A stretch of DNA of 64,000 bases from Pseudonocardia nigra (GTDB lineage: Bacteria > Actinomycetota > Actinomycetes > Mycobacteriales > Pseudonocardiaceae), in contig NZ_JAHKRK010000010.1 in assembly GCF_019396355.1 (NCBI RefSeq), positions 1 to 64,000 of the forward strand. The letters are read 5' to 3'. Positions 1 through 64,000 of the stretch are shown piece by piece (the stretch's first letter is position 1; each line of letters opens with the position of its first letter). Position numbers and translations under genes: made by a program. The notes under the pieces were generated by a model that saw only the letters and a list, made by a program, of their open reading frames with translations, was not told the origin of the DNA and did no database searches.

Positions 1-1750
<1,750 letters not shown>

Positions 1751-1793
1751 CTATCGAGGACTCCCGACGATTCCGGGTGGGCGACACCCAACG

Positions 1794-1830
1794 GTGGCAG
1801 CATTTTGCCGAAGAACGGCATTCCTGCCAC
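1794..1830. repeat. Imperfect hairpin between ligA and a small gene
   Basis: Outer arms GTGGCAG (1794-1800) and CTGCCAC (1824-1830) pair, and inner bases around TTGCCG and CGGCA extend the stem imperfectly. The right half (GAAGAACGGCATTCCTGCCA) is almost the same as bases 48177-48195 (GAAGAGCGCATTCCTGCCA). It therefore looks like one copy of a dispersed element. Here it lies between two divergent starts rather than at a gene end. Confidence 0.5.
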
Positions 1831-1865
1831 TCGTGGACACCCCGGGACGAGCGGAAGCTCGGTCC

Positions 1866-2051
1866 ATGTTCCTCGTCCACTGCCCCCGGCACGGCTCCCG
1901 CGTCCTGTTGTCCGAGCGGCGGATCCGCGCGCTCCACAACACCCCCGAGGGGATCGTCGTGGAGGTCGAGTGCCACGACGGCGAGCGCATCCGGGTCGTC
2001 ACCGGCCGGCACCGGCGTTCGGAGGAGACGAACGGGGCGCTCGTCGGATAG
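1866..2051 (+). CDS. Small conserved-type hypothetical protein (61 aa)
   Basis: Starts at an ATG (MFLVHCPRHGSRVLL) and ends at TAG. It carries one Cys-x2-His pair (CPRH) and a later VEVECHDGERIRVV stretch, a composition typical of small actinobacterial proteins of unknown function with a beta-rich core. A longer in-frame extension exists upstream but runs through the hairpin at 1794-1830 and back towards ligA, so the internal ATG is preferred. It is divergent from ligA and followed by a short hairpin. No function can be assigned. Confidence 0.7.
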   Translation: MFLVHCPRHGSRVLLSERRIRALHNTPEGIVVEVECHDGERIRVVTGRHRRSEETNGALVG

Positions 2052-2069
2052 GGACCGGCGACCGTCCCT
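2050..2069 (+). terminator. Short hairpin between convergent genes
   Basis: Arms AGGGAC (2050-2055) and GTCCCT (2064-2069) with an 8-base loop are followed by TTTCG. The element starts in the stop codon of the small plus-strand gene and lies just before the stop of the minus-strand DUF1841 gene, so it could end transcription from both sides. The stem is only 6 bp, so support is modest. Confidence 0.4.
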
Positions 2070-2078
2070 TTCGTCGGA

Positions 2079-3680
2079 TCAGCCGAGCTCCTTCAGGGCC
2101 GTGACATAAGCGGCGACGTTCGTCGGCCCACGGCCGGTCAGTACGCCGTGCAGGTGCGTGACCAACACCTCGCCGATCGCGTGCAGCGCGTCGTGGCGGT
2201 CCATGCCCGACTCGAGCAACCGCTGGGCCGCCTGCCAGGCCTCCGGCGGATCGTCGTCCCACAGTTGGTTGGCGACGATCTCGTGCACCGCGACATGCAG
2301 CCGCGGGTTCACCCCGCCCACGACGTCCGGGTCCGGGTCGGCCGGCGCGTCGTGGTACTCCGGGTGCTCGCCCCTGATGAGCACGGCCCTGTCGTCCGGG
2401 TCGCTCGGGTCCAGGTGCGCGAAGTACTCGTCGCCGATCTTCGCGGTGCCGAACGGCATCGCGAAGAACCGCCGCTCGATCAGATCCCGCAGCCCGTACG
2501 CGTCCAGGCCGTCGAGGTCCACCCCGGCGATGTAGACGTCGGCGGGGGCGCCGCCGGGCGCGATGCCGTCGTCCTCGTCGAATGCCGTCGTCATCTCGTC
2601 GATGATCTCCCGCAGCTCGGCGAGAGCCTCCGCGGGCAGGCCCACCCGTGCACCGGCCCAGTCGGCCCACGCGGGCAGCGTCTCGTTGAGCGCGGCGAGC
2701 ACGGCGTCGCCCGGATCGGGTTGCTCAGGCAGCCAGCCGAACAGGAACCGCTCGGTCTTCGCCGGGCTCACCCGCAACGGCTGCCCGCGATCGACGTCCG
2801 CGCCGAAGTCGACGATGAGCTCGATGCACGCTCGGGCTCCTGCCGGGAGATCCCGCCCGGCGTCCGAGGCGAGGAACTCCTCGACGATCCGGTGGCGCTG
2901 TTCCGCATCGACTGTCGGGGCCGGCTGCGGGGGAGGCGCCGGCACCAGCCGCGCCCTGGCGTTGGCCAGCGCTCGGAACGGGGGGAAATCCTCGTTCACC
3001 GGAGGTTCCACGGCCGCGTCGGTCGCCGCGAGGGCAGGCGCCAGCATGCCGCCTGCCTCCTCGTGGGACAGCTCCCGCAGCCAGACGCCAGCGCCGTCGG
3101 CGAGCTCCCGGAGGTCGTCGAGGGTCTCGACCGGGTCCGCCGTGACGAACGCGTCCTTGGCGATGCCGCCGAGCGTGTGGTCCACCAGCACCGCGACGCC
3201 GTGTTCCACGCCGGCCCGGTCGACGCCCAACAGAACGGTGGTCTGGTCGCCGTAGACGTCACCGTAGGCCCACGTCATCGTCACCCGCTCCGCGCCGAGG
3301 TCCTCGACCCACGCCGGCTCGGCCACCCCGCGGGCGGCCAGGGCGTCGGCCGCTGCAGCAGCCTGGGCACGCTGTCGCTCCGTCCCGAGCACGGCGATGC
3401 AACGCAGCAGTGCGAGCGCGCCGGTCCGCTTCCGGCTGCCCGCGTACGCGACGACGGCCTCGCCGAACACGACCTCGGGGTCGTCGTCGACGATGAACAG
3501 CCCCCACCACGCCCCGAGCATCTCCGACACGTACAGCTCGGCCTGGAGTGCGTCCGGGACCCGCTCGAGCTCGCGAGCCGCCACCTGCACGGTGCGGGCC
3601 ACGATCTGGTCCGGGCCGGGCGGGGCGCCTGCGCCGCGCCCGGTGGGCTTGCGCTTGCGTCGCTTGCTCTCCGGGCTCAC
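2079..3680 (-). CDS. DUF1841-domain protein (533 aa)
   Basis: Unknown function. The GTG start (VSPESKRRKRKP) is chosen because AGGAGG stands just upstream; longer frames run antisense into the next gene. The N-terminus is strongly basic (KRRKRK). A middle region of about 250 residues is alpha/beta and acidic. The last ~110 residues match the DUF1841 pattern (NPRLHVAVHEIVANQ, then a His/Asp-rich helix MDRHDALHAIGEVLVTHLHG). There is no signal peptide or membrane segment, so it is probably cytoplasmic. It lies downstream of the MetE-like gene on the same strand with a 73-bp gap, so co-transcription is possible. The domain call is from memory of the family; the rest is description. Confidence 0.8.
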   Translation of the reverse strand: MSPESKRRKRKPTGRGAGAPPGPDQIVARTVQVAARELERVPDALQAELYVSEMLGAWWGLFIVDDDPEVVFGEAVVAYAGSRKRTGALALLRCIAVLGTERQRAQAAAAADALAARGVAEPAWVEDLGAERVTMTWAYGDVYGDQTTVLLGVDRAGVEHGVAVLVDHTLGGIAKDAFVTADPVETLDDLRELADGAGVWLRELSHEEAGGMLAPALAATDAAVEPPVNEDFPPFRALANARARLVPAPPPQPAPTVDAEQRHRIVEEFLASDAGRDLPAGARACIELIVDFGADVDRGQPLRVSPAKTERFLFGWLPEQPDPGDAVLAALNETLPAWADWAGARVGLPAEALAELREIIDEMTTAFDEDDGIAPGGAPADVYIAGVDLDGLDAYGLRDLIERRFFAMPFGTAKIGDEYFAHLDPSDPDDRAVLIRGEHPEYHDAPADPDPDVVGGVNPRLHVAVHEIVANQLWDDDPPEAWQAAQRLLESGMDRHDALHAIGEVLVTHLHGVLTGRGPTNVAAYVTALKELG

Positions 3681-3753
3681 AAATCCTCCTCGCTGACGCT
3701 CACCGCCCACGTTCGCGGCGTTGCTGTGCTCTCGCCCACCGTGCCAGGCCCCG

Positions 3754-4911
3754 CTACCAGTCCTCCGGCGGGTCGACGAAGGCCTGCCCGAGGTCGCGGG
3801 CCAGCGCCATCGCCCGCCGCGCCCACGCCGGCGTCGCGCCGGCGAGCCCGCACGTGGGCGTCGGGACCGCGAGCGCGCCGAGCCGGGCGCGGTCGAAGCC
3901 GAGGCGGTCGGCGAGGTCGAACGCGCCCCGGGCGAGATCGCGCAACACCGGCCGGGTGGCGGGCTCCCGGGCGGGCACGAGCCCCAGCAGCAGTGGCGTG
4001 CCGGCGTCCCACACCTCGCCCAGCGCGTCGAGCGCCGCCGGCCGCGCCGTCGCGCCGGTGAACGCCGGACGCGTGGCGTCGATCCCGATGCCCGCGGCCC
4101 CGATGCCCGCCAGCAGCCGCACCGGCGGGCGGTCCGCACAGCAGTGCACGACGACCGGCGCGCCGAGCGCGGCGACCATGTCCCGCAGGGCGTCCTGCGC
4201 GTCCGGCTCGGGCACGGCCCGCACCGTGCCGAAGCCCGACGCCGTGGGCAGCGAGCCGTCCAGCACGGCGGGCAGCGCGGGCTCGTCGAGCTGCACGAGC
4301 ACCTGCGCGCCCGTCCGCTCCGCGACCTCGCCGACGTGGGCCAGCAGGCCCTCCGTCAGGCTCGCGGTGAACTCCCGGACACCGCCCCGGTCGGTGAGCA
4401 CCCGGTGCCCGGTGTGCAGCTCGACCGCGGCCGCGAGCGTCCACGGGCCGGCGACCTGCACCTTCACCCAGTCCGGGCGCACCGGATCGCACGCCTCGTC
4501 GAAGGCGTCGACGTCGGCGCGGCGCAGGTCCACCGCGCGCCGGTGGTCGCGGCCGGGGCGGGCGGTCACGCGGTAGCCCGTCGGGACGACCTCGACGGCG
4601 AGGTCCACGAGCAGCCCCGCCGTCCGACCGATCATGTCGGCGCCGACGCCGCGGACGGGCAGCTCGGGCAGGTGCGGCAACAGCGGCAGCTCGCCCACGA
4701 CCGTGGCGGCGGCCTCGCGGGCGTCGGTGCCGGGCAGCGACCCGACGCCCGTTGCCGCCCCGTCGGGCCAGCGTGCGGGCGGTGGGGTCTCGGCCGGGTC
4801 CTCGGCGGGGCCGGGCACGACGATCGCGCCGCCTGCCGCGGTCTCCCCCGGGGTCGCCCCGGCCAGGCCTGCCGCGGCGAGCGCGGCTTCGAGGGCGTCG
4901 TCGGTACTCAC
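3754..4911 (-). CDS. MetE-like / UROD-fold methionine synthase-type protein
   Basis: A 385-residue TIM-barrel protein related to the C-terminal domain of cobalamin-independent methionine synthase. Features seen: VGSLPGTD near residue 55, VQLDEPAL in the middle of the barrel, VVHCCADRP and near the end PTPTCGLAG. The His/Cys and later Cys are placed as the zinc ligands of MetE-type enzymes. It is about half the length of full MetE and lacks the N-terminal folate domain, so it may use another methyl donor. The GTG start reads VSTDDALEAALAAAG. M. tuberculosis Rv3015c is the apparent counterpart, also near ligA. Substrate unknown; family call firm. Confidence 0.85.
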   Translation of the reverse strand: MSTDDALEAALAAAGLAGATPGETAAGGAIVVPGPAEDPAETPPPARWPDGAATGVGSLPGTDAREAAATVVGELPLLPHLPELPVRGVGADMIGRTAGLLVDLAVEVVPTGYRVTARPGRDHRRAVDLRRADVDAFDEACDPVRPDWVKVQVAGPWTLAAAVELHTGHRVLTDRGGVREFTASLTEGLLAHVGEVAERTGAQVLVQLDEPALPAVLDGSLPTASGFGTVRAVPEPDAQDALRDMVAALGAPVVVHCCADRPPVRLLAGIGAAGIGIDATRPAFTGATARPAALDALGEVWDAGTPLLLGLVPAREPATRPVLRDLARGAFDLADRLGFDRARLGALAVPTPTCGLAGATPAWARRAMALARDLGQAFVDPPEDW

Positions 4912-5002
4912 AGCGGTTGTCTACCAGCGGGCCGCCAGAGGGAAACGTCGTCCCCGCGAGTCGGTACGGCGTGGCGGGCGAGTTGCGACGATCCGGCGGC
5001 GG

Positions 5003-5133
5003 CTCGCACGTCCGGAACGGGCGACTCGCGAGCGGTCAGGGCCGACACGCCCGCCAATCCGTGCCGACTCGCATGTCCGGAACGGGCGACTCGCACGTCG
5101 GGAACGGGCGACTCGCGCGTCGGGAACGGGCGA
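5003..5133. repeat. 22-bp near-identical repeats, three in tandem plus one separate copy
   Basis: Units begin at 5003, 5068, 5090 and 5112. The last three abut exactly with no spacer and vary at only a few bases (for example GTCCGGAACGGGC versus GTCGGGAACGGGC); a fifth partial unit begins at 5134. The array fills the 236-bp gap between the 3' end of mnmA and the start of the MetE-like gene, where I see no gene. There are no spacers and no cas genes, so it is not CRISPR. Confidence 0.85.
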
Positions 5134-5147
5134 CTCGCGGGGTGGGG

Positions 5148-6224
5148 TCAGTGGGTGGCGGTGATCGTGGCGCTGCCCAGCACGACGTCCCCGGCGGGGT
5201 CGGGCCGGTAGAGGGCCACCGCCTGCCCCGGCGCCACGCCGCGCAGCGGCTCCTCCAGCTCGACGCGCACACCGTCCGGGCCCGGTTCGGCCACCGCGGC
5301 CGCCAGCCCGCCGTGGGCGCGCACCTGGGCCATGCAGGGGAACCTGTCCCCCGGCGAGCGGCCCGCGCTCCACACGGGGCGTGCGGCGTCGATGGTGCGG
5401 ACGTCGAGCGCGCCGGCGGGCCCGACCCGGACGGTGCCGCTGACGGGCTCGATCCCCAGCACGTAACGGGGTCGCCCGTCGTCGGCGGGGGCGTGGATGC
5501 CGAGGCCCTTGCGCTGGCCGACGGTGAAGCCGTGCACCCCGTCGTGCCGGGCCAGCTCCGCTCCGGTGGCGTCGTCCACCACGGCGCCCGGCCTGCTCCC
5601 GAGCCGCGCGCCGAGGAAGGCGCGGGTGTCGCCGGACGGGATGAAGCAGATGTCGTGGCTGTCGGGCTTGTCGGCCACCCGCAGCCCGCGCTCGGCGGCC
5701 TCGGCCCGCACCTGCGCCTTGGGGGTGTCGCCGATGGGGAACATCGAGTGGGCGAGCTGGTGCTCGGTGAGCACGGCGAGCACGTAGGACTGGTCCTTGT
5801 CGGCGTCGACGGCCCGGCGCAGCTGCCCGTTCTCGAGCCGCGCGTAGTGCCCCGTGCAGAGGGCGTCGAACCCGAGGGCGAGCGCCCGCTCCAGCAGCGC
5901 CGAGAACTTGATCTTCTCGTTGCACCGCAGGCACGGGTTCGGCGTCTGGCCCGCGGCGTAGGCGGCGACGAAGTCGTCCACCACGTCCTCCGTGAACCGG
6001 GCGGCGAAGTCCCAGACGTAGAACGGGATGCCGAGCACGTCGGCGGCCCGCCGGGCGTCGGCGGCGTCCTCGCGGGAGCAGCAGCCCCGCGACCCGCTGC
6101 GCAGCGCGGCCGGGGTCTCCGACAGCGCCAGGTGCACGCCGACCACGTCGTGCCCGGCGGCGACGGCGCGCGCGGCGGCCACCGCCGAGTCGACACCGCC
6201 GCTCATCGCGGCCAGCACCCTCAT
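5148..6224 (-). CDS. mnmA: tRNA-specific 2-thiouridylase MnmA
   Basis: Thiolates U34 of the wobble position in tRNA(Lys/Glu/Gln) using ATP and persulfide sulfur. The 358-residue protein has the ATP pyrophosphatase P-loop SGGVDS at residues 8-13, a first catalytic cysteine in NPCLRCN (Cys98) and the second in DSHDICFIP (Cys193). Length is normal for the family. It lies directly downstream of a cysteine desulfurase, the natural sulfur supplier, as in M. tuberculosis (trmU/iscS). The ATG start ([13 protein letters not shown]) is the second of two ATGs created by a 14-bp duplication; the first meets a stop after five codons. Confidence 0.97.
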
Positions 6225-6241
6225 CGCAGCACCCTCATCGC
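6214..6241. repeat. 14-bp tandem duplication at the iscS-mnmA junction
   Basis: CAGCACCCTCATCG occurs at 6214-6227 and again at 6228-6241. On the minus strand this copies the ATGAGGGTGCTG start region. The upstream ATG (6238) overlaps the iscS stop by 4 bases but is out of frame with mnmA; the downstream ATG (6224) is the working start. The original arrangement was probably a 4-base overlap, broken by the duplication. Confidence 0.85.
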
Positions 6242-7464
6242 AGCGCGCTCTGGCCGGCCCGGCGCGCCCGCTCCACCACGCCGCCGATCACAGCGGCCAC
6301 CGCGTCGACGTCGGCAGCGGTGGACGTGTGGCCGAGGGAGAACCGCAGCGATCCCCGGGCGGTGGCCTCGTCGGCGCCCATCGCGAGCAGGACGTGGCTC
6401 GGCTGCGCGACACCCGCGGTGCAGGCCGAGCCCGTGGAGCACTCGATGCCCTGGGCGTCCAGCAGCATCAGCAGGCTGTCGCCCTCACAGCCGGGGAACG
6501 ACAGGTGCGCGTTGCCGGGCAGCCGCGAGGGGCCGCCCTCGACGACGCCGGTGCCGGAGTCGCCGTTGAGCGTGGCGTCGGGCACGGTCGCGAGGATCTT
6601 GCCGACGAGGTCGTCGCGCAGCCCGGCCAGCGTGGCCGCGCGCCGCGGCGTGTCGGCGGCCGCCAGCTCGACAGCGGTGGCGAGCCCCACCACGGCGGGG
6701 GTGTCGAGCGTGCCGGAGCGGACGTCGCGCTCCTGGCCGCCGCCGTGCAGCAGCGGCGTGAGCGCGACCTCGCGGCCGAGCAGCAGTACGCCCGCCCCGT
6801 AGGGGCCACCGAGCTTGTGCCCGGTGAGCGTGAGCGCGTCGGCGCCGGACGCGGCGAAGTCGACCGGCAGCACGCCGACGGCCTGCACGGCGTCGGTGTG
6901 CAGCGGTACCTCGAACTCGTGGGCGATCGCGGCCAGCTCCCGGATCGGGTTGACGGTGCCGACCTCGTTGTTCGCCCACATCACGGAGACGAGCGCGACC
7001 CGCTCGGGCTCCCGGGCGAGCGCGGCGCGCACCGTCTCGGGCCGGACGCGCCCGAGGTCGTCGACCTCCAGCAGCTCCACCTCGGCGCCCTCGTGGGCCG
7101 CCAGCCACTCCGCGGAGTCGAGCACCGCGTGGTGCTCGATGGCCGACACCAGCACCCGGGTGCGCTGTGGGTCAGTGGCGCGCCGGGACCAGTAGAGGCC
7201 CTTGACCGCCAGGTTGTCGCTCTCCGTGCCCCCAGTGGTGAGCACCACCTCGGACGGACGCGCACCCACCGCGGCGGCGATCCGCTCGCGCGCCTCCTCG
7301 ACCTCCCGCCGGGCCCGCCTGCCCGCGGTGTGCAGCGAGGAGGCGTTGCCGGTGCGGCGGAGCGCGTCGGTCATCACGGCCACCGCCTCGTCGAGCATCG
7401 GCGTGGTGGCGGCGTGGTCGAGGTAGACGGCCGCGGGCTGCGACCCCGTCGCTGGTGATGTCAC
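6235..7464 (-). CDS. iscS: Cysteine desulfurase (IscS/NifS class V aminotransferase)
   Basis: A PLP enzyme that takes sulfur from cysteine for tRNA thiolation and Fe-S cluster assembly. In the 409-residue product the PLP lysine is K217 in [13 protein letters not shown] and the catalytic cysteine is C348 in STGSACTAG. The N-terminal YLDHAATTP and [13 protein letters not shown] blocks are classic. The GTG start ([19 protein letters not shown]) is preferred to a 64-codon upstream extension of low-complexity sequence. It ends 10 bases before mnmA and probably forms one unit with it. The family is certain; whether Fe-S assembly or only tRNA thiolation is the main role cannot be told here. Confidence 0.95.
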
Positions 7465-7564
7465 GTCAGACCTCGTCGCTGCCAGTCCAGGGCGGCCACC
7501 CGTCCCGGTCGATGAACCGGGGTCCAGGGTAGTCGCCGCTCCGTGGCGCACCCCCTGCCGGGCG

Positions 7565-8433
7565 TCAGGCCGCGACCGCCCCCGACGGGCGGACCGCGGT
7601 GCCCTCGACCACCGGGTGGACGAGGCCGGTGACCGTGGCGACGGCCTCCCCCGCACGCCGCGCCAGCTCCCGCCGGTCCGCGACGGCGGCGGCCGGGATC
7701 ACGGGCAGCACGGTCAGTTCGCACACCAGCCCGGGCAGCCGCAGCACGCGCCGCACTGCGTCCCACAGGGTCTCGTCGCCGACGAACGCGGCCGCGAAGG
7801 CGGGCGCACCCGCGGCGTCGCGGAACGTGACCGCCACCGGCCGGACCGGCATCCCGGCATCGAGCGCCGCCTGGAACGCGGCGCGACGGAACCGCCCGGC
7901 CGCGGCGCCGCAGAAGGTCGTGCCCTCCGGGAAGACCGCGACGACGGCGCCCGCCCGCAGTGCGGCCGCCGTCTCCGCGACGGTTCCGGGCAGCCCGCGC
8001 AGACCCGCGCGGTCGACGAACAGCGCGCCGGTCCGCGCGGCCACCGCACCGATCAGCGGCCAGTCGCGCACCTCGCGCTTGGCGAGCATCCGCACCGGCT
8101 GCACCGCGCCGAGCGCGAGCACCTCGAGCCAGGACAGGTGGTTGGCGACGACGAGCGTTCCGCCACCCGTGCTGTAGCGCTCGTCCCCGATGACGCGCAG
8201 CCGCACGCCCGCCGCGGCGAGCGCGGCCCTGCAGCACGCCCGCACCCAGTGCTCGCGCGCTCGGCCCGCAGCAGCGGCACGCCCAGTACCGCGCCGAGCA
8301 GCACCGCCGCCAGCGCCGCCAGCCGCACGGCCACCACCGGCGCGCCGGTCCGGGCAGGAGCGGATGCGGGCAAGCAGCGCGGCCCGCAGGGTGACGTCGG
8401 CGCCCAGCCTGCGGCCACCGCCGGATGCGTCAT
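7565..8433 (-). CDS. 1-acyl-glycerol-3-phosphate acyltransferase-like PlsC, apparent frameshift
   Basis: Membrane phospholipid acyltransferase family. The start [17 protein letters not shown] overlaps the GNAT stop (ATGA). The start frame encodes a hydrophobic helix ([19 protein letters not shown]), then switches frame near 8253-8262, inside a GCGCGC tract, to continue as [18 protein letters not shown]. The acyltransferase block ANHLSWLEV gives H-x4-E where H-x4-D is usual. GALFVDRAG and VFPEGTT follow. Adding GC (or removing one base) at the tract restores a single ~290-residue protein. The gene is therefore broken in this sequence, through a real mutation or an assembly error. It corresponds to M. 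tuberculosis Rv3026c. Confidence 0.8.
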
Positions 8434-9196
8434 CCCGCGCCCCCGAGGAAGAACCGCACGTAGCGGTCGTCCATGTGGTCGAGGCCCAGCAGGACCAGGA
8501 AGTCGCGCAGTCGAAGGCGGGGTCGCGGGCGGGCGGGCCGCACACCCACGCTCCCAGGCGCAGGTAACCGCGCAGCAGCGGCGGCATCGGGGCCCGGCTC
8601 CGGGGGGCGACCAGCGGCGGGCGCCACGGCACCAGCGGCCGCACCCGGTAGGGCTCCGGGGCGAGGTGCCGCGCGAGCACCCGGTCCCAGACACCGGCGG
8701 CGAGCGCACCGCCGTCGGCGAGCGGGACGCTCGCGCACCCGGCGAGCCAGCGGTTGCCGGTCAGCAGCATGTACCGGGCGATCCCGGCCCAGACCAGGCC
8801 GACGACGGCCCCGTCCCGGTGGTCGGGGTGCACGCAGGACCGGCCCGCCTCCACCAGCGACGGCCGCAGCGGGGCGAGGCCGGCCATCGCGAACTCGGTC
8901 TCGGAGTACAGCCCGCCCGCGGCGCGGGCGCGCTCGGGCGGCAGCATCCGGTAGGTGCCGACGACCTCGCCGCTGACGTCCTCCCGCACCACCATGTGGT
9001 CGCAGTAGGGGTCGAAGCGATCGATGTCGAGGCCGGGCTCGGGTGTGGTGAGGACGGCGCCGAGCTCGCCGGCGAAGACCTGGTGGCGCAGCCGCTGGGC
9101 GGCGCGCACGTCGTCGGCGTCGGTGGTGAGGAGCAGCGAGTAGCGGCGGGACGCGGCGGCCTGCGGCGTCCTGGCGAGCACCTGCGACGAGGTCAC
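8430..9196 (-). CDS. GNAT N-acyltransferase (Rv3027c-like), apparent frameshift near the 3' end
   Basis: A GNAT-fold protein of the type adjacent to PlsC in many actinobacteria, probably handling an acyl donor in lipid metabolism. The GTG start reads [20 protein letters not shown]. The body includes [22 protein letters not shown] and [13 protein letters not shown]. After DPAFDCA (near 8506) the frame moves by one base, and the expected ending [20 protein letters not shown] then a stop is found in the other frame. A missing G in TGCGCGGAC explains it. The ending meets the PlsC start by a 4-base overlap, which supports the corrected frame. Confidence 0.8.
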
Positions 9197-9308
9197 GGGC
9201 TCTTGCTACGGGGCACAGGCAACGGGCGCGCCTGGACGAGCCGACGTCGCCGTGGCAGCGGGGTGAACACACGGCCGGCGGCGCCGGGCCGCCGGTTCCG
9301 GAAACACG

Positions 9309-9345
9309 CCGTGCCCCGGGCGGCCTGCGCCTGCCCGGGGCACGG
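9309..9345 (-). terminator. Strong hairpin after etfA
   Basis: Perfect 13-bp arms CCGTGCCCCGGGC (9309-9321) and GCCCGGGGCACGG (9333-9345) enclose an 11-base loop. It lies 27 bases beyond the etfA stop and before the GNAT gene on the same strand. No T-run follows, as is common for actinobacterial hairpins. It probably separates the etfBA unit from the GNAT-PlsC unit. Confidence 0.75.
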
Positions 9346-9371
9346 GAGCCCGCGGAACGATCCTCGGCGGA

Positions 9372-10319
9372 TCAGCCCTTGCGCTTGGTGATCTCCTCCT
9401 GGAGCTGGGGGGCGACCTTGAACAGGTCGCCCACCACGCCGAAGTCGGCGATCTCGAAGATCGGCGCCTCCGGGTCCTTGTTCACCGCGATGATCGTCTT
9501 CGAGGTCTGCATCCCGGCCCGGTGCTGGATCGCCCCGGAGATCCCCAGCGCGATGTACAGCTGCGGCGACACCGTCTTCCCGGTCTGGCCGACCTGGAAC
9601 TGGTGCGGGTAGTAGCCCGAGTCCACCGCCGCGCGCGAGGCACCCACCGCGGCCCCCAGGGAGTCGGCCAGCGCCTCCACGACCGCGAAGTCCTCGGCCG
9701 AGCCGACCCCGCGCCCACCGGACACCACGACCGTGGCCTCGGACAGCTCGGGCCGGTCACCACCGGTGATCGGCTCCCGCGCGGTCACGGTCGCGCTGAG
9801 CCCCTGCGCCGCCGGCACCGACACGGTCTCCTCCGCACCCGCACCCGGGGACGGCTCGACGTCCACCGCACCGGCCCGCACCGTGATCACCGGATGCGCG
9901 GTGTTCGCCTTCGCCTCGGCGATGTACGCGCCACCGAAGATCGAGTGCGTCACCCCGTCGGCACCCACCGCGACCACGTCCGACAGCAACGCCGAGTTGG
10001 TGCGCACCGCGACCCGGCCGGCGATCTCCTTGCCGTCGGCCGACGTGCCGATCAGCACCGCCGCCGGCTCGGTTGACCCGATCAGCTCCACCAGCACCGA
10101 CACCTCCGCCGCCAGGAACTCCGACGCGTCGGTCTCGGCGACGTAGATCTTCTCCGCGCCGTACTCGGTGAGCCCGTCGGCCAGCTTCGCCGCCGTCCCG
10201 GCCGGGCCGACCACCACCGCCGACGGCTCACCCAGCCCACGCGCCGCGGTCAGCAGCTCGTAGGTGGACTTCTTGACCTCACCCTCGAGGTGGTCGACGA
10301 GGACCAGCACCTCAGCCAT
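9372..10319 (-). CDS. etfA: Electron transfer flavoprotein alpha subunit
   Basis: FAD-binding subunit of the soluble heterodimer that carries electrons from acyl-CoA and other dehydrogenases towards the quinone pool. The 315-residue protein starts [23 protein letters not shown]. The C-terminal FAD domain shows [27 protein letters not shown], the [14 protein letters not shown] block and INVD-like [19 protein letters not shown]. Length is typical. It follows etfB with a 32-bp gap, as in M. tuberculosis fixA-fixB (Rv3029c-Rv3028c), and is closed by the hairpin at 9309. Confidence 0.97.
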
Positions 10320-10351
10320 GAGTGTTCTCCTCTATCTCTCGTCGATCCGGG

Positions 10352-11137
10352 TCAGATGAGCTTCTGGCCGACCAGGTACGCGGCGACCTTCGCACCGCCG
10401 TCACCCTCGTCCTCGATCTTCTCGCCGGCGCTCTTGGGCGGCTTCGGCGACGCCGAGGTCACGGTGGTCAGCGCGTTGGCCAGGCCGACCTCGGACGCCT
10501 CGATCCCCGCGTCGGCGATCGTGATCGCCGCGACCGGCTTCTTCTTCGCCGCCATGATCCCCTTGAACGACGGGTACCGCGGCTCGTTGATCTTCTCACC
10601 CACGCTCACCACCGCCGGCAGCTCCGCCGTCAGCGTGGTCACCCCGTCGTCGGTCTCCCGCTTCACCGTGATCGACGACCCGTCCACGGTGATCTCCCGC
10701 GCGTGCGTCAGCGCCGGCAGCCCCAGCACGTCGGCCACCATCGCCGGCACCGCGCTCGAGCGCCCGTCAGAAGCCTCGTTACCGGCCACCACCAGGTCGA
10801 ACCCGCCCTCGACGGTGCCGATCGCCTTCGCCAGCGCGCGGGCGGTCTGCACCGCGCACGACCCCGCCAGCGCCTCGTCCGACAGGTGCACGGCCTTGTC
10901 CGCACCCATCGACAGCGCCTTGCGGATCGCGTCGGTGGCCCCGTCCGGACCCATCGTCAGAACGGTCACCTCCCCGCCCTGGGCCTCCTTCAGCTGCAGG
11001 GCCGCCTCCACCGCGCGCTCGTTGATCTCATCGAGCACCGCGTCGGTCGCTTCGCGGTCCAACGTGCCGTCGGAGTCCTTGAGCTTCCGCTCCGAATAGG
11101 TGTCGGGCACCTGCTTGATCAGCACGACGATGTTCAT
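10352..11137 (-). CDS. etfB: Electron transfer flavoprotein beta subunit
   Basis: AMP-binding partner of EtfA. The chosen ATG gives MNIVVLIKQVPDTYSERKL, the standard EtfB N-terminus, preceded by GAGG; a 31-codon basic upstream extension is rejected. The 261-residue length is normal. The signature VTVLTMGPDGATDAIRKALSMG and the later VEGGFDLVVAGNEASDGRSS and VPAMVADVLGLP blocks are present. First gene of the etfBA unit. About 240 bp of upstream DNA without a clear gene separates it from the divergent small gene at 11381 and should hold both promoters; I do not see a convincing -35/-10 pair. Confidence 0.97.
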   Translation of the reverse strand: MNIVVLIKQVPDTYSERKLKDSDGTLDREATDAVLDEINERAVEAALQLKEAQGGEVTVLTMGPDGATDAIRKALSMGADKAVHLSDEALAGSCAVQTARALAKAIGTVEGGFDLVVAGNEASDGRSSAVPAMVADVLGLPALTHAREITVDGSSITVKRETDDGVTTLTAELPAVVSVGEKINEPRYPSFKGIMAAKKKPVAAITIADAGIEASEVGLANALTTVTSASPKPPKSAGEKIEDEGDGGAKVAAYLVGQKLI

Positions 11138-11380
11138 CGGACCTCTTCGACCTCCTGCCGGTGCGGGCGTGCCGCGGTGGGCCTTCCGGGCGCGCGCTCG
11201 GCCGCGGCGCCCCTTTGCCGACTCTGCCACCCGTGACCGCTCTGCGGCGCAACGGGCGTCCGGCCATTGTTACCGGGGGGTAGAGCGGCGGTAAATGCGA
11301 GACGGAGTGAACCGCCTCACCGCGCGGCCCGCCCGTCGGACACGAGCATGCCCGGTCCGGTTCGCGGGTACCCGTACGAA

Positions 11381-11521
11381 ATGCCGCTTCTCAACCGCAT
11401 CCGCAACTTCCTCGCCAGCCCCCAGGGCCGCCGCGTCACTGAGCAGGGCAGGCGGATGGCCTCCGACCCGCGCAGCCGCCAGCGGGCCCGCGGCTTCCTC
11501 GCGCGCCTGCGCCGCCGCTGA
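11381..11521 (+). CDS. Small basic protein (46 aa)
   Basis: MPLLNRIRNFLASPQGRRV, then more Arg-rich helix, ending FLARLRRR. Eleven or more arginines make it very basic and probably wholly helical, so a nucleic-acid or membrane-surface role is conceivable, but no family is recognised with certainty. The ATG at 11381 is preferred; a longer frame starting near 11267 adds low-quality sequence. It lies divergently upstream of etfB and before the DUF302 lipoprotein. Confidence 0.6.
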   Translation: MPLLNRIRNFLASPQGRRVTEQGRRMASDPRSRQRARGFLARLRRR

Positions 11522-11638
11522 CGGCCCGGTCGCCCCGTCCCCCGGCCGACCCCGGCCGGGGGACGGACGAGAGCGCGCCCAAGGGACCGCCGGACATGGC
11601 CTAGGGTCCGGGAACCGCCCGAACCCGTGGAGCCGCCC

Positions 11639-12595
11639 ATGCTCGTCCCGGTCCCCCCGCGCACCGTGCGCGCGCTGGGTGTCGCGCTCGCACTCGCCGT
11701 CGGCTCGACGGCATGCGCGAACCCCGAACCGCTGGTGGAGGAGCTTCCGCAGGCGGCGCCGGGACAGCCCGCGGGCACGGTCGTGCTCCCCGCGGGAGCA
11801 TCGGACGTCGCCCGGACCGTCCAGCGGATCCAGGACGCGATCACCGCGGCGGGCGGGACGGTCACGGCCTTGGTCGACCATGCCGCCGACGCGCGCGGCG
11901 TGGGCGTCGAGATCCCGCCCAACACGGTGGTGATCGGCGGGTCGCCCGCCGCCTGGCAGCCGCTGCTCCGGGCGGACCAGCAGGCCGCGGCGGAGCTGCC
12001 CCAGCGCTACCTCGTCCGGCAGGACGGGACCGGTGCGGTGACGCTCACCACGAACAGCGCCGCCTACGTCGCGGCCGTCTCCGGCGTCGTCGCGCCCGAG
12101 GCGCGCACCGCGCTGCACGACACGACCACGGCGGTGGCGCGCCAGGCGCTCGGCGCCGACCCTCCCCTGGGGTCCCCACTGATCGGGGTGACCCCGGTCA
12201 ACTATCTCCTCACCGTGCCGACCGACAGCCCGGTGCCCGAGGCCGTCGACCGGCTGCGGCGCGCGGCCGCGGCCGGCGCCGGCCGCGTCGACGCGGTGCT
12301 GGACCTGTCCGCAGGCCCCGGGGACGGCGGCCCGCCGCTCCGGCCGACATCGCTGGTCCTGGTCAGCACGCCCGAGGCCGAGGCGCCGCTCCTCGCGGCC
12401 GCCCCCTCGATCGGGCTGGACCTGCCGCTGCGGTTCGCCGTGTGGCGCGACGCGCAGGACGTCACGCAGATCGGCTACCCCGACCTGCGACGCATCGCGG
12501 TCCGCCACGGCATCCCCGTGGACGACCCGAACGTCGCCCGGCTCACCGCCGACGCCGACCGGATCGCCCGGGCCGCGGCCGGCGCCGTCGACTAG
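11639..12595 (+). CDS. Putative lipoprotein with DUF302-like repeats (318 aa)
   Basis: The N-terminus (PRTVRALGVALALAVGS then TAC) is a lipoprotein signal with the candidate lipid-bearing cysteine near residue 26, so the protein is expected outside the membrane. The remainder looks like two related alpha/beta modules. Each begins with a segment resembling DVARTVQRIQDAITAAGGTV, a pattern seen in DUF302 proteins, and includes VEIPPNTVVIGG-type strands. The function of DUF302 is unknown. ATG at 11639 is chosen over an in-frame GTG four codons upstream. The stop overlaps the ribosome-binding site of the next gene, so the two are probably translated together. The DUF302 call is moderate. Confidence 0.7.
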   Translation: MLVPVPPRTVRALGVALALAVGSTACANPEPLVEELPQAAPGQPAGTVVLPAGASDVARTVQRIQDAITAAGGTVTALVDHAADARGVGVEIPPNTVVIGGSPAAWQPLLRADQQAAAELPQRYLVRQDGTGAVTLTTNSAAYVAAVSGVVAPEARTALHDTTTAVARQALGADPPLGSPLIGVTPVNYLLTVPTDSPVPEAVDRLRRAAAAGAGRVDAVLDLSAGPGDGGPPLRPTSLVLVSTPEAEAPLLAAAPSIGLDLPLRFAVWRDAQDVTQIGYPDLRRIAVRHGIPVDDPNVARLTADADRIARAAAGAVD

Positions 12596-12604
12596 GAGGA
12601 CGCG

Positions 12605-12898
12605 GTGGTGGTGACGGGGTACGACGACCGGCAGGGGTGCGGCTACGTGCTCAGGACGGGGGCCGATGCCACCGGGGCGGCGCCGCCGGGCGCCCAGAGC
12701 GTGAGCCACGACGGGGTCACCGTGCTGGCCACCCCCGAGCTGGCCGCGACGCTGCGCGACGCGCTCAAGCACCGGCCCACCGCGCTGCTGAGCTGGTCGG
12801 GGCCGCGGGTTCCGCTCACCCTGGACGACGCCACGCTGCTCGCCTGGCTCACCTACGACGTCGGCGGGGTGCTGACCGTCGCGAACCCGCCTCGCTGA
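12605..12898 (+). CDS. Small hypothetical protein coupled to the lipoprotein gene (97 aa)
   Basis: GTG start (VVVTGYDDRQGCGYVL) directly preceded by AGGAGG, which itself overlaps the stop of the previous gene. The sequence ends VGGVLTVANPPR. No signal peptide or membrane helix is seen and no family is recognised. The strong ribosome-binding site and tight spacing are the main reasons to accept it as a gene. It lies 64 bp before the methyltransferase gene. Confidence 0.6.
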   Translation: MVVTGYDDRQGCGYVLRTGADATGAAPPGAQSVSHDGVTVLATPELAATLRDALKHRPTALLSWSGPRVPLTLDDATLLAWLTYDVGGVLTVANPPR

Positions 12899-12962
12899 CA
12901 CCGCCACGGCCGCCACCGGCCCGGTTGCCGCCGCTCCGGACGGGTCTGGGACGGTCCGGACC

Positions 12963-13751
12963 GTGACTCGCCACCCCGACGGGACGACCGCGGACGCCGA
13001 CACCGATCGATCGGGGCGCCTGCCCCTCACCGGCGAGCGGACGGTCCCGGGAATCCCGGAGGAGAACTACTGGTTCCGCCGGCACGAAGCCGTCTACGAG
13101 GCGCTGCGTCCCCGGTGCGCCGGGGCGGTCGTGCTCGAGGCGGGCAGTGGGGAGGGGTACGGCGCCGACCTGCTCGCCGGCGTCGCCGCGACCGTGCTCG
13201 CGCTGGACTACGACACCGATGCCACGGCGCACGCGGCGCGCCGGTACCCGCGCGTCGGCGTGGGACGGGCCAACCTCGTGGCGCTCCCGGTCCGGGACGG
13301 CGGCTGCGACGCGGTGGTGTCGCTCCAGGTCATCGAGCACCTGTGGGAGCAGGAGCGGTTCCTGCGCGAGTGCCGCCGCGTCCTGCGGCCCGGCGGCGCG
13401 CTGATGCTGTCGACGCCCAACCGGATCACGTTCTCCCCCGGCCGGGAGACGCCGCTCAACCCGTTCCACACCCGGGAGCTGTCGGGCGCGGAGCTCGCCG
13501 GGCTGGTGCGTGACGCCGGGTTCGCCGACGTCGAGGTGCTGGGACTGCACCACGGGCCCCGGCTGCGCACGCTCGACGCCCGCCACGGCGGCTCGATCGT
13601 CGACGCCCAGGTCGCCGTCGCGGTCGACAACGCGGAGTGGCCTGCCGGGCTGCTGTCCGACGTCGCCGGCGTGACCGTCGCCGACTTCGAACTGCGGGCC
13701 GACGACGTCGACGCGAGCCTCGATCTGGTCGCGGTTGCCGTGCGCCCCTGA
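12963..13751 (+). CDS. SAM-dependent methyltransferase (Rv3030-like)
   Basis: Class I methyltransferase of 262 residues. The SAM-binding glycine loop is VVLEAGSGEGYGADLL, followed by the acidic strand end VLALDYDTDA. Then come DAVVSLQVIEHLWEQ and the LRPGGALMLSTPN block. In M. tuberculosis the counterpart Rv3030 is linked to 6-O-methylation of glucose in methylglucose lipopolysaccharide; that role is inferred here from family and from the next two genes. GTG start VTRHPDGTTADADTD. It begins a plus-strand run methyltransferase, GH57 branching enzyme, GT4 glucosyltransferase with gaps of 42 and 144 bp. Confidence 0.88.
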   Translation: MTRHPDGTTADADTDRSGRLPLTGERTVPGIPEENYWFRRHEAVYEALRPRCAGAVVLEAGSGEGYGADLLAGVAATVLALDYDTDATAHAARRYPRVGVGRANLVALPVRDGGCDAVVSLQVIEHLWEQERFLRECRRVLRPGGALMLSTPNRITFSPGRETPLNPFHTRELSGAELAGLVRDAGFADVEVLGLHHGPRLRTLDARHGGSIVDAQVAVAVDNAEWPAGLLSDVAGVTVADFELRADDVDASLDLVAVAVRP

Positions 13752-13793
13752 GCCGGACCACCGGCCAGGTCAACTCGCCAGTAACCTGCTGAC

Positions 13794-15293
13794 GTGACGG
13801 AGCGCGAACGCGAACCCGTCGGCACGTTCTGCCTGGTGCTGCACAGCCATCTGCCCTGGCTCGCCCACCACGGGCGGTGGCCCGTCGGCGAGGAGTGGCT
13901 CTACCAGTCGTGGGCGCACTCCTACCTGCCCGTGCTCGACGTCGTGGAGCGGCTCGCGGCCGAGGGGCGGCGCGACCTGCTGACGCTCGGCGTGACCCCG
14001 GTCCTGGCCGCGCAGCTGGACGACCCGCACTGCCTGCGCGGGGTGCACGACTGGCTCGGCGGCTGGCTGCTGCGCGCCCACGGCGCCGCGGACCGGCTGC
14101 CCGACCTCGCCGCCCACGAGCACCGCACGGCGACCGCGGCGCTCGCCCTGTTCGAGTCGCGCTGGCGGCACGGGGCGTCGCCGGTGCTGCGCGGCCTCAC
14201 CGACGCCGGGGCGCTGGAGCTCCTCGGCGGCCCCGCCACCCACGCGTTCGCGCCGCTGCTGCAGCCGCCGGTGCGGGCGTTCGCGTTGGCCACCGGGCTC
14301 GCCGACGCCACGCTCCGGCTCGGCACCCGGCCGGCGGGCATCTGGGCGCCCGAGTGCGGCTACGCGCCGGGTATGGAGGAGGGCTACGCCGCGGCGGGCG
14401 TGCGGCGCTTCCTCGTGGACGGCCCCTCCCTGCACGGCGACACCGCAATCGCCCGGCCCGTGGGCGGTTCGGACGTGCTCGCGTTCGGCCGGGACCTCGA
14501 CGTCACCTACCGGGTGTGGTCACCGCGCGCGGGCTACCCGGGTGGGCGTGACTACCGCGACTTCCACACCTACGACCACCCATCCGGACTGAAGCCGGCC
14601 CGCGTCACCGGGCGGTCCGTGCCGCCGGAGGACAAGCGGCCCTACGAGCCCGACCGCGCTGCCGCGGCGGTGGCCCGCGACGCGGCCGACTTCGTCCGCG
14701 TGGTCCGGGAAAGGCTCGCGCAGCTGCGGGAGCGGCTGGGGCGGCCCGCCCTGACCGTGGCGGCGTTCGACACCGAGCTCTTCGGGCACTGGTGGCACGA
14801 GGGGCCGGCCTGGCTCGAGGCCGTGCTGCGGGCGCTCCCCACCGCGGGAGTGCGGGTCACGACCCTCCGCGGCGCCGTCGACCACGGGCTGGTGGGCGAG
14901 CCCGCCGACCTGCCCCCGTCGTCGTGGGGGTCGGGGAAGGACTGGCGCGTCTGGGCGGGCGAGCAGGTGGCCGACCTCGTGGCGCTGGGCGACCGCGTCC
15001 AGAAGACCCTGCTGGACGCGGTCGCGCCCGGGGTGACGCGCGACCCGATCCGCGACGCACTGGCCCAGGAGGCGCTGCTCGCGCTGTCCAGCGACTGGGC
15101 GTTCATGGTCAGCAAGGACTCCGCGGCCGACTACGCCCGCGGCCGGGCGCACGGCCACGCCACGCGCGTCGAGGAGCTGGCCGCGCTGCTGGCCGCCGGC
15201 CGCCGTGCGGCCGCGGCCCACCGGATCGCCTCCTGGGGCGGCGACGACAGCGCGTTCGGCCACGTCGACCCCCGCCTGCTCGCCGCCCGCTGA
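13794..15293 (+). CDS. GH57 (DUF1957) 1,4-alpha-glucan branching enzyme
   Basis: Forms alpha-1,6 branches in alpha-1,4-glucans. The 499-residue protein begins with a short tag and then FCLVLHSHLPWLAHHG, the GH57 entry motif with paired histidines. The nucleophile is E187 in GIWAPECGYAPG and the acid/base is D326 in AAFDTELFGHWWHEG. The C-terminal DUF1957 helical region includes FMVSKDSAADYARGRAHGH. It corresponds to M. tuberculosis Rv3031, assigned to methylglucose lipopolysaccharide. A GH13 GlgB also occurs in this window, so the two are probably devoted to different glucans. GTG start at 13794. Confidence 0.92.
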   Translation: MTEREREPVGTFCLVLHSHLPWLAHHGRWPVGEEWLYQSWAHSYLPVLDVVERLAAEGRRDLLTLGVTPVLAAQLDDPHCLRGVHDWLGGWLLRAHGAADRLPDLAAHEHRTATAALALFESRWRHGASPVLRGLTDAGALELLGGPATHAFAPLLQPPVRAFALATGLADATLRLGTRPAGIWAPECGYAPGMEEGYAAAGVRRFLVDGPSLHGDTAIARPVGGSDVLAFGRDLDVTYRVWSPRAGYPGGRDYRDFHTYDHPSGLKPARVTGRSVPPEDKRPYEPDRAAAAVARDAADFVRVVRERLAQLRERLGRPALTVAAFDTELFGHWWHEGPAWLEAVLRALPTAGVRVTTLRGAVDHGLVGEPADLPPSSWGSGKDWRVWAGEQVADLVALGDRVQKTLLDAVAPGVTRDPIRDALAQEALLALSSDWAFMVSKDSAADYARGRAHGHATRVEELAALLAAGRRAAAAHRIASWGGDDSAFGHVDPRLLAAR

Positions 15294-15437
15294 GCCTCCG
15301 CGCGCACCTCGTTTCCGCTCGTGCGCCTCGATTCGGCCGACGCGCCCCGTCGACGGGGGGCATGGGCGGAGAAGGGGTGCATGGGCGGACTGAGGGTGCA
15401 CCGGCCACCCCCGCTACCCACGGGTAGGTTCCTGCGG

Positions 15438-16730
15438 GTGCGGGTGCTGATGGTGTCGTGGGAGTACCCCCCGGTCGTGGTCGGCGGCCTGGGCCGGCAC
15501 GTGCACGCGCTGGCCACGGAGCTCGTCGCGGACGGCCACGAGGTCGTCGTGCTCTCCCGGCGACCCGCCGGCACCGACGCGGAGACGCACCCGACGGTGG
15601 ACGAGGTCGTCGAGGGCGTGCGCGTGCTGCGCGTGGCCGAGGACCCGATGCACCTGGAGTTCGAGCGCGACATGGTCGCGTGGGTGCTGGCCATGGGGCA
15701 TGCGCTGCTGCGGGCCGGGCTCACCGCGTTGCGCGGGTGGCGTCCCGACGTCGTGCACGCCCACGACTGGCTCGTCGCGCACCCCGCGATCGCGCTGGCC
15801 GACGCCTGCGACGCGCCGCTCGTCGCCACGGTCCACGCCACGGAGGCGGGGCGGTACGCGGGCTGGCTGTCGTCGCCGCTGAGCCGGCAGGTGCACTCCG
15901 CGGAGTGGTGGCTCGCGAACCGCGCCGACACCCTGATCACCTGCTCGGCCGCGATGCGCGCCGAGGTGGCCGAGCTGTTCGACCTCGACCCCGAGCCGAT
16001 CGAGGTGCTGCACAACGGCATCGCGCCGCGCCGCTGGCGCGCGAGCACCGCACGCGTGGCCGCAGCGCGGCGCCGGCACGCGCCCGGCGGGGCGCCGCTG
16101 CTGCTCTACTTCGGCCGCCTGGAGTACGAGAAGGGGGTGCAGGACGCGATCGCGGCCCTGCCCCGGATCCGCCGGGCGCACCGCGGCGCCCGGCTGCTCG
16201 TGGCCGGCACCGGCACCGCGGCGGAGATGCTCGCCGAGACCGCGCGCACCCATCGGGTCAAGCGCAGCGTCACCTTCCTCGGCCACCTGCCCGACGACGA
16301 CCTCGCGGCACTGCTCGCCGCCGCGGACGCCGTGGTGCTCCCGAGCCGCTACGAGCCGTTCGGGATCGTGGCGCTGGAGGCGGCCGCGGCGGGCGCCCCG
16401 CTGGTCGCCTCGACGGCGGGTGGGCTCGGCGAGGTCGTGCGCGACGGTGAGACCGGGCTCTCGTTCCCTCCGGGTGATGTCGCGCGCCTGGCGACGGCCG
16501 TGTCCGCGGTGCTCGCCGATCCCGCGGCCACGCGGAGCAGAGCCCGGGCGGCCGCGGTCCGGCTCGGCACGGACTTCGACTGGCGGCACATCGCGCGCGC
16601 CACCGTCGACGTCTACGCCGCGGCTCGCGCGAGCGGCCCGCGCGAACTCGCCCGGCCGAAGATCCCGGACGGCAACGTCCTGGCCCGCCCCGCCGAACGT
16701 CCGGAACGCCACGTTCCTGTCGCTGAATGA
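15438..16730 (+). CDS. GT4 alpha-1,4-glucosyltransferase (Rv3032-like)
   Basis: Glycosyltransferase with GT-B fold, 430 residues. The N-terminal donor-independent lobe reads MVSWEYPPVVVGGLGRHVHA; the GT4 signature EPFGIVALEAAAAG (E-x7-E) is near the C-terminus after LLYFGRLEYEKG. M. tuberculosis Rv3032 elongates methylglucose lipopolysaccharide with alpha-1,4 glucose. The GTG start reads VRVLMVSWEYPPV; a longer frame from 15321 crosses intergenic sequence with two copies of CATGGGCGGA and is rejected. The last dozen codons lie inside the dispersed hairpin at 16699, so the C-terminal tail (PERHVPVAE) seems to come from the repeat. Confidence 0.92.
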   Translation: MRVLMVSWEYPPVVVGGLGRHVHALATELVADGHEVVVLSRRPAGTDAETHPTVDEVVEGVRVLRVAEDPMHLEFERDMVAWVLAMGHALLRAGLTALRGWRPDVVHAHDWLVAHPAIALADACDAPLVATVHATEAGRYAGWLSSPLSRQVHSAEWWLANRADTLITCSAAMRAEVAELFDLDPEPIEVLHNGIAPRRWRASTARVAAARRRHAPGGAPLLLYFGRLEYEKGVQDAIAALPRIRRAHRGARLLVAGTGTAAEMLAETARTHRVKRSVTFLGHLPDDDLAALLAAADAVVLPSRYEPFGIVALEAAAAGAPLVASTAGGLGEVVRDGETGLSFPPGDVARLATAVSAVLADPAATRSRARAAAVRLGTDFDWRHIARATVDVYAAARASGPRELARPKIPDGNVLARPAERPERHVPVAE

Positions 16731-16751
16731 CGGGAACGTGGCTTTCCTGAC
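16699..16751. terminator. Hairpin of the dispersed family, end of the GT4 gene
   Basis: Arms of 23 bp at 16699-16721 and 16729-16751 pair with three mismatches around a 7-base loop. The shared core reads GCCACGTTCC / GGAACGTGGC. It lies between convergent genes and overlaps the last codons of the glucosyltransferase. The sequence is closely related to the hairpin at 61917 (AGGAAAGCCACGTTCCTGAC). Confidence 0.8.
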
Positions 16752-16766
16752 ACTTCTCGGGGGCCC

Positions 16767-17006
16767 TCAGGCGGCGCGTGCCGCGTCGCCCAGGTCACTC
16801 ACCTCGCCCAGGACCACGCGCAGGGCCATGTCGGGGAACTCGTTCGCGAGCTCGTCGACGAGGTCCTCGCGTCCTTCGTCGAGCGCGCTGTTGACGGCGG
16901 CGATGTACTCCTCGTGCAGGAGCCGGAGTCGGGTCTCGATCGTGGCGTCCACGGTCGGTTCAGCGTCGGCAGGCCCCGTGGTGTTTCCGGCCCCGTCCGA
17001 TGTCAC
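16767..17006 (-). CDS. Small acidic hypothetical protein (79 aa)
   Basis: GTG start VTSDGAGNTTGPADAEP, then a helical region ETRLRLLHEEYIAAVNSAL and DLVDELANEFPDMALR. It is acidic and soluble and seems to be mainly two helices. It sits 6 bp beyond the stop of the acyltransferase and is probably co-transcribed with it. Similar short proteins accompany this locus in other actinobacteria as far as I recall, but no function is known. Confidence 0.75.
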   Translation of the reverse strand: MTSDGAGNTTGPADAEPTVDATIETRLRLLHEEYIAAVNSALDEGREDLVDELANEFPDMALRVVLGEVSDLGDAARAA

Positions 17007-17012
17007 ATCGAT

Positions 17013-17759
17013 TCAGGCGGATTCGACGGTCGCCTGGACCGCCGCCGCGGTCTTCCTGGCGATGTCGGCGAGCGCTGCCCGCTCCTCCGCCGCGGCGTCG
17101 TAGTCGGCGCGCCGGTTGCGCACCACCCGCGCGGGTGCACCCACCGCCACCGAGAACGCCGGGATGTCGCCGCGCACGACGGCGTGCGCCCCCAGCACCG
17201 TGCCCCTCCCGACCCGCGTGCCCCGCAGCACCGACACCTTCACCCCGAGCCAGCAGTCCGGCCCGATCCGCACCGGCGTCTTGACGATGCCCTGGTCCTT
17301 GATCGGAATGTGCACGTCGGCGGTGCGGTGGTCGAAGTCGGTCACGTACACCCAGTCGGCGACGATCGTCGCGGCCCCGATCTCGACGTCGAGGTAACAG
17401 TTGATCGTGTTGTCCTTGCCCAGCACGACCTTGTCGCCGATCCGCAGCGAGCCCTCGTGGCAGCGGATCGAGTTGTCGTCGCCGATGTGCACCCAGCGGC
17501 CGATCTCCAACCGCCCGTAGCCGGGCCGGGCGTGCAGTTCCACGCGCTTGCCGAGGAACACCATGCCCCGCAGCACCACGTGGGGGTTCGCCAGCCGGAA
17601 CCGCAGCAGCCGCCAGTACCGCACGAGGTACCAGGGCGTCCATGCGCGGTTGCGGAGCACCCACCGCAGCGAGGCGAGGGTGAGGAAGCGGGCCTGCCGC
17701 GGGTCCCGGCGCCCCCGTCCCCAGCGCTCGCGCAGCGGAGCGCCCCACATGCTCGTCAT
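17013..17759 (-). CDS. Hexapeptide-repeat acyltransferase (Rv3034c-like)
   Basis: Left-handed beta-helix acyltransferase of 248 residues. Imperfect hexapeptide rungs run from about residue 75 to 210 (for example LEIGRWVHIGDDN, LRIGDKVVLGKDN and RVGRGTVLGAHAVV), with the end motif VAVGAPARVVRNR. DFDHRTADVHIPIKDQG is a non-helical loop that probably lies over the active site. The ATG at 17759 (MTSMWGAPLRERWG) follows an unlikely 48-codon extension. M. tuberculosis Rv3034c, in the same neighbourhood, is thought to acetylate methylglucose lipopolysaccharide. The acceptor here is inferred. Confidence 0.88.
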   Translation of the reverse strand: MTSMWGAPLRERWGRGRRDPRQARFLTLASLRWVLRNRAWTPWYLVRYWRLLRFRLANPHVVLRGMVFLGKRVELHARPGYGRLEIGRWVHIGDDNSIRCHEGSLRIGDKVVLGKDNTINCYLDVEIGAATIVADWVYVTDFDHRTADVHIPIKDQGIVKTPVRIGPDCWLGVKVSVLRGTRVGRGTVLGAHAVVRGDIPAFSVAVGAPARVVRNRRADYDAAAEERAALADIARKTAAAVQATVESA

Positions 17760-17832
17760 GGCACGCGATGATGCCCGGTCACTCGCGCACCGCCGGGTTT
17801 GCCCCCGGCCCGCCGCCGGGTAGCCCGCGCCC

Positions 17833-18060
17833 GTGACGACCGAGAGCGCCCGCGGGGACAGCCCCGAAGAGGAGGACCGCGTCGTGTCGCGCCGGGTGGA
17901 CAACCCGACGACGGCGACGGAGGAGGACGAGGGCGCCTACGACGCCGCCGATCCGCTGCCCGACGGCGGCGTGGGGGACTCCTACCGGGGCGCCACCGGC
18001 GGCGTCTCCGAGCACTACGTCGAACCGAACGCCGACAGCGAGCCCACCCGCAGCGAGTGA
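17833..18060 (+). CDS. Small acidic hypothetical protein (75 aa)
   Basis: GTG start VTTESARGDSPEEEDRVV; over a quarter of residues are Asp or Glu, and the protein is probably disordered. No family is recognised. It begins 73 bp from the divergent acyltransferase start. Its stop overlaps the next short frame by GTGA, which suggests translational coupling. Confidence 0.55.
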   Translation: MTTESARGDSPEEEDRVVSRRVDNPTTATEEDEGAYDAADPLPDGGVGDSYRGATGGVSEHYVEPNADSEPTRSE

Positions 18061-18221
18061 TCACTTGCCCCGGCGAGACGCTCGCCGCCACCGCCCGGCG
18101 CCGCGTGCCCGGCGGGAAGGGCGCCCCGCTGCGGCGGGCGTGCGCGGGGGCGCTCACCGTCACCCGCGCCGGGGCCCAGCCGTCGCTGCCCGCCGCGGCG
18201 GAGCCGGCGGTGGCCGGGTGA
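18057..18221 (+). CDS. Possible 54-aa coupled reading frame
   Basis: VITCPGETLAATARRRVPGG continuing to PAAAEPAVAG. It overlaps the preceding stop (GTGA at 18057) and the following nucleoside hydrolase start (GTGA at 18218), the pattern of a translationally coupled gene. Composition is Ala/Arg/Pro-rich and no family is recognised. It could equally be a leader or simply open sequence in high-GC DNA. Confidence 0.3.
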   Translation: MITCPGETLAATARRRVPGGKGAPLRRACAGALTVTRAGAQPSLPAAAEPAVAG

Positions 18222-19168
18222 GCCCGATCCCGCTGATCATCGATACCGACCCGGGTGTCGACGACGCCGTGGCGATCATGCTCGCGCTGGCGTCCCCGGA
18301 GGTTGAGCTGCGCGCGGTCACCACCGTGTTCGGCAACGTCCCGCTGGACCGCACCACCGCCAACGCCGGCCGTGTCCTCGCCCTCTGCGGGCGCTCCGAC
18401 GTACCGGTGGCCGCGGGCGCCGCGCGCCCGCTCGTGCACCCGCAGCGGGAGCGGGCCGAGTCCTGGCACGGCGGCGACGGCCTCGGCGGACGCGCCGCGA
18501 CGCTGCCCGCCCCCGCCGCCGAACCCGACCCGCGCGGCGCCGTCGCGCTGATGGCGGACGTCCTGCGGGCAGCGACCGAGCCCGTGACGATCGCCCCGAT
18601 CGGGCCGCTGACCAACGTCGCGCTCCTGCTCGCCGTGCACCCGGAGCTCGTGCCGCGGATCGGACGCATCGTGGTGATGGGCGGGTCGCTGGGCGGCGGC
18701 AACACCGGCGCCGGCTTCGGTGGCGTGGCGGAGTTCAACGCCCTCTGCGACCCCGAGGCGGCGCACCGCGTGCTCACACAGTCCGAGGTCCCGGTCACGC
18801 TGGTACCGCTGGACCTCACGCTGCGGTGCCCGGCGGGGCCCGACTGGCTCGACGGGCTCGCCGCCGCGGGCCCGCGCTGCGCCGCGCTGGCCCAGGTGAT
18901 CGCCCACTACCGCGCCGCTTACCGCGCCAGGTACGGGGTGGACGCCGTGGCGCTGCACGACGCGGTCGCCGTGCTGGAGGCGGTGCTTCCCGGCTCGCTG
19001 ACCACCACCTCGACACCGATCGCGGTGGCCTGCGACCTCGGTCCCGCCCGCGGCGCCACGGTGGCGGTGCCGGACGGGCCGCCGGTGCACGTGGCGCTCG
19101 ACGCCGACACCGGCGCGGTGCTCGCCGAGGTGCTGGCCCGCCTGGGCATGGTGGACGGGCTGGGATGA
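18218..19168 (+). CDS. Inosine-uridine preferring nucleoside hydrolase family
   Basis: Hydrolyses the N-glycosidic bond of ribonucleosides to ribose and base. The 316-residue product has the calcium-binding signature DTDPGVDDAVAIMLAL at residues 9-24. It also shows IAPIGPLTNVALLL, VVMGGSLGGGN, AEFNALCDPEAA and the late ALHDAVAVLE with the final Ca-ligand aspartate. GTG start VSPIPLIIDTDPG; the upstream 51-codon extension is arginine-rich noise. Subfamily specificity cannot be told. Last gene of the short plus-strand run, convergent with the LuxR-type regulator. Confidence 0.93.
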   Translation: MSPIPLIIDTDPGVDDAVAIMLALASPEVELRAVTTVFGNVPLDRTTANAGRVLALCGRSDVPVAAGAARPLVHPQRERAESWHGGDGLGGRAATLPAPAAEPDPRGAVALMADVLRAATEPVTIAPIGPLTNVALLLAVHPELVPRIGRIVVMGGSLGGGNTGAGFGGVAEFNALCDPEAAHRVLTQSEVPVTLVPLDLTLRCPAGPDWLDGLAAAGPRCAALAQVIAHYRAAYRARYGVDAVALHDAVAVLEAVLPGSLTTTSTPIAVACDLGPARGATVAVPDGPPVHVALDADTGAVLAEVLARLGMVDGLG

Positions 19169-19174
19169 CGCGGC

Positions 19175-19801
19175 TCAGGCCAGCCCGTGCTCGATGGCGT
19201 AGCGCACCAGCGCAGCCCGGCCGCTGACCTGCAGCTTGCGCAGCATGTTCTGCACGTGGTTCTCCACGGTGCGCGGGGAGAGCACCAGCCGGCCGGCGAT
19301 CTGGCGGGCCGTGAGCCCCTCGACCACCAGCCGCAGCACGTCGGCCTCCCGCTCGGTGAGCCGCCGCGCACCCTCCTGCGGGTCGAGCGGCCTGCCGAAC
19401 CGCTCCAGCACGACCTCGGCGAGGCCGGGGCTGAACACCGCCTCACCGCACGCGGTGCGCGCTAGTGCATCGGCGGCCGTCCCCGCCGCCGTGACGAGAT
19501 GGCTGGTGGCGCCCGCCCGCACTGCCGCGAGGACGACGGCGTGGTCGGGCGCGGCCGACAGGGTCAGCACCCGTGCCGAGGGCACGGCCGCACTGACGGA
19601 CTCGACCGCGGACAGCGCGTCGGGGGCGGCGTCGAGGTCGACCACGACGACCTGGGGCTGCCGCTCCGTCACCACCCGGACCGCCTCCGCGGGCGCGGCG
19701 GTGGCCAGCAGCGTGACGCCCGGCCTGCGCACCATCTCCTCGGCGTGCCGGCCGACCGTGGCTGCGGCGACGAGCACCACGGTGACGGGCCGGACGATCA
19801 T
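19175..19801 (-). CDS. LuxR-family regulator with degenerate receiver domain
   Basis: A 208-residue response-regulator-like protein. The C-terminal HTH (LTEREADVLRLVVEGLTARQ and RTVENHVQNMLRKLQ) is nearly the same as that of the neighbouring regulator at 19888. The receiver keeps an aspartate (D55, VVVVDLD) but lacks the acidic pair at the start (VVLVAAATVG instead of VMVVDDHP). It also lacks the conserved lysine (SHLVTAAG instead of GYLVKSAS). It probably does not respond to phosphorylation in the normal way. A GGAGG lies 9 bp before the ATG, which supports the start MIVRPVTVVLV. Likely a diverged duplicate. Confidence 0.88.
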   Translation of the reverse strand: MIVRPVTVVLVAAATVGRHAEEMVRRPGVTLLATAAPAEAVRVVTERQPQVVVVDLDAAPDALSAVESVSAAVPSARVLTLSAAPDHAVVLAAVRAGATSHLVTAAGTAADALARTACGEAVFSPGLAEVVLERFGRPLDPQEGARRLTEREADVLRLVVEGLTARQIAGRLVLSPRTVENHVQNMLRKLQVSGRAALVRYAIEHGLA

Positions 19802-19887
19802 GTCGGTGATCCTCCCAAGGAGGGATGGCCGGCGGAGGCCGTTCGCGTGTGACCACCCGTTCAGCCGTACCCCGTCACCATCAGTGA

Positions 19888-20547
19888 TCACTCGTCGGCG
19901 AGGCCCTGCTCGATCGCGTACCGGACGAGCTGCGCGCGGTTGTGCAGCTGCAGCTTGCGCAAGGTGTTCTGCACGTGGCTCTCGACGGTGCGGTGCGACA
20001 CGACGAGCCGCTCCCCGATCTGCTTCGCGGTGAGTCCCTTGGCCACCAGCCGCAGCACCTCCGTCTCCCGGTCGGTGAGCGCGGGCGCCGCGCCGTCCGG
20101 CCCCGGCGGCTCCCCGGCCAGGCGCCGGTACTCTCCGAGCACGAGCCCCGCGAGTCCGGGTGTGAACACGGGGAAGCCATCGGCCGTGCGGCGGACGGCC
20201 GCGAGCAGCTCCTCGGCACTCGCCGACTTCACCAGGTAGCCGGTGGCGCCCGCCTTCACCGCCTCCAGGACGTCGGTGTGCTCACCGCTGGCCGAGAGCA
20301 CGAGGACCTTCGTGTCGGGCAGCTTCGCGAGGATGCCCTCGATCGCCGCGACGCCCGAGGTCGCCCCCAGGTTGAGGTCCATCAGCACCACCCGCGGCCG
20401 GGCGGCGGGCGCGATCCGCACCGCGGCGTCCGCGTCGGGCGCCGTGGCGACGACCTTCAGTCCGCGCTCGGTCAGGTCGCGCGCCACCCCCTCCCGCCAG
20501 ATCGGGTGGTCGTCCACGACCATCACCGTGATCTCGCCGTCCGTCAT
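19888..20547 (-). CDS. NarL/LuxR-type response regulator (MacR-like)
   Basis: DNA-binding partner of the sensor kinase encoded just upstream. Receiver: acidic pair D12-D13 (VVDDHPIWREG), phosphoacceptor D57 (LMDLNLGATSG), S86 (LSAS) and K107 (YLVKSAS). Linker, then LuxR HTH (LTDRETEVLRLVAKGLTAKQ) in the last 65 residues. The 219-residue length is standard. ATG at 20547 overlaps the kinase stop by 4 bases (ATGA), so kinase and regulator are co-translated. Targets cannot be deduced from this window. Confidence 0.93.
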   Translation of the reverse strand: MTDGEITVMVVDDHPIWREGVARDLTERGLKVVATAPDADAAVRIAPAARPRVVLMDLNLGATSGVAAIEGILAKLPDTKVLVLSASGEHTDVLEAVKAGATGYLVKSASAEELLAAVRRTADGFPVFTPGLAGLVLGEYRRLAGEPPGPDGAAPALTDRETEVLRLVAKGLTAKQIGERLVVSHRTVESHVQNTLRKLQLHNRAQLVRYAIEQGLADE

Positions 20548-21695
20548 GTCCTCACCTTCCGCGGGATCCTGACGATCCACTCGGTGCCGCGGTCCGGCCC
20601 GGTGTCGCAGGTGATCGTTCCTCCCAGGTCGAGCACGCGGCCGCGCATGGAGCGGGCCACGCCGAGCCTGCCCTCGGCCTCGGCGGCGGCCAGCCGGCCG
20701 CCGGGGATCCCGGGACCCTCGTCGCGCACGCTGATCTCGATGCCGTCGCCCAGGTCCTCGAGCAGCACCCACGCCGGCGCGTCCGGCCCGACGTGCAGCG
20801 CCACGTTCGCCAGTGCCGCTCCGACCACGCGGCTGAGCTCGTCGACGACGGGGGCCGGGAGCTCGACGGGGTGCGCCGGCGTCGAGACGCTGACCCGCGC
20901 CGACGCCAGCATCCGCAACGCCGCGGCGAGGTCGCGCCTGCCGTGCGCGTCGACGAGCGCCGGCCCGGTCGTCAGCAGCGTGCGCAGGGCGAACTCCTGT
21001 TCCCCGGCGATCGCGCCGAGCTCGCCCGCGGCGCCGCCGAGCTCCGCGCCGCGCCGCCGCACGAAGCCGAGCACCTGCAGCACCCCGTCGTGCACGGCCC
21101 TGGCCAGGCGTTCCCGCTCCGACGCCGCGGCCTCGGCGGCGATCGCCTCCCGGAGCCGTTCCGCGGAGCGGCGCAACACGGTGGAGGCGAAGCCGATCGT
21201 CAGCCCGGCCAGCGCGAGGAGCTGGATGTCGGCGAGCTCGGCCTGCAGCCGCGCCTGGAACACCACGAGCGCCGCCGACACCGCCGCCGCCCCCGCCAGG
21301 CCGCCGGGCACGCCGAACGCGATCGCGCAGGCGAGCACGGCGGCGGGCGTCCAGATCGAGCCCATCACCGGGGCGTCCTGGGCGAGCTGCGCCGGGGTCT
21401 GCACCAGCGGCGTGGTGCCCATGATCGCCACGGTGACCACGACGTCGACGACCGCGAGCCGCCCGCGCCGCTTCCGGAGAGCGGGCCGGGAACCGAGGTA
21501 GGCGTACCCGGTGAGAGCGGTCCACAGGGTCATCGCCCCGAGCACGGCGACCGCGCCCAGCGGGGAGGCGTACTCGTCGAGGGCGAGCAGGACCCCGACG
21601 ACGGCGCTGACCAGCGTCAGCACCCGGTAGAAGAGCATGCCGCGCCAGAGCGACTCGAGCGGCCGCTCGGTGTCGGCGGCCGTGGGGGCGGTCAT
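20544..21695 (-). CDS. MacS-family sensor histidine kinase
   Basis: Membrane sensor of 383 residues. About four or five hydrophobic segments lie in residues 20-175 (for example VLTLVSAVVGVLLAL and VVDVVVTVAIMG). The HisKA_3 phosphoacceptor is H202 in ERERLARAVHDGVLQVLG. The HATPase domain has a divergent N-box (VVGAALANVALHVG) and the G box DEGPGIPGGRL. The N-terminal ESLWRGMLFYRVLTL and EYASPLGAV pattern agrees with MacS kinases, as I recall that family. Signal unknown. First gene of the kinase-regulator pair. Confidence 0.88.
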   Translation of the reverse strand: MTAPTAADTERPLESLWRGMLFYRVLTLVSAVVGVLLALDEYASPLGAVAVLGAMTLWTALTGYAYLGSRPALRKRRGRLAVVDVVVTVAIMGTTPLVQTPAQLAQDAPVMGSIWTPAAVLACAIAFGVPGGLAGAAAVSAALVVFQARLQAELADIQLLALAGLTIGFASTVLRRSAERLREAIAAEAAASERERLARAVHDGVLQVLGFVRRRGAELGGAAGELGAIAGEQEFALRTLLTTGPALVDAHGRRDLAAALRMLASARVSVSTPAHPVELPAPVVDELSRVVGAALANVALHVGPDAPAWVLLEDLGDGIEISVRDEGPGIPGGRLAAAEAEGRLGVARSMRGRVLDLGGTITCDTGPDRGTEWIVRIPRKVRT

Positions 21696-21739
21696 GGCCC
21701 CATCCTCGCCGAGCGGCCGCGCCGCCCGGATCAGTAGGC

Positions 21740-22696
21740 CTACGGGTTCTTAGTACCGGTGACGAGCGCGTTGTAGAACCACCCTCGCGGCACGACCCGC
21801 GACAGCACGTTCGCGTCCAGCCAGGACAGCCGCTGCCAGCTGCGGTAGGCGAACATCGCCCAGCCCATCCCCAGCTTCCCCGGCGGCACGGCGGCCTCGA
21901 ACGTGCGCACCGGCCAGCCGAGCATGGCGGCGGTGAACTCCTCGGTGACGACCCGGACGTCGCGGGCGCCCGCCCGCCGGGCGGTGTCCTCCAGCTGCGC
22001 CGGGTCGAACGTGTGGATGTCGACGACGGCCTCCAGGGCCGCAGCGCGCGAGGACTCGTCGAGCTCCTCCTGCGGGCGGCGCCACCCCTGCAACGGAGGG
22101 AGCCGGGTGATCGTCGTGGTGGCCTTCCACGTGAGTGCCCCGAGGCGGCGGGCGTAGAAGTCGCCGACCGTGGTGGGTTCGCCGGCGAACACGAACCGGC
22201 CGCCGGGCTTGAGCACCCGCAGGACCTCGCGCAGGGCGAGCTCGACGTCCGGGATGTGGTGCAGCACCGCGTGCCCCACCACCAGGTCGAACGTGGCGTC
22301 GTCGTAGGGGATCCGCTCGGCGTCGGCCACCCGGCCGTCCACGTCGAGGCCGAGGTGCTCGGCGTTGCGCAGCGCGGCCTGCACCATGCCCGGGGACAGG
22401 TCGGTGACCGAGCCACGCTTCGCCAGGCCGGCCTGCATCAGGTTGAGCAGGAAGAACCCGGTGCCGCTGCCCAGCTCAAGCGCGCGCTCGTAGGGCCAGT
22501 CCGCGTCGCCCGCGGCGTAGCGGAAGCGGTCGGCCGCGTAGGTGATGCAGCGCTCGTCGTAGGAGATGGACCACTTGTCGTCGTAGGTCCCGGCCTCCCA
22601 GTCGTGGTAGAGGACGTTGGCCAGCTTCGGGTCCTGCCGGGCGGCCGCCACCTCCTCGGCGGTGGCGTGCGGGCGCGGCGCCGGGTCCGTACTCAT
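21740..22696 (-). CDS. Class I SAM-dependent methyltransferase (Rv3038c-like)
   Basis: 318 residues. After an N-terminal ATAEEVAAARQDPKLANVL segment with YHDWEAGTYDDKWSISYDER, the SAM loop is ALELGSGTGFFLLNL, then VADAERIPYDDATFDLVVGH and HHIPDVELALREVLRVLKPG. The WSISYDER stretch is characteristic of an actinobacterial group which, as I recall, includes Rv3038c. Substrate unknown; position at the edge of the methylglucose polysaccharide locus makes a polysaccharide or lipid acceptor possible. The ATG at 22696 faces the divergent Uma2 gene across only 35 bp. Confidence 0.87.
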   Translation of the reverse strand: MSTDPAPRPHATAEEVAAARQDPKLANVLYHDWEAGTYDDKWSISYDERCITYAADRFRYAAGDADWPYERALELGSGTGFFLLNLMQAGLAKRGSVTDLSPGMVQAALRNAEHLGLDVDGRVADAERIPYDDATFDLVVGHAVLHHIPDVELALREVLRVLKPGGRFVFAGEPTTVGDFYARRLGALTWKATTTITRLPPLQGWRRPQEELDESSRAAALEAVVDIHTFDPAQLEDTARRAGARDVRVVTEEFTAAMLGWPVRTFEAAVPPGKLGMGWAMFAYRSWQRLSWLDANVLSRVVPRGWFYNALVTGTKNP

Positions 22697-22731
22697 GAGT
22701 AGGAGCGTAAACGGGCCTACCATTCCGCCTG

Positions 22732-23304
22732 ATGGTGGACGCACACGCGGTCGAGGTGCCCTCCGGCGGCTGGACGGTCGACGACCTGGACAGCTGGCCG
22801 GAGTCACACGTGCGCTACGAACTGACCGACGGGGCCCTCACCGTGTCACCCTCACCGTCCAGCCTGCACCAGGCCGTGTCCGGTCGGCTGTTCGCGCGGC
22901 TGGACGCGGTCGCCCCGGCGCCGCTGGCCGTCACCCAGGCCGTGGAGATCCGCTTCGCCCGGCAGCTGACCCGCGTTCCGGATCTGCTCGTCGTGCACTC
23001 AGACGAGCCGGGGCGGCACTGGTTCGCCCCGGCCGAGGTACTGCTCGCCGTCGAGATCGAGTCCCCGGGCTCGCACACGGAGGACAGATTCACCAAGCCG
23101 GCGATCTACGCTCGGCACGGCATCCCGCACTTCTGGCGCATCGAACTCGACCCGCTGCGGGTGCGCGTGTTCCGGCCGGGCCACGGGGACCGCTACGAGG
23201 AAGCCGAGCCGATCGACGAGGAGCGACTCAAGGTCGGCGAGCCGTTCCCCGTCGACCTCGCGCTCGCCGACATCCTCCCGGGATGGGCCCGGCGCGCCGA
23301 ATGA
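22732..23304 (+). CDS. Uma2 / DUF820 family PD-(D/E)XK-like protein
   Basis: A 190-residue protein of the Uma2 family, which has a restriction-endonuclease fold and unknown biological role. Seen are the N-terminal WTVDDLDSWPESHVRYELTD and the putative metal-site residues in RVPDLLVVHSDE and LAVEIESPGS, followed by KPAIYARHGIPHFWRIE. Such genes are abundant in cyanobacteria and actinobacteria and are often mobile. It lies between the divergent methyltransferase and the convergent enoyl-CoA hydratase, whose stop abuts its own. It is absent from the M. tuberculosis order I recall, so it is probably a later insertion. Confidence 0.88.
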   Translation: MVDAHAVEVPSGGWTVDDLDSWPESHVRYELTDGALTVSPSPSSLHQAVSGRLFARLDAVAPAPLAVTQAVEIRFARQLTRVPDLLVVHSDEPGRHWFAPAEVLLAVEIESPGSHTEDRFTKPAIYARHGIPHFWRIELDPLRVRVFRPGHGDRYEEAEPIDEERLKVGEPFPVDLALADILPGWARRAE

Positions 23305-24084
23305 TCAGCGCCCGGTGAACCGCGCCTTGCCCGGCCCGCTCTCCACGAACGAGGTCATGCCGGTCTGCCGGTCCTCCGTGGCGAACAGCGCCGCGAACAT
23401 CTCGGCCTCCAGATCCAGACCGGTGCGCAGGTCGACGTCGAGTCCGCCGTCGATCGCCTTCTTCGCGGCCGCCAGCGCCACGGCGGGACCGTTCGCGAAC
23501 TGCTCGGCCCACCGCCGGGCGGCGGCGTAGACCTCGTCGGCGGGCACCACCTCGTCCACGAGCCCGATGGCGAGTGCCTCCTCCGCGCCGACCATCCGAC
23601 CCGTGAAGATCAGGTCCTTGGCCCGCGCCGGGCCGATCAGCCGCGCCATCCGCTGGGTGCCGCCGCCGCCGGGGATGATCCCCAGCAGGATCTCCGGCTG
23701 CCCGAGCTTGGCGTTGTCGCCGCAGACCCGCCGGTCGCAGCCCAGCGCCACCTCCATACCGCCGCCGAGCGCGTAGCCGGTGATCGCGGCGACCGTCGGC
23801 TTCGGGACTTCCGACAGCGCCCCGAAACAGGCCGAGAGCCTGCGCGCGACCGGCGCCATGTCCGCGTAGGACATGCCGGCCATCTCCTTGACGTCGGCGC
23901 CGGCGGCGAACACCTTCTCGCCGCCGTACACGATCACCGCGCGCACGTCGGCCCGCCGCGTGGCCTCCTCGGCACACGCCTTCAGCTCCTCCTGGACCTG
24001 CCGGCTGAACGCGTTCATCGGTGGCCGTTCCAGCCGGATCGTGCCGATGCCGCCGTCGACCTCAAGGTTCACGAATTCGCCCAC
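23305..24084 (-). CDS. Enoyl-CoA hydratase/isomerase family (EchA17-like)
   Basis: Crotonase-fold protein of about 259 residues. The oxyanion-hole segments are KVFAAGADVKEMAGM and ALGGGMEVALGCD; the catalytic-glutamate region reads KLGQPEILLGIIPGGGGTQ (first Glu present) with the second acid near GLVDEVVP. This fits 2-enoyl-CoA hydration in beta-oxidation. The start is uncertain: GTG at 24084 (VGEFVNLEVDGG) aligns with the EchA17 N-terminus as I recall it, and a GTG three codons upstream has GAGG at better spacing. The longer frame runs into the dispersed hairpin and is rejected. Counterpart Rv3039c. Confidence 0.9.
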   Translation of the reverse strand: MGEFVNLEVDGGIGTIRLERPPMNAFSRQVQEELKACAEEATRRADVRAVIVYGGEKVFAAGADVKEMAGMSYADMAPVARRLSACFGALSEVPKPTVAAITGYALGGGMEVALGCDRRVCGDNAKLGQPEILLGIIPGGGGTQRMARLIGPARAKDLIFTGRMVGAEEALAIGLVDEVVPADEVYAAARRWAEQFANGPAVALAAAKKAIDGGLDVDLRTGLDLEAEMFAALFATEDRQTGMTSFVESGPGKARFTGR

Positions 24085-24106
24085 GCCCGGCACCCTACGG
24101 CCTCGC

Positions 24107-24159
24107 TGCAGCAAAGCCACTTTCCTGCAACGAGGTTGCGTGAAAGTGGCTTTGCTGCA
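24107..24159. terminator. Perfect 17-bp hairpin of the dispersed family
   Basis: Arms TGCAGCAAAGCCACTTT (24107-24123) and AAAGTGGCTTTGCTGCA (24143-24159) pair without mismatch. The 19-base loop contains its own small stem (GCAAC / GTTGC). It stands between the stop of the ABC ATPase gene (24181) and the start of the enoyl-CoA hydratase, both on the minus strand. It most likely ends the ABC transcript. Same core as the hairpin at 27388. Confidence 0.85.
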
Positions 24160-24180
24160 ACGGCGGCGGCGGGTTCGGGG

Positions 24181-24966
24181 TCAGCGCAGCCATGCCGTGT
24201 AGCGGCCCCGCCTGCGCTGGACGGCCAGCGGCATGCCGAACGTGGCCGACAGGTTCTCGTCGGTCAGCACGTCGTCGAGCAGCCCGGCGGCCACCACGCC
24301 GCCCTCCCGCAGCAGCAAGCCGTGGCTGTAGCCGACCGGGATCTCCTCCACGTGGTGGGTGACCAGCACGGACGCCGGCGCGTCGGCGTCGGCGGCCAGC
24401 GCGGTGAGCCGGGCGACGAGGTCCTCGCGGCCCCCGAGGTCGAGCCCCGCCGCGGGCTCGTCGAGCAGCAGCAGCTCGGGGTCGGTCATCAGCGCGCGGG
24501 CGATGAGCGTGCGCTTGCGCTCGCCCTCGGACAACGTGCCGTACATGCGCTCGGCCAGGTTGCGCACGCCGAGCGCGTCGAGCAGGTACTCGGCCCGGTC
24601 GGTGTCGGCCGACTCGTAGTCCTCCCGCCAGCGCCCGAGCACCCCGTACCCGGCGCTCACCACGACGTCGCGCACCAGCTCGTCACCCGGCACGCGCCCG
24701 TTGAGCGCCGCCGAGCAGAGCCCGATCCGGGTGCGCAGCTCGAAGATGTTGACCCGGCCCATCCGCTCGCCGAGCACGTGCACGGTGCCCGACGTCGGGT
24801 GCAGCTCGGCGGCGGCCAGCCGCAGCAGGGTCGTCTTGCCCGCGCCGTTCGGCCCGAGCACGACCCAGCGCTCGTCCAGCTCGACCGACCAGTCCACGTC
24901 GTGGAGCAACGCCGTGCTCCCGCGCCGGACGGCCACGTCCTCCATCCGGAGGACGAGATCGGTCAT
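24181..24966 (-). CDS. ABC transporter ATP-binding protein (Rv3041c-like)
   Basis: A single ATPase of 261 residues: Walker A LGPNGAGKTTLLRL, signature TLSEGERKRTLIARAL, Walker B ELLLLDEPAAGLD, switch histidine in VLVTHHVEEIPVG. The family resembles the ModF/YlmA-like ATPases found without a dedicated permease nearby; none is seen here. The ATG at 24966 (MTDLVLRMEDVAV) is chosen, and a 78-codon upstream extension across the divergent promoter is rejected. Divergent from glgX. The transported substrate, if any, is unknown. Confidence 0.92.
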   Translation of the reverse strand: MTDLVLRMEDVAVRRGSTALLHDVDWSVELDERWVVLGPNGAGKTTLLRLAAAELHPTSGTVHVLGERMGRVNIFELRTRIGLCSAALNGRVPGDELVRDVVVSAGYGVLGRWREDYESADTDRAEYLLDALGVRNLAERMYGTLSEGERKRTLIARALMTDPELLLLDEPAAGLDLGGREDLVARLTALAADADAPASVLVTHHVEEIPVGYSHGLLLREGGVVAAGLLDDVLTDENLSATFGMPLAVQRRRGRYTAWLR

Positions 24967-25060
24967 ATCGCTTCGCTCGGTATCGATGCTCGCTCCGCTG
25001 TCGGTGATCAACGACTCACGGGAGGGTCCAGGCGCAGCCACCCCCCTATCCTCGCGGATC

Positions 25061-27067
25061 GTGCCGGTCTTCCCCCTGGGTGCCCACGCCGATGCGGGCG
25101 GCGTGCGCTTCGCCGTGGCCTCCACCAGTGCAGATGCCGTCGAGGTGTGCCTCGTGGACGGCCCGGACGGGGAGCTGACGGAGCGCCGGGTCGCCCTCAC
25201 GGAACGGACCTTCGGTGTCTGGCACGGGTACCTGCCCGGCGTCGCCCCGGGGCAGCGGTACGGCTACCGGGTGCACGGCCCGTACCGGCCGTGGGACGGC
25301 GTCCGGGCCAACCCGGCCAAGATCCTCGTCGACCCCTATGCCCGCCGGATCACCGGCCGCGTCACCGACCTGCGCGCGGCGAGGGGATGGGCCGCCGACC
25401 CGATGACGGGGCCCCCTAGCCCGGTCGACTCGCTCGGGCACGTGCCCCTGTCGGTCGTCACCGGCCCCGACGTGCCGGCCCCGGGCCCGCGCCCGGACGT
25501 CCCGTGGTCGGATACGGTGATCGCCGAGCTGCACGTGCGCGGCTACACCCGGCAGCACCCGGAGGTCCCGCCGGAACAGCGCGGCACCTACCTCGGGCTC
25601 GCGCACCCGGCCGTCATCGAGCACCTGACCCGGCTCGGCGTCACCGCGGTCGAACTGCTGCCCGTGGCCGCCATCGCCGACGAGCCGCCGCTGCTGGACC
25701 GCGGCCGCTCGAACTACTGGGGCTACGCCACGCTCGGCTTCCTCGCCCCCCACGCGGGCTACGCGAGCGTGCCGGGCGCGGAGATCGAGGAGTTCCGCAC
25801 CATGGTCGCCGCGCTGCACGCCGCGGGGATCGAGGTCATCCTCGACATGGTCCCCAACCACACCGCGGAGGGTGGGGTCGGCGGCACCACGCTGTCCTAC
25901 CGCGGCCTCGACGCCCGGGCCTACTACTGCATCGGCGGCAACGGCTACGACGCCGACATCACCGGCACCGGCAACACCCTCGACTCCGGCTCCCCGACGG
26001 TCGTCCGGCTGGTGTGCGACGCGCTGCGGCACTGGGTCACGGCCTTCGGCGTCGACGGGTTCCGCATCGACCTCGCCAGCGTGCTCGGCAGGCCCCGCTC
26101 CGGCGGCTTCGACCCGAACGCGCCGCTGCTGACGGCCATCGCGGTCGACCCGGTGCTGTCCCAGGCCAAGCTCATCGCCGAGCCCTGGGACGCCACGGGC
26201 GAGGGCTACCGCGTCGGCGGCTTCGGGGTGGCGTGGTCGGAGTGGAACGGCCGTTACCGCGACGCGGTGCGCGACTTCTGGCGTGGCCACGGCGGCATCG
26301 GCGAGGTCGCCTCCCGGCTCACCGGCAGCTCCGACGTCTACAAGATGTCCGGACGGCGGCCGTGGGCGTCGATCAACTTCGTCACCGCCCACGACGGCTT
26401 CACGCTGCGCGACCTCGTCTCCTATGAGCGCAAGCACAACGAGGCCAACGGGGAGGGCAACCGCGACGGCACCGACGACAACCGCTCGCAGAACTTCGGC
26501 GTGGAGGGCGAGACGTCCTCACCGGTGATCGTCTCGCGGCGGCTGGCGGCGGCGCGGGCCATGCTCGGCACCCTGCTGCTGTCGACCGGCACACCGATGC
26601 TGCTCGGCGGCGACGAGCTGTGGCGCACCCAGGGCGGCAACAACAACGCCTACTGCCTCGACGACCCCACCTCGTGGGTCGAGTGGCCCGCCGACGGGCC
26701 CGCGGCGTCGCTGACGGCGTTCACCGCGCGCGTAGCGGAGATCCGCCGCAGCTCCCCCGCCCTGCACCGGGACCGGTTCTACCGCGACGGCGAGGTGCTC
26801 TGGTGGCACCCCGCGGGCCGTCGGATGGGCGGGCACGACTGGCACGACGCCGGCCTGCGCAGCCTCGGGCTGCTGCGCGCGAAGTGGCTGCTGCTCCTGC
26901 ACGCCGGTCCCGACGCCGTGCCCGCGACGCTGCCGCCCGGCGGACCCTTCACACCGGTGCTGGACAGCACCAGGGCCGACGGCGTGCCGGTCAGCTGCCG
27001 CTCACTGCCCGCCGGGACCACCATCACGCTGCCCCCGCGCTCGCTGCTGCTGCTGTGCGGCGCCTGA
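25061..27067 (+). CDS. glgX: Glycogen debranching enzyme GlgX/TreX (GH13_11)
   Basis: Isoamylase-type enzyme that cleaves alpha-1,6 branches, mainly of phosphorylase limit dextrins. 668 residues: an N-terminal CBM48-like domain (FPLGAHADAGGVRFAVAS), then the GH13 barrel. Barrel motifs are DMVPNHT, GFRIDLASV with nucleophile D337, IAEPWD with acid/base E374, and FVTAHDGFT. The C-terminal beta domain ends LPPRSLLLLCGA. The GTG start VPVFPLGAHADAGG follows a spurious 120-codon open frame. It sits beside glgP with convergent orientation, which fits glycogen breakdown by the two enzymes together. Confidence 0.95.
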   Translation: MPVFPLGAHADAGGVRFAVASTSADAVEVCLVDGPDGELTERRVALTERTFGVWHGYLPGVAPGQRYGYRVHGPYRPWDGVRANPAKILVDPYARRITGRVTDLRAARGWAADPMTGPPSPVDSLGHVPLSVVTGPDVPAPGPRPDVPWSDTVIAELHVRGYTRQHPEVPPEQRGTYLGLAHPAVIEHLTRLGVTAVELLPVAAIADEPPLLDRGRSNYWGYATLGFLAPHAGYASVPGAEIEEFRTMVAALHAAGIEVILDMVPNHTAEGGVGGTTLSYRGLDARAYYCIGGNGYDADITGTGNTLDSGSPTVVRLVCDALRHWVTAFGVDGFRIDLASVLGRPRSGGFDPNAPLLTAIAVDPVLSQAKLIAEPWDATGEGYRVGGFGVAWSEWNGRYRDAVRDFWRGHGGIGEVASRLTGSSDVYKMSGRRPWASINFVTAHDGFTLRDLVSYERKHNEANGEGNRDGTDDNRSQNFGVEGETSSPVIVSRRLAAARAMLGTLLLSTGTPMLLGGDELWRTQGGNNNAYCLDDPTSWVEWPADGPAASLTAFTARVAEIRRSSPALHRDRFYRDGEVLWWHPAGRRMGGHDWHDAGLRSLGLLRAKWLLLLHAGPDAVPATLPPGGPFTPVLDSTRADGVPVSCRSLPAGTTITLPPRSLLLLCGA

Positions 27068-27085
27068 GGGAGGTACCGTCGCACC

Positions 27086-27307
27086 GTGCCGCGCTACGAC
27101 TTCCGCTGCCGTGAGTGCTCGCAGACCTTCGAGGTCAGCCGCCCCATGAGTGCTGCCGGGGATCCGGCGCCCTGCCCGGCGGGCCACGCCGACACCGTCA
27201 AGCTGCTCAGCACGGTGGCGGTCGGCGGACGGAGCACGGGCGGCCCCGCAGCCGTCCCCGCAGCGGGTGGCGGCGGCTGCTGCGGGGGCGGCTGCTGCGG
27301 CGGCTGA
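27086..27307 (+). CDS. FmdB-family zinc-ribbon protein
   Basis: 73 residues: VPRYDFRCRECSQTFEVSRPMS with the first Cys pair C-x2-C, then PCPAGHADTVKLLS as the second half of the ribbon, and a glycine/cysteine-rich tail (GGGGCCGGGCCGG). The second pair is Cys/His rather than Cys-x2-Cys. FmdB proteins are small putative regulators of unknown target. GTG start 18 bp after glgX, with GAGGGAGG near the glgX stop serving as ribosome-binding site, so it is probably co-transcribed with glgX. Confidence 0.88.
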   Translation: MPRYDFRCRECSQTFEVSRPMSAAGDPAPCPAGHADTVKLLSTVAVGGRSTGGPAAVPAAGGGGCCGGGCCGG

Positions 27308-27387
27308 CCGCGCAAGAGCCACACCCCCACGGCCAGCGTCCGTCACTCACCGCTACCGCCTCCCCGCGCCCACCCCGCCCCCGAGTT

Positions 27388-27438
27388 GCAGCAAGGTGGC
27401 TTTACTGCGGTCTCATGGCAGCAAAGCCACCTTGCTGC
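27388..27438. terminator. 21-bp hairpin of the dispersed family between convergent genes
   Basis: Arms at 27388-27408 and 27418-27438 pair with one mismatch around a 9-base loop; the core is CAAGGTGGCTTT / AAAGCCACCTTG. It lies between the FmdB gene and the glgP stop, so it can end transcription from both directions. Closely related to the hairpins at 24107 and 47786. Confidence 0.85.
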
Positions 27439-27490
27439 GACAGGGCACGACGGCCGGGGGACACAGCGCGTGACCGGGTCGCCGGTCCGG

Positions 27491-30037
27491 TCACTGCAGC
27501 GGCAGCACGATCCGCGCGAGCTCGGCCGACGAGGCGAGCAGCGGGTGCGCGGGCAGCACCCGCACCGTGTACCCGGTGAGCCCGGCGTGCGGGAGCTTCA
27601 CGACGCACTCGAAGCGGTCGCCGCGGCCGTCGGCCTCCCCGACGTGCTCCATCTCGACGGTCACCGCGTCGGCGAGGTCGTCGGACTCGCCGACGCGCCC
27701 GACCACGGCCTGCACCGCGACGTCCGACGGGGCGAGCCCGGCCAGCTGCACCGCGGCCCGCACCGTCATGGGTGCACCCACCTCCGGCGTGTCGGGCAGC
27801 CCGGTGGCGTCGACGCCGGCGATCTGCACGCGTGACCACGCCGCGTTCAACCGGGAGCGGTAGGCGGCGAGGTCGCGGGCCGGGGCGAAGTCGTCGGCCG
27901 CGATCCGCACGGCGGCGCGCGCCGCGGGCGCGTACCAGTCCTCGACGTACTCCCGCACCATCCGCGTGGCCTGCACCTGCGGGCGCAGCGTCATCAAGGT
28001 GTGGCGCACGAGCTCGGTCCAGCGGGTCGGCACGCCGTCGGTGCGCTCGTAGAACGCCGGCGCCACCTGGGTGGCCAGCAGCTCGTAGAGGGCGTTGGCC
28101 TCGAGGTCGTCGCGCTTGGTCGGGTCGGCGATGCCGTCGGCGGTGGGGATCGCCCAGCCGTTCGCGCCGTCGTAGAACTCGTCCCACCAACCGTCGCGGA
28201 TGGACAGGTTGAGCCCGCCGTTCAGCGCCGACTTCATGCCGGACGTGCCGCAGGCCTCGAGCGGGCGCAGCGGGTTGTTGAGCCACACGTCGCAGCCCCA
28301 GTACAGGTACCGGGCCATCGACATGTCGTAGTCGGGCAGGAACACGATCCGGTGCCGCACCGCGGGATCGTCGGCGAACCGCACGATCTCCTGGATGAGC
28401 GCCTTGCCGCCGTCGTCGGCCGGGTGCGACTTGCCCGCGACGACGAGCTGCACCGGGCGGTGCGGGTCGAGCAGCAGGTCGCGCAGCCGGTCCTTGTCGC
28501 GCAGCATCAGCGTGAGTCGCTTGTAGGTGGGGACGCGCCGGGCGAAGCCGACGGTCAGCACGTCGGGATCGAAGACGTGGTCGGTCCACCCCAGCTCGGG
28601 CGTCGACGCGCCGCGCTGCAGCCACGCCTCGCGGACGCGCCTGCGGACCTCGGCGACGAGCCTGGCGCGCAGCGCGCCGCGCAGGTCCCACAGCATCTCG
28701 TCGGAGACCGGCTCGCGCGGGGTCTGGGTGGCGACGGGGCCGGAGTCGCCGAGCAGCGCGGTGACCTCGCGCGCCTCCCACGTGGCCCCGTGGACGCCGT
28801 TGGTGACCGAGCCGATCGGCACCTCGTCGGCGTCGAAGCCCTGCCACAGTGGGCCGAACATGCCCCGCGAGACGGCGCCGTGCAGCCGGGACACCCCGTT
28901 GGCGCGCTGGGCCAGGCGCAGCCCCATGTGCGCCATGTTGAACATGTTCGGGTTCTCCTCGGCACCCAGCGCCAGCACCCGGTCCATCGGCAGGCCGGGC
29001 AGCAGGTTCTCGGAGAAGTAGTGGCGCACCATGTCGACGGGGAACCGGTCGATGCCCGCCGGCACCGGCGTGTGCGTGGTGAACACCGTGCCCGCCCGGA
29101 CGGCGCCCACCGCCTCGTCGAAGCTCAGCCCGTCGCGGGCCTGCAGCTCGCGGATCCGCTCCAGGCCGAGGTAGCCGGCGTGGCCCTCGTTGGTGTGGAA
29201 CACCTCCGGCTCCGGGTGCCCCGTGGCGGCGCAGAACGCGCGCACCGCTCGGACGCCGCCGATCCCGACGAGGATCTCCTGCCGGATGCGGTGGTCCTGG
29301 TCGCCGCCGTAGAGCCGGTCGGTGACGCCACGCAGGTCGGGCTCGTTCTCCTCGATGTCGGAGTCGAGCAGCAGGAGCGGGACGCGCCCGACGCTCGCCT
29401 GCCACACCCGGGCCCGGAGCACGCGCCGCGCGGGCATCGCCACCTCGACGAGCACCGGCCGGCCGTCGGTGTCCGTGAGCAGCTGCAGCGGGAGGCCCTG
29501 CGGGTCGAGCACCGGGTAGTGCTCGAGCTGCCAGCCGTCCAGCGACAGCGACTGCCGGAAGTAGCCCGAGCGGTAGAGCAGCCCCACACCGATCAGCGGG
29601 ACGCCGAGGTCGGAGGCCGCCTTGAGGTGGTCACCCGCGAGCACGCCGAGGCCGCCGGAGTAGTTGGGCAGCACCTCGCTGACGCCGAACTCCATCGAGA
29701 AGTAGCCCACGGCCGCGGGCAGCGTGGGGTCGTCCTCGCGCTCGACCTGGTACCAGCGCGGCTCCTCGAGGTAGCTCGCCAGGTCGTCGGCGAGCTCGCG
29801 CACGGTGACGACGGTGTCGGCGTCCCTGGCGAGCTCCGCGAAGCGCGTCGACGAGATCTCCCCCAGCAGCCGCACCGGGTCGTGGCCCGCCCGCTCCCAC
29901 GCGTCGCCGTCGAGGGCGGCGAACAGGTCCTGGGTCGGCGGGTGCCAGCTCCACCGCAGGTTGGTGGCCAGGGTCTGCAACGGCGCCAGCGGGGCAGGCA
30001 GCTGGGCCCGCACGGTGAACCGACGGAGAGCTCTCAC
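27491..30037 (-). CDS. glgP: Alpha-glucan phosphorylase (GT35)
   Basis: Releases glucose-1-phosphate from the non-reducing ends of glycogen. The 848-residue protein is of the shorter bacterial type, with an N-terminal DUF3417 region (LATNLRWSWHPPTQDLF) and YFSMEFGVSEVLPNYSGGLG. The phosphorylase core includes HTNEGHAGYL, VGFARRVPTYKRL and the PLP-lysine motif ACGTSGMKSALNGG. The GTG start VRALRRFTVRAQLP is chosen over a longer frame. It is divergent from glgE, as in M. tuberculosis Rv1328/Rv1327c, across 264 bp of shared upstream DNA. Confidence 0.96.
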   Translation of the reverse strand: MRALRRFTVRAQLPAPLAPLQTLATNLRWSWHPPTQDLFAALDGDAWERAGHDPVRLLGEISSTRFAELARDADTVVTVRELADDLASYLEEPRWYQVEREDDPTLPAAVGYFSMEFGVSEVLPNYSGGLGVLAGDHLKAASDLGVPLIGVGLLYRSGYFRQSLSLDGWQLEHYPVLDPQGLPLQLLTDTDGRPVLVEVAMPARRVLRARVWQASVGRVPLLLLDSDIEENEPDLRGVTDRLYGGDQDHRIRQEILVGIGGVRAVRAFCAATGHPEPEVFHTNEGHAGYLGLERIRELQARDGLSFDEAVGAVRAGTVFTTHTPVPAGIDRFPVDMVRHYFSENLLPGLPMDRVLALGAEENPNMFNMAHMGLRLAQRANGVSRLHGAVSRGMFGPLWQGFDADEVPIGSVTNGVHGATWEAREVTALLGDSGPVATQTPREPVSDEMLWDLRGALRARLVAEVRRRVREAWLQRGASTPELGWTDHVFDPDVLTVGFARRVPTYKRLTLMLRDKDRLRDLLLDPHRPVQLVVAGKSHPADDGGKALIQEIVRFADDPAVRHRIVFLPDYDMSMARYLYWGCDVWLNNPLRPLEACGTSGMKSALNGGLNLSIRDGWWDEFYDGANGWAIPTADGIADPTKRDDLEANALYELLATQVAPAFYERTDGVPTRWTELVRHTLMTLRPQVQATRMVREYVEDWYAPAARAAVRIAADDFAPARDLAAYRSRLNAAWSRVQIAGVDATGLPDTPEVGAPMTVRAAVQLAGLAPSDVAVQAVVGRVGESDDLADAVTVEMEHVGEADGRGDRFECVVKLPHAGLTGYTVRVLPAHPLLASSAELARIVLPLQ

Positions 30038-30301
30038 GGGCCGGAGGGTACGTGAATCGGTCGCGGGATCGTTCCAGCGCACGGCGCCTTCCGCCGGTCG
30101 CAGCAGCCGTCGTCCTCCCGTGGGACCGCCGTGCCGCCACCTCGCCGCGACCCGATCGGGTGCCGCTGCCCGCCGCGCCCCGCCACGTTGCGGTCATCCG
30201 GGTGACTATCGCGTGAACGCGCGCGCCCCGTTCCGATCGGGGCCGTAGTGGGTAGGTAGGTTTGTGACTTCCGGAACACGTGTGCAACGGGGGGTGGGCC
30301 G
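30038..30301. promoter_or_regulatory. Divergent control region of glgP and glgE
   Basis: 264 bp without a credible gene. It should hold the promoters of both divergent genes. CGATCGGG and GGGTAGGTAGGT stand near the glgE side, and GGGGGGTGG precedes the glgE ATG as ribosome-binding site. I do not see a confident -10/-35 pair. Confidence 0.5.
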
Positions 30302-32272
30302 ATGACCGGTCGGCTGGGAATCGACGACGTCAGCCCCTCGGTGAGTGGCGGCCGCCATCCCAGCAAGGCCGTCGTCGGCGAGGTGATCCCGATCTCCGCC
30401 AACGTCTGGCGCGAAGGCCACGACGCCGTCGCCGCCAACGTGGTGTGGAAGCAGGTCGGCAGCCGCGGGGCGGCACAGCACGTCCGCATGACCCCGAGCG
30501 AGAGCGGCCCCGACCGGTTCGAGGCGGTCGTGGTCCCGGACGAGCCCGGGCTGTGGACCTTCCGCGTGGACGCCTGGAGCGACCCCTGGGCGACCTGGCG
30601 CCACGCCGTCACCGTCAAGCTGGACGCCGGGCAGAGCGCGGGCGACCTCGCCAACGACCTCGAGGTCGGGGCCCGGCTGCTGCAGCGGGTGGGCCGCAGG
30701 CCGTCCGAGCGCCCGCACCGCGACCTGCTGTTCGGTGCGGCCAACGCCCTGCGCGACACGGCGATGCCGCTGCACGCCCGCGTCGCGCCGGCGCTGTTCC
30801 CGGCCGTCGAGAAGATCATGGCCGAGCGCCCGGTGCGCGAGCTCATCACGCGCGGCAGGCCGCAGCAGGTCTACGTGGACCGGACGCGGGCCCTGTTCGG
30901 CTCCTGGTACGAGTTCTTCCCCCGCTCCACCGGCGGCCACGACGAGACCGGCCGCCCGGTCCACGGCACGTTCGTCACGGCGGCCAAGGAGCTGGACCGC
31001 GTCGCGGCGATGGGCTTCGACGTGGTCTACCTGCCGCCGATCCACCCGATCGGCACCATGCACCGCAAGGGCCGCAACAACTCCGTCAACGCCGGCCCGG
31101 GTGACGTCGGCTCGCCCTGGGCGATCGGCTCCGCCGACGGCGGGCACGACGCGATCGAGCCCGAGCTGGGCACGCTCGAGGACTTCGACGCGTTCGTGCA
31201 GCTCACGCACGACCTCGGCATGGAGGTGGCGCTCGACTTCGCGCTGCAGTGCGCCCCCGACCACCCGTGGGTGGACGCACATCCGGAGTGGTTCACCGTG
31301 CGACCCGACGGCACGATCGCCTACGCGGAGAACCCGCCGAAGAAGTACCAGGACATCTACCCGGTCAACTTCGACAACGACCCGGCGGGGATCTACGCCG
31401 AGTCGCTGCGGGTGGTGCTGCACTGGGTCGAGCACGGGGTGCGGATCTTCCGCGTGGACAACCCGCACACGAAGCCGCCGAACTTCTGGCACTGGCTCAT
31501 CTGGCAGGTGAAGGCGCGCTACCCGGACGTGCTGTTCCTCGCCGAGGCGTTCACCCGGCCCGCGCGCCTGTTCGGGCTGGCGAAGCTCGGCTTCACGCAG
31601 TCGTACACGTACTTCACCTGGCGCACCACGAAGGCCGAGCTCACCGAGTTCGCGCTGATGCACGCCGAGCACGCCGACGAGTGCCGGCCGAACTACTTCG
31701 TCAACACCCCGGACATCCTCCACGAGTCGCTGCAGACCGGCGGCCCCGCGATGTTCGCGATCCGGGCCACGCTGGCCTCCACGATGGCGCCCACGTGGGG
31801 GGTGTACTCCGGCTTCGAGCTGTTCGAGTCGGAGCCGGTGCGCCCGGGAAGCGAGGAGTACCTCAACTCCGAGAAGTACGAGCTGCGCCCGCGCGACTTC
31901 TCCGCGGCGGCCGCCGCCGGCAACTCGCTGGAGCCCTACCTCGCCCGGCTCAACGAGATCCGCCGGGCGCACCCGTCGCTCCAGCAGCTGCGCGACATCC
32001 ACTTCCACCACGTCGACAACGACGCGCTCATCGCCTACTCGAAGACCGACCCGCTCACCGGCGACACGGTGCTCGTCGTGTGCACGCTCGACTCGCACGT
32101 CACCCAGCAGGGCACCACGTCGCTGGACATGCCGGCGCTCGGCGCCGACTGGAACGACACGATCACCGTGCACGACGAGGTGAGCGGCGAGACCTACCAG
32201 TGGGGGCAGTTCAACTACGTCCGGCTGGACCCGGTGAACCAGGTGGCGCACATCTTCCGGGTGCAGCGGTAG
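30302..32272 (+). CDS. glgE: Alpha-1,4-glucan:maltose-1-phosphate maltosyltransferase
   Basis: Extends alpha-glucan by maltosyl units from maltose-1-phosphate, the committed step of the GlgE pathway. The 656-residue protein has an N-terminal beta domain (about 1-110), a helical insert and the GH13_3 barrel. Seen: YLPPIHPIG, nucleophile D386 in [11 protein letters not shown], acid/base E415 in FLAEAFTRP, and the transition-state aspartate in NTPDILHE. The spacing of 29 residues between D and E equals that of the Streptomyces enzyme (D394/E423). The phosphate-binding segment [18 protein letters not shown] is intact. The gene ends 4 bp before the MntA gene rather than running into treS. Confidence 0.96.
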
Positions 32273-32276
32273 GCCG

Positions 32277-32666
32277 GTGACGCCCGAGCAGATCGGAGAG
32301 CGCCTGCGGGAGGACCCGGCGACGGCCGGCCTCCGGCTGGCCGTCCTGCACGGGTCACGCGCCCGAGGCACGGCAGGCGCCCACTCGGACTGGGACATCG
32401 GGGTGCTGGCCCCCGACGGCGATCCCGACCTCGCCGCCCTCACCGTCGCGATCACCCGGCTCCTCGGCACCGATGCCGTCGACGTGGTCGATCTCGCCAC
32501 GGCGAGCGCCCTGTTGCGCTACCGCGCGGCCCGGGACGGCGTCCCGCTGCTCGAAGGGCGGGCAGGTGAGTTCCAGGAGTTCCAGATCGCGGCGGCACAG
32601 TTCTGGTGTGACGCAGGCCCGGTGATCCGCGCGGCCCAGGACGACGTGCTGGCCGGACTGGGATGA
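32277..32666 (+). CDS. mntA: MntA-type nucleotidyltransferase antitoxin
   Basis: Minimal nucleotidyltransferase of 129 residues. The active site is GSRARGTAGAHSDWDIGVL: GS at 26-27 and the metal aspartates D38 and D40, with a third candidate in DVVDLA near residue 70. In the characterised MntA-HepT pairs the enzyme transfers AMP to a tyrosine of the toxin and so neutralises it. GTG start at 32277, only 4 bp beyond the glgE stop, so it may be read from the glgE transcript. The toxin gene overlaps its stop by ATGA. Confidence 0.9.
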   Translation: MTPEQIGERLREDPATAGLRLAVLHGSRARGTAGAHSDWDIGVLAPDGDPDLAALTVAITRLLGTDAVDVVDLATASALLRYRAARDGVPLLEGRAGEFQEFQIAAAQFWCDAGPVIRAAQDDVLAGLG

Positions 32667-33091
32667 CCGGGGCGCCCGGCTCGATCGATCGGGAACTCCT
32701 GGCCGAACGTGCGGCAGCGGTGGAGCGCCACCTCCGCCGGGTGGCCGAGCATCTCCCTCCCGACCCCGCCGGTCTGGAGCCGCTCAGCTCCGCCACCGAC
32801 ACGGTCGTCCTGCACCTGTGGCAGGCCGTGCAGGTGGTGATCGACCTGGCGGTGTCCAGCTGCGTCCGCCTCGGGCTCGGCAGCCCACCCACGTACGGCG
32901 ATGCATTCCGTCGGCTCGCCGACGGAGGCGTGATCCCCGGATCGCTCGCCGAGCGGCTGGCCCGCGCTGCCGGGTTCCGCAACCTGATCGTCCACGCCTA
33001 CGCCCGGTTGGACCTCCGGCGACTGCACGCGATCGCGTCGTCCGGGCCGGCCGATCTCCGCGCGTTCCTCGTCGCCCTGCGGGATCGGTGA
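32663..33091 (+). CDS. hepT: HepT-type HEPN ribonuclease toxin
   Basis: All-helical HEPN protein of 142 residues. The RNase motif R-x4-H-x-Y is R106-NLIV-H111-A-Y113 (GFRNLIVHAYARLD). The tyrosine is the expected site of AMP addition by MntA. The ATG overlaps the antitoxin stop by 4 bases. Its TGA (33089-33091) touches the stop of the minus-strand VapC gene (33092) with no base between, forming the palindrome TGATCA. All key residues are present, so the module is probably active. Confidence 0.9.
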   Translation: MTGAPGSIDRELLAERAAAVERHLRRVAEHLPPDPAGLEPLSSATDTVVLHLWQAVQVVIDLAVSSCVRLGLGSPPTYGDAFRRLADGGVIPGSLAERLARAAGFRNLIVHAYARLDLRRLHAIASSGPADLRAFLVALRDR

Positions 33092-33529
33092 TCACGGCAG
33101 GAGCACGAACGCCCCCGCGTGGGCCGGCCGGACAGCGCCGAAGTGCCGGTGATCCAGCGTGGCGACCGCTGTGACGCCGAGCCGCTCCGCGCAGGCGACC
33201 ACGGACGCGTCCACGGTGCCGAGCGGAAAGTCACGGTACCGGGCCACCAGCTGCGTGATCCGTGGCCAATCCGCGGCGTGCACGGGTTCGGTGGAGAACG
33301 CTCCGGACGCCAGATCGGCGAGAAACAGCAGCTCGGCGCGGGTCCCGAGCCTGCGTCCGACCAGGTGGGCGACCTCGGCGATCACGAGTTGTGGAACGAC
33401 GAGGGTACCCGGGTGGTCAGCGAGAAAGGTGGCGCAGCGGACATGGTGCGCGTCGGCCGCGTCGACGTACGCGTAAAGCGGCCCGGCGTCGACGACGACC
33501 ATGTCGCGGCGCCCGCGCTCGTCGGACAT
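33092..33529 (-). CDS. vapC: VapC-type PIN-domain ribonuclease toxin
   Basis: PIN domain of about 145 residues. Acidic residues of the metal site: Asp in MVVVDAGPLYAYVD, Glu in LVIAEVAHLVG, and Asp in GTVDASVVACAERLG with a final TLDHRHFGAVRP. An internal ATG nine codons in (MVVVDAGPLYAYVD) is an alternative start. Encoded 3 bp after the VapB-type antitoxin on the same strand. All four acidic positions typical of active VapC seem present. Confidence 0.92.
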   Translation of the reverse strand: MSDERGRRDMVVVDAGPLYAYVDAADAHHVRCATFLADHPGTLVVPQLVIAEVAHLVGRRLGTRAELLFLADLASGAFSTEPVHAADWPRITQLVARYRDFPLGTVDASVVACAERLGVTAVATLDHRHFGAVRPAHAGAFVLLP

Positions 33530-33532
33530 GTG

Positions 33533-33778
33533 TCAATCGCGACCGTTGATGATCTCCGGCCACTCGGCCGCGAGGATCTCCTCGATGCGCTCGGAAGTGT
33601 CGGCCTGACCGCTGTTCCCCGCTCCGGTGGCGCGGAGACGGCGCCGTCCGCGCTGCCGGGGCAGGTGGGCCTCGATGGCCTCTCGCGTCCACTCGGAGAG
33701 AGTCAGGCCTCGGCGAACGGCCTCGTCGCGCATCTCCCGGTCGAGGTCCTCCGGCAACTTGACCGTCGTCCGCTTCAT
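33533..33778 (-). CDS. vapB: Ribbon-helix-helix antitoxin (VapB-like)
   Basis: 81 residues. The N-terminal MKRTTVKLPEDLDREMRDEA forms the DNA-binding ribbon and first helix, RGLTLSEWTREAIEAHL the rest of the RHH fold, and the C-terminal ERIEEILAAEWPEII segment probably wraps the toxin. An in-frame ATG four codons upstream (MLAYMKRT) is possible. A perfect 6-2-6 palindrome lies immediately before the start and is the likely autoregulatory operator. Confidence 0.9.
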   Translation of the reverse strand: MKRTTVKLPEDLDREMRDEAVRRGLTLSEWTREAIEAHLPRQRGRRRLRATGAGNSGQADTSERIEEILAAEWPEIINGRD

Positions 33779-33792
33779 GTATGCCAGCATAC
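33779..33792. promoter_or_regulatory. Candidate VapB operator
   Basis: GTATGC-CA-GCATAC is a perfect palindrome that abuts the vapB ATG; RHH antitoxins bind such sites to repress their own operon. It overlaps the alternative upstream start codon of vapB. The related sequence CAGCGTAT occurs about 40 bp further upstream, towards treS. The 148-bp region up to 33926 must also carry the treS promoter. Confidence 0.6.
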
Positions 33793-33926
33793 CCAGCGTC
33801 CCCCGCGGCAGGCGTGAGCAAACGCCCAGCGTATCCGCCGGCCACTCGCCCAAATGATCATCATTCCCGATCGGGGGGCCTCCCACGTTCGGTGATCTCC
33901 GCGTCACCCGGTTAACCTCGCGTCTG

Positions 33927-35668
<1,742 letters not shown>

Positions 35669-35672
<4 letters not shown>

Positions 35673-37081
35673 GTCTCAGCGAGGAGCTCCCCCACCTGCT
35701 GCCCGACTGGTTGCCCCACCAGCGCTGGTTCGCCGCGAAGGGCCGCCCCGTCCGCTCGGTCTCGGTGGCCACCTCGACCCCGCTGATCAGCGAGGGTGAG
35801 CTGCTCCTCGACCTGGCGCTGCTCGCAGTCGCATTCGACGACGACTCGCCGGTGCAGCACTATCAGCTCCTCGTGGCGCGCAGGGAGCACCTGCGCGGCG
35901 AGCTGGAGCACATGATCATCGGGGCGGTCGACCACCACCTCGCCTACGACGGGCTGTGGGACCCGGACGTCACCGAGTGGCTGCTGGAGGCCATCCGCGC
36001 GAGCCGCACCGTCGACGACGTGCGGTTCGTCCCGGAGCCCGGCGCGGAGATCGCCGAGGGCGTGCCGGGGCGCGTGCTCGGGGTGGAGCAGTCCAACACC
36101 TCGGTGTCGTGGGGCGAGCAGTCGATCCTCAAGCTGTTCCGCCGCGTGCTGCCGGGCGTGAACCCCGACCTCGAACTGCACCGCGCGCTGCGGTCGGTGG
36201 GCAGCACCGAGGTGGCGGCGCTGCAGGGCGCCATCGAGGGCGTCCTCGACGGGCAACCGGTGACGCTCGGGATGCTGCAGGACTTCGCGGCCAACTCGGC
36301 CGACGGTTGGTCGATGGCGCTGGCAAGCGTCCGTGACCTGCTCGCCGAGGGCGACCTGCGCGCCGACGAGGTGGGCGGCGACTTCGCCGCGGAGGCCTCG
36401 CGGCTGGGCGAGACGATCGCCGTCGTGCACGCGGAGCTGCGGCAGGCGCTCGGGAGCGCCGAGACCGACCCCCGCGAGCTCGCCGCGACCTGGCACCAGC
36501 GGCTCGCCACGGTGGCCGGCGAGGTGCCCGCGCTCGCCGAGCACCTCGACGCGATCCGCGCCGTCTATGACGCCGTGGGCGCGATCGGCCATCCGGTGCC
36601 GGCCCAGCGGGTGCACGGCGACCTGCACCTCGGCCAGACGCTGCGCACGCCCTACGGCTGGCTGGTGATCGATTTCGAGGGTGAGCCGGCCGCGCCCCTC
36701 GAGCAGCGGGTCCGCCCCGACCCGGCGCTGCGGGACGTCGCGGGGATGCTCCGCTCGTTCGACTACGCGGCGTTCCACCAGCTGTCGCAGTGGGAGCCGG
36801 GGGTGGACTGGTCCGACCCCCACCACGACTCGCAGATGATGTGGCGGGCGAACGAGTGGGCCGAGCGCAACCGCTCCGCCTTCTGCGACGGCTACGCGAT
36901 CCGCTCCGGCGCCGACCCCCGTGAGCAGGTCGCGCTGCTGCGGGCGTTCGAGCTGGACAAGGCGGTCTACGAGGTGCTCTACGAGACCCGCAGCCGTCCG
37001 GCCTGGGCGCCGATCCCGTTGGCCTCGATCCGCCGGATCACCACCGAGGCGTCGTCGGGGGCGGACGCCGGGGTGAGCTGA
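35669..37081 (+). CDS. mak: Maltokinase (Pep2/Mak)
   Basis: ATP-dependent kinase that makes maltose-1-phosphate for GlgE. 470 residues with aminoglycoside-phosphotransferase-like fold. The N-terminal cap includes [14 protein letters not shown]. The kinase core has the lysine in [10 protein letters not shown], catalytic D318 in [10 protein letters not shown], and the metal aspartate in [17 protein letters not shown] start overlaps the treS stop (GTGA), so TreS and Mak are coupled, matching the known TreS-Mak complex. Ends before a convergent minus-strand gene. Confidence 0.95.
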
Positions 37082-37094
37082 GTGCCGCTGCGGT

Positions 37095-37829
37095 TCACGG
37101 GATCGGGGGAAGGTCCCCGCCCGCCGCGAGGTCGTCGATCAGGGTGAGCACGTCGTGCGTGGCGACCCACCGGCTGACCGCGCACGCCGCCATGGCGTAG
37201 ACCTGCCGGTCCGCACCCGCCGCCGCCAGCCACTCCTGGGGAGTGCGGGGCAGTGGCCCGGTCGGCGCCACCCGGCAGCGGTCGCCCGCGCCCTCCGGGA
37301 GCAGGTAGCGGGGATCGGCGGAGACGAGGACGGCGAGCCCTTCGTCGAACCACTGCGGCACGGTGCCCGAGCCGAGCCGGGCGTGCAGTTCCACGTGCGA
37401 CAGCTCGTGGGCGGCGATCACCGGGTCCACGCCGCGCGGCGAGAGCATCACGGCCCGGTTCAGCACGGCGATCCCACGCTCCCCGCCGCCGCCGATCCGT
37501 TCGTAGCAGGCGTCGCTCAGGCAGGCGAGCACGGCGGGCGCACTCTGCCGGCCGCCGTAGAACTGCGCCACCCGCCGGTCCGCCGCGGCGACGACGTCGA
37601 GCAGGTGCCGCTGCTGCTCCGGCGACAGGCCCGGCTCGGCGTACACGCCCGGCCCCAGCCGTTGCAAGCCGTAGCAGCCCGGGCAGGTCGTCGCGGCGAC
37701 CGCGGGAAATGCCGTCACGACCGTCGCCACCGCGGCCGCGAGCACCGCGGCGATCCCGGCGGCGACCCATCGCCATCGCCGTCGCACCTTCGGCCCCCTC
37801 ACCTGTCCCACGCACCGCGGATCGGTCAT
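37095..37829 (-). CDS. Secreted or membrane-anchored HExxH protein (peptidase MA-like)
   Basis: 244 residues. A basic start (KVRRRWR) and a hydrophobic segment (WVAAGIAAVLAAAVATVV) to about residue 46 give a signal peptide or anchor ending AVAA. The zinc motif is H141-E-L-S-H145 (AAHELSHVELHA), with E163 in QWFDEGLAVLV as third ligand, the pattern of peptidase MA/gluzincin proteins. Four early cysteines (TCPGCY, LACLSDACYE) may form disulfides. Substrate unknown. It faces mak and is divergent from glgB. A much longer frame continues upstream antisense to glgB but is rejected. Confidence 0.8.
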   Translation of the reverse strand: MTDPRCVGQVRGPKVRRRWRWVAAGIAAVLAAAVATVVTAFPAVAATTCPGCYGLQRLGPGVYAEPGLSPEQQRHLLDVVAAADRRVAQFYGGRQSAPAVLACLSDACYERIGGGGERGIAVLNRAVMLSPRGVDPVIAAHELSHVELHARLGSGTVPQWFDEGLAVLVSADPRYLLPEGAGDRCRVAPTGPLPRTPQEWLAAAGADRQVYAMAACAVSRWVATHDVLTLIDDLAAGGDLPPIP

Positions 37830-37922
37830 TCCGGAGCCACGAGCGGGTGGCCACCACCGACAGCAATCGGATCGTTGCGCCCAGGGGCGGCGACCTTGGC
37901 GCGGGCGCAATAAGGTGCGCGG

Positions 37923-40607
37923 GTGGATCGCGAGGAGAACCGAACCCAGACGATCGATCAAGCCACCGACGCGTGCCCGCCCGACGCGCACACGGTGGAC
38001 CGGCTGCTCGGTGGCGCGCACCACGACCCGCACGCCGTGCTCGGCGCCCACCCGCACGCCGACGGCACCGTCGTCCGCGTGCTGCGCCCGCACGCCGACG
38101 AGGTGCACGTCGTCCGTGAGGGCGGGGAGGGCCACCCGCTCGTGAAGGTGCACGACTCGGGGCTGTTCTCCGGCCTCATCCCCGGTCCGCCCGCCGACTA
38201 CCGCCTGGCCGTCCGCTACGGCGAGCGCGTCGACATCGTCGACGACCCGTACCGCTGGCTGCCCACGCTCGGCGACATCGACCTGCACCTGATCGGCGAA
38301 GGCCGCCACGAGCGCCTGTGGGACGTGCTCGGCGCGCACGTCCGCCACTACGACACGCCGGCCGGCGTCGTCACCGGCACGAGCTTCGCCGTGTGGGCGC
38401 CCACCGCCCAGGGCGTCCGTGTCACCGGTGACTTCGACGGCTGGTCCGGATGGGCGCACCCGATGCGCGTGCTCGGCAGCACCGGCGTGTGGGAGCTGTT
38501 CGTCCCGGGCATCGAGCCGGGCACCCGCTACAAGTTCCGCATCCTGGGCAAGGACGGGCGCTGGCGGGACAAGGCCGACCCGCTGGCCTTCCGCACCGAG
38601 ATCCCGCCCGCCACCGCATCGGTGGTCGACGCCTCCACCCACGAATGGGCCGACGCCGAGTGGATGGCCGCGCGGGCACAGCGGCAGGCGCACGCCGAGC
38701 CGATGAGCGTGTACGAGGTGCACCTCGGCTCGTGGCGGCAGGGCCTGAGCTACCGCGAGCTGGCCCACGAGCTCGTCGAGTACCTGGACGAGACCGGCTT
38801 CACCCACGTCGAGCTGCTGCCGGTGGCGGAGCACCCGTTCGGCGGGTCCTGGGGCTACCAGGTCACCTCCTACTACGCGCCGACGGCACGGTTCGGCACG
38901 CCCGACGACTTCCGCTGGTTCATCGACCACCTGCACCAGCACGGCTACGGCGTGATCATCGACTGGGTGCCGGCGCACTTCCCGCGCGACGAGTGGGCGC
39001 TCGCGAAGTTCGACGGCTCGCCGCTCTACGAGCACGCCGACCCACGCCGCGGCGAGCAGCCCGACTGGGGCACGCTCGTGTTCGACTTCGGCCGCCGCGA
39101 GGTGCGCAACTTCCTCGTCGCCAACGCGCTGTACTGGCTCGACGAGTTCCACATCGACGGGCTGCGGGTCGACGCCGTGGCGAGCATGCTCTACCTCGAC
39201 TACTCCCGTCCTGAGGGCCAGTGGCTGCCCAACGTCCACGGCGGCCGGGAGAACCTCGACGCCGTGACGTTCCTGCAGGAGATGAACGCCACCGTCTACC
39301 GCAACCATCCCGGCGTCGTCACGATCGCCGAGGAGTCCACGGCCTGGCCGGGCGTCACGCGGCCCACCCACCTGGGCGGGCTGGGGTTCGGCTTCAAGTG
39401 GAACATGGGCTGGATGCACGACACGCTCGACTACATCGGGCGTGACCCCATCTACCGCGGCTACCACCACAACCAGATGACGTTCTCGCTGATGTACGCG
39501 TTCAGCGAGAACTTCGTGCTCCCGATCAGCCACGACGAGGTCGTGCACGGGAAGGGCTCGCTGTGGACGCGGATGCCCGGCGACGCGTGGAACAAGGCGG
39601 CGGGTGTGCGCGCGCTGCTGGCGTACATGTGGGCCCATCCGGGCAAGCAGCTGCTGTTCCAGGGCAGCGAGTTCGGCCAGGAACGGGAGTGGTCCGAGCA
39701 GCGGTCGCTGGACTGGTTCCTCCTGGAGGACCCGCTGCACGCCGGCATCACCACGCTGGTGGGCGACCTCAACCGCACCTACCGGGCGAACCCCGCGATG
39801 TGGACGAAGGACACCACGCCCGAGGGCTTCTCCTGGATCGACGCCAACGACGCATCCGGGAACGTCCTCAGCTTCCTGCGCCACGGCGTGGACGCCGACG
39901 GCAAGCCCACGGTGCTCGCCTGCATCGCGAACTTCTCCGGCACGCCCAAGCCGGACTACCGCGTCGGCCTGCCGTTCGCCGGCCGGTGGAAGGAGGTGCT
40001 CAACACCGACGCACAGATCTACGGCGGGTCGGGTGTGGGCAACCTCGGCGCGGTCGAGGCCGAGCGGACGATGTGGCACGGGCGGCCCGCCTCGGCCGTG
40101 CTGCAGCTGCCCCCGTCGGGGGTGTTGTGGCTGGTGCCCGAGCCCTACCCGGGCGCCGTGCGGCGGGGAGCCGCGCGGGCGGCGGCGCCGTCGACCGTGG
40201 ACGCCGCGGCGATCGCGCACCCCGCGCAGACGGCCGACCCGGCCGACGTGTCGGCCGAGGTACCGGCCGCCACACCGATCGAGCCGGTCGAGCCGCCCGC
40301 ACCGAGCACCTCGGCCGGGACGCCCGCGGACGACACCGACGCCGTCGTCGCCGCGCCGGCCCCCGACCACGACGTCATCGACAGTGCGCCCGCCGCGCCG
40401 GTGACCGACGGCGACCCGATCGAGGCGCCGCCCGAGCCGGACGTCGTCGACGTGGCGGGCGGGCCGGTCGTCACCCCCGCGGCCGAGCCGGAGCTGGGCG
40501 ACGCGACCGATCAGGTGCGGGAACCCGAGGCCTCCACCGGCGCCGACGCCCCGGCCGGCGACGACGCCGGCCGCCGAGTGGCCGACGACAGCAACACCGC
40601 CCAGTAG
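37923..40607 (+). CDS. glgB: 1,4-alpha-glucan branching enzyme GlgB (GH13_9) with long C-terminal tail
   Basis: Adds alpha-1,6 branches to the glucan made by GlgE. Core: N-terminal module, CBM48 ([18 protein letters not shown]), barrel with nucleophile D417 in LRVDAVAS, acid/base E470 in IAEES and [13 protein letters not shown]. The normal enzyme ends near residue 742 at [12 protein letters not shown] further ~150 residues are Ala/Pro/Asp/Glu-rich and probably disordered (for example [18 protein letters not shown]). The final 97 bases overlap the GT87 gene on the other strand. GTG start [13 protein letters not shown]. It is separated from treS-mak by the peptidase-like gene. Confidence 0.95.
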
Positions 40608-41719
40608 GCGAGCAGGATCGCGCAGTAGAGCGACCGCCCGAGATCGGCGCCGAGCCCCTCGGGCGGCCACTCCGCGTTCCAGGACACCGGGATGACGGCC
40701 ACGGCGAGCGCTCCGGTGGCCGCGGCGGCGCGCCCCAGCGGGATCAGTGCGAGCACGCCCGGCCACAGCAGCATCAGGTAGTTGTGCCAGGCGATCGGGG
40801 AGAACAGCAGCCCGGCAGCGAGCACCGCCCACGGCGCCGTGCCGGCGGGGTCGAGCCGGTCCCGGTGCCGGGCGCACCAGGCGAGCGTTCCGACGAGCAC
40901 CGCGGCACCGAGCAGCGTGCCGACGAGCGACGGGATCCCGATCCGGACCGCGAGCCCGGGCAGCGACGCGTTGTCGACGGTGTCCGGCACCGGCTCGGTG
41001 AACGCGATCCGCAGCCACGCGAACGCGCTCGACGGGCCCGCGACGAGCACGCCGAGCAGGCTCGCCCCCGCCGCAGCCGCCATACCCGCGCGCAGCGGCA
41101 CCCACCGCCGCTGCACGGCGGGAAGCAGCAGCACCGGCGCCAGCGACGGCTTGAGCGCCACCGTGACGCCGTAGCAGACGGCCGCGAGCACCGGCCGGCC
41201 GCGCCGCTCGGCGATCCAACCGGCCACGAGGCCGGCGAGCAGCAACGGGTAGATCTGGCCGAGCACGAGCGTGCCGTGCAGCGGCGACGAAGCGAGCACC
41301 GCGAGCGTCGCGAGCGCCGTGACGGCCGGGTGCAGTCGCAGCTCCCGCGACACGGCGAGCACCGAGCCCACCACGATCAGCAGCGTGAGCACCGCGAAGA
41401 CCCGGTACGCGGTGAGCGCGTCGAGCGCGGCGAACGGGGTGAGCAGCACCGTGAGCAGCGGCGGGTTGAGATTCGTGAGCTTCGCCGGGGTGTCGTAGAT
41501 GTCCTGCCCCGCGGTGAGCGCCACCGCCGAGTGCCAGAACGTGTCGAAGTCGACGTGGAGCTCGCGCATGTCCGCCGACGGCAGCAGCGTCACGAGCGCG
41601 TCGGGATGCCGAATGTGCAGCACGACCGCGGCGCCGAGCGACGCCAGCACCAGGAGCGCGGCGACAACCCAGCGCGCCGCTCCCCATCTCACGGCGCGGA
41701 CATCGCCCAAGGCAGACAC
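40511..41719 (-). CDS. GT87 (DUF2029) polyprenyl-phosphate-dependent membrane glycosyltransferase
   Basis: Multispanning protein of about 402 residues with some ten hydrophobic segments. Seen are the catalytic-type aspartates in [20 protein letters not shown], the [13 protein letters not shown] block and [18 protein letters not shown]. In mycobacteria this family adds mannose or arabinose to cell-envelope glycans from decaprenyl donors on the outer face. The exact sugar is unknown. GTG at 41719 is used; GTG at 41692 ([12 protein letters not shown]) is a possible start. The last 32 codons lie antisense within the glgB tail. Confidence 0.87.
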
Positions 41720-41791
41720 GGTGCTCGACGGTAGCCCGCCGGGTCGGATCCGGCGGAACCGCTCCCCCGCTGCGGGTCCGCTTGGGAGGAT

Positions 41792-43141
41792 GTGCCGGTG
41801 CGCGCCCGTGACCGTCGTCTCACCGCCGTAGCCGCGCTCGTGCTCGTGCTCGTCGTCCTCTGCAGCTGCACGCAGGCCGTCCCCGGCCGGGCGCGGGCGG
41901 CCGCCGGGGCGTCCACCGCCGCGGTGGCCGCACCCCACGCGGTCCACGCGAGCACGGACGCCCTCGGCGACACCGTCACCGATGCGCTCCAGAACGTCTG
42001 GCGGGAGGACTTCCCCGCCGCATTCGGCCGCCCGTGGACCGACGTCGACACGTTCGCGCCGGTCGACACCTCCGACCCCGACGAGCCCACGCCGCCGTGC
42101 GTCCGTCAGGCGGCCGACCTGGTGGATCAGGCGTTCTACTGCCCGGCCGCCGACGCGGTCGTGTGGGACGCCCACGGCCTGCTGCCGGCGCTGCACGACC
42201 GGTTCGGCCCGGCGGGCGTCGCCGTCGTGCTGGCCCACGAGGTGGGCCACGCGGTGCAGACCCGCCTCGGGATCGACGAGGCCCAGCGGCGCGACCCGGC
42301 GCGGTACCCCACGATCCTGCTCGAGGCGATGGCCGACTGCTACGCGGGCGTGGCACTCGCCCACCTGGCCGCGCAGCCCGTGCCGGGCCTGCCGCTGGGC
42401 CCCGCCGAGCGGGACGCGGCGCTGCTGGCGCTCGTCGGGTTCCGCGACCCGCTCGGCGTCGTGGCGGGCGACGAGAGCGCGCACGGCAACGCGTTCGACC
42501 GGGTCTCCGCTTTCCAGGACGGCTACGCCGGCGACGCGCGGGAGTGCGCCGGGATGTCGCTGGACAACCGCACCTTCACGCAGCGCCACTTCGGGTCGGA
42601 GGCCGACCGGGCCCGGGGCGGCAACCTGCCGCTGACCGAGCTGCTCGCCGCCGTCGAGGCCGACGCCACCGCGTGGTTCGCCGCCGTCGTCCCCGGCTGG
42701 CGACCGCCGCCGCTCGGCACCGGTCCCGGCTGCCGGAGCCAGGACCTCGCCGCCCAGGGGCCGGCGCGGTACTGCGCCGCCGACGGCCGGGTGTCCGTCG
42801 ACGAGGAGCCGCTCGCCGCCGTGCACCGCCGGTTCGGGGACTACGCGGGAGCCACCCTCGTGGTGAGCCGGTACGCGCTCGCCGGCCTGCACGCCGTGGA
42901 CGCCGAGATCACCGGGCCAGCCGCCGGCGCGGCGGCGGTGTGCCTCGCCGGGGCCTACACCGGCCGGTTGCTCGACCGCGATGCCGGCTTCTCGCTGTCC
43001 CCGGGCGACCTCGACGAGGCCGTCCAGGTGCTGCTCGAGGGCGACTGGGCAGCCCGTGACGCCGCCGGTGACACCGACCCGACCGGATCCGGATACGCCG
43101 CACCCGGGGGCGGTAACGCCGATGCCGACGGTGACGGATGA
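41792..43141 (+). CDS. Lipoprotein neutral zinc metallopeptidase-like protein
   Basis: 449 residues. Signal with lipobox LCSC (acceptor C26) after VAALVLVLVVL, so it is anchored outside the membrane. Zinc motif H149-E-V-G-H153 (VLAHEVGHAVQTRLG) followed by EAMADCYAGVAL, where the Asp/Glu region supplies the third ligand, as in the YpfJ-like neutral zinc metallopeptidases. Several paired cysteines follow. The C-terminus is Gly/Asp-rich. GTG at 41792 or 41798. Divergent from the GT87 gene. A second HExxH envelope protein lies 4 kb away. Substrate unknown. Confidence 0.83.
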   Translation: MPVRARDRRLTAVAALVLVLVVLCSCTQAVPGRARAAAGASTAAVAAPHAVHASTDALGDTVTDALQNVWREDFPAAFGRPWTDVDTFAPVDTSDPDEPTPPCVRQAADLVDQAFYCPAADAVVWDAHGLLPALHDRFGPAGVAVVLAHEVGHAVQTRLGIDEAQRRDPARYPTILLEAMADCYAGVALAHLAAQPVPGLPLGPAERDAALLALVGFRDPLGVVAGDESAHGNAFDRVSAFQDGYAGDARECAGMSLDNRTFTQRHFGSEADRARGGNLPLTELLAAVEADATAWFAAVVPGWRPPPLGTGPGCRSQDLAAQGPARYCAADGRVSVDEEPLAAVHRRFGDYAGATLVVSRYALAGLHAVDAEITGPAAGAAAVCLAGAYTGRLLDRDAGFSLSPGDLDEAVQVLLEGDWAARDAAGDTDPTGSGYAAPGGGNADADGDG

Positions 43142-43226
43142 ACGGCCATCAGCCGCGTCTACGATGCCCGCGGCGACACAACGTGACGGTATATCCGGAC
43201 GACGCGAAGAGGACGAGCCTCCACAC

Positions 43227-43775
43227 ATGCAGATCCACACCACCCCGCTCCCCGGCTCGGCACTGGTCGACCTGAAGCTCCTGGAGGACGACCGCGGCTT
43301 CTTCGCCCGGGCCTTCTGCCATCAGGAGTTCATCGACGCGGGCCTCGAGCCGCTGGTCGAGCAGGCCAACATCTCGTTCAACCACAAGGCTGGCACGCTG
43401 CGCGGCTTCCACTACCAGCTGGAGCCGAACGCGGAGACGAAGCTGATCCGCTGCTACCGTGGCGCGATCTACGACGTGATCGTGGACCTGCGTCCGGAGT
43501 CGCCCACCTACCTCAAGTGGTTCGGTGCCGAGCTCACCGAGGACAACCGCACGGCCATGTACGTGCCGCGCAACTTCGCGCACGCCTACCTCACGCTGAC
43601 CGACAAGGCCGAGGTGATCTACCAGGTCAGCACGGCCTACACGCCGGGCGCCGAGCGCGGCCTGCGCTGGGACGACCCGGAGCTGGGCGTCGACTGGCCG
43701 ATCCCGCCGGTGATCGTGTCGGAGAAGGACGCGAACTGGCCGCTGCTCTCCGAGGTCTCGGTGACGGCCCGATGA
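43227..43775 (+). CDS. dTDP-4-dehydrorhamnose 3,5-epimerase-like protein (RfbC family)
   Basis: Cupin-fold sugar epimerase of 182 residues. The active-site histidine is H62 in GTLRGFHYQ, with the tyrosine region AMYVPRNFAHAYLTL and the late WDDPELGVDWPI block. Family members epimerise C3 and C5 of nucleotide-linked 4-keto sugars. No rmlA, rmlB or rmlD is beside it, and its stop overlaps the SAF-domain oxidoreductase by 4 bases. The substrate may therefore be a different NDP-sugar, as in branched or deoxy-sugar clusters. ATG at 43227. Confidence 0.88.
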   Translation: MQIHTTPLPGSALVDLKLLEDDRGFFARAFCHQEFIDAGLEPLVEQANISFNHKAGTLRGFHYQLEPNAETKLIRCYRGAIYDVIVDLRPESPTYLKWFGAELTEDNRTAMYVPRNFAHAYLTLTDKAEVIYQVSTAYTPGAERGLRWDDPELGVDWPIPPVIVSEKDANWPLLSEVSVTAR

Positions 43776-45055
43776 TCATCCTGGACACCGCGCTGAAGAG
43801 GCGCGAGGCCGAGGGCCGCCCGATCCGCGTCGGCATGATCGGCGCCGGCTTCATGGGCCGCGGCCTGGCCAACCAGATCGTCAACTCGGTGCCGGGCATG
43901 CGCCTGGTCGCCGTCGCCAACCGCACGCTCGCCAACGCCGAGCGCGCCTACGCCGAGGCCGGCGTGGAGCCGGTGCGGGTGGAGAACGCCTCCCAGCTCG
44001 ACGCCGCGATCGAGAAGGGCTCGCCTGCCGTCCTCGAGGACGCGTTCGAGCTGCTCAAGGCCGTGCACCTGGACTGCGTCGTCGACGTCACCGGCGCCGT
44101 GGAGTTCGGCGCGCGGGTCACCGTCGCGGCCATCGAGCGCGGCCTGCCGGTCGTCACGATGAACGCCGAGCTGGACGGCACCGTCGGCCCCCTGCTCGCC
44201 CACCGGGCCCGCGAGGCAGGCGTGGTGCTGACCGGCGCCGACGGCGACCAGCCGGGCGTGCAGGCCAACCTCATCCGCTTCGTGCAGGGCCTGGGCGTCA
44301 CCCCGCTCGTCGCGGGCAACATCAAGGGCCTGCAGGACGAGTACCGCACGCCCACCACGCAGAAGGCGTTCGCCGAGCGCTGGGGCCAAGACCCGTACAT
44401 GGTCACGAGCTTCGCCGACGGCACGAAGATCTCCTTCGAGCAGGCGATCGTGGCCAACGCGTTCGGGCTCACCGTGCCCAAGCGCGGCATGAACGGCTGG
44501 GACCACGAGGGCCACGTCGACGAGCTCACCGACAAGTTCGACGTCGACCAGCTGCGCGAGCTCGGCGGAATCGTCGACTACGTGGTCAAGGCCAAGCCGG
44601 GCCCCGGCGTGTACGTACTCGGCACGCACGACGACCCGAAGCAGCGCCACTACCTGGAGCTCTACAAGCTGGGCAAGGGCCCGCTGTACAGCTTCTACAC
44701 GCCCTACCACCTGTGCCACTTCGAGGTGCCCAACAGCGTGGTGCGCGCCGTCGACTTCGCCGACGCCGCCCTCACCCCGCCCGCGGGCCCGCACGTGGAC
44801 GTCGTGGCCACCGCCAAGCAGGACCTCAAGGTCGGCCAGACCGTCGACGGCCTCGGCGGCTACGACACCTACGGCGTGGCCGAGTCCAGAGCGGTGACCC
44901 GCGCGGAGAACCTGCTGCCGATGGGCGTGGCCGAGGGCTGCGTGCTCAAGCGGGACGTGGCGAAGGACGAGGTCCTGACCTATGCCGACGTGACCCTGCC
45001 GCCCGGGCGGCTGGTGGACCAGCTGCGCGAGGAGCAGGAGAAGCTCTTCGGCTGA
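43772..45055 (+). CDS. NAD(P)-binding oxidoreductase with C-terminal SAF domain
   Basis: 427 residues. Rossmann motif VGMIGAGFMGRGLANQI near residue 20, then a homoserine-dehydrogenase-like domain (DVTGAVEFGARVTVAAIERG), and a C-terminal SAF-like region (ENLLPMGVAEGCVLKRDVAKD). Proteins of this kind occur in surface-polysaccharide clusters next to RfbC-like epimerases. The precise reaction is unknown to me. ATG overlaps the epimerase stop (ATGA). The gene is closed by the hairpin at 45070. Confidence 0.82.
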   Translation: MIILDTALKRREAEGRPIRVGMIGAGFMGRGLANQIVNSVPGMRLVAVANRTLANAERAYAEAGVEPVRVENASQLDAAIEKGSPAVLEDAFELLKAVHLDCVVDVTGAVEFGARVTVAAIERGLPVVTMNAELDGTVGPLLAHRAREAGVVLTGADGDQPGVQANLIRFVQGLGVTPLVAGNIKGLQDEYRTPTTQKAFAERWGQDPYMVTSFADGTKISFEQAIVANAFGLTVPKRGMNGWDHEGHVDELTDKFDVDQLRELGGIVDYVVKAKPGPGVYVLGTHDDPKQRHYLELYKLGKGPLYSFYTPYHLCHFEVPNSVVRAVDFADAALTPPAGPHVDVVATAKQDLKVGQTVDGLGGYDTYGVAESRAVTRAENLLPMGVAEGCVLKRDVAKDEVLTYADVTLPPGRLVDQLREEQEKLFG

Positions 45056-45069
45056 GCGCTCCCACGATC

Positions 45070-45120
45070 ACGCGAACGGCACTTTCGCTCAAACCTGTTG
45101 GGCGAAAGTGCCGTTCGCGT
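45070..45120. terminator. Perfect 19-bp hairpin of the dispersed family
   Basis: Arms ACGCGAACGGCACTTTCGC (45070-45088) and GCGAAAGTGCCGTTCGCGT (45102-45120) enclose a 13-base loop containing CAAACCTGTTG. It lies between the convergent oxidoreductase and TetR genes and touches the TetR stop codon. The same stem and loop recur in the hairpin at 51217. Confidence 0.88.
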
Positions 45121-45893
45121 TACGGGCCCTTCCCATAGCGCGCCTGGATCAGCAGTCCCAGCCCGTCGAGCACGCGCTGCAGCCCGAACTCGAAGTGGTC
45201 GAACATCGAGGTGAACGCGCCCGCCTCGCCGACCTTCGTGAGCATCGGCAGCTTCCCCGCGACGACGGCGGGCCCCACGTACTCCCCCTGGATCTCCCAC
45301 CACTCGTCGTCGCTGATCCCGGTCCGCTCGGTCGCCTGCGTCGCCTCGATCGTGGTCTTCGCCAGCCCCGCGACGAACGAGCTGACCATGACCACGGCCC
45401 CGAGCATCTCGTCCTCGGTGAGGCCGAGGCCGTCCACGGCATGCAGGACGATGTCGGTGGACCGCATCGAGTTCGGGCCGAACATGGGGCGGCCCTGTGC
45501 GACCTGCAGCAGCCAGGGGTGCCGCAGGTACAGCGCCCATTCCTGGCGCCCGAACGCCTCCAGCCGCGTGCGCCAGTCGCCCTCGACGGCGGCGGCGGCA
45601 TCGAGGTCCTCGCGGTAGACCTCGTCCACCATGAGGTCGACCAGCACCGCCTTGCTCGGCACGTAGCGGTACAGCGACATCGCGCCCATGCCCAGCGTCG
45701 TCGCGATCCGCCGCATCGACAGGGCCACCAGCCCTTCGGCGTCGGCCGCCTCGATGGCGGCGCGGACGATCCGTTCGACGGACAGTCCCGGCTTCGGTCC
45801 GCGGGTGGGCTCCTCGGACGTGCCCCACATCAGCTGGAGGCTGCGCCGGACGCCTTCTCCGCCGTGCCGGCCCGCCTTGTCGTCTCGTGACAT
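45120..45893 (-). CDS. TetR/AcrR family repressor
   Basis: 257 residues. The N-terminal HTH is SVERIVRAAIEAADAEGLVA then LSMRRIATTLGMGAMSLYRY (TetR pattern), followed by an all-helical ligand domain of the TetR_C type. ATG at 45893 (MSRDDKAGRHGGEG). Divergent from an ABC exporter with 69 bp between, containing a 15-bp inverted repeat. It most likely represses the exporter and itself, and is released by a compound the exporter removes. Confidence 0.93.
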   Translation of the reverse strand: MSRDDKAGRHGGEGVRRSLQLMWGTSEEPTRGPKPGLSVERIVRAAIEAADAEGLVALSMRRIATTLGMGAMSLYRYVPSKAVLVDLMVDEVYREDLDAAAAVEGDWRTRLEAFGRQEWALYLRHPWLLQVAQGRPMFGPNSMRSTDIVLHAVDGLGLTEDEMLGAVVMVSSFVAGLAKTTIEATQATERTGISDDEWWEIQGEYVGPAVVAGKLPMLTKVGEAGAFTSMFDHFEFGLQRVLDGLGLLIQARYGKGP

Positions 45894-45908
45894 TGCCGCC
45901 GATCCTAG

Positions 45909-45950
45909 AACTGAGTACGCTGTGAAGCTAGACGTACAGCGTACCCAGTT
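45909..45950. promoter_or_regulatory. Inverted-repeat operator between tetR and the ABC exporter
   Basis: AACTGAGTACGCTGT (45909-45923) and ACAGCGTACCCAGTT (45936-45950) pair with one mismatch across a 12-base spacer. The repeat fills the intergenic region, so repressor bound there would cover both promoters. Size and placement are typical of TetR sites. Confidence 0.8.
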
Positions 45951-45962
45951 ATGGGAGGATCC

Positions 45963-46946
45963 GTGGGACGCAACGCCGTCATCACCGAGGCGCTCGGCAA
46001 GCGCTTCGGCGACAAGCAGGCACTGGACGGGTTCGATCTGGAGGTACCGAAAGGGACGGTCCTCGGGCTGCTCGGCCCGAACGGGGCGGGCAAGACCACC
46101 GCCGTGCGCGTACTCACCACGCTGCTGCGCGCCGACGCCGGACGCGCCGAGGTAGCGGGCTTCGATGTCGCCCGCGAGCCCGCGAAGGTGCGCCGGCACA
46201 TCGGGCTGACCGGGCAGCAGCCCACCGTCGACGACATCCTCACCGGCCGCGAGAACCTGATCATGTGGGGCAGGCTCTTCCACCTCTCGGCCCGGGCCGC
46301 GGCCCGCCGGGCTGACGAGCTGCTCGAGCAGTTCGCGCTGACCGACGCCGCGCACCGCAGGGCGAAGCACTACTCGGGCGGGATGCGCCGGCGCCTGGAC
46401 ATCGCGAGCAGCCTGGTCCTCGCCCCGCGCGTGTTCTTCCTCGACGAGCCCACCACGGGTCTCGACCCACGCAACCGCGGTGAGGTGTGGCACGCGCTGC
46501 GCGGGCTCGTCGCGGGCGGCACCAGCGTCCTGATGACCACCCAGCACCTCGACGAGGCCGACCAGCTCGCCGACCGGATCGTGGTGATCGACGGCGGCCG
46601 CACGGTCGCGGAAGGCACGCCGTCGCAGCTCAAGTCCCGGATCGGGGGCGACCGCATCGACGTGACGATGCGGGACGAGCGCGACGTCGCGGCCGCCGCG
46701 GCGCTGCTCGCCCGCAGCACGGGCGCCGACCCCGAGGTCGATGCCCCGCTGCGCCGGATCAGCGCCCCGGCGCGGAAACGGGTCGCCGCGCTCACCGAGG
46801 TGGTGCGGGCGCTCGACGACGCGGGTCGCGCGGCCGAGGACATCGGCGTCCGCCGCCCGACCCTCGACGAGGTGTTCCTGCACCTCACCGGGCACCCGGC
46901 CGAGAGCGCCACCCCCGCCGGACCGAGAATCGAGGTGCCCACATGA
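45963..46946 (+). CDS. ABC exporter ATP-binding protein (DrrA-type)
   Basis: 327 residues. Walker A LLGPNGAGKTTAVRVL, Q-loop TGQQPTVDDILTGRENL, signature YSGGMRRRLDIASSL, Walker B VFFLDEPTTGLDPRNR, switch VLMTTQHLDEADQLADR. The C-terminal extension of about 90 residues (VDAPLRRISAPARK and TLDEVFLHLTGHPAE) marks the drug-exporter DrrA subgroup. GTG at 45963 is preceded by GGAGG; the ATG at 45951 has no such site and overlaps the operator. Pairs with the permease downstream. Confidence 0.94.
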   Translation: MGRNAVITEALGKRFGDKQALDGFDLEVPKGTVLGLLGPNGAGKTTAVRVLTTLLRADAGRAEVAGFDVAREPAKVRRHIGLTGQQPTVDDILTGRENLIMWGRLFHLSARAAARRADELLEQFALTDAAHRRAKHYSGGMRRRLDIASSLVLAPRVFFLDEPTTGLDPRNRGEVWHALRGLVAGGTSVLMTTQHLDEADQLADRIVVIDGGRTVAEGTPSQLKSRIGGDRIDVTMRDERDVAAAAALLARSTGADPEVDAPLRRISAPARKRVAALTEVVRALDDAGRAAEDIGVRRPTLDEVFLHLTGHPAESATPAGPRIEVPT

Positions 46947-47764
46947 CCACGATGACCGTCCCCCCGGGAGCGGACCAGCTGCGCTGGGTGCTGTCCGACT
47001 CCTGGACGATCGCCCGCCGTGACCTGCTGCATTGGGTGCGCAACCCGAGCGTGATCATCTCGAGCGTCGCGTTCCCCGTGATGTTCGTGCTGCTGTTCGG
47101 CTACGTGTTCGGCAGCGCCATCGCCGTGCCGGGTGGGGGCGACTACCGCGAGTTCCTCATGCCGGGCATGTTCGCCCAGGCGATGGTGAACGGGGCCGCC
47201 GCCACCGTTGCCGTGGTCGCTGCGGACCGGGCGCGGGGAGTGACCGACCGGTTCCGGTCGATGCCGGTGGCCCGCAGCGCGCCGGTGATCGGGCGCAGCA
47301 TCGCCGACATGTTCGGTTCCGTCGTCGACCTGCTCGTCCTCGTCGGCTGCGGGCTGCTGGTCGGCTGGACCACGCGCACCGGCCTGCTGCCCACGCTGGC
47401 CGCGATCGGGCTGCTGCTCCTGCTGCGGTTCGCGATGATCTGGGTGGGGATCTTCCTCGGCCTGGTCGTGAGCCAGGAGGCCGCCGGGCTGGCCTGGGCG
47501 CCGCTGTTCCCGCTGACGATGGTGGCCAACACGTTCGTCGCGCCGTCCCAGATGCCGGGGTGGCTGGGCACGATCGCCGACTGGAACCCGATCTCGGCGA
47601 CGGTGACGGCCACCCGCGAGCTGTTCGGCAACCCCGGCGCGGGGCTCGCTGCAACGTCCTGGCCGGCCGAGAACGCGATGCTGCTCGCGGTGCTGTGGCC
47701 CGTGCTGATCGTCGCCGTGTTCCTGCCGCTGGCGGTGCGGCGGTACCGGGCGATCTCGCGGTAG
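46943..47764 (+). CDS. ABC-2 type permease (DrrB-type)
   Basis: 273 residues with six predicted membrane segments, including VIISSVAFPVMFVLLFGYVF and the run of Leu/Ile around LPTLAAIGLLLLLRFAMIW. The conserved motif SMPVARSAPVIGRS lies after the second segment. ATG overlaps the ATPase stop by 4 bases. Together they should export a hydrophobic compound under control of the divergent TetR protein. Substrate unknown. Confidence 0.94.
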   Translation: MTTMTVPPGADQLRWVLSDSWTIARRDLLHWVRNPSVIISSVAFPVMFVLLFGYVFGSAIAVPGGGDYREFLMPGMFAQAMVNGAAATVAVVAADRARGVTDRFRSMPVARSAPVIGRSIADMFGSVVDLLVLVGCGLLVGWTTRTGLLPTLAAIGLLLLLRFAMIWVGIFLGLVVSQEAAGLAWAPLFPLTMVANTFVAPSQMPGWLGTIADWNPISATVTATRELFGNPGAGLAATSWPAENAMLLAVLWPVLIVAVFLPLAVRRYRAISR

Positions 47765-47785
47765 GCCCAGGGGGCGGCGGGACGT

Positions 47786-47838
47786 GCCAGCAAGGTGGCA
47801 ATGCTGCCGTCCAGTGACAGTATTGCCACCTTGCTGGC
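47786..47838. terminator. 21-bp hairpin of the dispersed family after the exporter genes
   Basis: Arms 47786-47806 and 47818-47838 pair with one mismatch; core GCAAGGTGGCAAT / ATTGCCACCTTGC. It begins 21 bases beyond the permease stop and probably ends that transcript. Related to the hairpins at 24107 and 27388. Confidence 0.85.
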
Positions 47839-47870
47839 GTCTCGTGGACCCGGCGGCCGGACGGGACGGG

Positions 47871-48026
47871 TCAGACGGCGGCCGGGGCGCGGCGGGCCGT
47901 CACCGCGATCACGCCGACCAGTTCCCAGCCCCCGTCGGCGACGAACACCCCGGCGCCGACGTGCACGAACAGGGCCGCACCGAGCATGTTCAGCGCGACC
48001 AGCAGCCCGACGACCGCGGTGGCGTT
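47871..48026 (-). pseudogene. Remnant of a DoxX-family membrane protein (C-terminal part)
   Basis: The frame encodes NATAVVGLLVALNMLGAALF and then VHVGAGVFVADGGWELV, which matches the final two helices and the xxFFVADGGYE-like motif of DoxX proteins. Nothing resembling the first two helices is found upstream in the same frame; the open frame continues only as Arg/Pro-rich noise. It therefore looks like a decayed copy. A short functional protein starting at the internal methionine is less likely. Confidence 0.5.
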
Positions 48027-48121
48027 CCTGGGCCCTCGGCAGCCGACGATCAAGGCGCAAACGTCGCTGCTGGATCGGTCCAGAGCGACGTCAGCGCTTT
48101 GATCACACGCGTGCCCCCGGG

Positions 48122-48195
48122 CCCGGGGAGTGCCACGAGGGCAGGTCCGGCTGCTCGCGCACCCACATATCGGCCAGAAGAGCGCATTCCTGCCA
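48122..48195. repeat. Possible second copy of the ligA-upstream element
   Basis: Bases 48177-48195 (GAAGAGCGCATTCCTGCCA) match 1811-1830 apart from one gap and one change. Bases 48122-48147, read on the minus strand, resemble 1823-1848 (CCTGCCNCTCGTGG-type). The 220 bp between the DoxX remnant and the methyltransferase gene hold no credible gene. Confidence 0.4.
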
Positions 48196-48247
48196 GGCGG
48201 ACGGGCGCGGCGCGTGCGCGGTCCGGCTCGCGCCGGGCCGTCCGGGC

Positions 48248-49045
48248 TCAGGGCTTGCGGCCCACCGCACCGTACTCGTCCACATGGGAGGCCACGCCGA
48301 TGTCGGTCGCGGCCGGCCGCCAGAACGGGCACGAGACCACGCCGGGTTCGAGCAGCTCGAGGCCGTCGAAGTACTGCCCGATCTGCTCCGGGGTGCGGAG
48401 GATGTAGGGCAGCGACCCCGCCTGGTTCCACATGTCGATGGCGGCATCGAACGGTCCGTTGTCGATCGTGCCGTCCGCGACGACCAGGTAGCTGTCCGAC
48501 GGCAGCGCCTCGACCAGCCGGGAGACGATCGCTTTGGCGTCGTCGAAGTCGGGGACGTGGCCGAGGATGTTCATGAGCATGAGCGCGATCGGCCGGTCGA
48601 AGTCGAGACTCGCCGCAGCGCGCTCGAGGATCCGGGCGGTGTCCGACAGGTCGGCGTCGATGTAGGTGGTGAAGCCCTCCGGCGTGCCCTGCAGCAGCAC
48701 GCGCGCGTGCGCCAGCACCACCGGGTCGTTGTCGACGTAGACGATGCGCGCCTCGGGAGCCACCCCCTGGGCCACCTGGTGGGTGTTCTCGACCGTCGGC
48801 AGCCCGGTGCCGATGTCGAGGAACTGGCGCACCCCGGCCTCGCCCGCCAGGTGTTGCACCGCCCGCTTCAGGAAGGCCCGGGAGGACCGGGCGATGTCGA
48901 CGATCGGCGGGAACATGTTCCGGAAGTCGTCGCCGACCTGCCGGTCGACCTCGTAGTTGTCCTTCCCGCCGAGCCAGTAGTTCCAGATCCGCGGGGAGTG
49001 GGCCACGGTGATGTCGATCGCGGGCGTCGACTGTTCCTGCGTCAC
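48248..49045 (-). CDS. DUF574 (PF04672) SAM-dependent methyltransferase
   Basis: 265 residues. Begins VTQEQSTPAIDITVAHSPRI and WNYWLGGKDNYEVDRQVGD, the hallmark opening of the DUF574 family, followed by the SAM site QFLDIGTGLPTVENTHQVAQ, YVDNDPVVLAHARVLL and LMLMNILGHVPD. These proteins are numerous in filamentous actinomycetes and of unknown substrate. GTG at 49045 is chosen; the longer frame lacks homology. Single gene, no obvious partner. Confidence 0.92.
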   Translation of the reverse strand: MTQEQSTPAIDITVAHSPRIWNYWLGGKDNYEVDRQVGDDFRNMFPPIVDIARSSRAFLKRAVQHLAGEAGVRQFLDIGTGLPTVENTHQVAQGVAPEARIVYVDNDPVVLAHARVLLQGTPEGFTTYIDADLSDTARILERAAASLDFDRPIALMLMNILGHVPDFDDAKAIVSRLVEALPSDSYLVVADGTIDNGPFDAAIDMWNQAGSLPYILRTPEQIGQYFDGLELLEPGVVSCPFWRPAATDIGVASHVDEYGAVGRKP

Positions 49046-49118
49046 GGTGCGCGAGCTCCTGCCGTTCGGGTGAGTGCGTGTGCGTTCACCCAACCTAGTG
49101 CGTCCCGTGCCCACCGGT

Positions 49119-49952
49119 TCAGAACAAAACGGTCGCAAAACTGCCGATCTGCGTGAAGCCCACCCGGTCGTAGGCCGATCGGGCGGAGTGGTTGAAGCCG
49201 TTGACGTACAGGCTCGCGACCCGCCCCATCGCGGCGAGCCGCTCGGACACGGCGGCGGTGCCCGCGGTGCCCAGCCCGTGGCCGCGGCGCTCCGGGTGCA
49301 CCCACACGCCTTGGATCTGCCCGACCTGCGCCGACAGCGCCCCGATCTCGGCCTTGAACACGACCTCGCCGTTCTCGAACCGCGCGAACGCCCGCCCGGC
49401 CGCGACGAGCTCGGCGACCCGGGCCCGGTAGCCGACGCCGCCGTCGCCCGCGCGCGGGTCGATGCCCACCTCCTCGGTGAACATGGCGATGGCCGCCGGC
49501 AGGTAGCGGTCCAGCTCGGCCGGGCGCACCGCGCGCACGTACGGGTCGGGGGCGACCGCGGGCGCCCCGGCCAGCACCATCAGCGGCTGGTCGGCGCGCA
49601 CCTCGCGGGCCGGCGCCCAGAACGGGGCGAGGTCGTCCCACAGGGGCAGTACCAGCTCCGCACGTCCCACCAGGGACGAGCAGGTGCGCCCCTGCCGGCG
49701 GGCTCGATCGGCGAAGCTGCGCAGCGCAGCGCGGTCACCGCGCAACGGCACCAGGTTGGCGCCGGAGAAGCACAGCCCGTCGAGGCGGGAGCCCACACCC
49801 CACAGCTCGCCTCCGAGCCGCCACGGGTCCAGGCCCGCCACGTCGACGCGCGCGGCGACCATGCAGGCGGCCACCGGATCGCTCTCCAGCACCGCTCGTA
49901 CCCCCACGCGGTCCCGGTCGTCGAGGAGCCGCGCTCCGGCGACACGAAGCAC
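49119..49952 (-). CDS. DUF4081 / GNAT N-acetyltransferase (Rv2867c-like)
   Basis: About 277 residues. The N-terminal DUF4081 part (DPVAACMVAARVDVAGLDPW, LGGELWG) precedes a GNAT domain with the acetyl-CoA loop VHPERRGHGLGTAGTAAV and the ending YDRVGFTQIGSFATVLF. Lies 53 bp beyond the ispG stop on the same strand, the same order as M. tuberculosis Rv2868c-Rv2867c. Start uncertain: GTG at 49952 (VLRVAGARLLDD) is preferred, GTG at 49988 is also open. Acceptor unknown. Confidence 0.88.
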   Translation of the reverse strand: MLRVAGARLLDDRDRVGVRAVLESDPVAACMVAARVDVAGLDPWRLGGELWGVGSRLDGLCFSGANLVPLRGDRAALRSFADRARRQGRTCSSLVGRAELVLPLWDDLAPFWAPAREVRADQPLMVLAGAPAVAPDPYVRAVRPAELDRYLPAAIAMFTEEVGIDPRAGDGGVGYRARVAELVAAGRAFARFENGEVVFKAEIGALSAQVGQIQGVWVHPERRGHGLGTAGTAAVSERLAAMGRVASLYVNGFNHSARSAYDRVGFTQIGSFATVLF

Positions 49953-50005
49953 CCCATCACGATGCCAGACCGCCGCCCCGGTGCACACGACAGGATGGGT
50001 GCCGG

Positions 50006-51148
<1,143 letters not shown>

Positions 51149-51216
51149 GACCCCCAGTATCCCCCGCACCCGACCGGTCCCGCCGCCGACGGTGCCCGAG
51201 ACCACGTCCGCATCGC

Positions 51217-51263
51217 GCGAACGGCACGTTCGAACAAACCTATTGAGCGAAAGTGCCGTTCGC
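51217..51263. terminator. Hairpin of the dispersed family at the end of the nicotinate operon
   Basis: Arms GCGAACGGCACGTTCG (51217-51232) and CGAAAGTGCCGTTCGC (51248-51263) pair with one mismatch. The loop contains CAAACCTATTG, nearly the loop of the 45070 hairpin. It touches the stop of the hydrolase gene (51264) and lies before ispG on the same strand, so it probably insulates ispG from the operon. Confidence 0.82.
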
Positions 51264-52154
51264 TCAACTGAGCTGGGCGAGGATCTTGCGGAGCGTGTCC
51301 AGGGCCGCCGCCGTTTCGTCCCAGAACACCATGTGCCCGGCGCCGGGGACCTCGACCAGGCGTGCACCCGGGTTCGCGGCCGCCGCCTCCGCCGCCCCCT
51401 CGGCCGTGACGACCGGGCTCTCCCCGCCGTACACGAGCACGGTCGGGGTAGGGACCTGCGACCACGTCGCGAAGAAGTCCTCGCTCTCGAAACCGGCGTG
51501 GGTGGCCGCGATCGCCTCCGCGTCGCAGCTCGACAGCCAGCGGGCCCGCAGCTCCTGCTCCCGCCGCGGCCAGCGCGGCCACGACCGGGCCACCTCGTCG
51601 GCGTCGGTGCCCCGCTGCGCCTGCTCCACCTGGCCGAGGAACGCCTCCAGCGTGGTCGGGTACGGCCCGCGCCCGGGCCCGCTCATCGGCGGGTCGACGA
51701 GCACGGTGCCCCGCAGCGGCACGCCCAGGCATGTCCGGTGGCTGAACGCCGTCGCGGAGCAGGCGGACAGCCACCGGTGACTCAGCAGTGCCGCGGTGAC
51801 GGCCGCGATCCGGGCGCCCATCGAGTGCCCGAGCAGCAGCGGCCGGTCCAGGCCGAGCCCGTCGAGCACGGCGACGGTGTCGTCGGCGTAGTCCTCGAGC
51901 GTGTACGACTTGCCCGAGTCGGAGAGCCCCCGGCCGCGCACATCCACGACGATCGGCCGGACGAGGTCGGTGAGCTCCCGCGCCACGAAGTCCATCGTCA
52001 CCGCCGGGCTCGTGATGCCGGGCAGCACGACGAGCGGCACGCCGTCGCCGCCGTAGTCGAGGACGTGCAACCGCAGGTCGCCCGAGCGCACCCAGCGCGA
52101 CACGGCGGGCACCTCGGCGAGGTCGGCCAGCGCGGACTGCAGGACGGCCCTCAC
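51264..52154 (-). CDS. nicD: Alpha/beta hydrolase, probable N-formylmaleamate deformylase (NicD)
   Basis: Releases formate from N-formylmaleamate to give maleamate. 296 residues: oxyanion region [13 protein letters not shown], nucleophile S111 in [10 protein letters not shown], acid-bearing strand after VLVYGGESP, and H274 in GAGHMVFW. The assignment rests on the family and on its place in a complete nicotinate cluster. Odd: between the nucleophile helix and the strand VLVDPPMSG there is an extra stretch of about 20 residues ([17 protein letters not shown]). It is encoded by DNA with a 10-bp inverted repeat. GTG start overlaps the amidohydrolase stop (GTGA). Last gene of the operon. Confidence 0.85.
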
Positions 52155-52804
52155 CGCGCCACCTCCGCAGCCACGATCAGCCCGCGCAGGTAGCCGAGCG
52201 CGTCGTTCAGCTCGATCACGTCCCCGTACTTCGCCTGGATGTCGAACAGGTTGGCCTCGTGCGGCGCCTGCGCGCGGTCGCCCACGCACTCCCTCGGCAC
52301 GAGCACGGAGAAGCCGCTCTGCACCGCGTCGACGGCGGTGGCCCGCACGCACCCGCTGGTGGTGGCGCCGCAGACGAGCACGGTGTCCACCCGCAGGCCG
52401 GCGAGCAGCGCGGCGAGCGTGGTCCCGAAGAACGCCGAGGCGCCCTTCTTCGTGATCAGGTGATCGCGCGGGTCGACCGGCAGCCGGTCGTCCACCGCGA
52501 CGGCCCGGCTGCCCTCGCGCAGCGCCCGCATGCCCGGCGCCTTGGTCAGCCAGGTGACGGCGTCCCCGTCGGCCTCCGCCGGGGTGTAGGCGATCGCCGT
52601 GAACACCACGGGCACGCCCGCGGGGCGCCCGGCCTCGATCAGCTCGGTGGTCGCCGCGACCACGGCCGACAGGTCGGCCCCGGTCGGGGCGGCCGGGTCG
52701 GTGAACCCGTGCGTCAGGTCGACGACGACGATCGCCGGCCGCGCCCCGCGGCGCACCGGCGCCCCGAACCCGGCCCGCTCGTACACGGCGTCCTGCGAGG
52801 TCAT
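52151..52804 (-). CDS. nicF: Isochorismatase-family maleamate amidohydrolase (NicF)
   Basis: Hydrolyses maleamate to maleate and ammonia. 217 residues. The cysteine-hydrolase triad is D29 in AIVVVDLTHGFTDP, K119 in LITKKGASAFFGT, and C152 in GATTSGCVRATAVDA; the cis-peptide region precedes the cysteine. The ASAFFGT block after the lysine is typical of maleamate and carbamoylsarcosine amidohydrolases. Overlaps both neighbours by 4 bases. Substrate inferred from the cluster. Confidence 0.88.
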   Translation of the reverse strand: MTSQDAVYERAGFGAPVRRGARPAIVVVDLTHGFTDPAAPTGADLSAVVAATTELIEAGRPAGVPVVFTAIAYTPAEADGDAVTWLTKAPGMRALREGSRAVAVDDRLPVDPRDHLITKKGASAFFGTTLAALLAGLRVDTVLVCGATTSGCVRATAVDAVQSGFSVLVPRECVGDRAQAPHEANLFDIQAKYGDVIELNDALGYLRGLIVAAEVAR

Positions 52805-53313
52805 GCACTCCTCCTGTCCAGCTGCTCCTGCAGCGCCGCGCGGCGGCGGGTCGCGCAGTCGTCCACGGCCTCGACGATCGTCTGGTAGCCCGTGCACCGG
52901 CACAGGTTCGACGCGACCACCTCGCGGATCTCCTCCTTCGTCGCCTCCGGCCGCTCGGCGAGGTAGCCCTCGGCGAGCATCAGGAACCCGGGCGTGCAGA
53001 ACCCGCACTGCAGCCCGTGGTGGGCGGAGAACGCCTGCTGCAGGTCCGAGAGCGTCCCGTCGGGCGCGGCGAGCGACTCGACGGTGCGGATGTCGGCGTC
53101 CTCGGCCTGCGCGGCGAACATCAGGCACGCCCGCATCGGCGCGCCGTCGACGAGCACGGTGCACGCCCCGCAGATGCCGTGCTCGCAGCCCACGTGCGTG
53201 CCCGTGAGGCCGAGGTCGTGGCGCAGCACGTCGACGAGCGTGCGGCGCGGCTCGATCGCGAGGTCGTGCCGCTCACCGTTGACGGTCAGCTCGATCAGCT
53301 GCACCTCGGTCAT
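52801..53313 (-). CDS. 2Fe-2S subunit of the nicotinate hydroxylase
   Basis: Small iron-sulfur subunit of a xanthine-dehydrogenase-family enzyme, 170 residues. N-terminal plant-type ferredoxin domain: CEHGICGACTVLVDG with the fourth cysteine in MRACLMF. C-terminal helical domain: LQCGFCTPGFLML and SNLCRCTGYQTIVEAV. Carries electrons from the Mo site to FAD. Overlaps the large-subunit stop and the nicF start by 4 bases each. Equivalent of the NicA small subunit or NdhS. Confidence 0.93.
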   Translation of the reverse strand: MTEVQLIELTVNGERHDLAIEPRRTLVDVLRHDLGLTGTHVGCEHGICGACTVLVDGAPMRACLMFAAQAEDADIRTVESLAAPDGTLSDLQQAFSAHHGLQCGFCTPGFLMLAEGYLAERPEATKEEIREVVASNLCRCTGYQTIVEAVDDCATRRRAALQEQLDRRSA

Positions 53314-55667
53314 GAGATTCCCTCCAGTGCTCGGTGGACGGTCTCCCGCGCGATCGGGGTGTCGTCCAGCTCGACGCCGGTGGCGCGCAGCGCGTCGTTC
53401 ACGGCGTTGAGCACGGCGGCGGGCGCGCCGATCGTGCCGCCCTCCCCCGCGCCCTTGGCACCGTTCGCGGTCAACGCGCACGGCGTCTCCAGGTGGTGGA
53501 TCGCGACGTCGGGGATCTCGGCGGCCGTCGGCACCTTGTACTCCATGAAGCTCGGCGCCTGCGGCTGCCCGGCGGCGTCGTAGGTGACCTGCTCGAACAG
53601 GGCCCCGGCGATGCCCTGCGCGATGCCGCCGCGCGCCTGGCCCTCCACGACCTGCGGGTGGATCGCCACCCCGCAGTCCTCCACGCACACGTACCGCAGG
53701 ATCTCGACGCCCCCGGTGCCCGGGTCCAGCTCGACGACCGCCGCATGCGTGGCGTTGGAGAACGTGCCGTCGCCGCCGACGTCGAAGCTCGCGGTGGCCG
53801 TCAGACCCGGGCCGACGCCCTTGGGCAGCAGGTGCGCCCGCAGGTAGGCGACGTCGGCGAGCTCGGCGAACGACAGCCGCCGACCCGGGTCGTCCCGCAG
53901 CCGCACCCCACCCGCGCCGTCCAGCTCGCAGGCGTCGACGTCGGCCTCCAGCAGGTGCGCCGCGATCTCCCGCAGCTGCTCCCCGAGCTGGACCGACGCC
54001 GCCGCGACGGCGCTGCCGCCGATCGTGATCGAGCGGCTGGCGAACGAGCCCCAGCCGTAGGTGATCCGGTCGGTGTCACCCTGCACGATCTTGACCTGGG
54101 CGATGTCGAGCCCGAGCCGGTCGGCCACGATCTGCGCCATCGTCGTCTCGTGGCTCTGCCCGTGGCTCATCGTCCCGGTGGTGACGCTGACGGTGCCCGA
54201 GGTGTCCATCCGGATCTCGGAGATGTCGAACCCGGGCACCACCTGCATCTTCCGCTGCGCGAACGCGCACGAGCCGTAGCCGGTGCGCTCGGAGAAGCAG
54301 GCGTAGCCGATCCCGATGATCCGATCCGAGTCGCGCACGTCGTACCAGCCCTCGTCCCGCACCACCTGCTCGCAGAGGTCGAGCGACTCGCGGTAGGAGC
54401 CCGGGTCGTAGGTGATCCCGTTGACGCCGGTGTAGGGGAACACCGTGATGACGTTGCGGCGCCGGACCTCGACGGCGTCCATGCCCAGCTCGCGGGCGGC
54501 GCGCTCCATGAGCCGCTCCATGACCATCACGTACTGCGGGCGGCTCACCCCTCGGTACGGTGCGGTGGGCGCCTTGTTCGTGGTGACGGCGCGGCCGCGC
54601 ACCCGGTAGGCGGGCACCCGGTACACCGACGGCATCTCCGCCGAGGCCATCAGCGGCTCGATGCCCGCCGTGAACGGGTAGCAGGAATAGGCGCCCATGT
54701 CGCACACGACGTCGGCGTCGAGGGCGAGGATGCGGCCCTCGGCGTCGAACGCTGCGCGCACGTCGTAGCGCTGCTCCCTGGCGAGGAACGCCGCGGTGAG
54801 CGCGTCCTTGCGGTCCTCGATCCACTTCACCGGGCGGCGCAGGCGCAGCGCGGCAGCGGCGGCCGCGATCTCCTCGCGCCCCACCACGCACTTCTGCCCG
54901 AACCCGCCGCCCATGTCCGGGACGGTGACCCGGACCTGCTTCTCGTCCAGCCCGACGCAGCCGGCGAGCACGGTCCGCACCTGGTGCGGCACCTGTGTGG
55001 CGGTCTGTACCCGAAGCTGCTCGTCGCGGTCGTCGAAGGAGGCGACGACGCCGCGGGTCTCCAGCGGCAGCGCGTTCTGCCGGCCGGTCTTCGTCCGCAC
55101 CCGGACGACGCACGGCGCCTCGGCGAAGACGTCGTCGATGCCCTCGGTGGCGAACAGCGAGACGTCCACCAGCGTGTTGCGTGGCGCCTCGGCGTGCACC
55201 AGCGGGGCGCCCTCGGCGAGAGCGGCGGTGTCGGAGACGACCGGGTCCAGCTCCTCGTACTCGACGACGGCGGCCTCGAGCCCGTCCTCGGCGGCGTACG
55301 GGTCGCGGGCCACGACGATCGCGACCGGCTCGCCGACGTAGCGGACCCGGTCGCGGGCGAGCACCGGCATCGCGGTGGGCACGAACTCCTGCGGCGGCCG
55401 GTCGAGCAGCGCGGTGATGTCGCGGAGGTCCAGATCGGCCGCCGAGAAGGCGGCGACGACGCCGGGCACCGCGCGCACCTCGTCCAGGTCGACCGCAACG
55501 ATCCGGGCGTGCGCCACCGTGCTGCGGACGAACTGGGCGTGCAGCATCCCGGGCAGCACGATGTCGTCGACGAACCGGCCCCGCCCGGCCAGCAGCCGCG
55601 GGTCCTCGCGGCGCGGGACGGACGCGCCGATCCAGGCGCCGTCCCGGCGGAAGTGCGCTTCGGTCAT
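53310..55667 (-). CDS. Molybdopterin-binding large subunit of the nicotinate hydroxylase
   Basis: 785 residues; hydroxylates the pyridine ring, probably nicotinate to 6-hydroxynicotinate, with water as oxygen source. Begins EDPRLLAGRGRFVDDI (family opening). Mo-cofactor motifs: DMGGGFGQK, PYRGVSRPQ, GTMSHGQSHETT, and GAKGAGEGGTIGAP with catalytic E742. The CO-dehydrogenase active-site loop with its selenated cysteine is absent, so CO oxidation is excluded. Specificity for nicotinate is inferred from the neighbouring pathway genes. ATG at 55667 overlaps the FAD-subunit stop. Confidence 0.92.
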   Translation of the reverse strand: MTEAHFRRDGAWIGASVPRREDPRLLAGRGRFVDDIVLPGMLHAQFVRSTVAHARIVAVDLDEVRAVPGVVAAFSAADLDLRDITALLDRPPQEFVPTAMPVLARDRVRYVGEPVAIVVARDPYAAEDGLEAAVVEYEELDPVVSDTAALAEGAPLVHAEAPRNTLVDVSLFATEGIDDVFAEAPCVVRVRTKTGRQNALPLETRGVVASFDDRDEQLRVQTATQVPHQVRTVLAGCVGLDEKQVRVTVPDMGGGFGQKCVVGREEIAAAAAALRLRRPVKWIEDRKDALTAAFLAREQRYDVRAAFDAEGRILALDADVVCDMGAYSCYPFTAGIEPLMASAEMPSVYRVPAYRVRGRAVTTNKAPTAPYRGVSRPQYVMVMERLMERAARELGMDAVEVRRRNVITVFPYTGVNGITYDPGSYRESLDLCEQVVRDEGWYDVRDSDRIIGIGYACFSERTGYGSCAFAQRKMQVVPGFDISEIRMDTSGTVSVTTGTMSHGQSHETTMAQIVADRLGLDIAQVKIVQGDTDRITYGWGSFASRSITIGGSAVAAASVQLGEQLREIAAHLLEADVDACELDGAGGVRLRDDPGRRLSFAELADVAYLRAHLLPKGVGPGLTATASFDVGGDGTFSNATHAAVVELDPGTGGVEILRYVCVEDCGVAIHPQVVEGQARGGIAQGIAGALFEQVTYDAAGQPQAPSFMEYKVPTAAEIPDVAIHHLETPCALTANGAKGAGEGGTIGAPAAVLNAVNDALRATGVELDDTPIARETVHRALEGIS

Positions 55668-56506
55668 CGGCTGCCCGCCTCCTCGCAGGCTCGGGCGACG
55701 AGCGTGCGGGTGAGCGCGCGGCGGTAGTGCGCGCTCGCCCCCGGCTCGTCGCGGGGGTCGATCGCCTCCGCCGCGGCTGCCGCCGCCCGTGAGTGCAGAA
55801 CATCGCCAGGGCGACCACTCCCACTCACGACGTCCGCCAGCACGGCCTCGGCCGCCGGCACCCGCAGCGGCACGGGGGCGACGCCGCCGAGCACCACGCG
55901 CGGGGCGTCCAGGTCCACCGCCGCGGCCACGATCGCGAAGTCGCCGCGCCGCTCGGCGTACTCCGTGAGCGCTGCCCGCGGCGCGGGCCGCGGGAACACC
56001 ACCTCGACGATCAGCTCGTCCGGCTCGAGCGCGGTGGTGAACACGCCCTGGAAGAACTCCCCCGCCGGGATGCTCCGCCGCCCGCCCGGCCCCTCCGCCA
56101 CGATCTGCGCGTCGAGCAGCATCGCGAGCAGGCACCACTCGGCGGTGGCGTCGGCGTGCGCGAGGCTGCCGCCGACCGTGCCGCGGGTGCGGATCGGCAG
56201 GTGCCCGACCCAGCGCATCGCGTCGGAGAGGACGCGGAACCCGGGCCCGAGGTCGGCGGTCTCGACGGCGTGGTGGGTGACGAGCGCCCCGATCCGCAGC
56301 GTGTCCCCGTCGTGGCGGATCGCGCCGAGCTCGGTGATCCGGCCGATGTCGATGAGGTGCTCGGGCCGGGCGAGGCGGAAGTTCATCATCGCGACCAGGC
56401 TCTGGCCGCCCGCGATGACCTTCGCGTCGTCCCCCAGCTCGGCGAGGAGCCCCACCGCGCCCGCGATCGTGCGGGCGCGGTGGTAGGTGAACGCGGCGGG
56501 CTTCAT
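55664..56506 (-). CDS. FAD-binding medium subunit of the nicotinate hydroxylase
   Basis: 280 residues of the CoxM/CutM type. FAD motifs VIAGGQSLVAMMNFRLA near residue 30 and RGTVGGSLAHADATAEW near residue 110; C-terminal CO_deh_flav_C domain (ALTEYAERRGDFAIVAAAV). Accepts electrons from the 2Fe-2S subunit. Its presence makes the enzyme a three-subunit flavoprotein, unlike the two-subunit NicAB of Pseudomonas putida, which passes electrons to cytochromes. Starts 4 bp after the transporter stop. Confidence 0.93.
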   Translation of the reverse strand: MKPAAFTYHRARTIAGAVGLLAELGDDAKVIAGGQSLVAMMNFRLARPEHLIDIGRITELGAIRHDGDTLRIGALVTHHAVETADLGPGFRVLSDAMRWVGHLPIRTRGTVGGSLAHADATAEWCLLAMLLDAQIVAEGPGGRRSIPAGEFFQGVFTTALEPDELIVEVVFPRPAPRAALTEYAERRGDFAIVAAAVDLDAPRVVLGGVAPVPLRVPAAEAVLADVVSGSGRPGDVLHSRAAAAAAEAIDPRDEPGASAHYRRALTRTLVARACEEAGSR

Positions 56507-56510
56507 GTGC

Positions 56511-57926
56511 TCAGCCTCGGACAGCCGCGTCGGACGCCGGGCCGGGGGTCACCACGACGGCCTCCTCGTCGCCGGTGATGTGGTCGAGCTCGCGGCCGCG
56601 GGTCTCGGGTGCGGCGACGGCCATGAAGATCACCGCGGCGACCACGACCACGCCCATCAGCGCGAACGTCAGCGGCAGGCCGAGCACCGGCCACAGCAGG
56701 CTGCCAAAGATCAGCGGGACGAACCCGGTGACCGCTCGGCTCGACGACGACGCCCAGCCGAAGCCGCTGGCCCGCAGCTCCGTCGGGTACAGCTCCGAGA
56801 CGTAGGCGTACATCACCGGGATCACCACGAGCGCGAAGAACCCGAAGACGGCGATCATCACGATGGCCGCGGTCGGCGAGCCGAGCACGAGCGAGAACAC
56901 CAGCAGCGACGCCGCCGACAGCACCGCGGCGACCCCGATGACCCACTTGCGGCCGATCACCTCGACCAGCAGCACCGCCGTGACCACCCCCAGGATGCCG
57001 ACCGCGTTCATCACCGTCGTGCTGCCGAACGCGGCCACCTCACCCATGCCCTGAGCCCGCAGGATCGACGGCATCCAGGCCAGCGCGGCGTAGTACACGA
57101 CCATCACGGAGATGAACAGCGACCAGGCCACCCCGGTGATCTTCGCGTTGAAGGCCCACACCAGCCGCAGCTGCTCGACGCCTGCGGCCAGCCCGCGCTT
57201 GCGGGACGCGGCGGGCGCCGGGATCACGGTCGGGATCTCGTAGGGCTCCGGCGCCGCGCCCGTGCGCATCACCATGTCGTCGATGACGGCACGGGCCTCG
57301 GCCTCGCGACCGGTGCGCGCCAGGTAGAGCGGCGACTCCGGCACGCCACGGCGCACCCAGAACAGCAGCAGCGCCGGCAGCACCATCAGCGCCAGCATCC
57401 AGCGCCAGTTGCCGGTGACCGGGACGAGCATGGTGGCGGTCAGCCCGGCGAAGGTCGTGCCGATCGGCCACCAGCCGTCCATCGCCGCGAGCACCCGGCC
57501 GCGTTGCTTGCGCGGGGAGAACTCGCTGACGATCGCGTAGTCCACCGGGATGCAGCCGCCGAGGCCGACGCCGGCGAGGAAGCGCAGCACCAGGAAGATC
57601 TCCCAGCTCGGCGACAGCGCACCCAGCACGGAGAACAACGCGAAGATCATCAGAGTGAGGCTGAAGGCCTTCTTGCGGCCCACCCGGTCCGCGACCGTGC
57701 CCCAGGCGACCGCGCCCACGGCCATGCCGACGAGGTTCGCCGTGGCCACGAGCCCGCGCTCACCGGTGGAGAGGTCGAACTCGGTGCCGAGCAGCGGCGT
57801 GAGGAAGCCGTTGAGGGCGACGTCCCAGGCGTCGAACATGTAGCCCAGCCCGCCGATGATGAAGATCTTGCCTTGGACGCCCCACTTCCACGGGAGGTCC
57901 TGGACGACCTGGTCGCCTGTACGCAT
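56511..57926 (-). CDS. MFS transporter, probable nicotinate uptake (NiaP-like)
   Basis: 471 residues, twelve membrane segments. Opening helix GGLGYMFDAWDVALNGFLTP; the A motif GTVADRVGRKKAFSL lies between helices 2 and 3. PESPLYLARTGRE follows helix 6, and YVSELYPTELRASGFGWASS occurs in the second half, as in the sugar/metabolite subgroup that includes niacin transporter NiaP. The last ~25 residues are hydrophilic. It lies between the monooxygenase and hydroxylase genes (24- and 4-bp gaps), which strongly suggests that nicotinate is the substrate. Confidence 0.87.
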   Translation of the reverse strand: MRTGDQVVQDLPWKWGVQGKIFIIGGLGYMFDAWDVALNGFLTPLLGTEFDLSTGERGLVATANLVGMAVGAVAWGTVADRVGRKKAFSLTLMIFALFSVLGALSPSWEIFLVLRFLAGVGLGGCIPVDYAIVSEFSPRKQRGRVLAAMDGWWPIGTTFAGLTATMLVPVTGNWRWMLALMVLPALLLFWVRRGVPESPLYLARTGREAEARAVIDDMVMRTGAAPEPYEIPTVIPAPAASRKRGLAAGVEQLRLVWAFNAKITGVAWSLFISVMVVYYAALAWMPSILRAQGMGEVAAFGSTTVMNAVGILGVVTAVLLVEVIGRKWVIGVAAVLSAASLLVFSLVLGSPTAAIVMIAVFGFFALVVIPVMYAYVSELYPTELRASGFGWASSSSRAVTGFVPLIFGSLLWPVLGLPLTFALMGVVVVAAVIFMAVAAPETRGRELDHITGDEEAVVVTPGPASDAAVRG

Positions 57927-57950
57927 GTCGGGCTCCGTTCCGGGGAGGGG

Positions 57951-59219
57951 TCAGCGCACGAACGGGTAGGAGAAGGACTCGAGGTCGGCGTCGTCGCGCG
58001 GCGTGCCGCGCCACAGCCAGTCGTAGGACACGTCGGACTCGCCGTTGAACGCCCGCAGCTGCCGGTCTCGTTCCTGCTGCTCGGGGCCGTCGGGCAGGTG
58101 GTAGAAGCGCATGTTCTCCAGGGACGCGTCCTGGACCATGCCGGCATGGGTGGCGCGGCGGGCCACGTACCGGGTGAGGGCGCCCGCGATGCCGTCGCGG
58201 GTCACCGCGCCCAGCTCCTCGGCGAGGACGGCCGCGTCCTCCATCGCCTGCGACGCGCCCTGCGCCTGGTAGGGCAGCATCGCGTGGCAGGCGTCGCCGA
58301 GCAGTGCGACGTGGCCGTCCACCCACACCGGGTCGCGGTGCCGGCGGAACATCGCCCACTTCGACGCGTCGCCCTCGGCCTTGGACAGCATCGCCGCCAC
58401 CCGGTCGTCCCACCCGGGGAAGGCGTCGACCATCTCGTCGGCGGTGGCCGGGGCCGACCAGGTCCGCTCGATGTCGAGGGTGTTCGGGACGATCGCGACG
58501 ACGTTGAGGTACTCCCCGCCGCGGATCAGGTAGTGCACGAGGTGCCGGTCCGGCCCGTACCAGATCGTGGAGTGGAATCGGTCCATCAGGAAGCGGGTCG
58601 CGGGGTCGGCCGCGATCTTGTCGCCGGGGATGAGGGCCCGGTAGGCCATCTCCCCGGAGAAGGCGAGCGTGTCGGGCAGGCCCATGGCGTCGCGGACCGC
58701 GGAGCGGACGCCGTCGGCGCCGACCAGCACGTCGCCGTCGAAGCGCCTGCCGTCGGTGGTGATCGCGACCGGCCGGCCGGGGTCGGCCACGTCGATGTCC
58801 ACGACCTGCGCGCCGGTGTGCACCTCGACGACCGGGCCGGGGCCCTGCGGGTCGAGGCAGGCATCGAGCAGCACCTTGTGCAGGTCCGCCCGGCGGTAAT
58901 GCCAGTACGGCGCGTTGAACTCGCGCTTGACCCGGTCGCCCAGCGGAAGGGTGGCGATGATGCTGCCGTCCTGCCAGCGCCGGCGCACCTGGTCCTGCGG
59001 CTCGGTGTGGATGGCCTCGAGCTGCCTGCGCAGCCCCAGGCCCAGCAGGACGCGGCTGGCGTTGGGCGCGGTCTGGATCCCCGCGCCCACCTCGCCGAGC
59101 TGGGGAGCCTGCTCCAGGACGGTGGTGCGCAGTCCGCGCCTGCGCAGCGCGAGCGCGGTGGTGAGGCCACCGAGGCCGCCACCGGCGATGGTGACCGCGT
59201 AGGACTGGCTGGCCGGCAC
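57951..59219 (-). CDS. nicC: 6-hydroxynicotinate 3-monooxygenase (NicC)
   Basis: Single-component flavin monooxygenase, decarboxylating 6-hydroxynicotinate to 2,5-dihydroxypyridine with NADH and O2. 422 residues. FAD motifs: GGGLGGLTTALALRRRG at the N-terminus, VLVGADGVRSAVRDAMG in the middle, and ALLGDACHAMLPYQAQG (GD motif) near residue 310. GTG start preceded by GGAGG four bases away; the longer upstream frame crosses the operator and is rejected. First gene of the seven-gene minus-strand operon. Specificity inferred from the cluster; salicylate hydroxylase relatives look similar. Confidence 0.88.
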   Translation of the reverse strand: MPASQSYAVTIAGGGLGGLTTALALRRRGLRTTVLEQAPQLGEVGAGIQTAPNASRVLLGLGLRRQLEAIHTEPQDQVRRRWQDGSIIATLPLGDRVKREFNAPYWHYRRADLHKVLLDACLDPQGPGPVVEVHTGAQVVDIDVADPGRPVAITTDGRRFDGDVLVGADGVRSAVRDAMGLPDTLAFSGEMAYRALIPGDKIAADPATRFLMDRFHSTIWYGPDRHLVHYLIRGGEYLNVVAIVPNTLDIERTWSAPATADEMVDAFPGWDDRVAAMLSKAEGDASKWAMFRRHRDPVWVDGHVALLGDACHAMLPYQAQGASQAMEDAAVLAEELGAVTRDGIAGALTRYVARRATHAGMVQDASLENMRFYHLPDGPEQQERDRQLRAFNGESDVSYDWLWRGTPRDDADLESFSYPFVR

Positions 59220-59252
59220 TGTTCCTCCCGGACGTCGTCGATCTCGGATCCA

Positions 59253-59269
59253 CTGTCCAGAGTGGACAG
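59253..59269. promoter_or_regulatory. Palindrome upstream of the nicC operon (candidate NicR operator)
   Basis: CTGTCCA-GAG-TGGACAG is a perfect 7-3-7 palindrome 34 bp before the nicC start. It is the strongest dyad in the 259-bp gap between nicC and the MarR gene. Position and size suit a MarR-type site. Another weaker dyad around GGAAC / GTTCC lies near 59358-59376. Confidence 0.6.
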
Positions 59270-59478
59270 GTGGCGTGGCGGGGTGCGCCGCGAACCCTCC
59301 GCAGCTCCCGGATACCCGAGCGGCACCCGGCAGAGATGATCCGAACACTGACGATCCAGGAACGCAAGGGGTTCCGCAAGCTGTAACGCGTCAGAAACCG
59401 AACAGTCGGGAACGCCACCCCCGGGCGGCGCCCGAAGAACCCCTGATCAGCCGCCTGACTCGAGGCCGAACGGAGCCC

Positions 59479-59973
59479 TCAGTCCTCGACCAGGCTCTCC
59501 CAGTGCTCCGACAGCGCCGTGAGCCTGCGCAACAGCGCCGCCTGCTCCGCGCCGTCGTACCCCAGCATGAGCAGCCGGTCGAGGTCGCGGGCCCGGCGGT
59601 CGGTCTCGCGCAGGACCGCCTCACCCTCCGGCGTGAGGCGCAGCAGGCGCTTGCGGCCGTCCTCGACGGGCCGCTCCCGCGTGATGAGCCCGCGGTCCTC
59701 CAACCGTCGGACGATGCTCGCCATCGTGGAGCGGTCCAGCGCGACGGACGAGGCGAGCGACCCCTGCTCCGCCCCGGGATAGGCGTCGACGGCGGTGAGC
59801 ACCGCGAACTGCGGGCCGGTCAGCACCGGGTCGACCAGCCGCACCCAGGCCGCGGTGTAGGCCTGGTGCAGCCGGCGCGCGACGTAGCCAGGCGCGGCGA
59901 GGAGCGCAGGTGGCGCAGGCAGGCCCTTCGAGGGGTCGATTCCTGCACGTCCCGCCGGTCCCCCGCTCGTCAC
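59479..59973 (-). CDS. nicR: MarR-family regulator (NicR-like)
   Basis: 164 residues. Winged HTH: TGPQFAVLTAVDAYPG, then SLASSVALDRSTMASIVRRL as recognition helix and ERPVEDGRKRLLRLTPEGE as the wing. It sits between the two divergent nicotinate transcription units, as NicR does in Pseudomonas putida, where 6-hydroxynicotinate relieves repression. The effector is inferred. GTG start at 59973; 131 bp separate it from nicX. Confidence 0.88.
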   Translation of the reverse strand: MTSGGPAGRAGIDPSKGLPAPPALLAAPGYVARRLHQAYTAAWVRLVDPVLTGPQFAVLTAVDAYPGAEQGSLASSVALDRSTMASIVRRLEDRGLITRERPVEDGRKRLLRLTPEGEAVLRETDRRARDLDRLLMLGYDGAEQAALLRRLTALSEHWESLVED

Positions 59974-60049
59974 GGCACCCAGCTAAGCACGGGGTGCGCG
60001 GTGTCCGCCGGGCCGGGGCAGCGCCCCTCCCCCTTGACCTGAAGGGACC

Positions 60050-60063
60050 GACAAGGGATTGTC
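60050..60063. promoter_or_regulatory. Palindrome upstream of nicX
   Basis: GACAA-GGGA-TTGTC is a perfect 5-bp dyad between the MarR gene and nicX. TTGACC at 60034 could be a -35 element, but no well-spaced -10 box is seen. It shares only the GACA/TGTC theme with the palindrome at 59253, so a common regulator is only suggested. Confidence 0.45.
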
Positions 60064-60104
60064 AGCCTTCGGACTATATCCCCCGGACTCCTGGAGGGAC
60101 TCCC

Positions 60105-61151
60105 ATGGACCAGAACCTGTTCAACGAGATCTGTCTGCAGCAGCTCACGCTCAGCGGCGTGCACGACGGCGAGACCGTGGCCGTGCTGACCCGCGGCGAC
60201 GAGCGCGTGGAGTACGCGAACGCGTTCATGTGGGCGGCGCAGAAGCTGGGCGCGAGCACGTTCCACCTGCGGCTGCCCAACCCCACGTCGGCGTCGGGCG
60301 CGTGGGCCGTGGGCGACTCGGGCCTCGCGGACAACCCGCTGGCCGTCGAGGCGCTCAAGCGGGCCGACATACTCGTCGACTGCACGTTCCTGCTGTTCAG
60401 CAAGGAGCAGTTCGAGATCCAGGCCGCCGGCACCCGCATCCTCACCGCGGTCGAGCCCGCTCCCCTGCTGGCCCGGCTGATGCCGACCACCGAGCTGCGG
60501 GAGCGGGTCGAGGTCGGCGCCGAGCTGCTGGCCAAGGCGCAGACGATGCGGATCACGAGCCCGCACGGCACCGACGTGACCTACCGGCTCGGGGTCTACC
60601 CGACGATGAGCGAGTACGGCTACACCGACCAGCCCGGCCGGTGGGACCACTGGCCGGCGGCGTTCGTGTTCACCGGCGGCGCCGACGACGGCGTCGACGG
60701 CAAGATCGTGCTCGCGCCCGGCGACGTGCTGCTGCCGTTCAACACCTACGTCCAGACCCCGGTGGAGATCACCATCGAGGCCGGCTTCATCCGCGACATC
60801 CGCGGTGCCGCCGGGTCCTCGGGCCTGGACGCCGACCTGCTGTCGTCCTACATCCGCTCGTTCGACGACCCTCGGGGTTACGGGATGAGCCACGTCGGCT
60901 GGGGCCTGGACGAGCGCGCGCACTGGCACGGGCTCACCCAGTTCGGCGGCGGCATGGGCATGGAGCTGCGCAGCTTCTACGGCAACGTCATGTTCTCCAT
61001 CGGCCCGAACAACGAGCTCGGCGGCCCCAACGACACCGCTTGCCACTTCGACATCCCCATGCGCGGCTGCTCCCTGTACCTGGACGACGAGCTGATCGTC
61101 GATGCCGGCGAGCTGACCGTGCCGGAGATGCGCCCGGCGGGACGCCGGTGA
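60105..61151 (+). CDS. nicX: 2,5-dihydroxypyridine 5,6-dioxygenase (NicX)
   Basis: Fe(II) extradiol-type ring-cleaving enzyme of the aminopeptidase T-like fold; opens 2,5-dihydroxypyridine to N-formylmaleamate. 348 residues, the family length. Probable iron ligands are E170 in TMSEYGYTD and H314/D316 in ACHFDIPMRG, matching the Glu...His-x-Asp set of the Pseudomonas enzyme. ATG at 60105 with GGAGGG eight bases upstream; the longer frame through the promoter is rejected. First gene of the divergent unit nicX-nicE. Confidence 0.92.
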   Translation: MDQNLFNEICLQQLTLSGVHDGETVAVLTRGDERVEYANAFMWAAQKLGASTFHLRLPNPTSASGAWAVGDSGLADNPLAVEALKRADILVDCTFLLFSKEQFEIQAAGTRILTAVEPAPLLARLMPTTELRERVEVGAELLAKAQTMRITSPHGTDVTYRLGVYPTMSEYGYTDQPGRWDHWPAAFVFTGGADDGVDGKIVLAPGDVLLPFNTYVQTPVEITIEAGFIRDIRGAAGSSGLDADLLSSYIRSFDDPRGYGMSHVGWGLDERAHWHGLTQFGGGMGMELRSFYGNVMFSIGPNNELGGPNDTACHFDIPMRGCSLYLDDELIVDAGELTVPEMRPAGRR

Positions 61152-61903
61152 GCACCGTGCGCGACCACCACATCGGGATGATCGTCCCGAGCTCCAACCT
61201 CACGATGGAGACCGAGCTCCCCCGGATGCTCCGGGCGCGGGAGGAGATCGAGCCGGACGACCGGTTCGTGTTCCACTCCGCCCGGGCCCGGATGCAGCAC
61301 GTCACGCCGGAACAGCTGCGCGCGATGAACGCCCAGGCCGAGCGGGCCGCCGCCGAGCTCGCCGACGCCCGACCGGACGTCGTCGCCACCGCCTGCCTGG
61401 TGGCGATCATGGCCCAGGGCCCCGGCTACCACTGCACCGCGGAGGACGCGATCACCGCGGCGCTGCGCGCGGAGGGCGCCGACGCGCCGGTCGTGTCGAG
61501 CGCAGGCGCCCTGCTGTCGGGCATCGCGGCGCTCGGGGCGCGGAAGGTCGCGATCATCACCCCGTACCTGAAGCCGCTGACGCAGGCCGTCGCCGACTAC
61601 CTCGAGGACGCGGGTGTCGAGGTGGTCGACGCGCTGTCGCTTGAGGTGCCCGACAACCTCGCCGTCGCCCGCCTCGACCCGGCCGACCTGCGCGACCACT
61701 GGAAGAAGCTCAGCCTGGCGGGCGCCGACGCGCTCGTGCTGTCGGCGTGCGTGCAGATGCCGTCGCTGCCCTCGATCCAGCCGGTCGAGGACGAGGCCGG
61801 CATCCCGGTGCTGTCCGCGGCCACCGCGACGACGCACCGGATCCTCACCGAGCTGGGGCTGGAGCCGCGGGTGCCGGGGGCGGGGCGGCTGCTGGCGGGC
61901 TGA
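61148..61903 (+). CDS. nicE: Maleate cis-trans isomerase (NicE)
   Basis: Converts maleate to fumarate, the last step of the pathway. 251 residues of the Asp/Glu racemase superfamily. The two catalytic cysteines are C83 in VATACLVAIMAQG and C201 in LVLSACVQMPS, as in characterised maleate isomerases. Opening motif HIGMIVPSSNLTMETELP. GTG start overlaps the nicX stop (GTGA), so the two are translationally coupled. Confidence 0.93.
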   Translation: MSTVRDHHIGMIVPSSNLTMETELPRMLRAREEIEPDDRFVFHSARARMQHVTPEQLRAMNAQAERAAAELADARPDVVATACLVAIMAQGPGYHCTAEDAITAALRAEGADAPVVSSAGALLSGIAALGARKVAIITPYLKPLTQAVADYLEDAGVEVVDALSLEVPDNLAVARLDPADLRDHWKKLSLAGADALVLSACVQMPSLPSIQPVEDEAGIPVLSAATATTHRILTELGLEPRVPGAGRLLAG

Positions 61904-61916
61904 GCTCCGTCGCGGA

Positions 61917-61971
61917 TGTCAGGAAAGCCACGTTCCTGACGCTCAGTGGCAGCAACGTGGCTTTCCTGACA
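61917..61971. terminator. 18-bp hairpin of the dispersed family after nicE
   Basis: Arms 61917-61934 and 61954-61971 pair perfectly (core TCAGGAAAGCCACGTT) around a 19-base loop. It begins 14 bases after the nicE stop and is very similar to the hairpin at 16699. Probably ends the nicXE transcript. Confidence 0.85.
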
Positions 61972-62240
61972 GTCCTGCCGGAGCTGCGGGGGTAAGCGAG
62001 CCACCGGGTCTCGCATGCCGCAGCGCGCTGCTCGGTGGCACCATGTGGAGCCCAGGTCCGCGACACGATCACGCGCTGATGGTCGTCCGCAGAGATCGGC
62101 TCAGCGCCTTCAGCCCGTGATCGGCACCGCAACGGCCACCGCCCGAACTCCACTGCCGACCTACGCCGCGATCACGGGCAGAAGATCCCCTCGGAGTTCC
62201 CACGACGGCCATCCGCCCGGGGATCGCCGAGGCGAGCGGC
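61972..62240. other. Intergenic, no gene seen
   Basis: Together with the preceding hairpin this makes a 337-bp gap between convergent genes. I find no reading frame with a ribosome-binding site or recognisable product and no tRNA-like structure. Confidence 0.6.
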
Positions 62241-62717
62241 TCACGTCCGGCCCTTGTCCTCCTGCGCACTCTGCAGCGTCGACGAGTGCGGCAGCCAGGT
62301 GGCGAGCTCGACCGGCCACCCGTCCGCCTCCAGCGTCGCGACGACGGCCGGATCGTCGTCGAGCACCGACACGACCTCCCGCACCGTCGCCAGCCGCCGC
62401 AGCACGGCCCGCTTGAGGTAGCGCGCGGGCCGGTAGTCGTCGTCGTCCCGCATCACCAGCGGGCCGGTCGGCAGGTCGTGCCGGGCGAGCCAGCGCTCGG
62501 TGAGTCGCCGGTTCCGCTCCGGGCGGCCGGTCAGGTAGATCACGTCGTGGTCGACCAGCGCCTTGCGCAGCCGCTCGGCGCCCTCGGTCAGGAGCGGGTC
62601 GCGGTCGGCGGCCTGGAAGAACCGCTCCCAGCGCTGCGGGCGGGCGTCCAGGTGGTGCAGACGGTGGGTGACGTCGGCCAGCACGCCGTCGATGTCGAAG
62701 ACGGCGAGTGTCTTCAC
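62241..62717 (-). CDS. HAD-family phosphatase, polynucleotide-kinase 3'-phosphatase-like domain
   Basis: 158 residues. Motif I is FDIDGVLADVTHRLHHL near residue 7, motif II YLTGRPERNRRLTERWL, motif III lysine in RPARYLKRAVLRRL and motif IV SVLDDDPAVV. This order and the THRLHHL segment resemble the phosphatase half of T4 polynucleotide kinase and small acid-phosphatase-like HAD proteins. No kinase domain is attached. GTG at 62717 has GGAG eight bases upstream; a longer frame to 62861 is possible but has Pro/Ala-rich sequence. Substrate unknown. Confidence 0.8.
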   Translation of the reverse strand: MKTLAVFDIDGVLADVTHRLHHLDARPQRWERFFQAADRDPLLTEGAERLRKALVDHDVIYLTGRPERNRRLTERWLARHDLPTGPLVMRDDDDYRPARYLKRAVLRRLATVREVVSVLDDDPAVVATLEADGWPVELATWLPHSSTLQSAQEDKGRT

Positions 62718-62806
62718 CGACGAATCTCCGCCGCGCTCCGCTTCGGCGTCGATCCGTGGGACAGGCATTGGCGGGCGAGCATCGGGGGCAGGGGCGGGTA
62801 CTGCGG

Positions 62807-64000
62807 TCACTGCAGAGTGATCGGGTTGACAAGGTCCGCGATGAACAACAGTCCGCTCCACGCGATGAACACCAGCGCGACGACGTAGGCCACCGGCATC
62901 AGCTTGGCGACGTCGACCGGTCCGGGATCGGGCTTCCCCCGGAGCCGAGCGATCCTGCGCTTGATCGACTCCCAGATGGCGGGGAAGATCTGTCCGCCGT
63001 CCAGCGGCGGGATCGGTAGCAGGTTGAACAGGAACAACGAGATGTTCACGGCGGCCAGCAGCTGAAGGAAGATGGACAACTCCGCTGCCGCCGGCCGCTC
63101 CAGCGCAAGGATCTCGCCGCCGAGGCGGGAGGCGCCGACGATGCCGACGGGGCCTTCCCTGTCGCGGTCCTCCCCCAGGAACACCGAACCGAAGATCCCG
63201 GGCATGCGCTGCGGCAGCTCGATGAGTGCCTGCCCGGTCCGGGTGACGACACCCATCATCTCCTCGACGACGGTCCCGAGGTTCTGTCGCTCGTAGACCA
63301 CCACCGGCGACAGGCCGAGGAAGCTGCCCTGGACGTACTCGCCCTCGTCCTGGAGGCTCGCCAGCTCCGTGGTGATCAACGTGGGCCGCAGGTCGATGAG
63401 CTGGCTGTCCCGTTCGACGGTCACGGTGACGGTGCCGGACGCTTCGCGGATCGCGCGTTGCAGTTGAGGCCAGTCATCCTGGTCGTAGCGCTGCCCCTCG
63501 AAGGCGACGATCCGGTCTCCTGCTCGGAAGCCTGCCGCCGCCGCCGGTGTCGGAGGCGCCCCCGGCGGGCACTCGGTCGTCGGCTCGGATGCGCGCACGA
63601 CACACGCGCTCACCGAGCTGACGGTCGTCGATGTCCCGGTGGGCAGACCGATCGCCATGAGCACGATCGCGAACAGCACGACCGCGAGGATCAGGTTCAT
63701 GAACGGGCCCGCGAACATCACGATGATCCGCTTCCACGGCGCTCGCAGGTAGAACTGCCGGTGCGCGTCCTCGGGCAACACGTCCATCGCCGACTGCCTG
63801 CGGGCGTCGTCGATCAGCCCCTGGAACGGGCCGGTGCGCCGGCTGCGCCCGAGCGTCTCGCCCTTGGCCGGCGGGATCATCCCGATCATCCGGACGTACC
63901 CGCCGAGCGGAATGGCCTTGAGCCCGTACTCGGTCTCGCCGACCTTCCGCGACCAGACCGTCTTCCCGAACCCGACCATGAACTCGGGAACCTTGATCCC
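62807..64000 (-). CDS. rip1: Site-2 intramembrane metalloprotease Rip1/RseP (5' end beyond the window)
   Basis: About 397 residues are visible, from GIKVPEFMVGFGKTVWSRK at the window edge; the HExxH segment lies before it, outside the window. Seen: YGLKAIPLGGYVRMIGMIPP, membrane helix RIIVMFAGPFMNLILAVVLF, a PDZ domain around AGFRAGDRIVAFEGQ, and the zinc-ligand motif LFNLLPIPPLDGGQIF. It cleaves anti-sigma factors and other membrane proteins. In M. tuberculosis it is next to ispG; here the nicotinate cluster and the HAD gene separate them. Confidence 0.96.
   Translation of the reverse strand, partial: GIKVPEFMVGFGKTVWSRKVGETEYGLKAIPLGGYVRMIGMIPPAKGETLGRSRRTGPFQGLIDDARRQSAMDVLPEDAHRQFYLRAPWKRIIVMFAGPFMNLILAVVLFAIVLMAIGLPTGTSTTVSSVSACVVRASEPTTECPPGAPPTPAAAAGFRAGDRIVAFEGQRYDQDDWPQLQRAIREASGTVTVTVERDSQLIDLRPTLITTELASLQDEGEYVQGSFLGLSPVVVYERQNLGTVVEEMMGVVTRTGQALIELPQRMPGIFGSVFLGEDRDREGPVGIVGASRLGGEILALERPAAAELSIFLQLLAAVNISLFLFNLLPIPPLDGGQIFPAIWESIKRRIARLRGKPDPGPVDVAKLMPVAYVVALVFIAWSGLLFIADLVNPITLQ

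Follow-up and report, generated by a model that had tools for sequence, protein, structure and literature searches.

A 64,000-nt stretch of DNA from the soil actinobacterium Pseudonocardia nigra (the window) carries ten intact genes at 51264-61903, arranged in two operons, that by sequence comparison very probably encode a complete aerobic pathway from nicotinate to fumarate. This reading, already proposed in a first-pass annotation, best fits the matches of the lower enzymes and the co-occurrence of hydroxylase and monooxygenase genes across loci, and synteny and two shared regulatory sites strengthen it. Neither upper enzyme is orthologous to its proven Pseudomonas counterpart, so the substrate assignment rests on context. 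We lean somewhat toward a model in which actinobacteria built the first two steps with two enzymes recruited independently of NicAB and NicC, coupled these to a shared 2,5-dihydroxypyridine module and put them under a MarR operator of their own. One would be a nicotinate 6-hydroxylase of a further class, FAD-containing and three-subunit, that falls outside the clades of CO dehydrogenase and quinoline oxidoreductase; the other would be a monooxygenase from the decarboxylating hydroxybenzoate lineage. In sister loci the lower module is combined with different upper modules, so 2,5-dihydroxypyridine may be a hub with exchangeable front ends. New relative to the first-pass annotation are the non-orthology of the “NicC” protein, a conserved operator pair, and the position of the cluster as an insertion between rseP and ispG.

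In the proposed pathway, the MFS protein would import nicotinate, and the Mo/2Fe-2S/FAD enzyme would hydroxylate it at C6 with water to give 6-hydroxynicotinate, while its FAD would pass on two electrons, probably to NAD(P)+; as the initial description proposed, the acceptor may thus differ from that of NicAB. The FAD monooxygenase would exchange the carboxyl for a hydroxyl group to yield 2,5-dihydroxypyridine, whose ring NicX would open to N-formylmaleamate; NicD would then remove formate, NicF would remove ammonia, and NicE would form fumarate. The MarR protein would repress both operons at two conserved sites and come off them when an acid of the pathway, probably 6-hydroxynicotinate, is present.

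Gene order and protein families agree with the initial description (Table 1). The tight packing noted there is also present, with 4-base overlaps at five junctions and gaps of 4 bases (hydM-mfs) and 24 bases (mfs-nicC). The hydroxylase had been placed at 53310-56506, a span that omits the 2Fe-2S subunit; the full enzyme occupies 52801-56506. A chance assembly is excluded because tens of loci, spread over several actinobacterial families, conserve the cluster.

Table 1. Features of the nic-type cluster in the window; the start codons of the ten genes were chosen in this analysis.
Feature	Position	Strand	Remarks
NicD-like alpha/beta hydrolase, likely N-formylmaleamate deformylase	51264-52154	-	296 aa; substrate inferred from context
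NicF-like maleamate amidohydrolase	52151-52804	-	217 aa; isochorismatase fold
Hydroxylase 2Fe-2S subunit	52801-53313	-	170 aa; Fer2 + Fer2_2
Hydroxylase molybdenum-cofactor subunit	53310-55667	-	785 aa; Ald_Xan_dh_C, MoCoBD_1, MoCoBD_2
Hydroxylase FAD subunit	55664-56506	-	280 aa; FAD_binding_5 + CO_deh_flav_C
MFS transporter, candidate nicotinate importer	56511-57926	-	471 aa; MFS_1/Sugar_tr
FAD monooxygenase, likely decarboxylating 6-hydroxynicotinate 3-monooxygenase, NicC analogue	57951-59219	-	422 aa; FAD_binding_3
Predicted operator upstream of seven-gene minus-strand operon	59333-59357	-	matrix score + whole-genome pattern match
MarR-family regulator	59479-59973	-	164 aa; PF01047
Predicted operator upstream of nicX-nicE, also upstream of divergent marR	60056-60080	+	matrix score + whole-genome pattern match
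NicX, 2,5-dihydroxypyridine 5,6-dioxygenase	60105-61151	+	348 aa; match to P. putida NicX 7cn3
NicE, maleate cis-trans isomerase	61148-61903	+	251 aa; match to 4fq7

Of 390 genomes surveyed in the family, 100 contain a NicX match with E no higher than 1e-20, some of these matches being distant. From 126 NicX relatives the best 80 were kept, so that the loci lean toward close NicX kin; counts are over L039-L118, with L010-L038 left out. The window-type hydroxylase (type A) is found in 56 of these best 80 of 126, and 48 of the 56 also carry the window-type monooxygenase, the other eight ending within hydL or mfs. A different hydroxylase (37-40% identity) occupies 15 of the 80 loci, and the window-type monooxygenase accompanies it in none, an absence that weighs less in the five loci shorter than 21 kb. 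Conversely, the hydroxylase is present in 48 of 49 loci bearing the monooxygenase, the exception being L057 (monooxygenase at 74%, no hydroxylase within 10 kb). All ten genes were matched within reach in 29 of the 48 loci with both upper enzymes; among the 48, nicE was not found in three (L100, L103, L106), mfs in four (L080, L112, L114, L115; present in 44/48), marR in 12, some of them ended by the locus edge, and nicD and nicF in L068. Embleya keeps the upper pair (hydL 79%, nicC 73%) though its NicX is of another lineage (38%). Although several actinobacterial families have the locus, it is rare in an even sample of the phylum.

NicX aligns with P. putida NicX (7cn3) at 296 bits over 331 residues. 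The iron ligands named for the P. putida enzyme, His265, Ser302, His318 and Asp320 (PMC7910607), are all present in the window and in 83/83 NicX proteins compared (the 80 loci L039-L118 plus L119-L121). In P. putida NicX, His105 binds the substrate and its alanine variant is inactive (PMC7910607); the window protein has Phe98 here. This position is Phe in the same 83/83 proteins, including all three from the alphaproteobacterial loci L119-L121, two of which (L119 and L121) carry NicAB-like pairs, which weakens the idea that the substitution disables NicX; the more distant Embleya NicX has His here. NicF scores 235 bits against 4l07 and 159 bits against 3ot4/3uao, of which we take 3uao to be Bordetella NicF, and NicE scores 252 bits against 4fq7. 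The NicD-like protein has Abhydrolase family matches, in a profile search on a longer frame, and is 35-39% identical to the hydrolase of the alphaproteobacterial clusters L119, L121 and L122. Over the type A loci in which the given gene aligned, NicF Asp29, Lys120 and Cys152 are kept in 55/55, NicE Cys83 and Cys201 in 53/53, and NicD Ser111 in 54/55, Asp154 in 55/55 and His274 in 53/55, the misses lying outside the alignments. Which of these aligned residues are catalytic we take as known for the respective folds; Asp154 was assigned as catalytic in this analysis. Candidate catalytic residues, as reported at the outset, are present in NicF, NicE, the NicD-like protein (Ser/Asp/His) and NicX (iron ligands). 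NicX, NicF and NicE are likely the enzymes that their solved matches suggest, and the alpha/beta hydrolase likely acts as the deformylase, a role indicated by context.

The CoxSML-type, three-subunit architecture attributed to the hydroxylase, with an FAD subunit, is borne out by FAD, 2Fe-2S and Mo-domain matches (Table 1). All eight cysteines of the 2Fe-2S subunit are kept in 56/56 type A loci and the Mo-site Glu742 in 55/56. In the 50 type A loci aligned for the FAD subunit, the glycine of the AGGQSL stretch is kept in 49; in TVGGS, the first glycine is kept in 23 (Ala in 26) and the second in 49. A tree of 38 Mo-subunit rows, including the window, eight type A loci and L123 and built by a quick method with no bootstrap, groups the window with type A (SH-aLRT 100) in a clade of its own, apart from CO dehydrogenase, quinoline oxidoreductase and 6-hydroxypseudooxynicotine dehydrogenase. 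Large-subunit phylogeny had been suggested as a check on the nicotinate assignment: the subunit joins none of these three clades, in a tree that held no proven nicotinate or nicotine dehydrogenase. A CO dehydrogenase identity was rejected, given the separate clade and the absence of the CoxL motif YxCSFR, whose active-site Cys defines form I CO dehydrogenase; the window has YRGVSR where 8uem has YACSFR.

Among solved structures the Mo subunit scores highest against quinoline 2-oxidoreductase (1t3q; 549 bits), which also hydroxylates next to a ring nitrogen, but in the tree this enzyme pairs with the L044 subunit (SH-aLRT 98), outside the window clade. Eubacterium barkeri nicotinate dehydrogenase (3hrd) likewise belongs to the xanthine-oxidase family and has FAD and 2Fe-2S subunits, but its Mo subunit is split in two, and these chains score 150 and 104 bits against the window subunit, versus 549 for quinoline oxidoreductase. 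The Bacillus nicotinate dehydrogenase feeds a different route. Compared by description only, its 20, 34 and 85 kDa subunits (2Fe-2S, flavin and Mo; B. niacini, DSM 2923; PMC10331938) fit the 170, 280 and 785 residues in the window, and the window hydroxylase is a candidate further class if unrelated to this enzyme. Annotated plasmid relatives of the hydroxylase have generic names only among the matches listed. Sister hydroxylases in L124 and L128 adjoin another Mo subunit, one grouping with 6-hydroxypseudooxynicotine dehydrogenase; this would be expected were the first enzyme to hydroxylate a 3-substituted pyridine at C6.

The monooxygenase was initially labeled a NicC candidate. It is an FAD monooxygenase with a likely role on 6-hydroxynicotinate, but not an orthologue of P. 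putida NicC: it scores 173.8 bits against 5eow, the P. putida enzyme (PMC9304392), versus 622 bits for the L119 monooxygenase. Its best solved match is the 4-hydroxybenzoate decarboxylase 8gsm (264 bits), and a tree of 12 of the 48 type A rows with the window and L057 separates it from NicC and places it with decarboxylating hydroxybenzoate-type enzymes. 6-Hydroxynicotinate is the ring-nitrogen analogue of 4-hydroxybenzoate. The window protein keeps NicC His211 and Tyr215 and differs at His47 (Gln), Cys202 (Ser) and His302 (Tyr); 8uiq differs from 5eow by the Gln. Across the 48 type A loci aligned, His226 and Tyr230 are kept in all and Gln49 in 47. This active site resembles that of fungal HxnX, which also has Gln at NicC His47 and which Aspergillus requires, as gene deletion shows, to use 6-hydroxynicotinate (PMC9304392). 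The shared Gln weakens the divergence of “NicC” as an argument against nicotinate.

We weighed other substrates for the same genes. Degradation of another 3-substituted pyridine that arrives at 2,5-dihydroxypyridine in two steps, such as 3-succinoylpyridine from nicotine, would match the architecture, as that route uses a three-subunit Mo hydroxylase, an FAD monooxygenase (HspB type) and then the same four lower enzymes; moreover, the hydroxylase relative in L128 has a neighbouring gene that resembles 2,6-dihydroxypseudooxynicotine hydrolase (2jbw, 133 bits). We consider it improbable: the monooxygenase scores 35.6 bits against HspB (7da9), versus 264 for the decarboxylating hydroxylase and 174-176 for NicC, so an HspB-type enzyme was not found, and the ten genes include no match to an amine oxidase or aldehyde dehydrogenase family.

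Slightly less probable still is another pyridine carboxylate such as 5-hydroxypicolinate, which also reaches 2,5-dihydroxypyridine by decarboxylative hydroxylation, with the hydroxylase as an accessory. That enzyme would then idle, yet it accompanies nearly every window-type monooxygenase; Mo hydroxylases attack the carbon next to nitrogen, which suits C6 of nicotinate, and the Paracoccus locus L122, which is picolinate-like, instead carries a dioxygenase and an amidohydrolase. The 5-hydroxypicolinate monooxygenase HpoO is named in a figure legend of PMC6692525. Least probable, and very unlikely, is detoxification of hydroxypyridines or low-flux recycling of NAD-derived nicotinate that would not support growth; a MarR repressor would suit detoxification too, but a full route to fumarate, a transporter gene and two operons appear typical of catabolism.

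Nicotinate catabolism thus remains our preferred reading, and the locus shares with the P. putida/Bordetella nic locus NicX, NicF and NicE of the lower pathway, with a putative NicD beside them, a MarR regulator (NicR/BpsR) and the overall route. It differs in its three-subunit hydroxylase with FAD, where NicAB has two subunits, and in a monooxygenase of another lineage. The related plasmid loci L119 and L121 have a 2Fe-2S gene and one large gene of ~1,180 residues, versus the three-gene hydroxylase of the window. In the Aspergillus nidulans HxnS/HxnX route, HxnX likewise makes 2,5-dihydroxypyridine and has the His/Tyr of NicC, but this is a fungal system, with a single-chain hydroxylase and another route after 2,5-dihydroxypyridine. 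No description of this actinobacterial version of the nic locus appeared among the matches listed (open-licence papers), and PMC10005059 reports finding no genes for 6-hydroxynicotinate 3-monooxygenase in the Rhodococcus genomes it covers. If correct, our reading would explain vitamin B3 breakdown in members of several actinobacterial families. It would also mean that a single conserved ring-cleavage module has more than once been joined by newly arisen nicotinate hydroxylases and 6-hydroxynicotinate monooxygenases. Such a hydroxylase could serve 6-hydroxynicotinate production, and the predicted operator would be a ready sensor.

The best NCBIfam match of the MFS transporter is the aromatic acid/H+ symport family (232.7 bits, under the cut-off of 418.55); the related plasmid locus L121 likewise has an MFS transporter. 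The nearest solved relatives of the MarR protein are PcaV (86.6 bits) and HosA (63.4 bits), with BpsR at 47.9 bits. At the 6-hydroxynicotinate-binding residues of BpsR, Tyr15, His23, Arg26 and His32 (PMC6837509), the alignment places Pro22, Tyr30, Arg33 and Tyr39, with only Arg kept. This mismatch weighs against the proposed effector, but P. putida NicR also lacks the four BpsR residues (PMC6837509), so the same effector stays compatible with it.

Both operon heads carry a conserved 25-bp near-palindrome (Table 1), to which the MarR protein may bind. An inverted repeat in the nicC leader, perfect over 17 bp, was dropped as an operator candidate, being complete in L040 but only partial in L039 and L042. 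The operator matrix was trained on type A loci and then counted on them, the window, L123, L135-L137 and other loci serving as independent tests. In the window, the site ahead of the minus-strand operon scores best (34.8 bits) and that ahead of nicX-nicE second (24.8 bits); the next, at 5.0 bits, is the first site on the opposite strand. Across the 8.5-Mb genome, the near-palindrome pattern is matched without mismatches only twice, both times at this locus.

The window cluster represents a variant form of an established pathway locus, with a patchy spread across several actinobacterial families; its first two enzymes and its operator appear independent of those in Pseudomonas. The nic cluster called in the first-pass annotation is present, with ten intact genes. 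Eight lie on the minus strand; by their Pfam and NCBIfam families they encode two hydrolases (one alpha/beta, one of the isochorismatase fold), a 2Fe-2S protein, Mo-cofactor and FAD subunits (the latter like CO-dehydrogenase flavoproteins), an MFS transporter, a monooxygenase with FAD and a MarR regulator. The tight packing and divergent nicX-nicE pair described earlier hold on measurement: seven minus-strand genes follow one another closely, overlapping by 4 bases at most junctions and separated by 4 and 24 bases at the others, with marR 259 bases upstream of the first, and nicX and nicE run in the opposite direction with a mutual 4-base overlap. The cluster also encodes one Asp/Glu-racemase-type protein, and NicX matched nothing in Pfam or NCBIfam at the thresholds used. 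The nicotinate-pathway interpretation is supported overall, but needs corrections, including the identity of "NicC".

Coordinates of the cluster, its neighbors and one gene of a related locus
Feature	Sequence	Coordinates	Strand
nic cluster	window	51264-61903	
nicX	window	60105-61151	plus
ispG	window	within 50006-51367	
rseP	window	62807-63979	
rseP-ispG neighborhood split by the cluster	window	51139-62807	
Small HAD-like gene (PNKP phosphatase-like match)	window	62241-62861	
FAD monooxygenase directly before nicX	L047 (Nonomuraea)	8786-9976	

The window monooxygenase is not a true NicC: it scores 174 bits against solved P. putida NicC (5eow), versus 622 for a Mesorhizobium plasmid NicC (L119). 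A 25-row tree, which carries a long-branch warning, unites the solved NicC with three alphaproteobacterial proteins (100/100) and puts the window protein with its orthologues in a separate group near 4-hydroxybenzoate and vanillate 1-hydroxylases, joined to these by a weak branch (80/58). Relative to NicC, the window protein retains His211 and Tyr215 but replaces His47 with Gln and His302 with Tyr, as the hydroxybenzoate enzymes do. A further solved chain, 8uiq, has Gln at the His47 position, whereas 5eow has His. According to PMC9304392, fungal HxnX is required for 6-hydroxynicotinate use (gene deletion) and, like the window enzyme, has Gln at the His47 position with the His and Tyr kept. Since HxnX, needed for 6-hydroxynicotinate use, has the same Gln, the His47-to-Gln change is compatible with this substrate.

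The hydroxylase has three subunits including FAD, and Pfam and NCBIfam bear out its assignment to the CoxSML type, identifying 2Fe-2S, Mo-cofactor and CO-dehydrogenase-flavoprotein-type genes. Among solved structures, the Mo subunit is nearest to quinoline 2-oxidoreductase (549 bits), followed by CO dehydrogenase (457), while the Eubacterium nicotinate dehydrogenase scores far lower (150 bits). The large-subunit phylogeny suggested as a check (38 rows) places the window protein and its nic-locus orthologues in one clade (SH-aLRT 100), apart from its reference enzymes CO dehydrogenase, quinoline oxidoreductase and 6-hydroxypseudooxynicotine dehydrogenase. Nearest to this clade are hydroxylases from other actinobacteria. 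None of eight stretches around hydroxylase relatives (L124-L131, with L125 and L127 short contigs) has a nicX or nicC match. In L124, L127 and L128 a further Mo subunit adjoins the first; in the Mo-subunit tree the L124 and L128 copies fall together with 6-hydroxypseudooxynicotine dehydrogenase (100). From this pairing we infer a fit to two successive ring hydroxylations, at C6 and then C2, of a 3-substituted pyridine. The hydroxylases of these three stretches have Mo subunits at 46-54% to the window's, and L128 also carries a gene resembling 2,6-dihydroxypseudooxynicotine hydrolase. None of the ten cluster genes matched a maturation or quinone-carrier family; two XdhC-like genes score above cut-off elsewhere in the window's genome. 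By analogy with FAD-bearing nicotinate dehydrogenases, the electron acceptor would likely be NAD(P)+.

Hydroxylase and monooxygenase travel together. The comparison covers 80 named NicX loci, the best of 126 relatives. Of these 80, 56 have a hydroxylase of the window's type (60% identity or more; "type A" loci), 15 another type (37-40%) and nine none in reach. The window-type monooxygenase occurs in 48 of the 56, and the remaining eight (L043, L045, L054, L061, L064, L073, L096 and L110) end inside hydL or mfs, before its expected position. None of the 15 loci with another hydroxylase type has it; ten of these have both full flanks and five (L044, L053, L085, L102 and L116) are shorter, and L044 carries a 33% relative. 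Among the nine without a hydroxylase in reach it is found once, in L057, and L101 has a 46% relative. Within the 48, hydS, hydL, hydM and nicX are matched in all, nicD and nicF in 47, nicE in 45, mfs in 44 and marR in 36. All ten genes are matched in 29, with some misses due to loci cut at their ends; nicE is apparently absent beside the cluster in L100, L103 and L106, and the transporter from L080, L112, L114 and L115. Gene blocks are reordered between genera but kept together. The Embleya locus L123 retains the hydroxylase (79%) and monooxygenase (73%) with a NicX of a different lineage (38%); this record is a 5.7-Mb plasmid of Embleya sp. in which the ring-cleaving gene is swapped.

Other hydroxylases keep other company, so the NicX module serves several upper modules, with the window's upper module specific. 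In L048, a PPDK-type ATP-binding protein, a PEP-mobile-domain protein and CoxG lie alongside a hydroxylase of another type; on the Paracoccus plasmid L122, a dioxygenase and an amidohydrolase accompany the NicX module in what looks like a picolinate-type front end. The first step of L048-kind loci may use ATP, and 3-hydroxypyridine would be our guess for their substrate. This second kind of NicX locus (L048, L051, L053, L056, L062, L070, L078, L085, L090, L091, L102, L105, L116 and L118; annotation covers L048) has another Mo hydroxylase, and no NicC-like gene was found in it. In L122 (Paracoccus seriniphilus), ~9 kb separate the NicX, NicD, NicE and NicF genes from a Mo hydroxylase, and the aromatic-ring dioxygenase and amidohydrolase lie in this interval. 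The Nonomuraea locus L047, which has nicX, nicE, nicF and nicD and no Mo hydroxylase match, carries a quite different FAD monooxygenase.

For the lower pathway, NicX, NicF and NicE of the window match solved enzymes (NicX, 296 bits to P. putida NicX). The catalytic residues previously read in these proteins largely stand: their key residues are kept across type A loci, and window NicX retains its iron ligands along with the remaining pocket residues that were checked. The exception is the P. putida His105 position, which is Phe in 83/83 NicX compared, including three alphaproteobacterial plasmid loci. The H105A variant of P. putida NicX lost all activity, per PMC7910607, so this subfamily must bind or protonate substrate another way. 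The Embleya NicX has His here. In the window the residue is Phe98, and Phe is also found where NicX adjoins NicAB-like pairs.

A 25-bp element (log-odds consensus GGATAGTACGTGTTCGGATTAATTT) recurs in the upstream regions of type A loci, and its best copies contain the palindrome TAATCCG-TGTT-CGGATTA. It precedes nicX in 51/55 and nicC in 30/46 regions. The four nicX genes that lack it all lie 33-50 bases behind a nicD read in the same direction. Sixteen nicC genes lack it too: ten lie 27-62 bases behind nicE and are thus operon-internal, those of L050 and L080 have a site upstream of the 200-base search range, the L088 locus is cut off at its end, and those of L112, L114 and L115 make up the rest. 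Sites above 14 bits occur in 57/57 type A loci (56 named plus L123), in 0/24 loci with other hydroxylases (15 named, L122 and L124-L131) and in 6/12 without a hydroxylase in reach, one of these (L121) being a weak match inside nicX. Of 136 type A sites, 109 precede a locus gene, 21 occupy the same place on the opposite strand and six lie elsewhere. The window, outside the training set, has two matches (34.8 and 24.8 bits; next, 5.0), and the highest score in five simulated 64-kb sequences is 10.4. A pattern composed from element sites, open positions included, has two mismatch-free matches in the whole 8.49-Mb genome, both at the nic cluster, and one more with two mismatches; the reversed pattern has none. 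We infer that the local MarR binds this predicted operator. The nearest relatives of the MarR are PcaV and HosA, which respond to aromatic acids; BpsR, the Bordetella regulator, scores lower. BpsR holds 6-hydroxynicotinate through four residues (PMC6837509), and of these window MarR keeps the Arg alone.

The named type A loci belong to Pseudonocardiaceae, Streptosporangiaceae, Nocardiopsidaceae and Geodermatophilaceae. Such loci are sparse: in an even phylum sample of 396 genomes, a hydroxylase above 55% identity occurs only in the window's own genome, and matches at E up to 1e-180 occur in eight. The monooxygenase is found at E up to 1e-150 in 13/298 genomes of the order, own included. rseP and ispG flank the cluster in the window, L040 and L135. 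Two further Pseudonocardia genomes (L136/L138 and L137/L139) have rseP adjoining the cluster and ispG ~8 kb beyond nicD, indicating more genes in the same gap; in L039 rseP is seen as a neighbor and ispG is not. Of six genus genomes without a close NicX, four have rseP-ispG matches 562 to 784 bases apart, versus ~11.7 kb in the window, and rseP is below threshold in two; G291, among the genomes compared, has a distant NicX relative. The cluster is therefore an insertion common to a subgroup of the genus. In the window, ispG follows the nic operon at a short distance and in the same orientation, and the HAD-like gene between nicE and rseP is found at 73-87% in relatives sharing the insertion.
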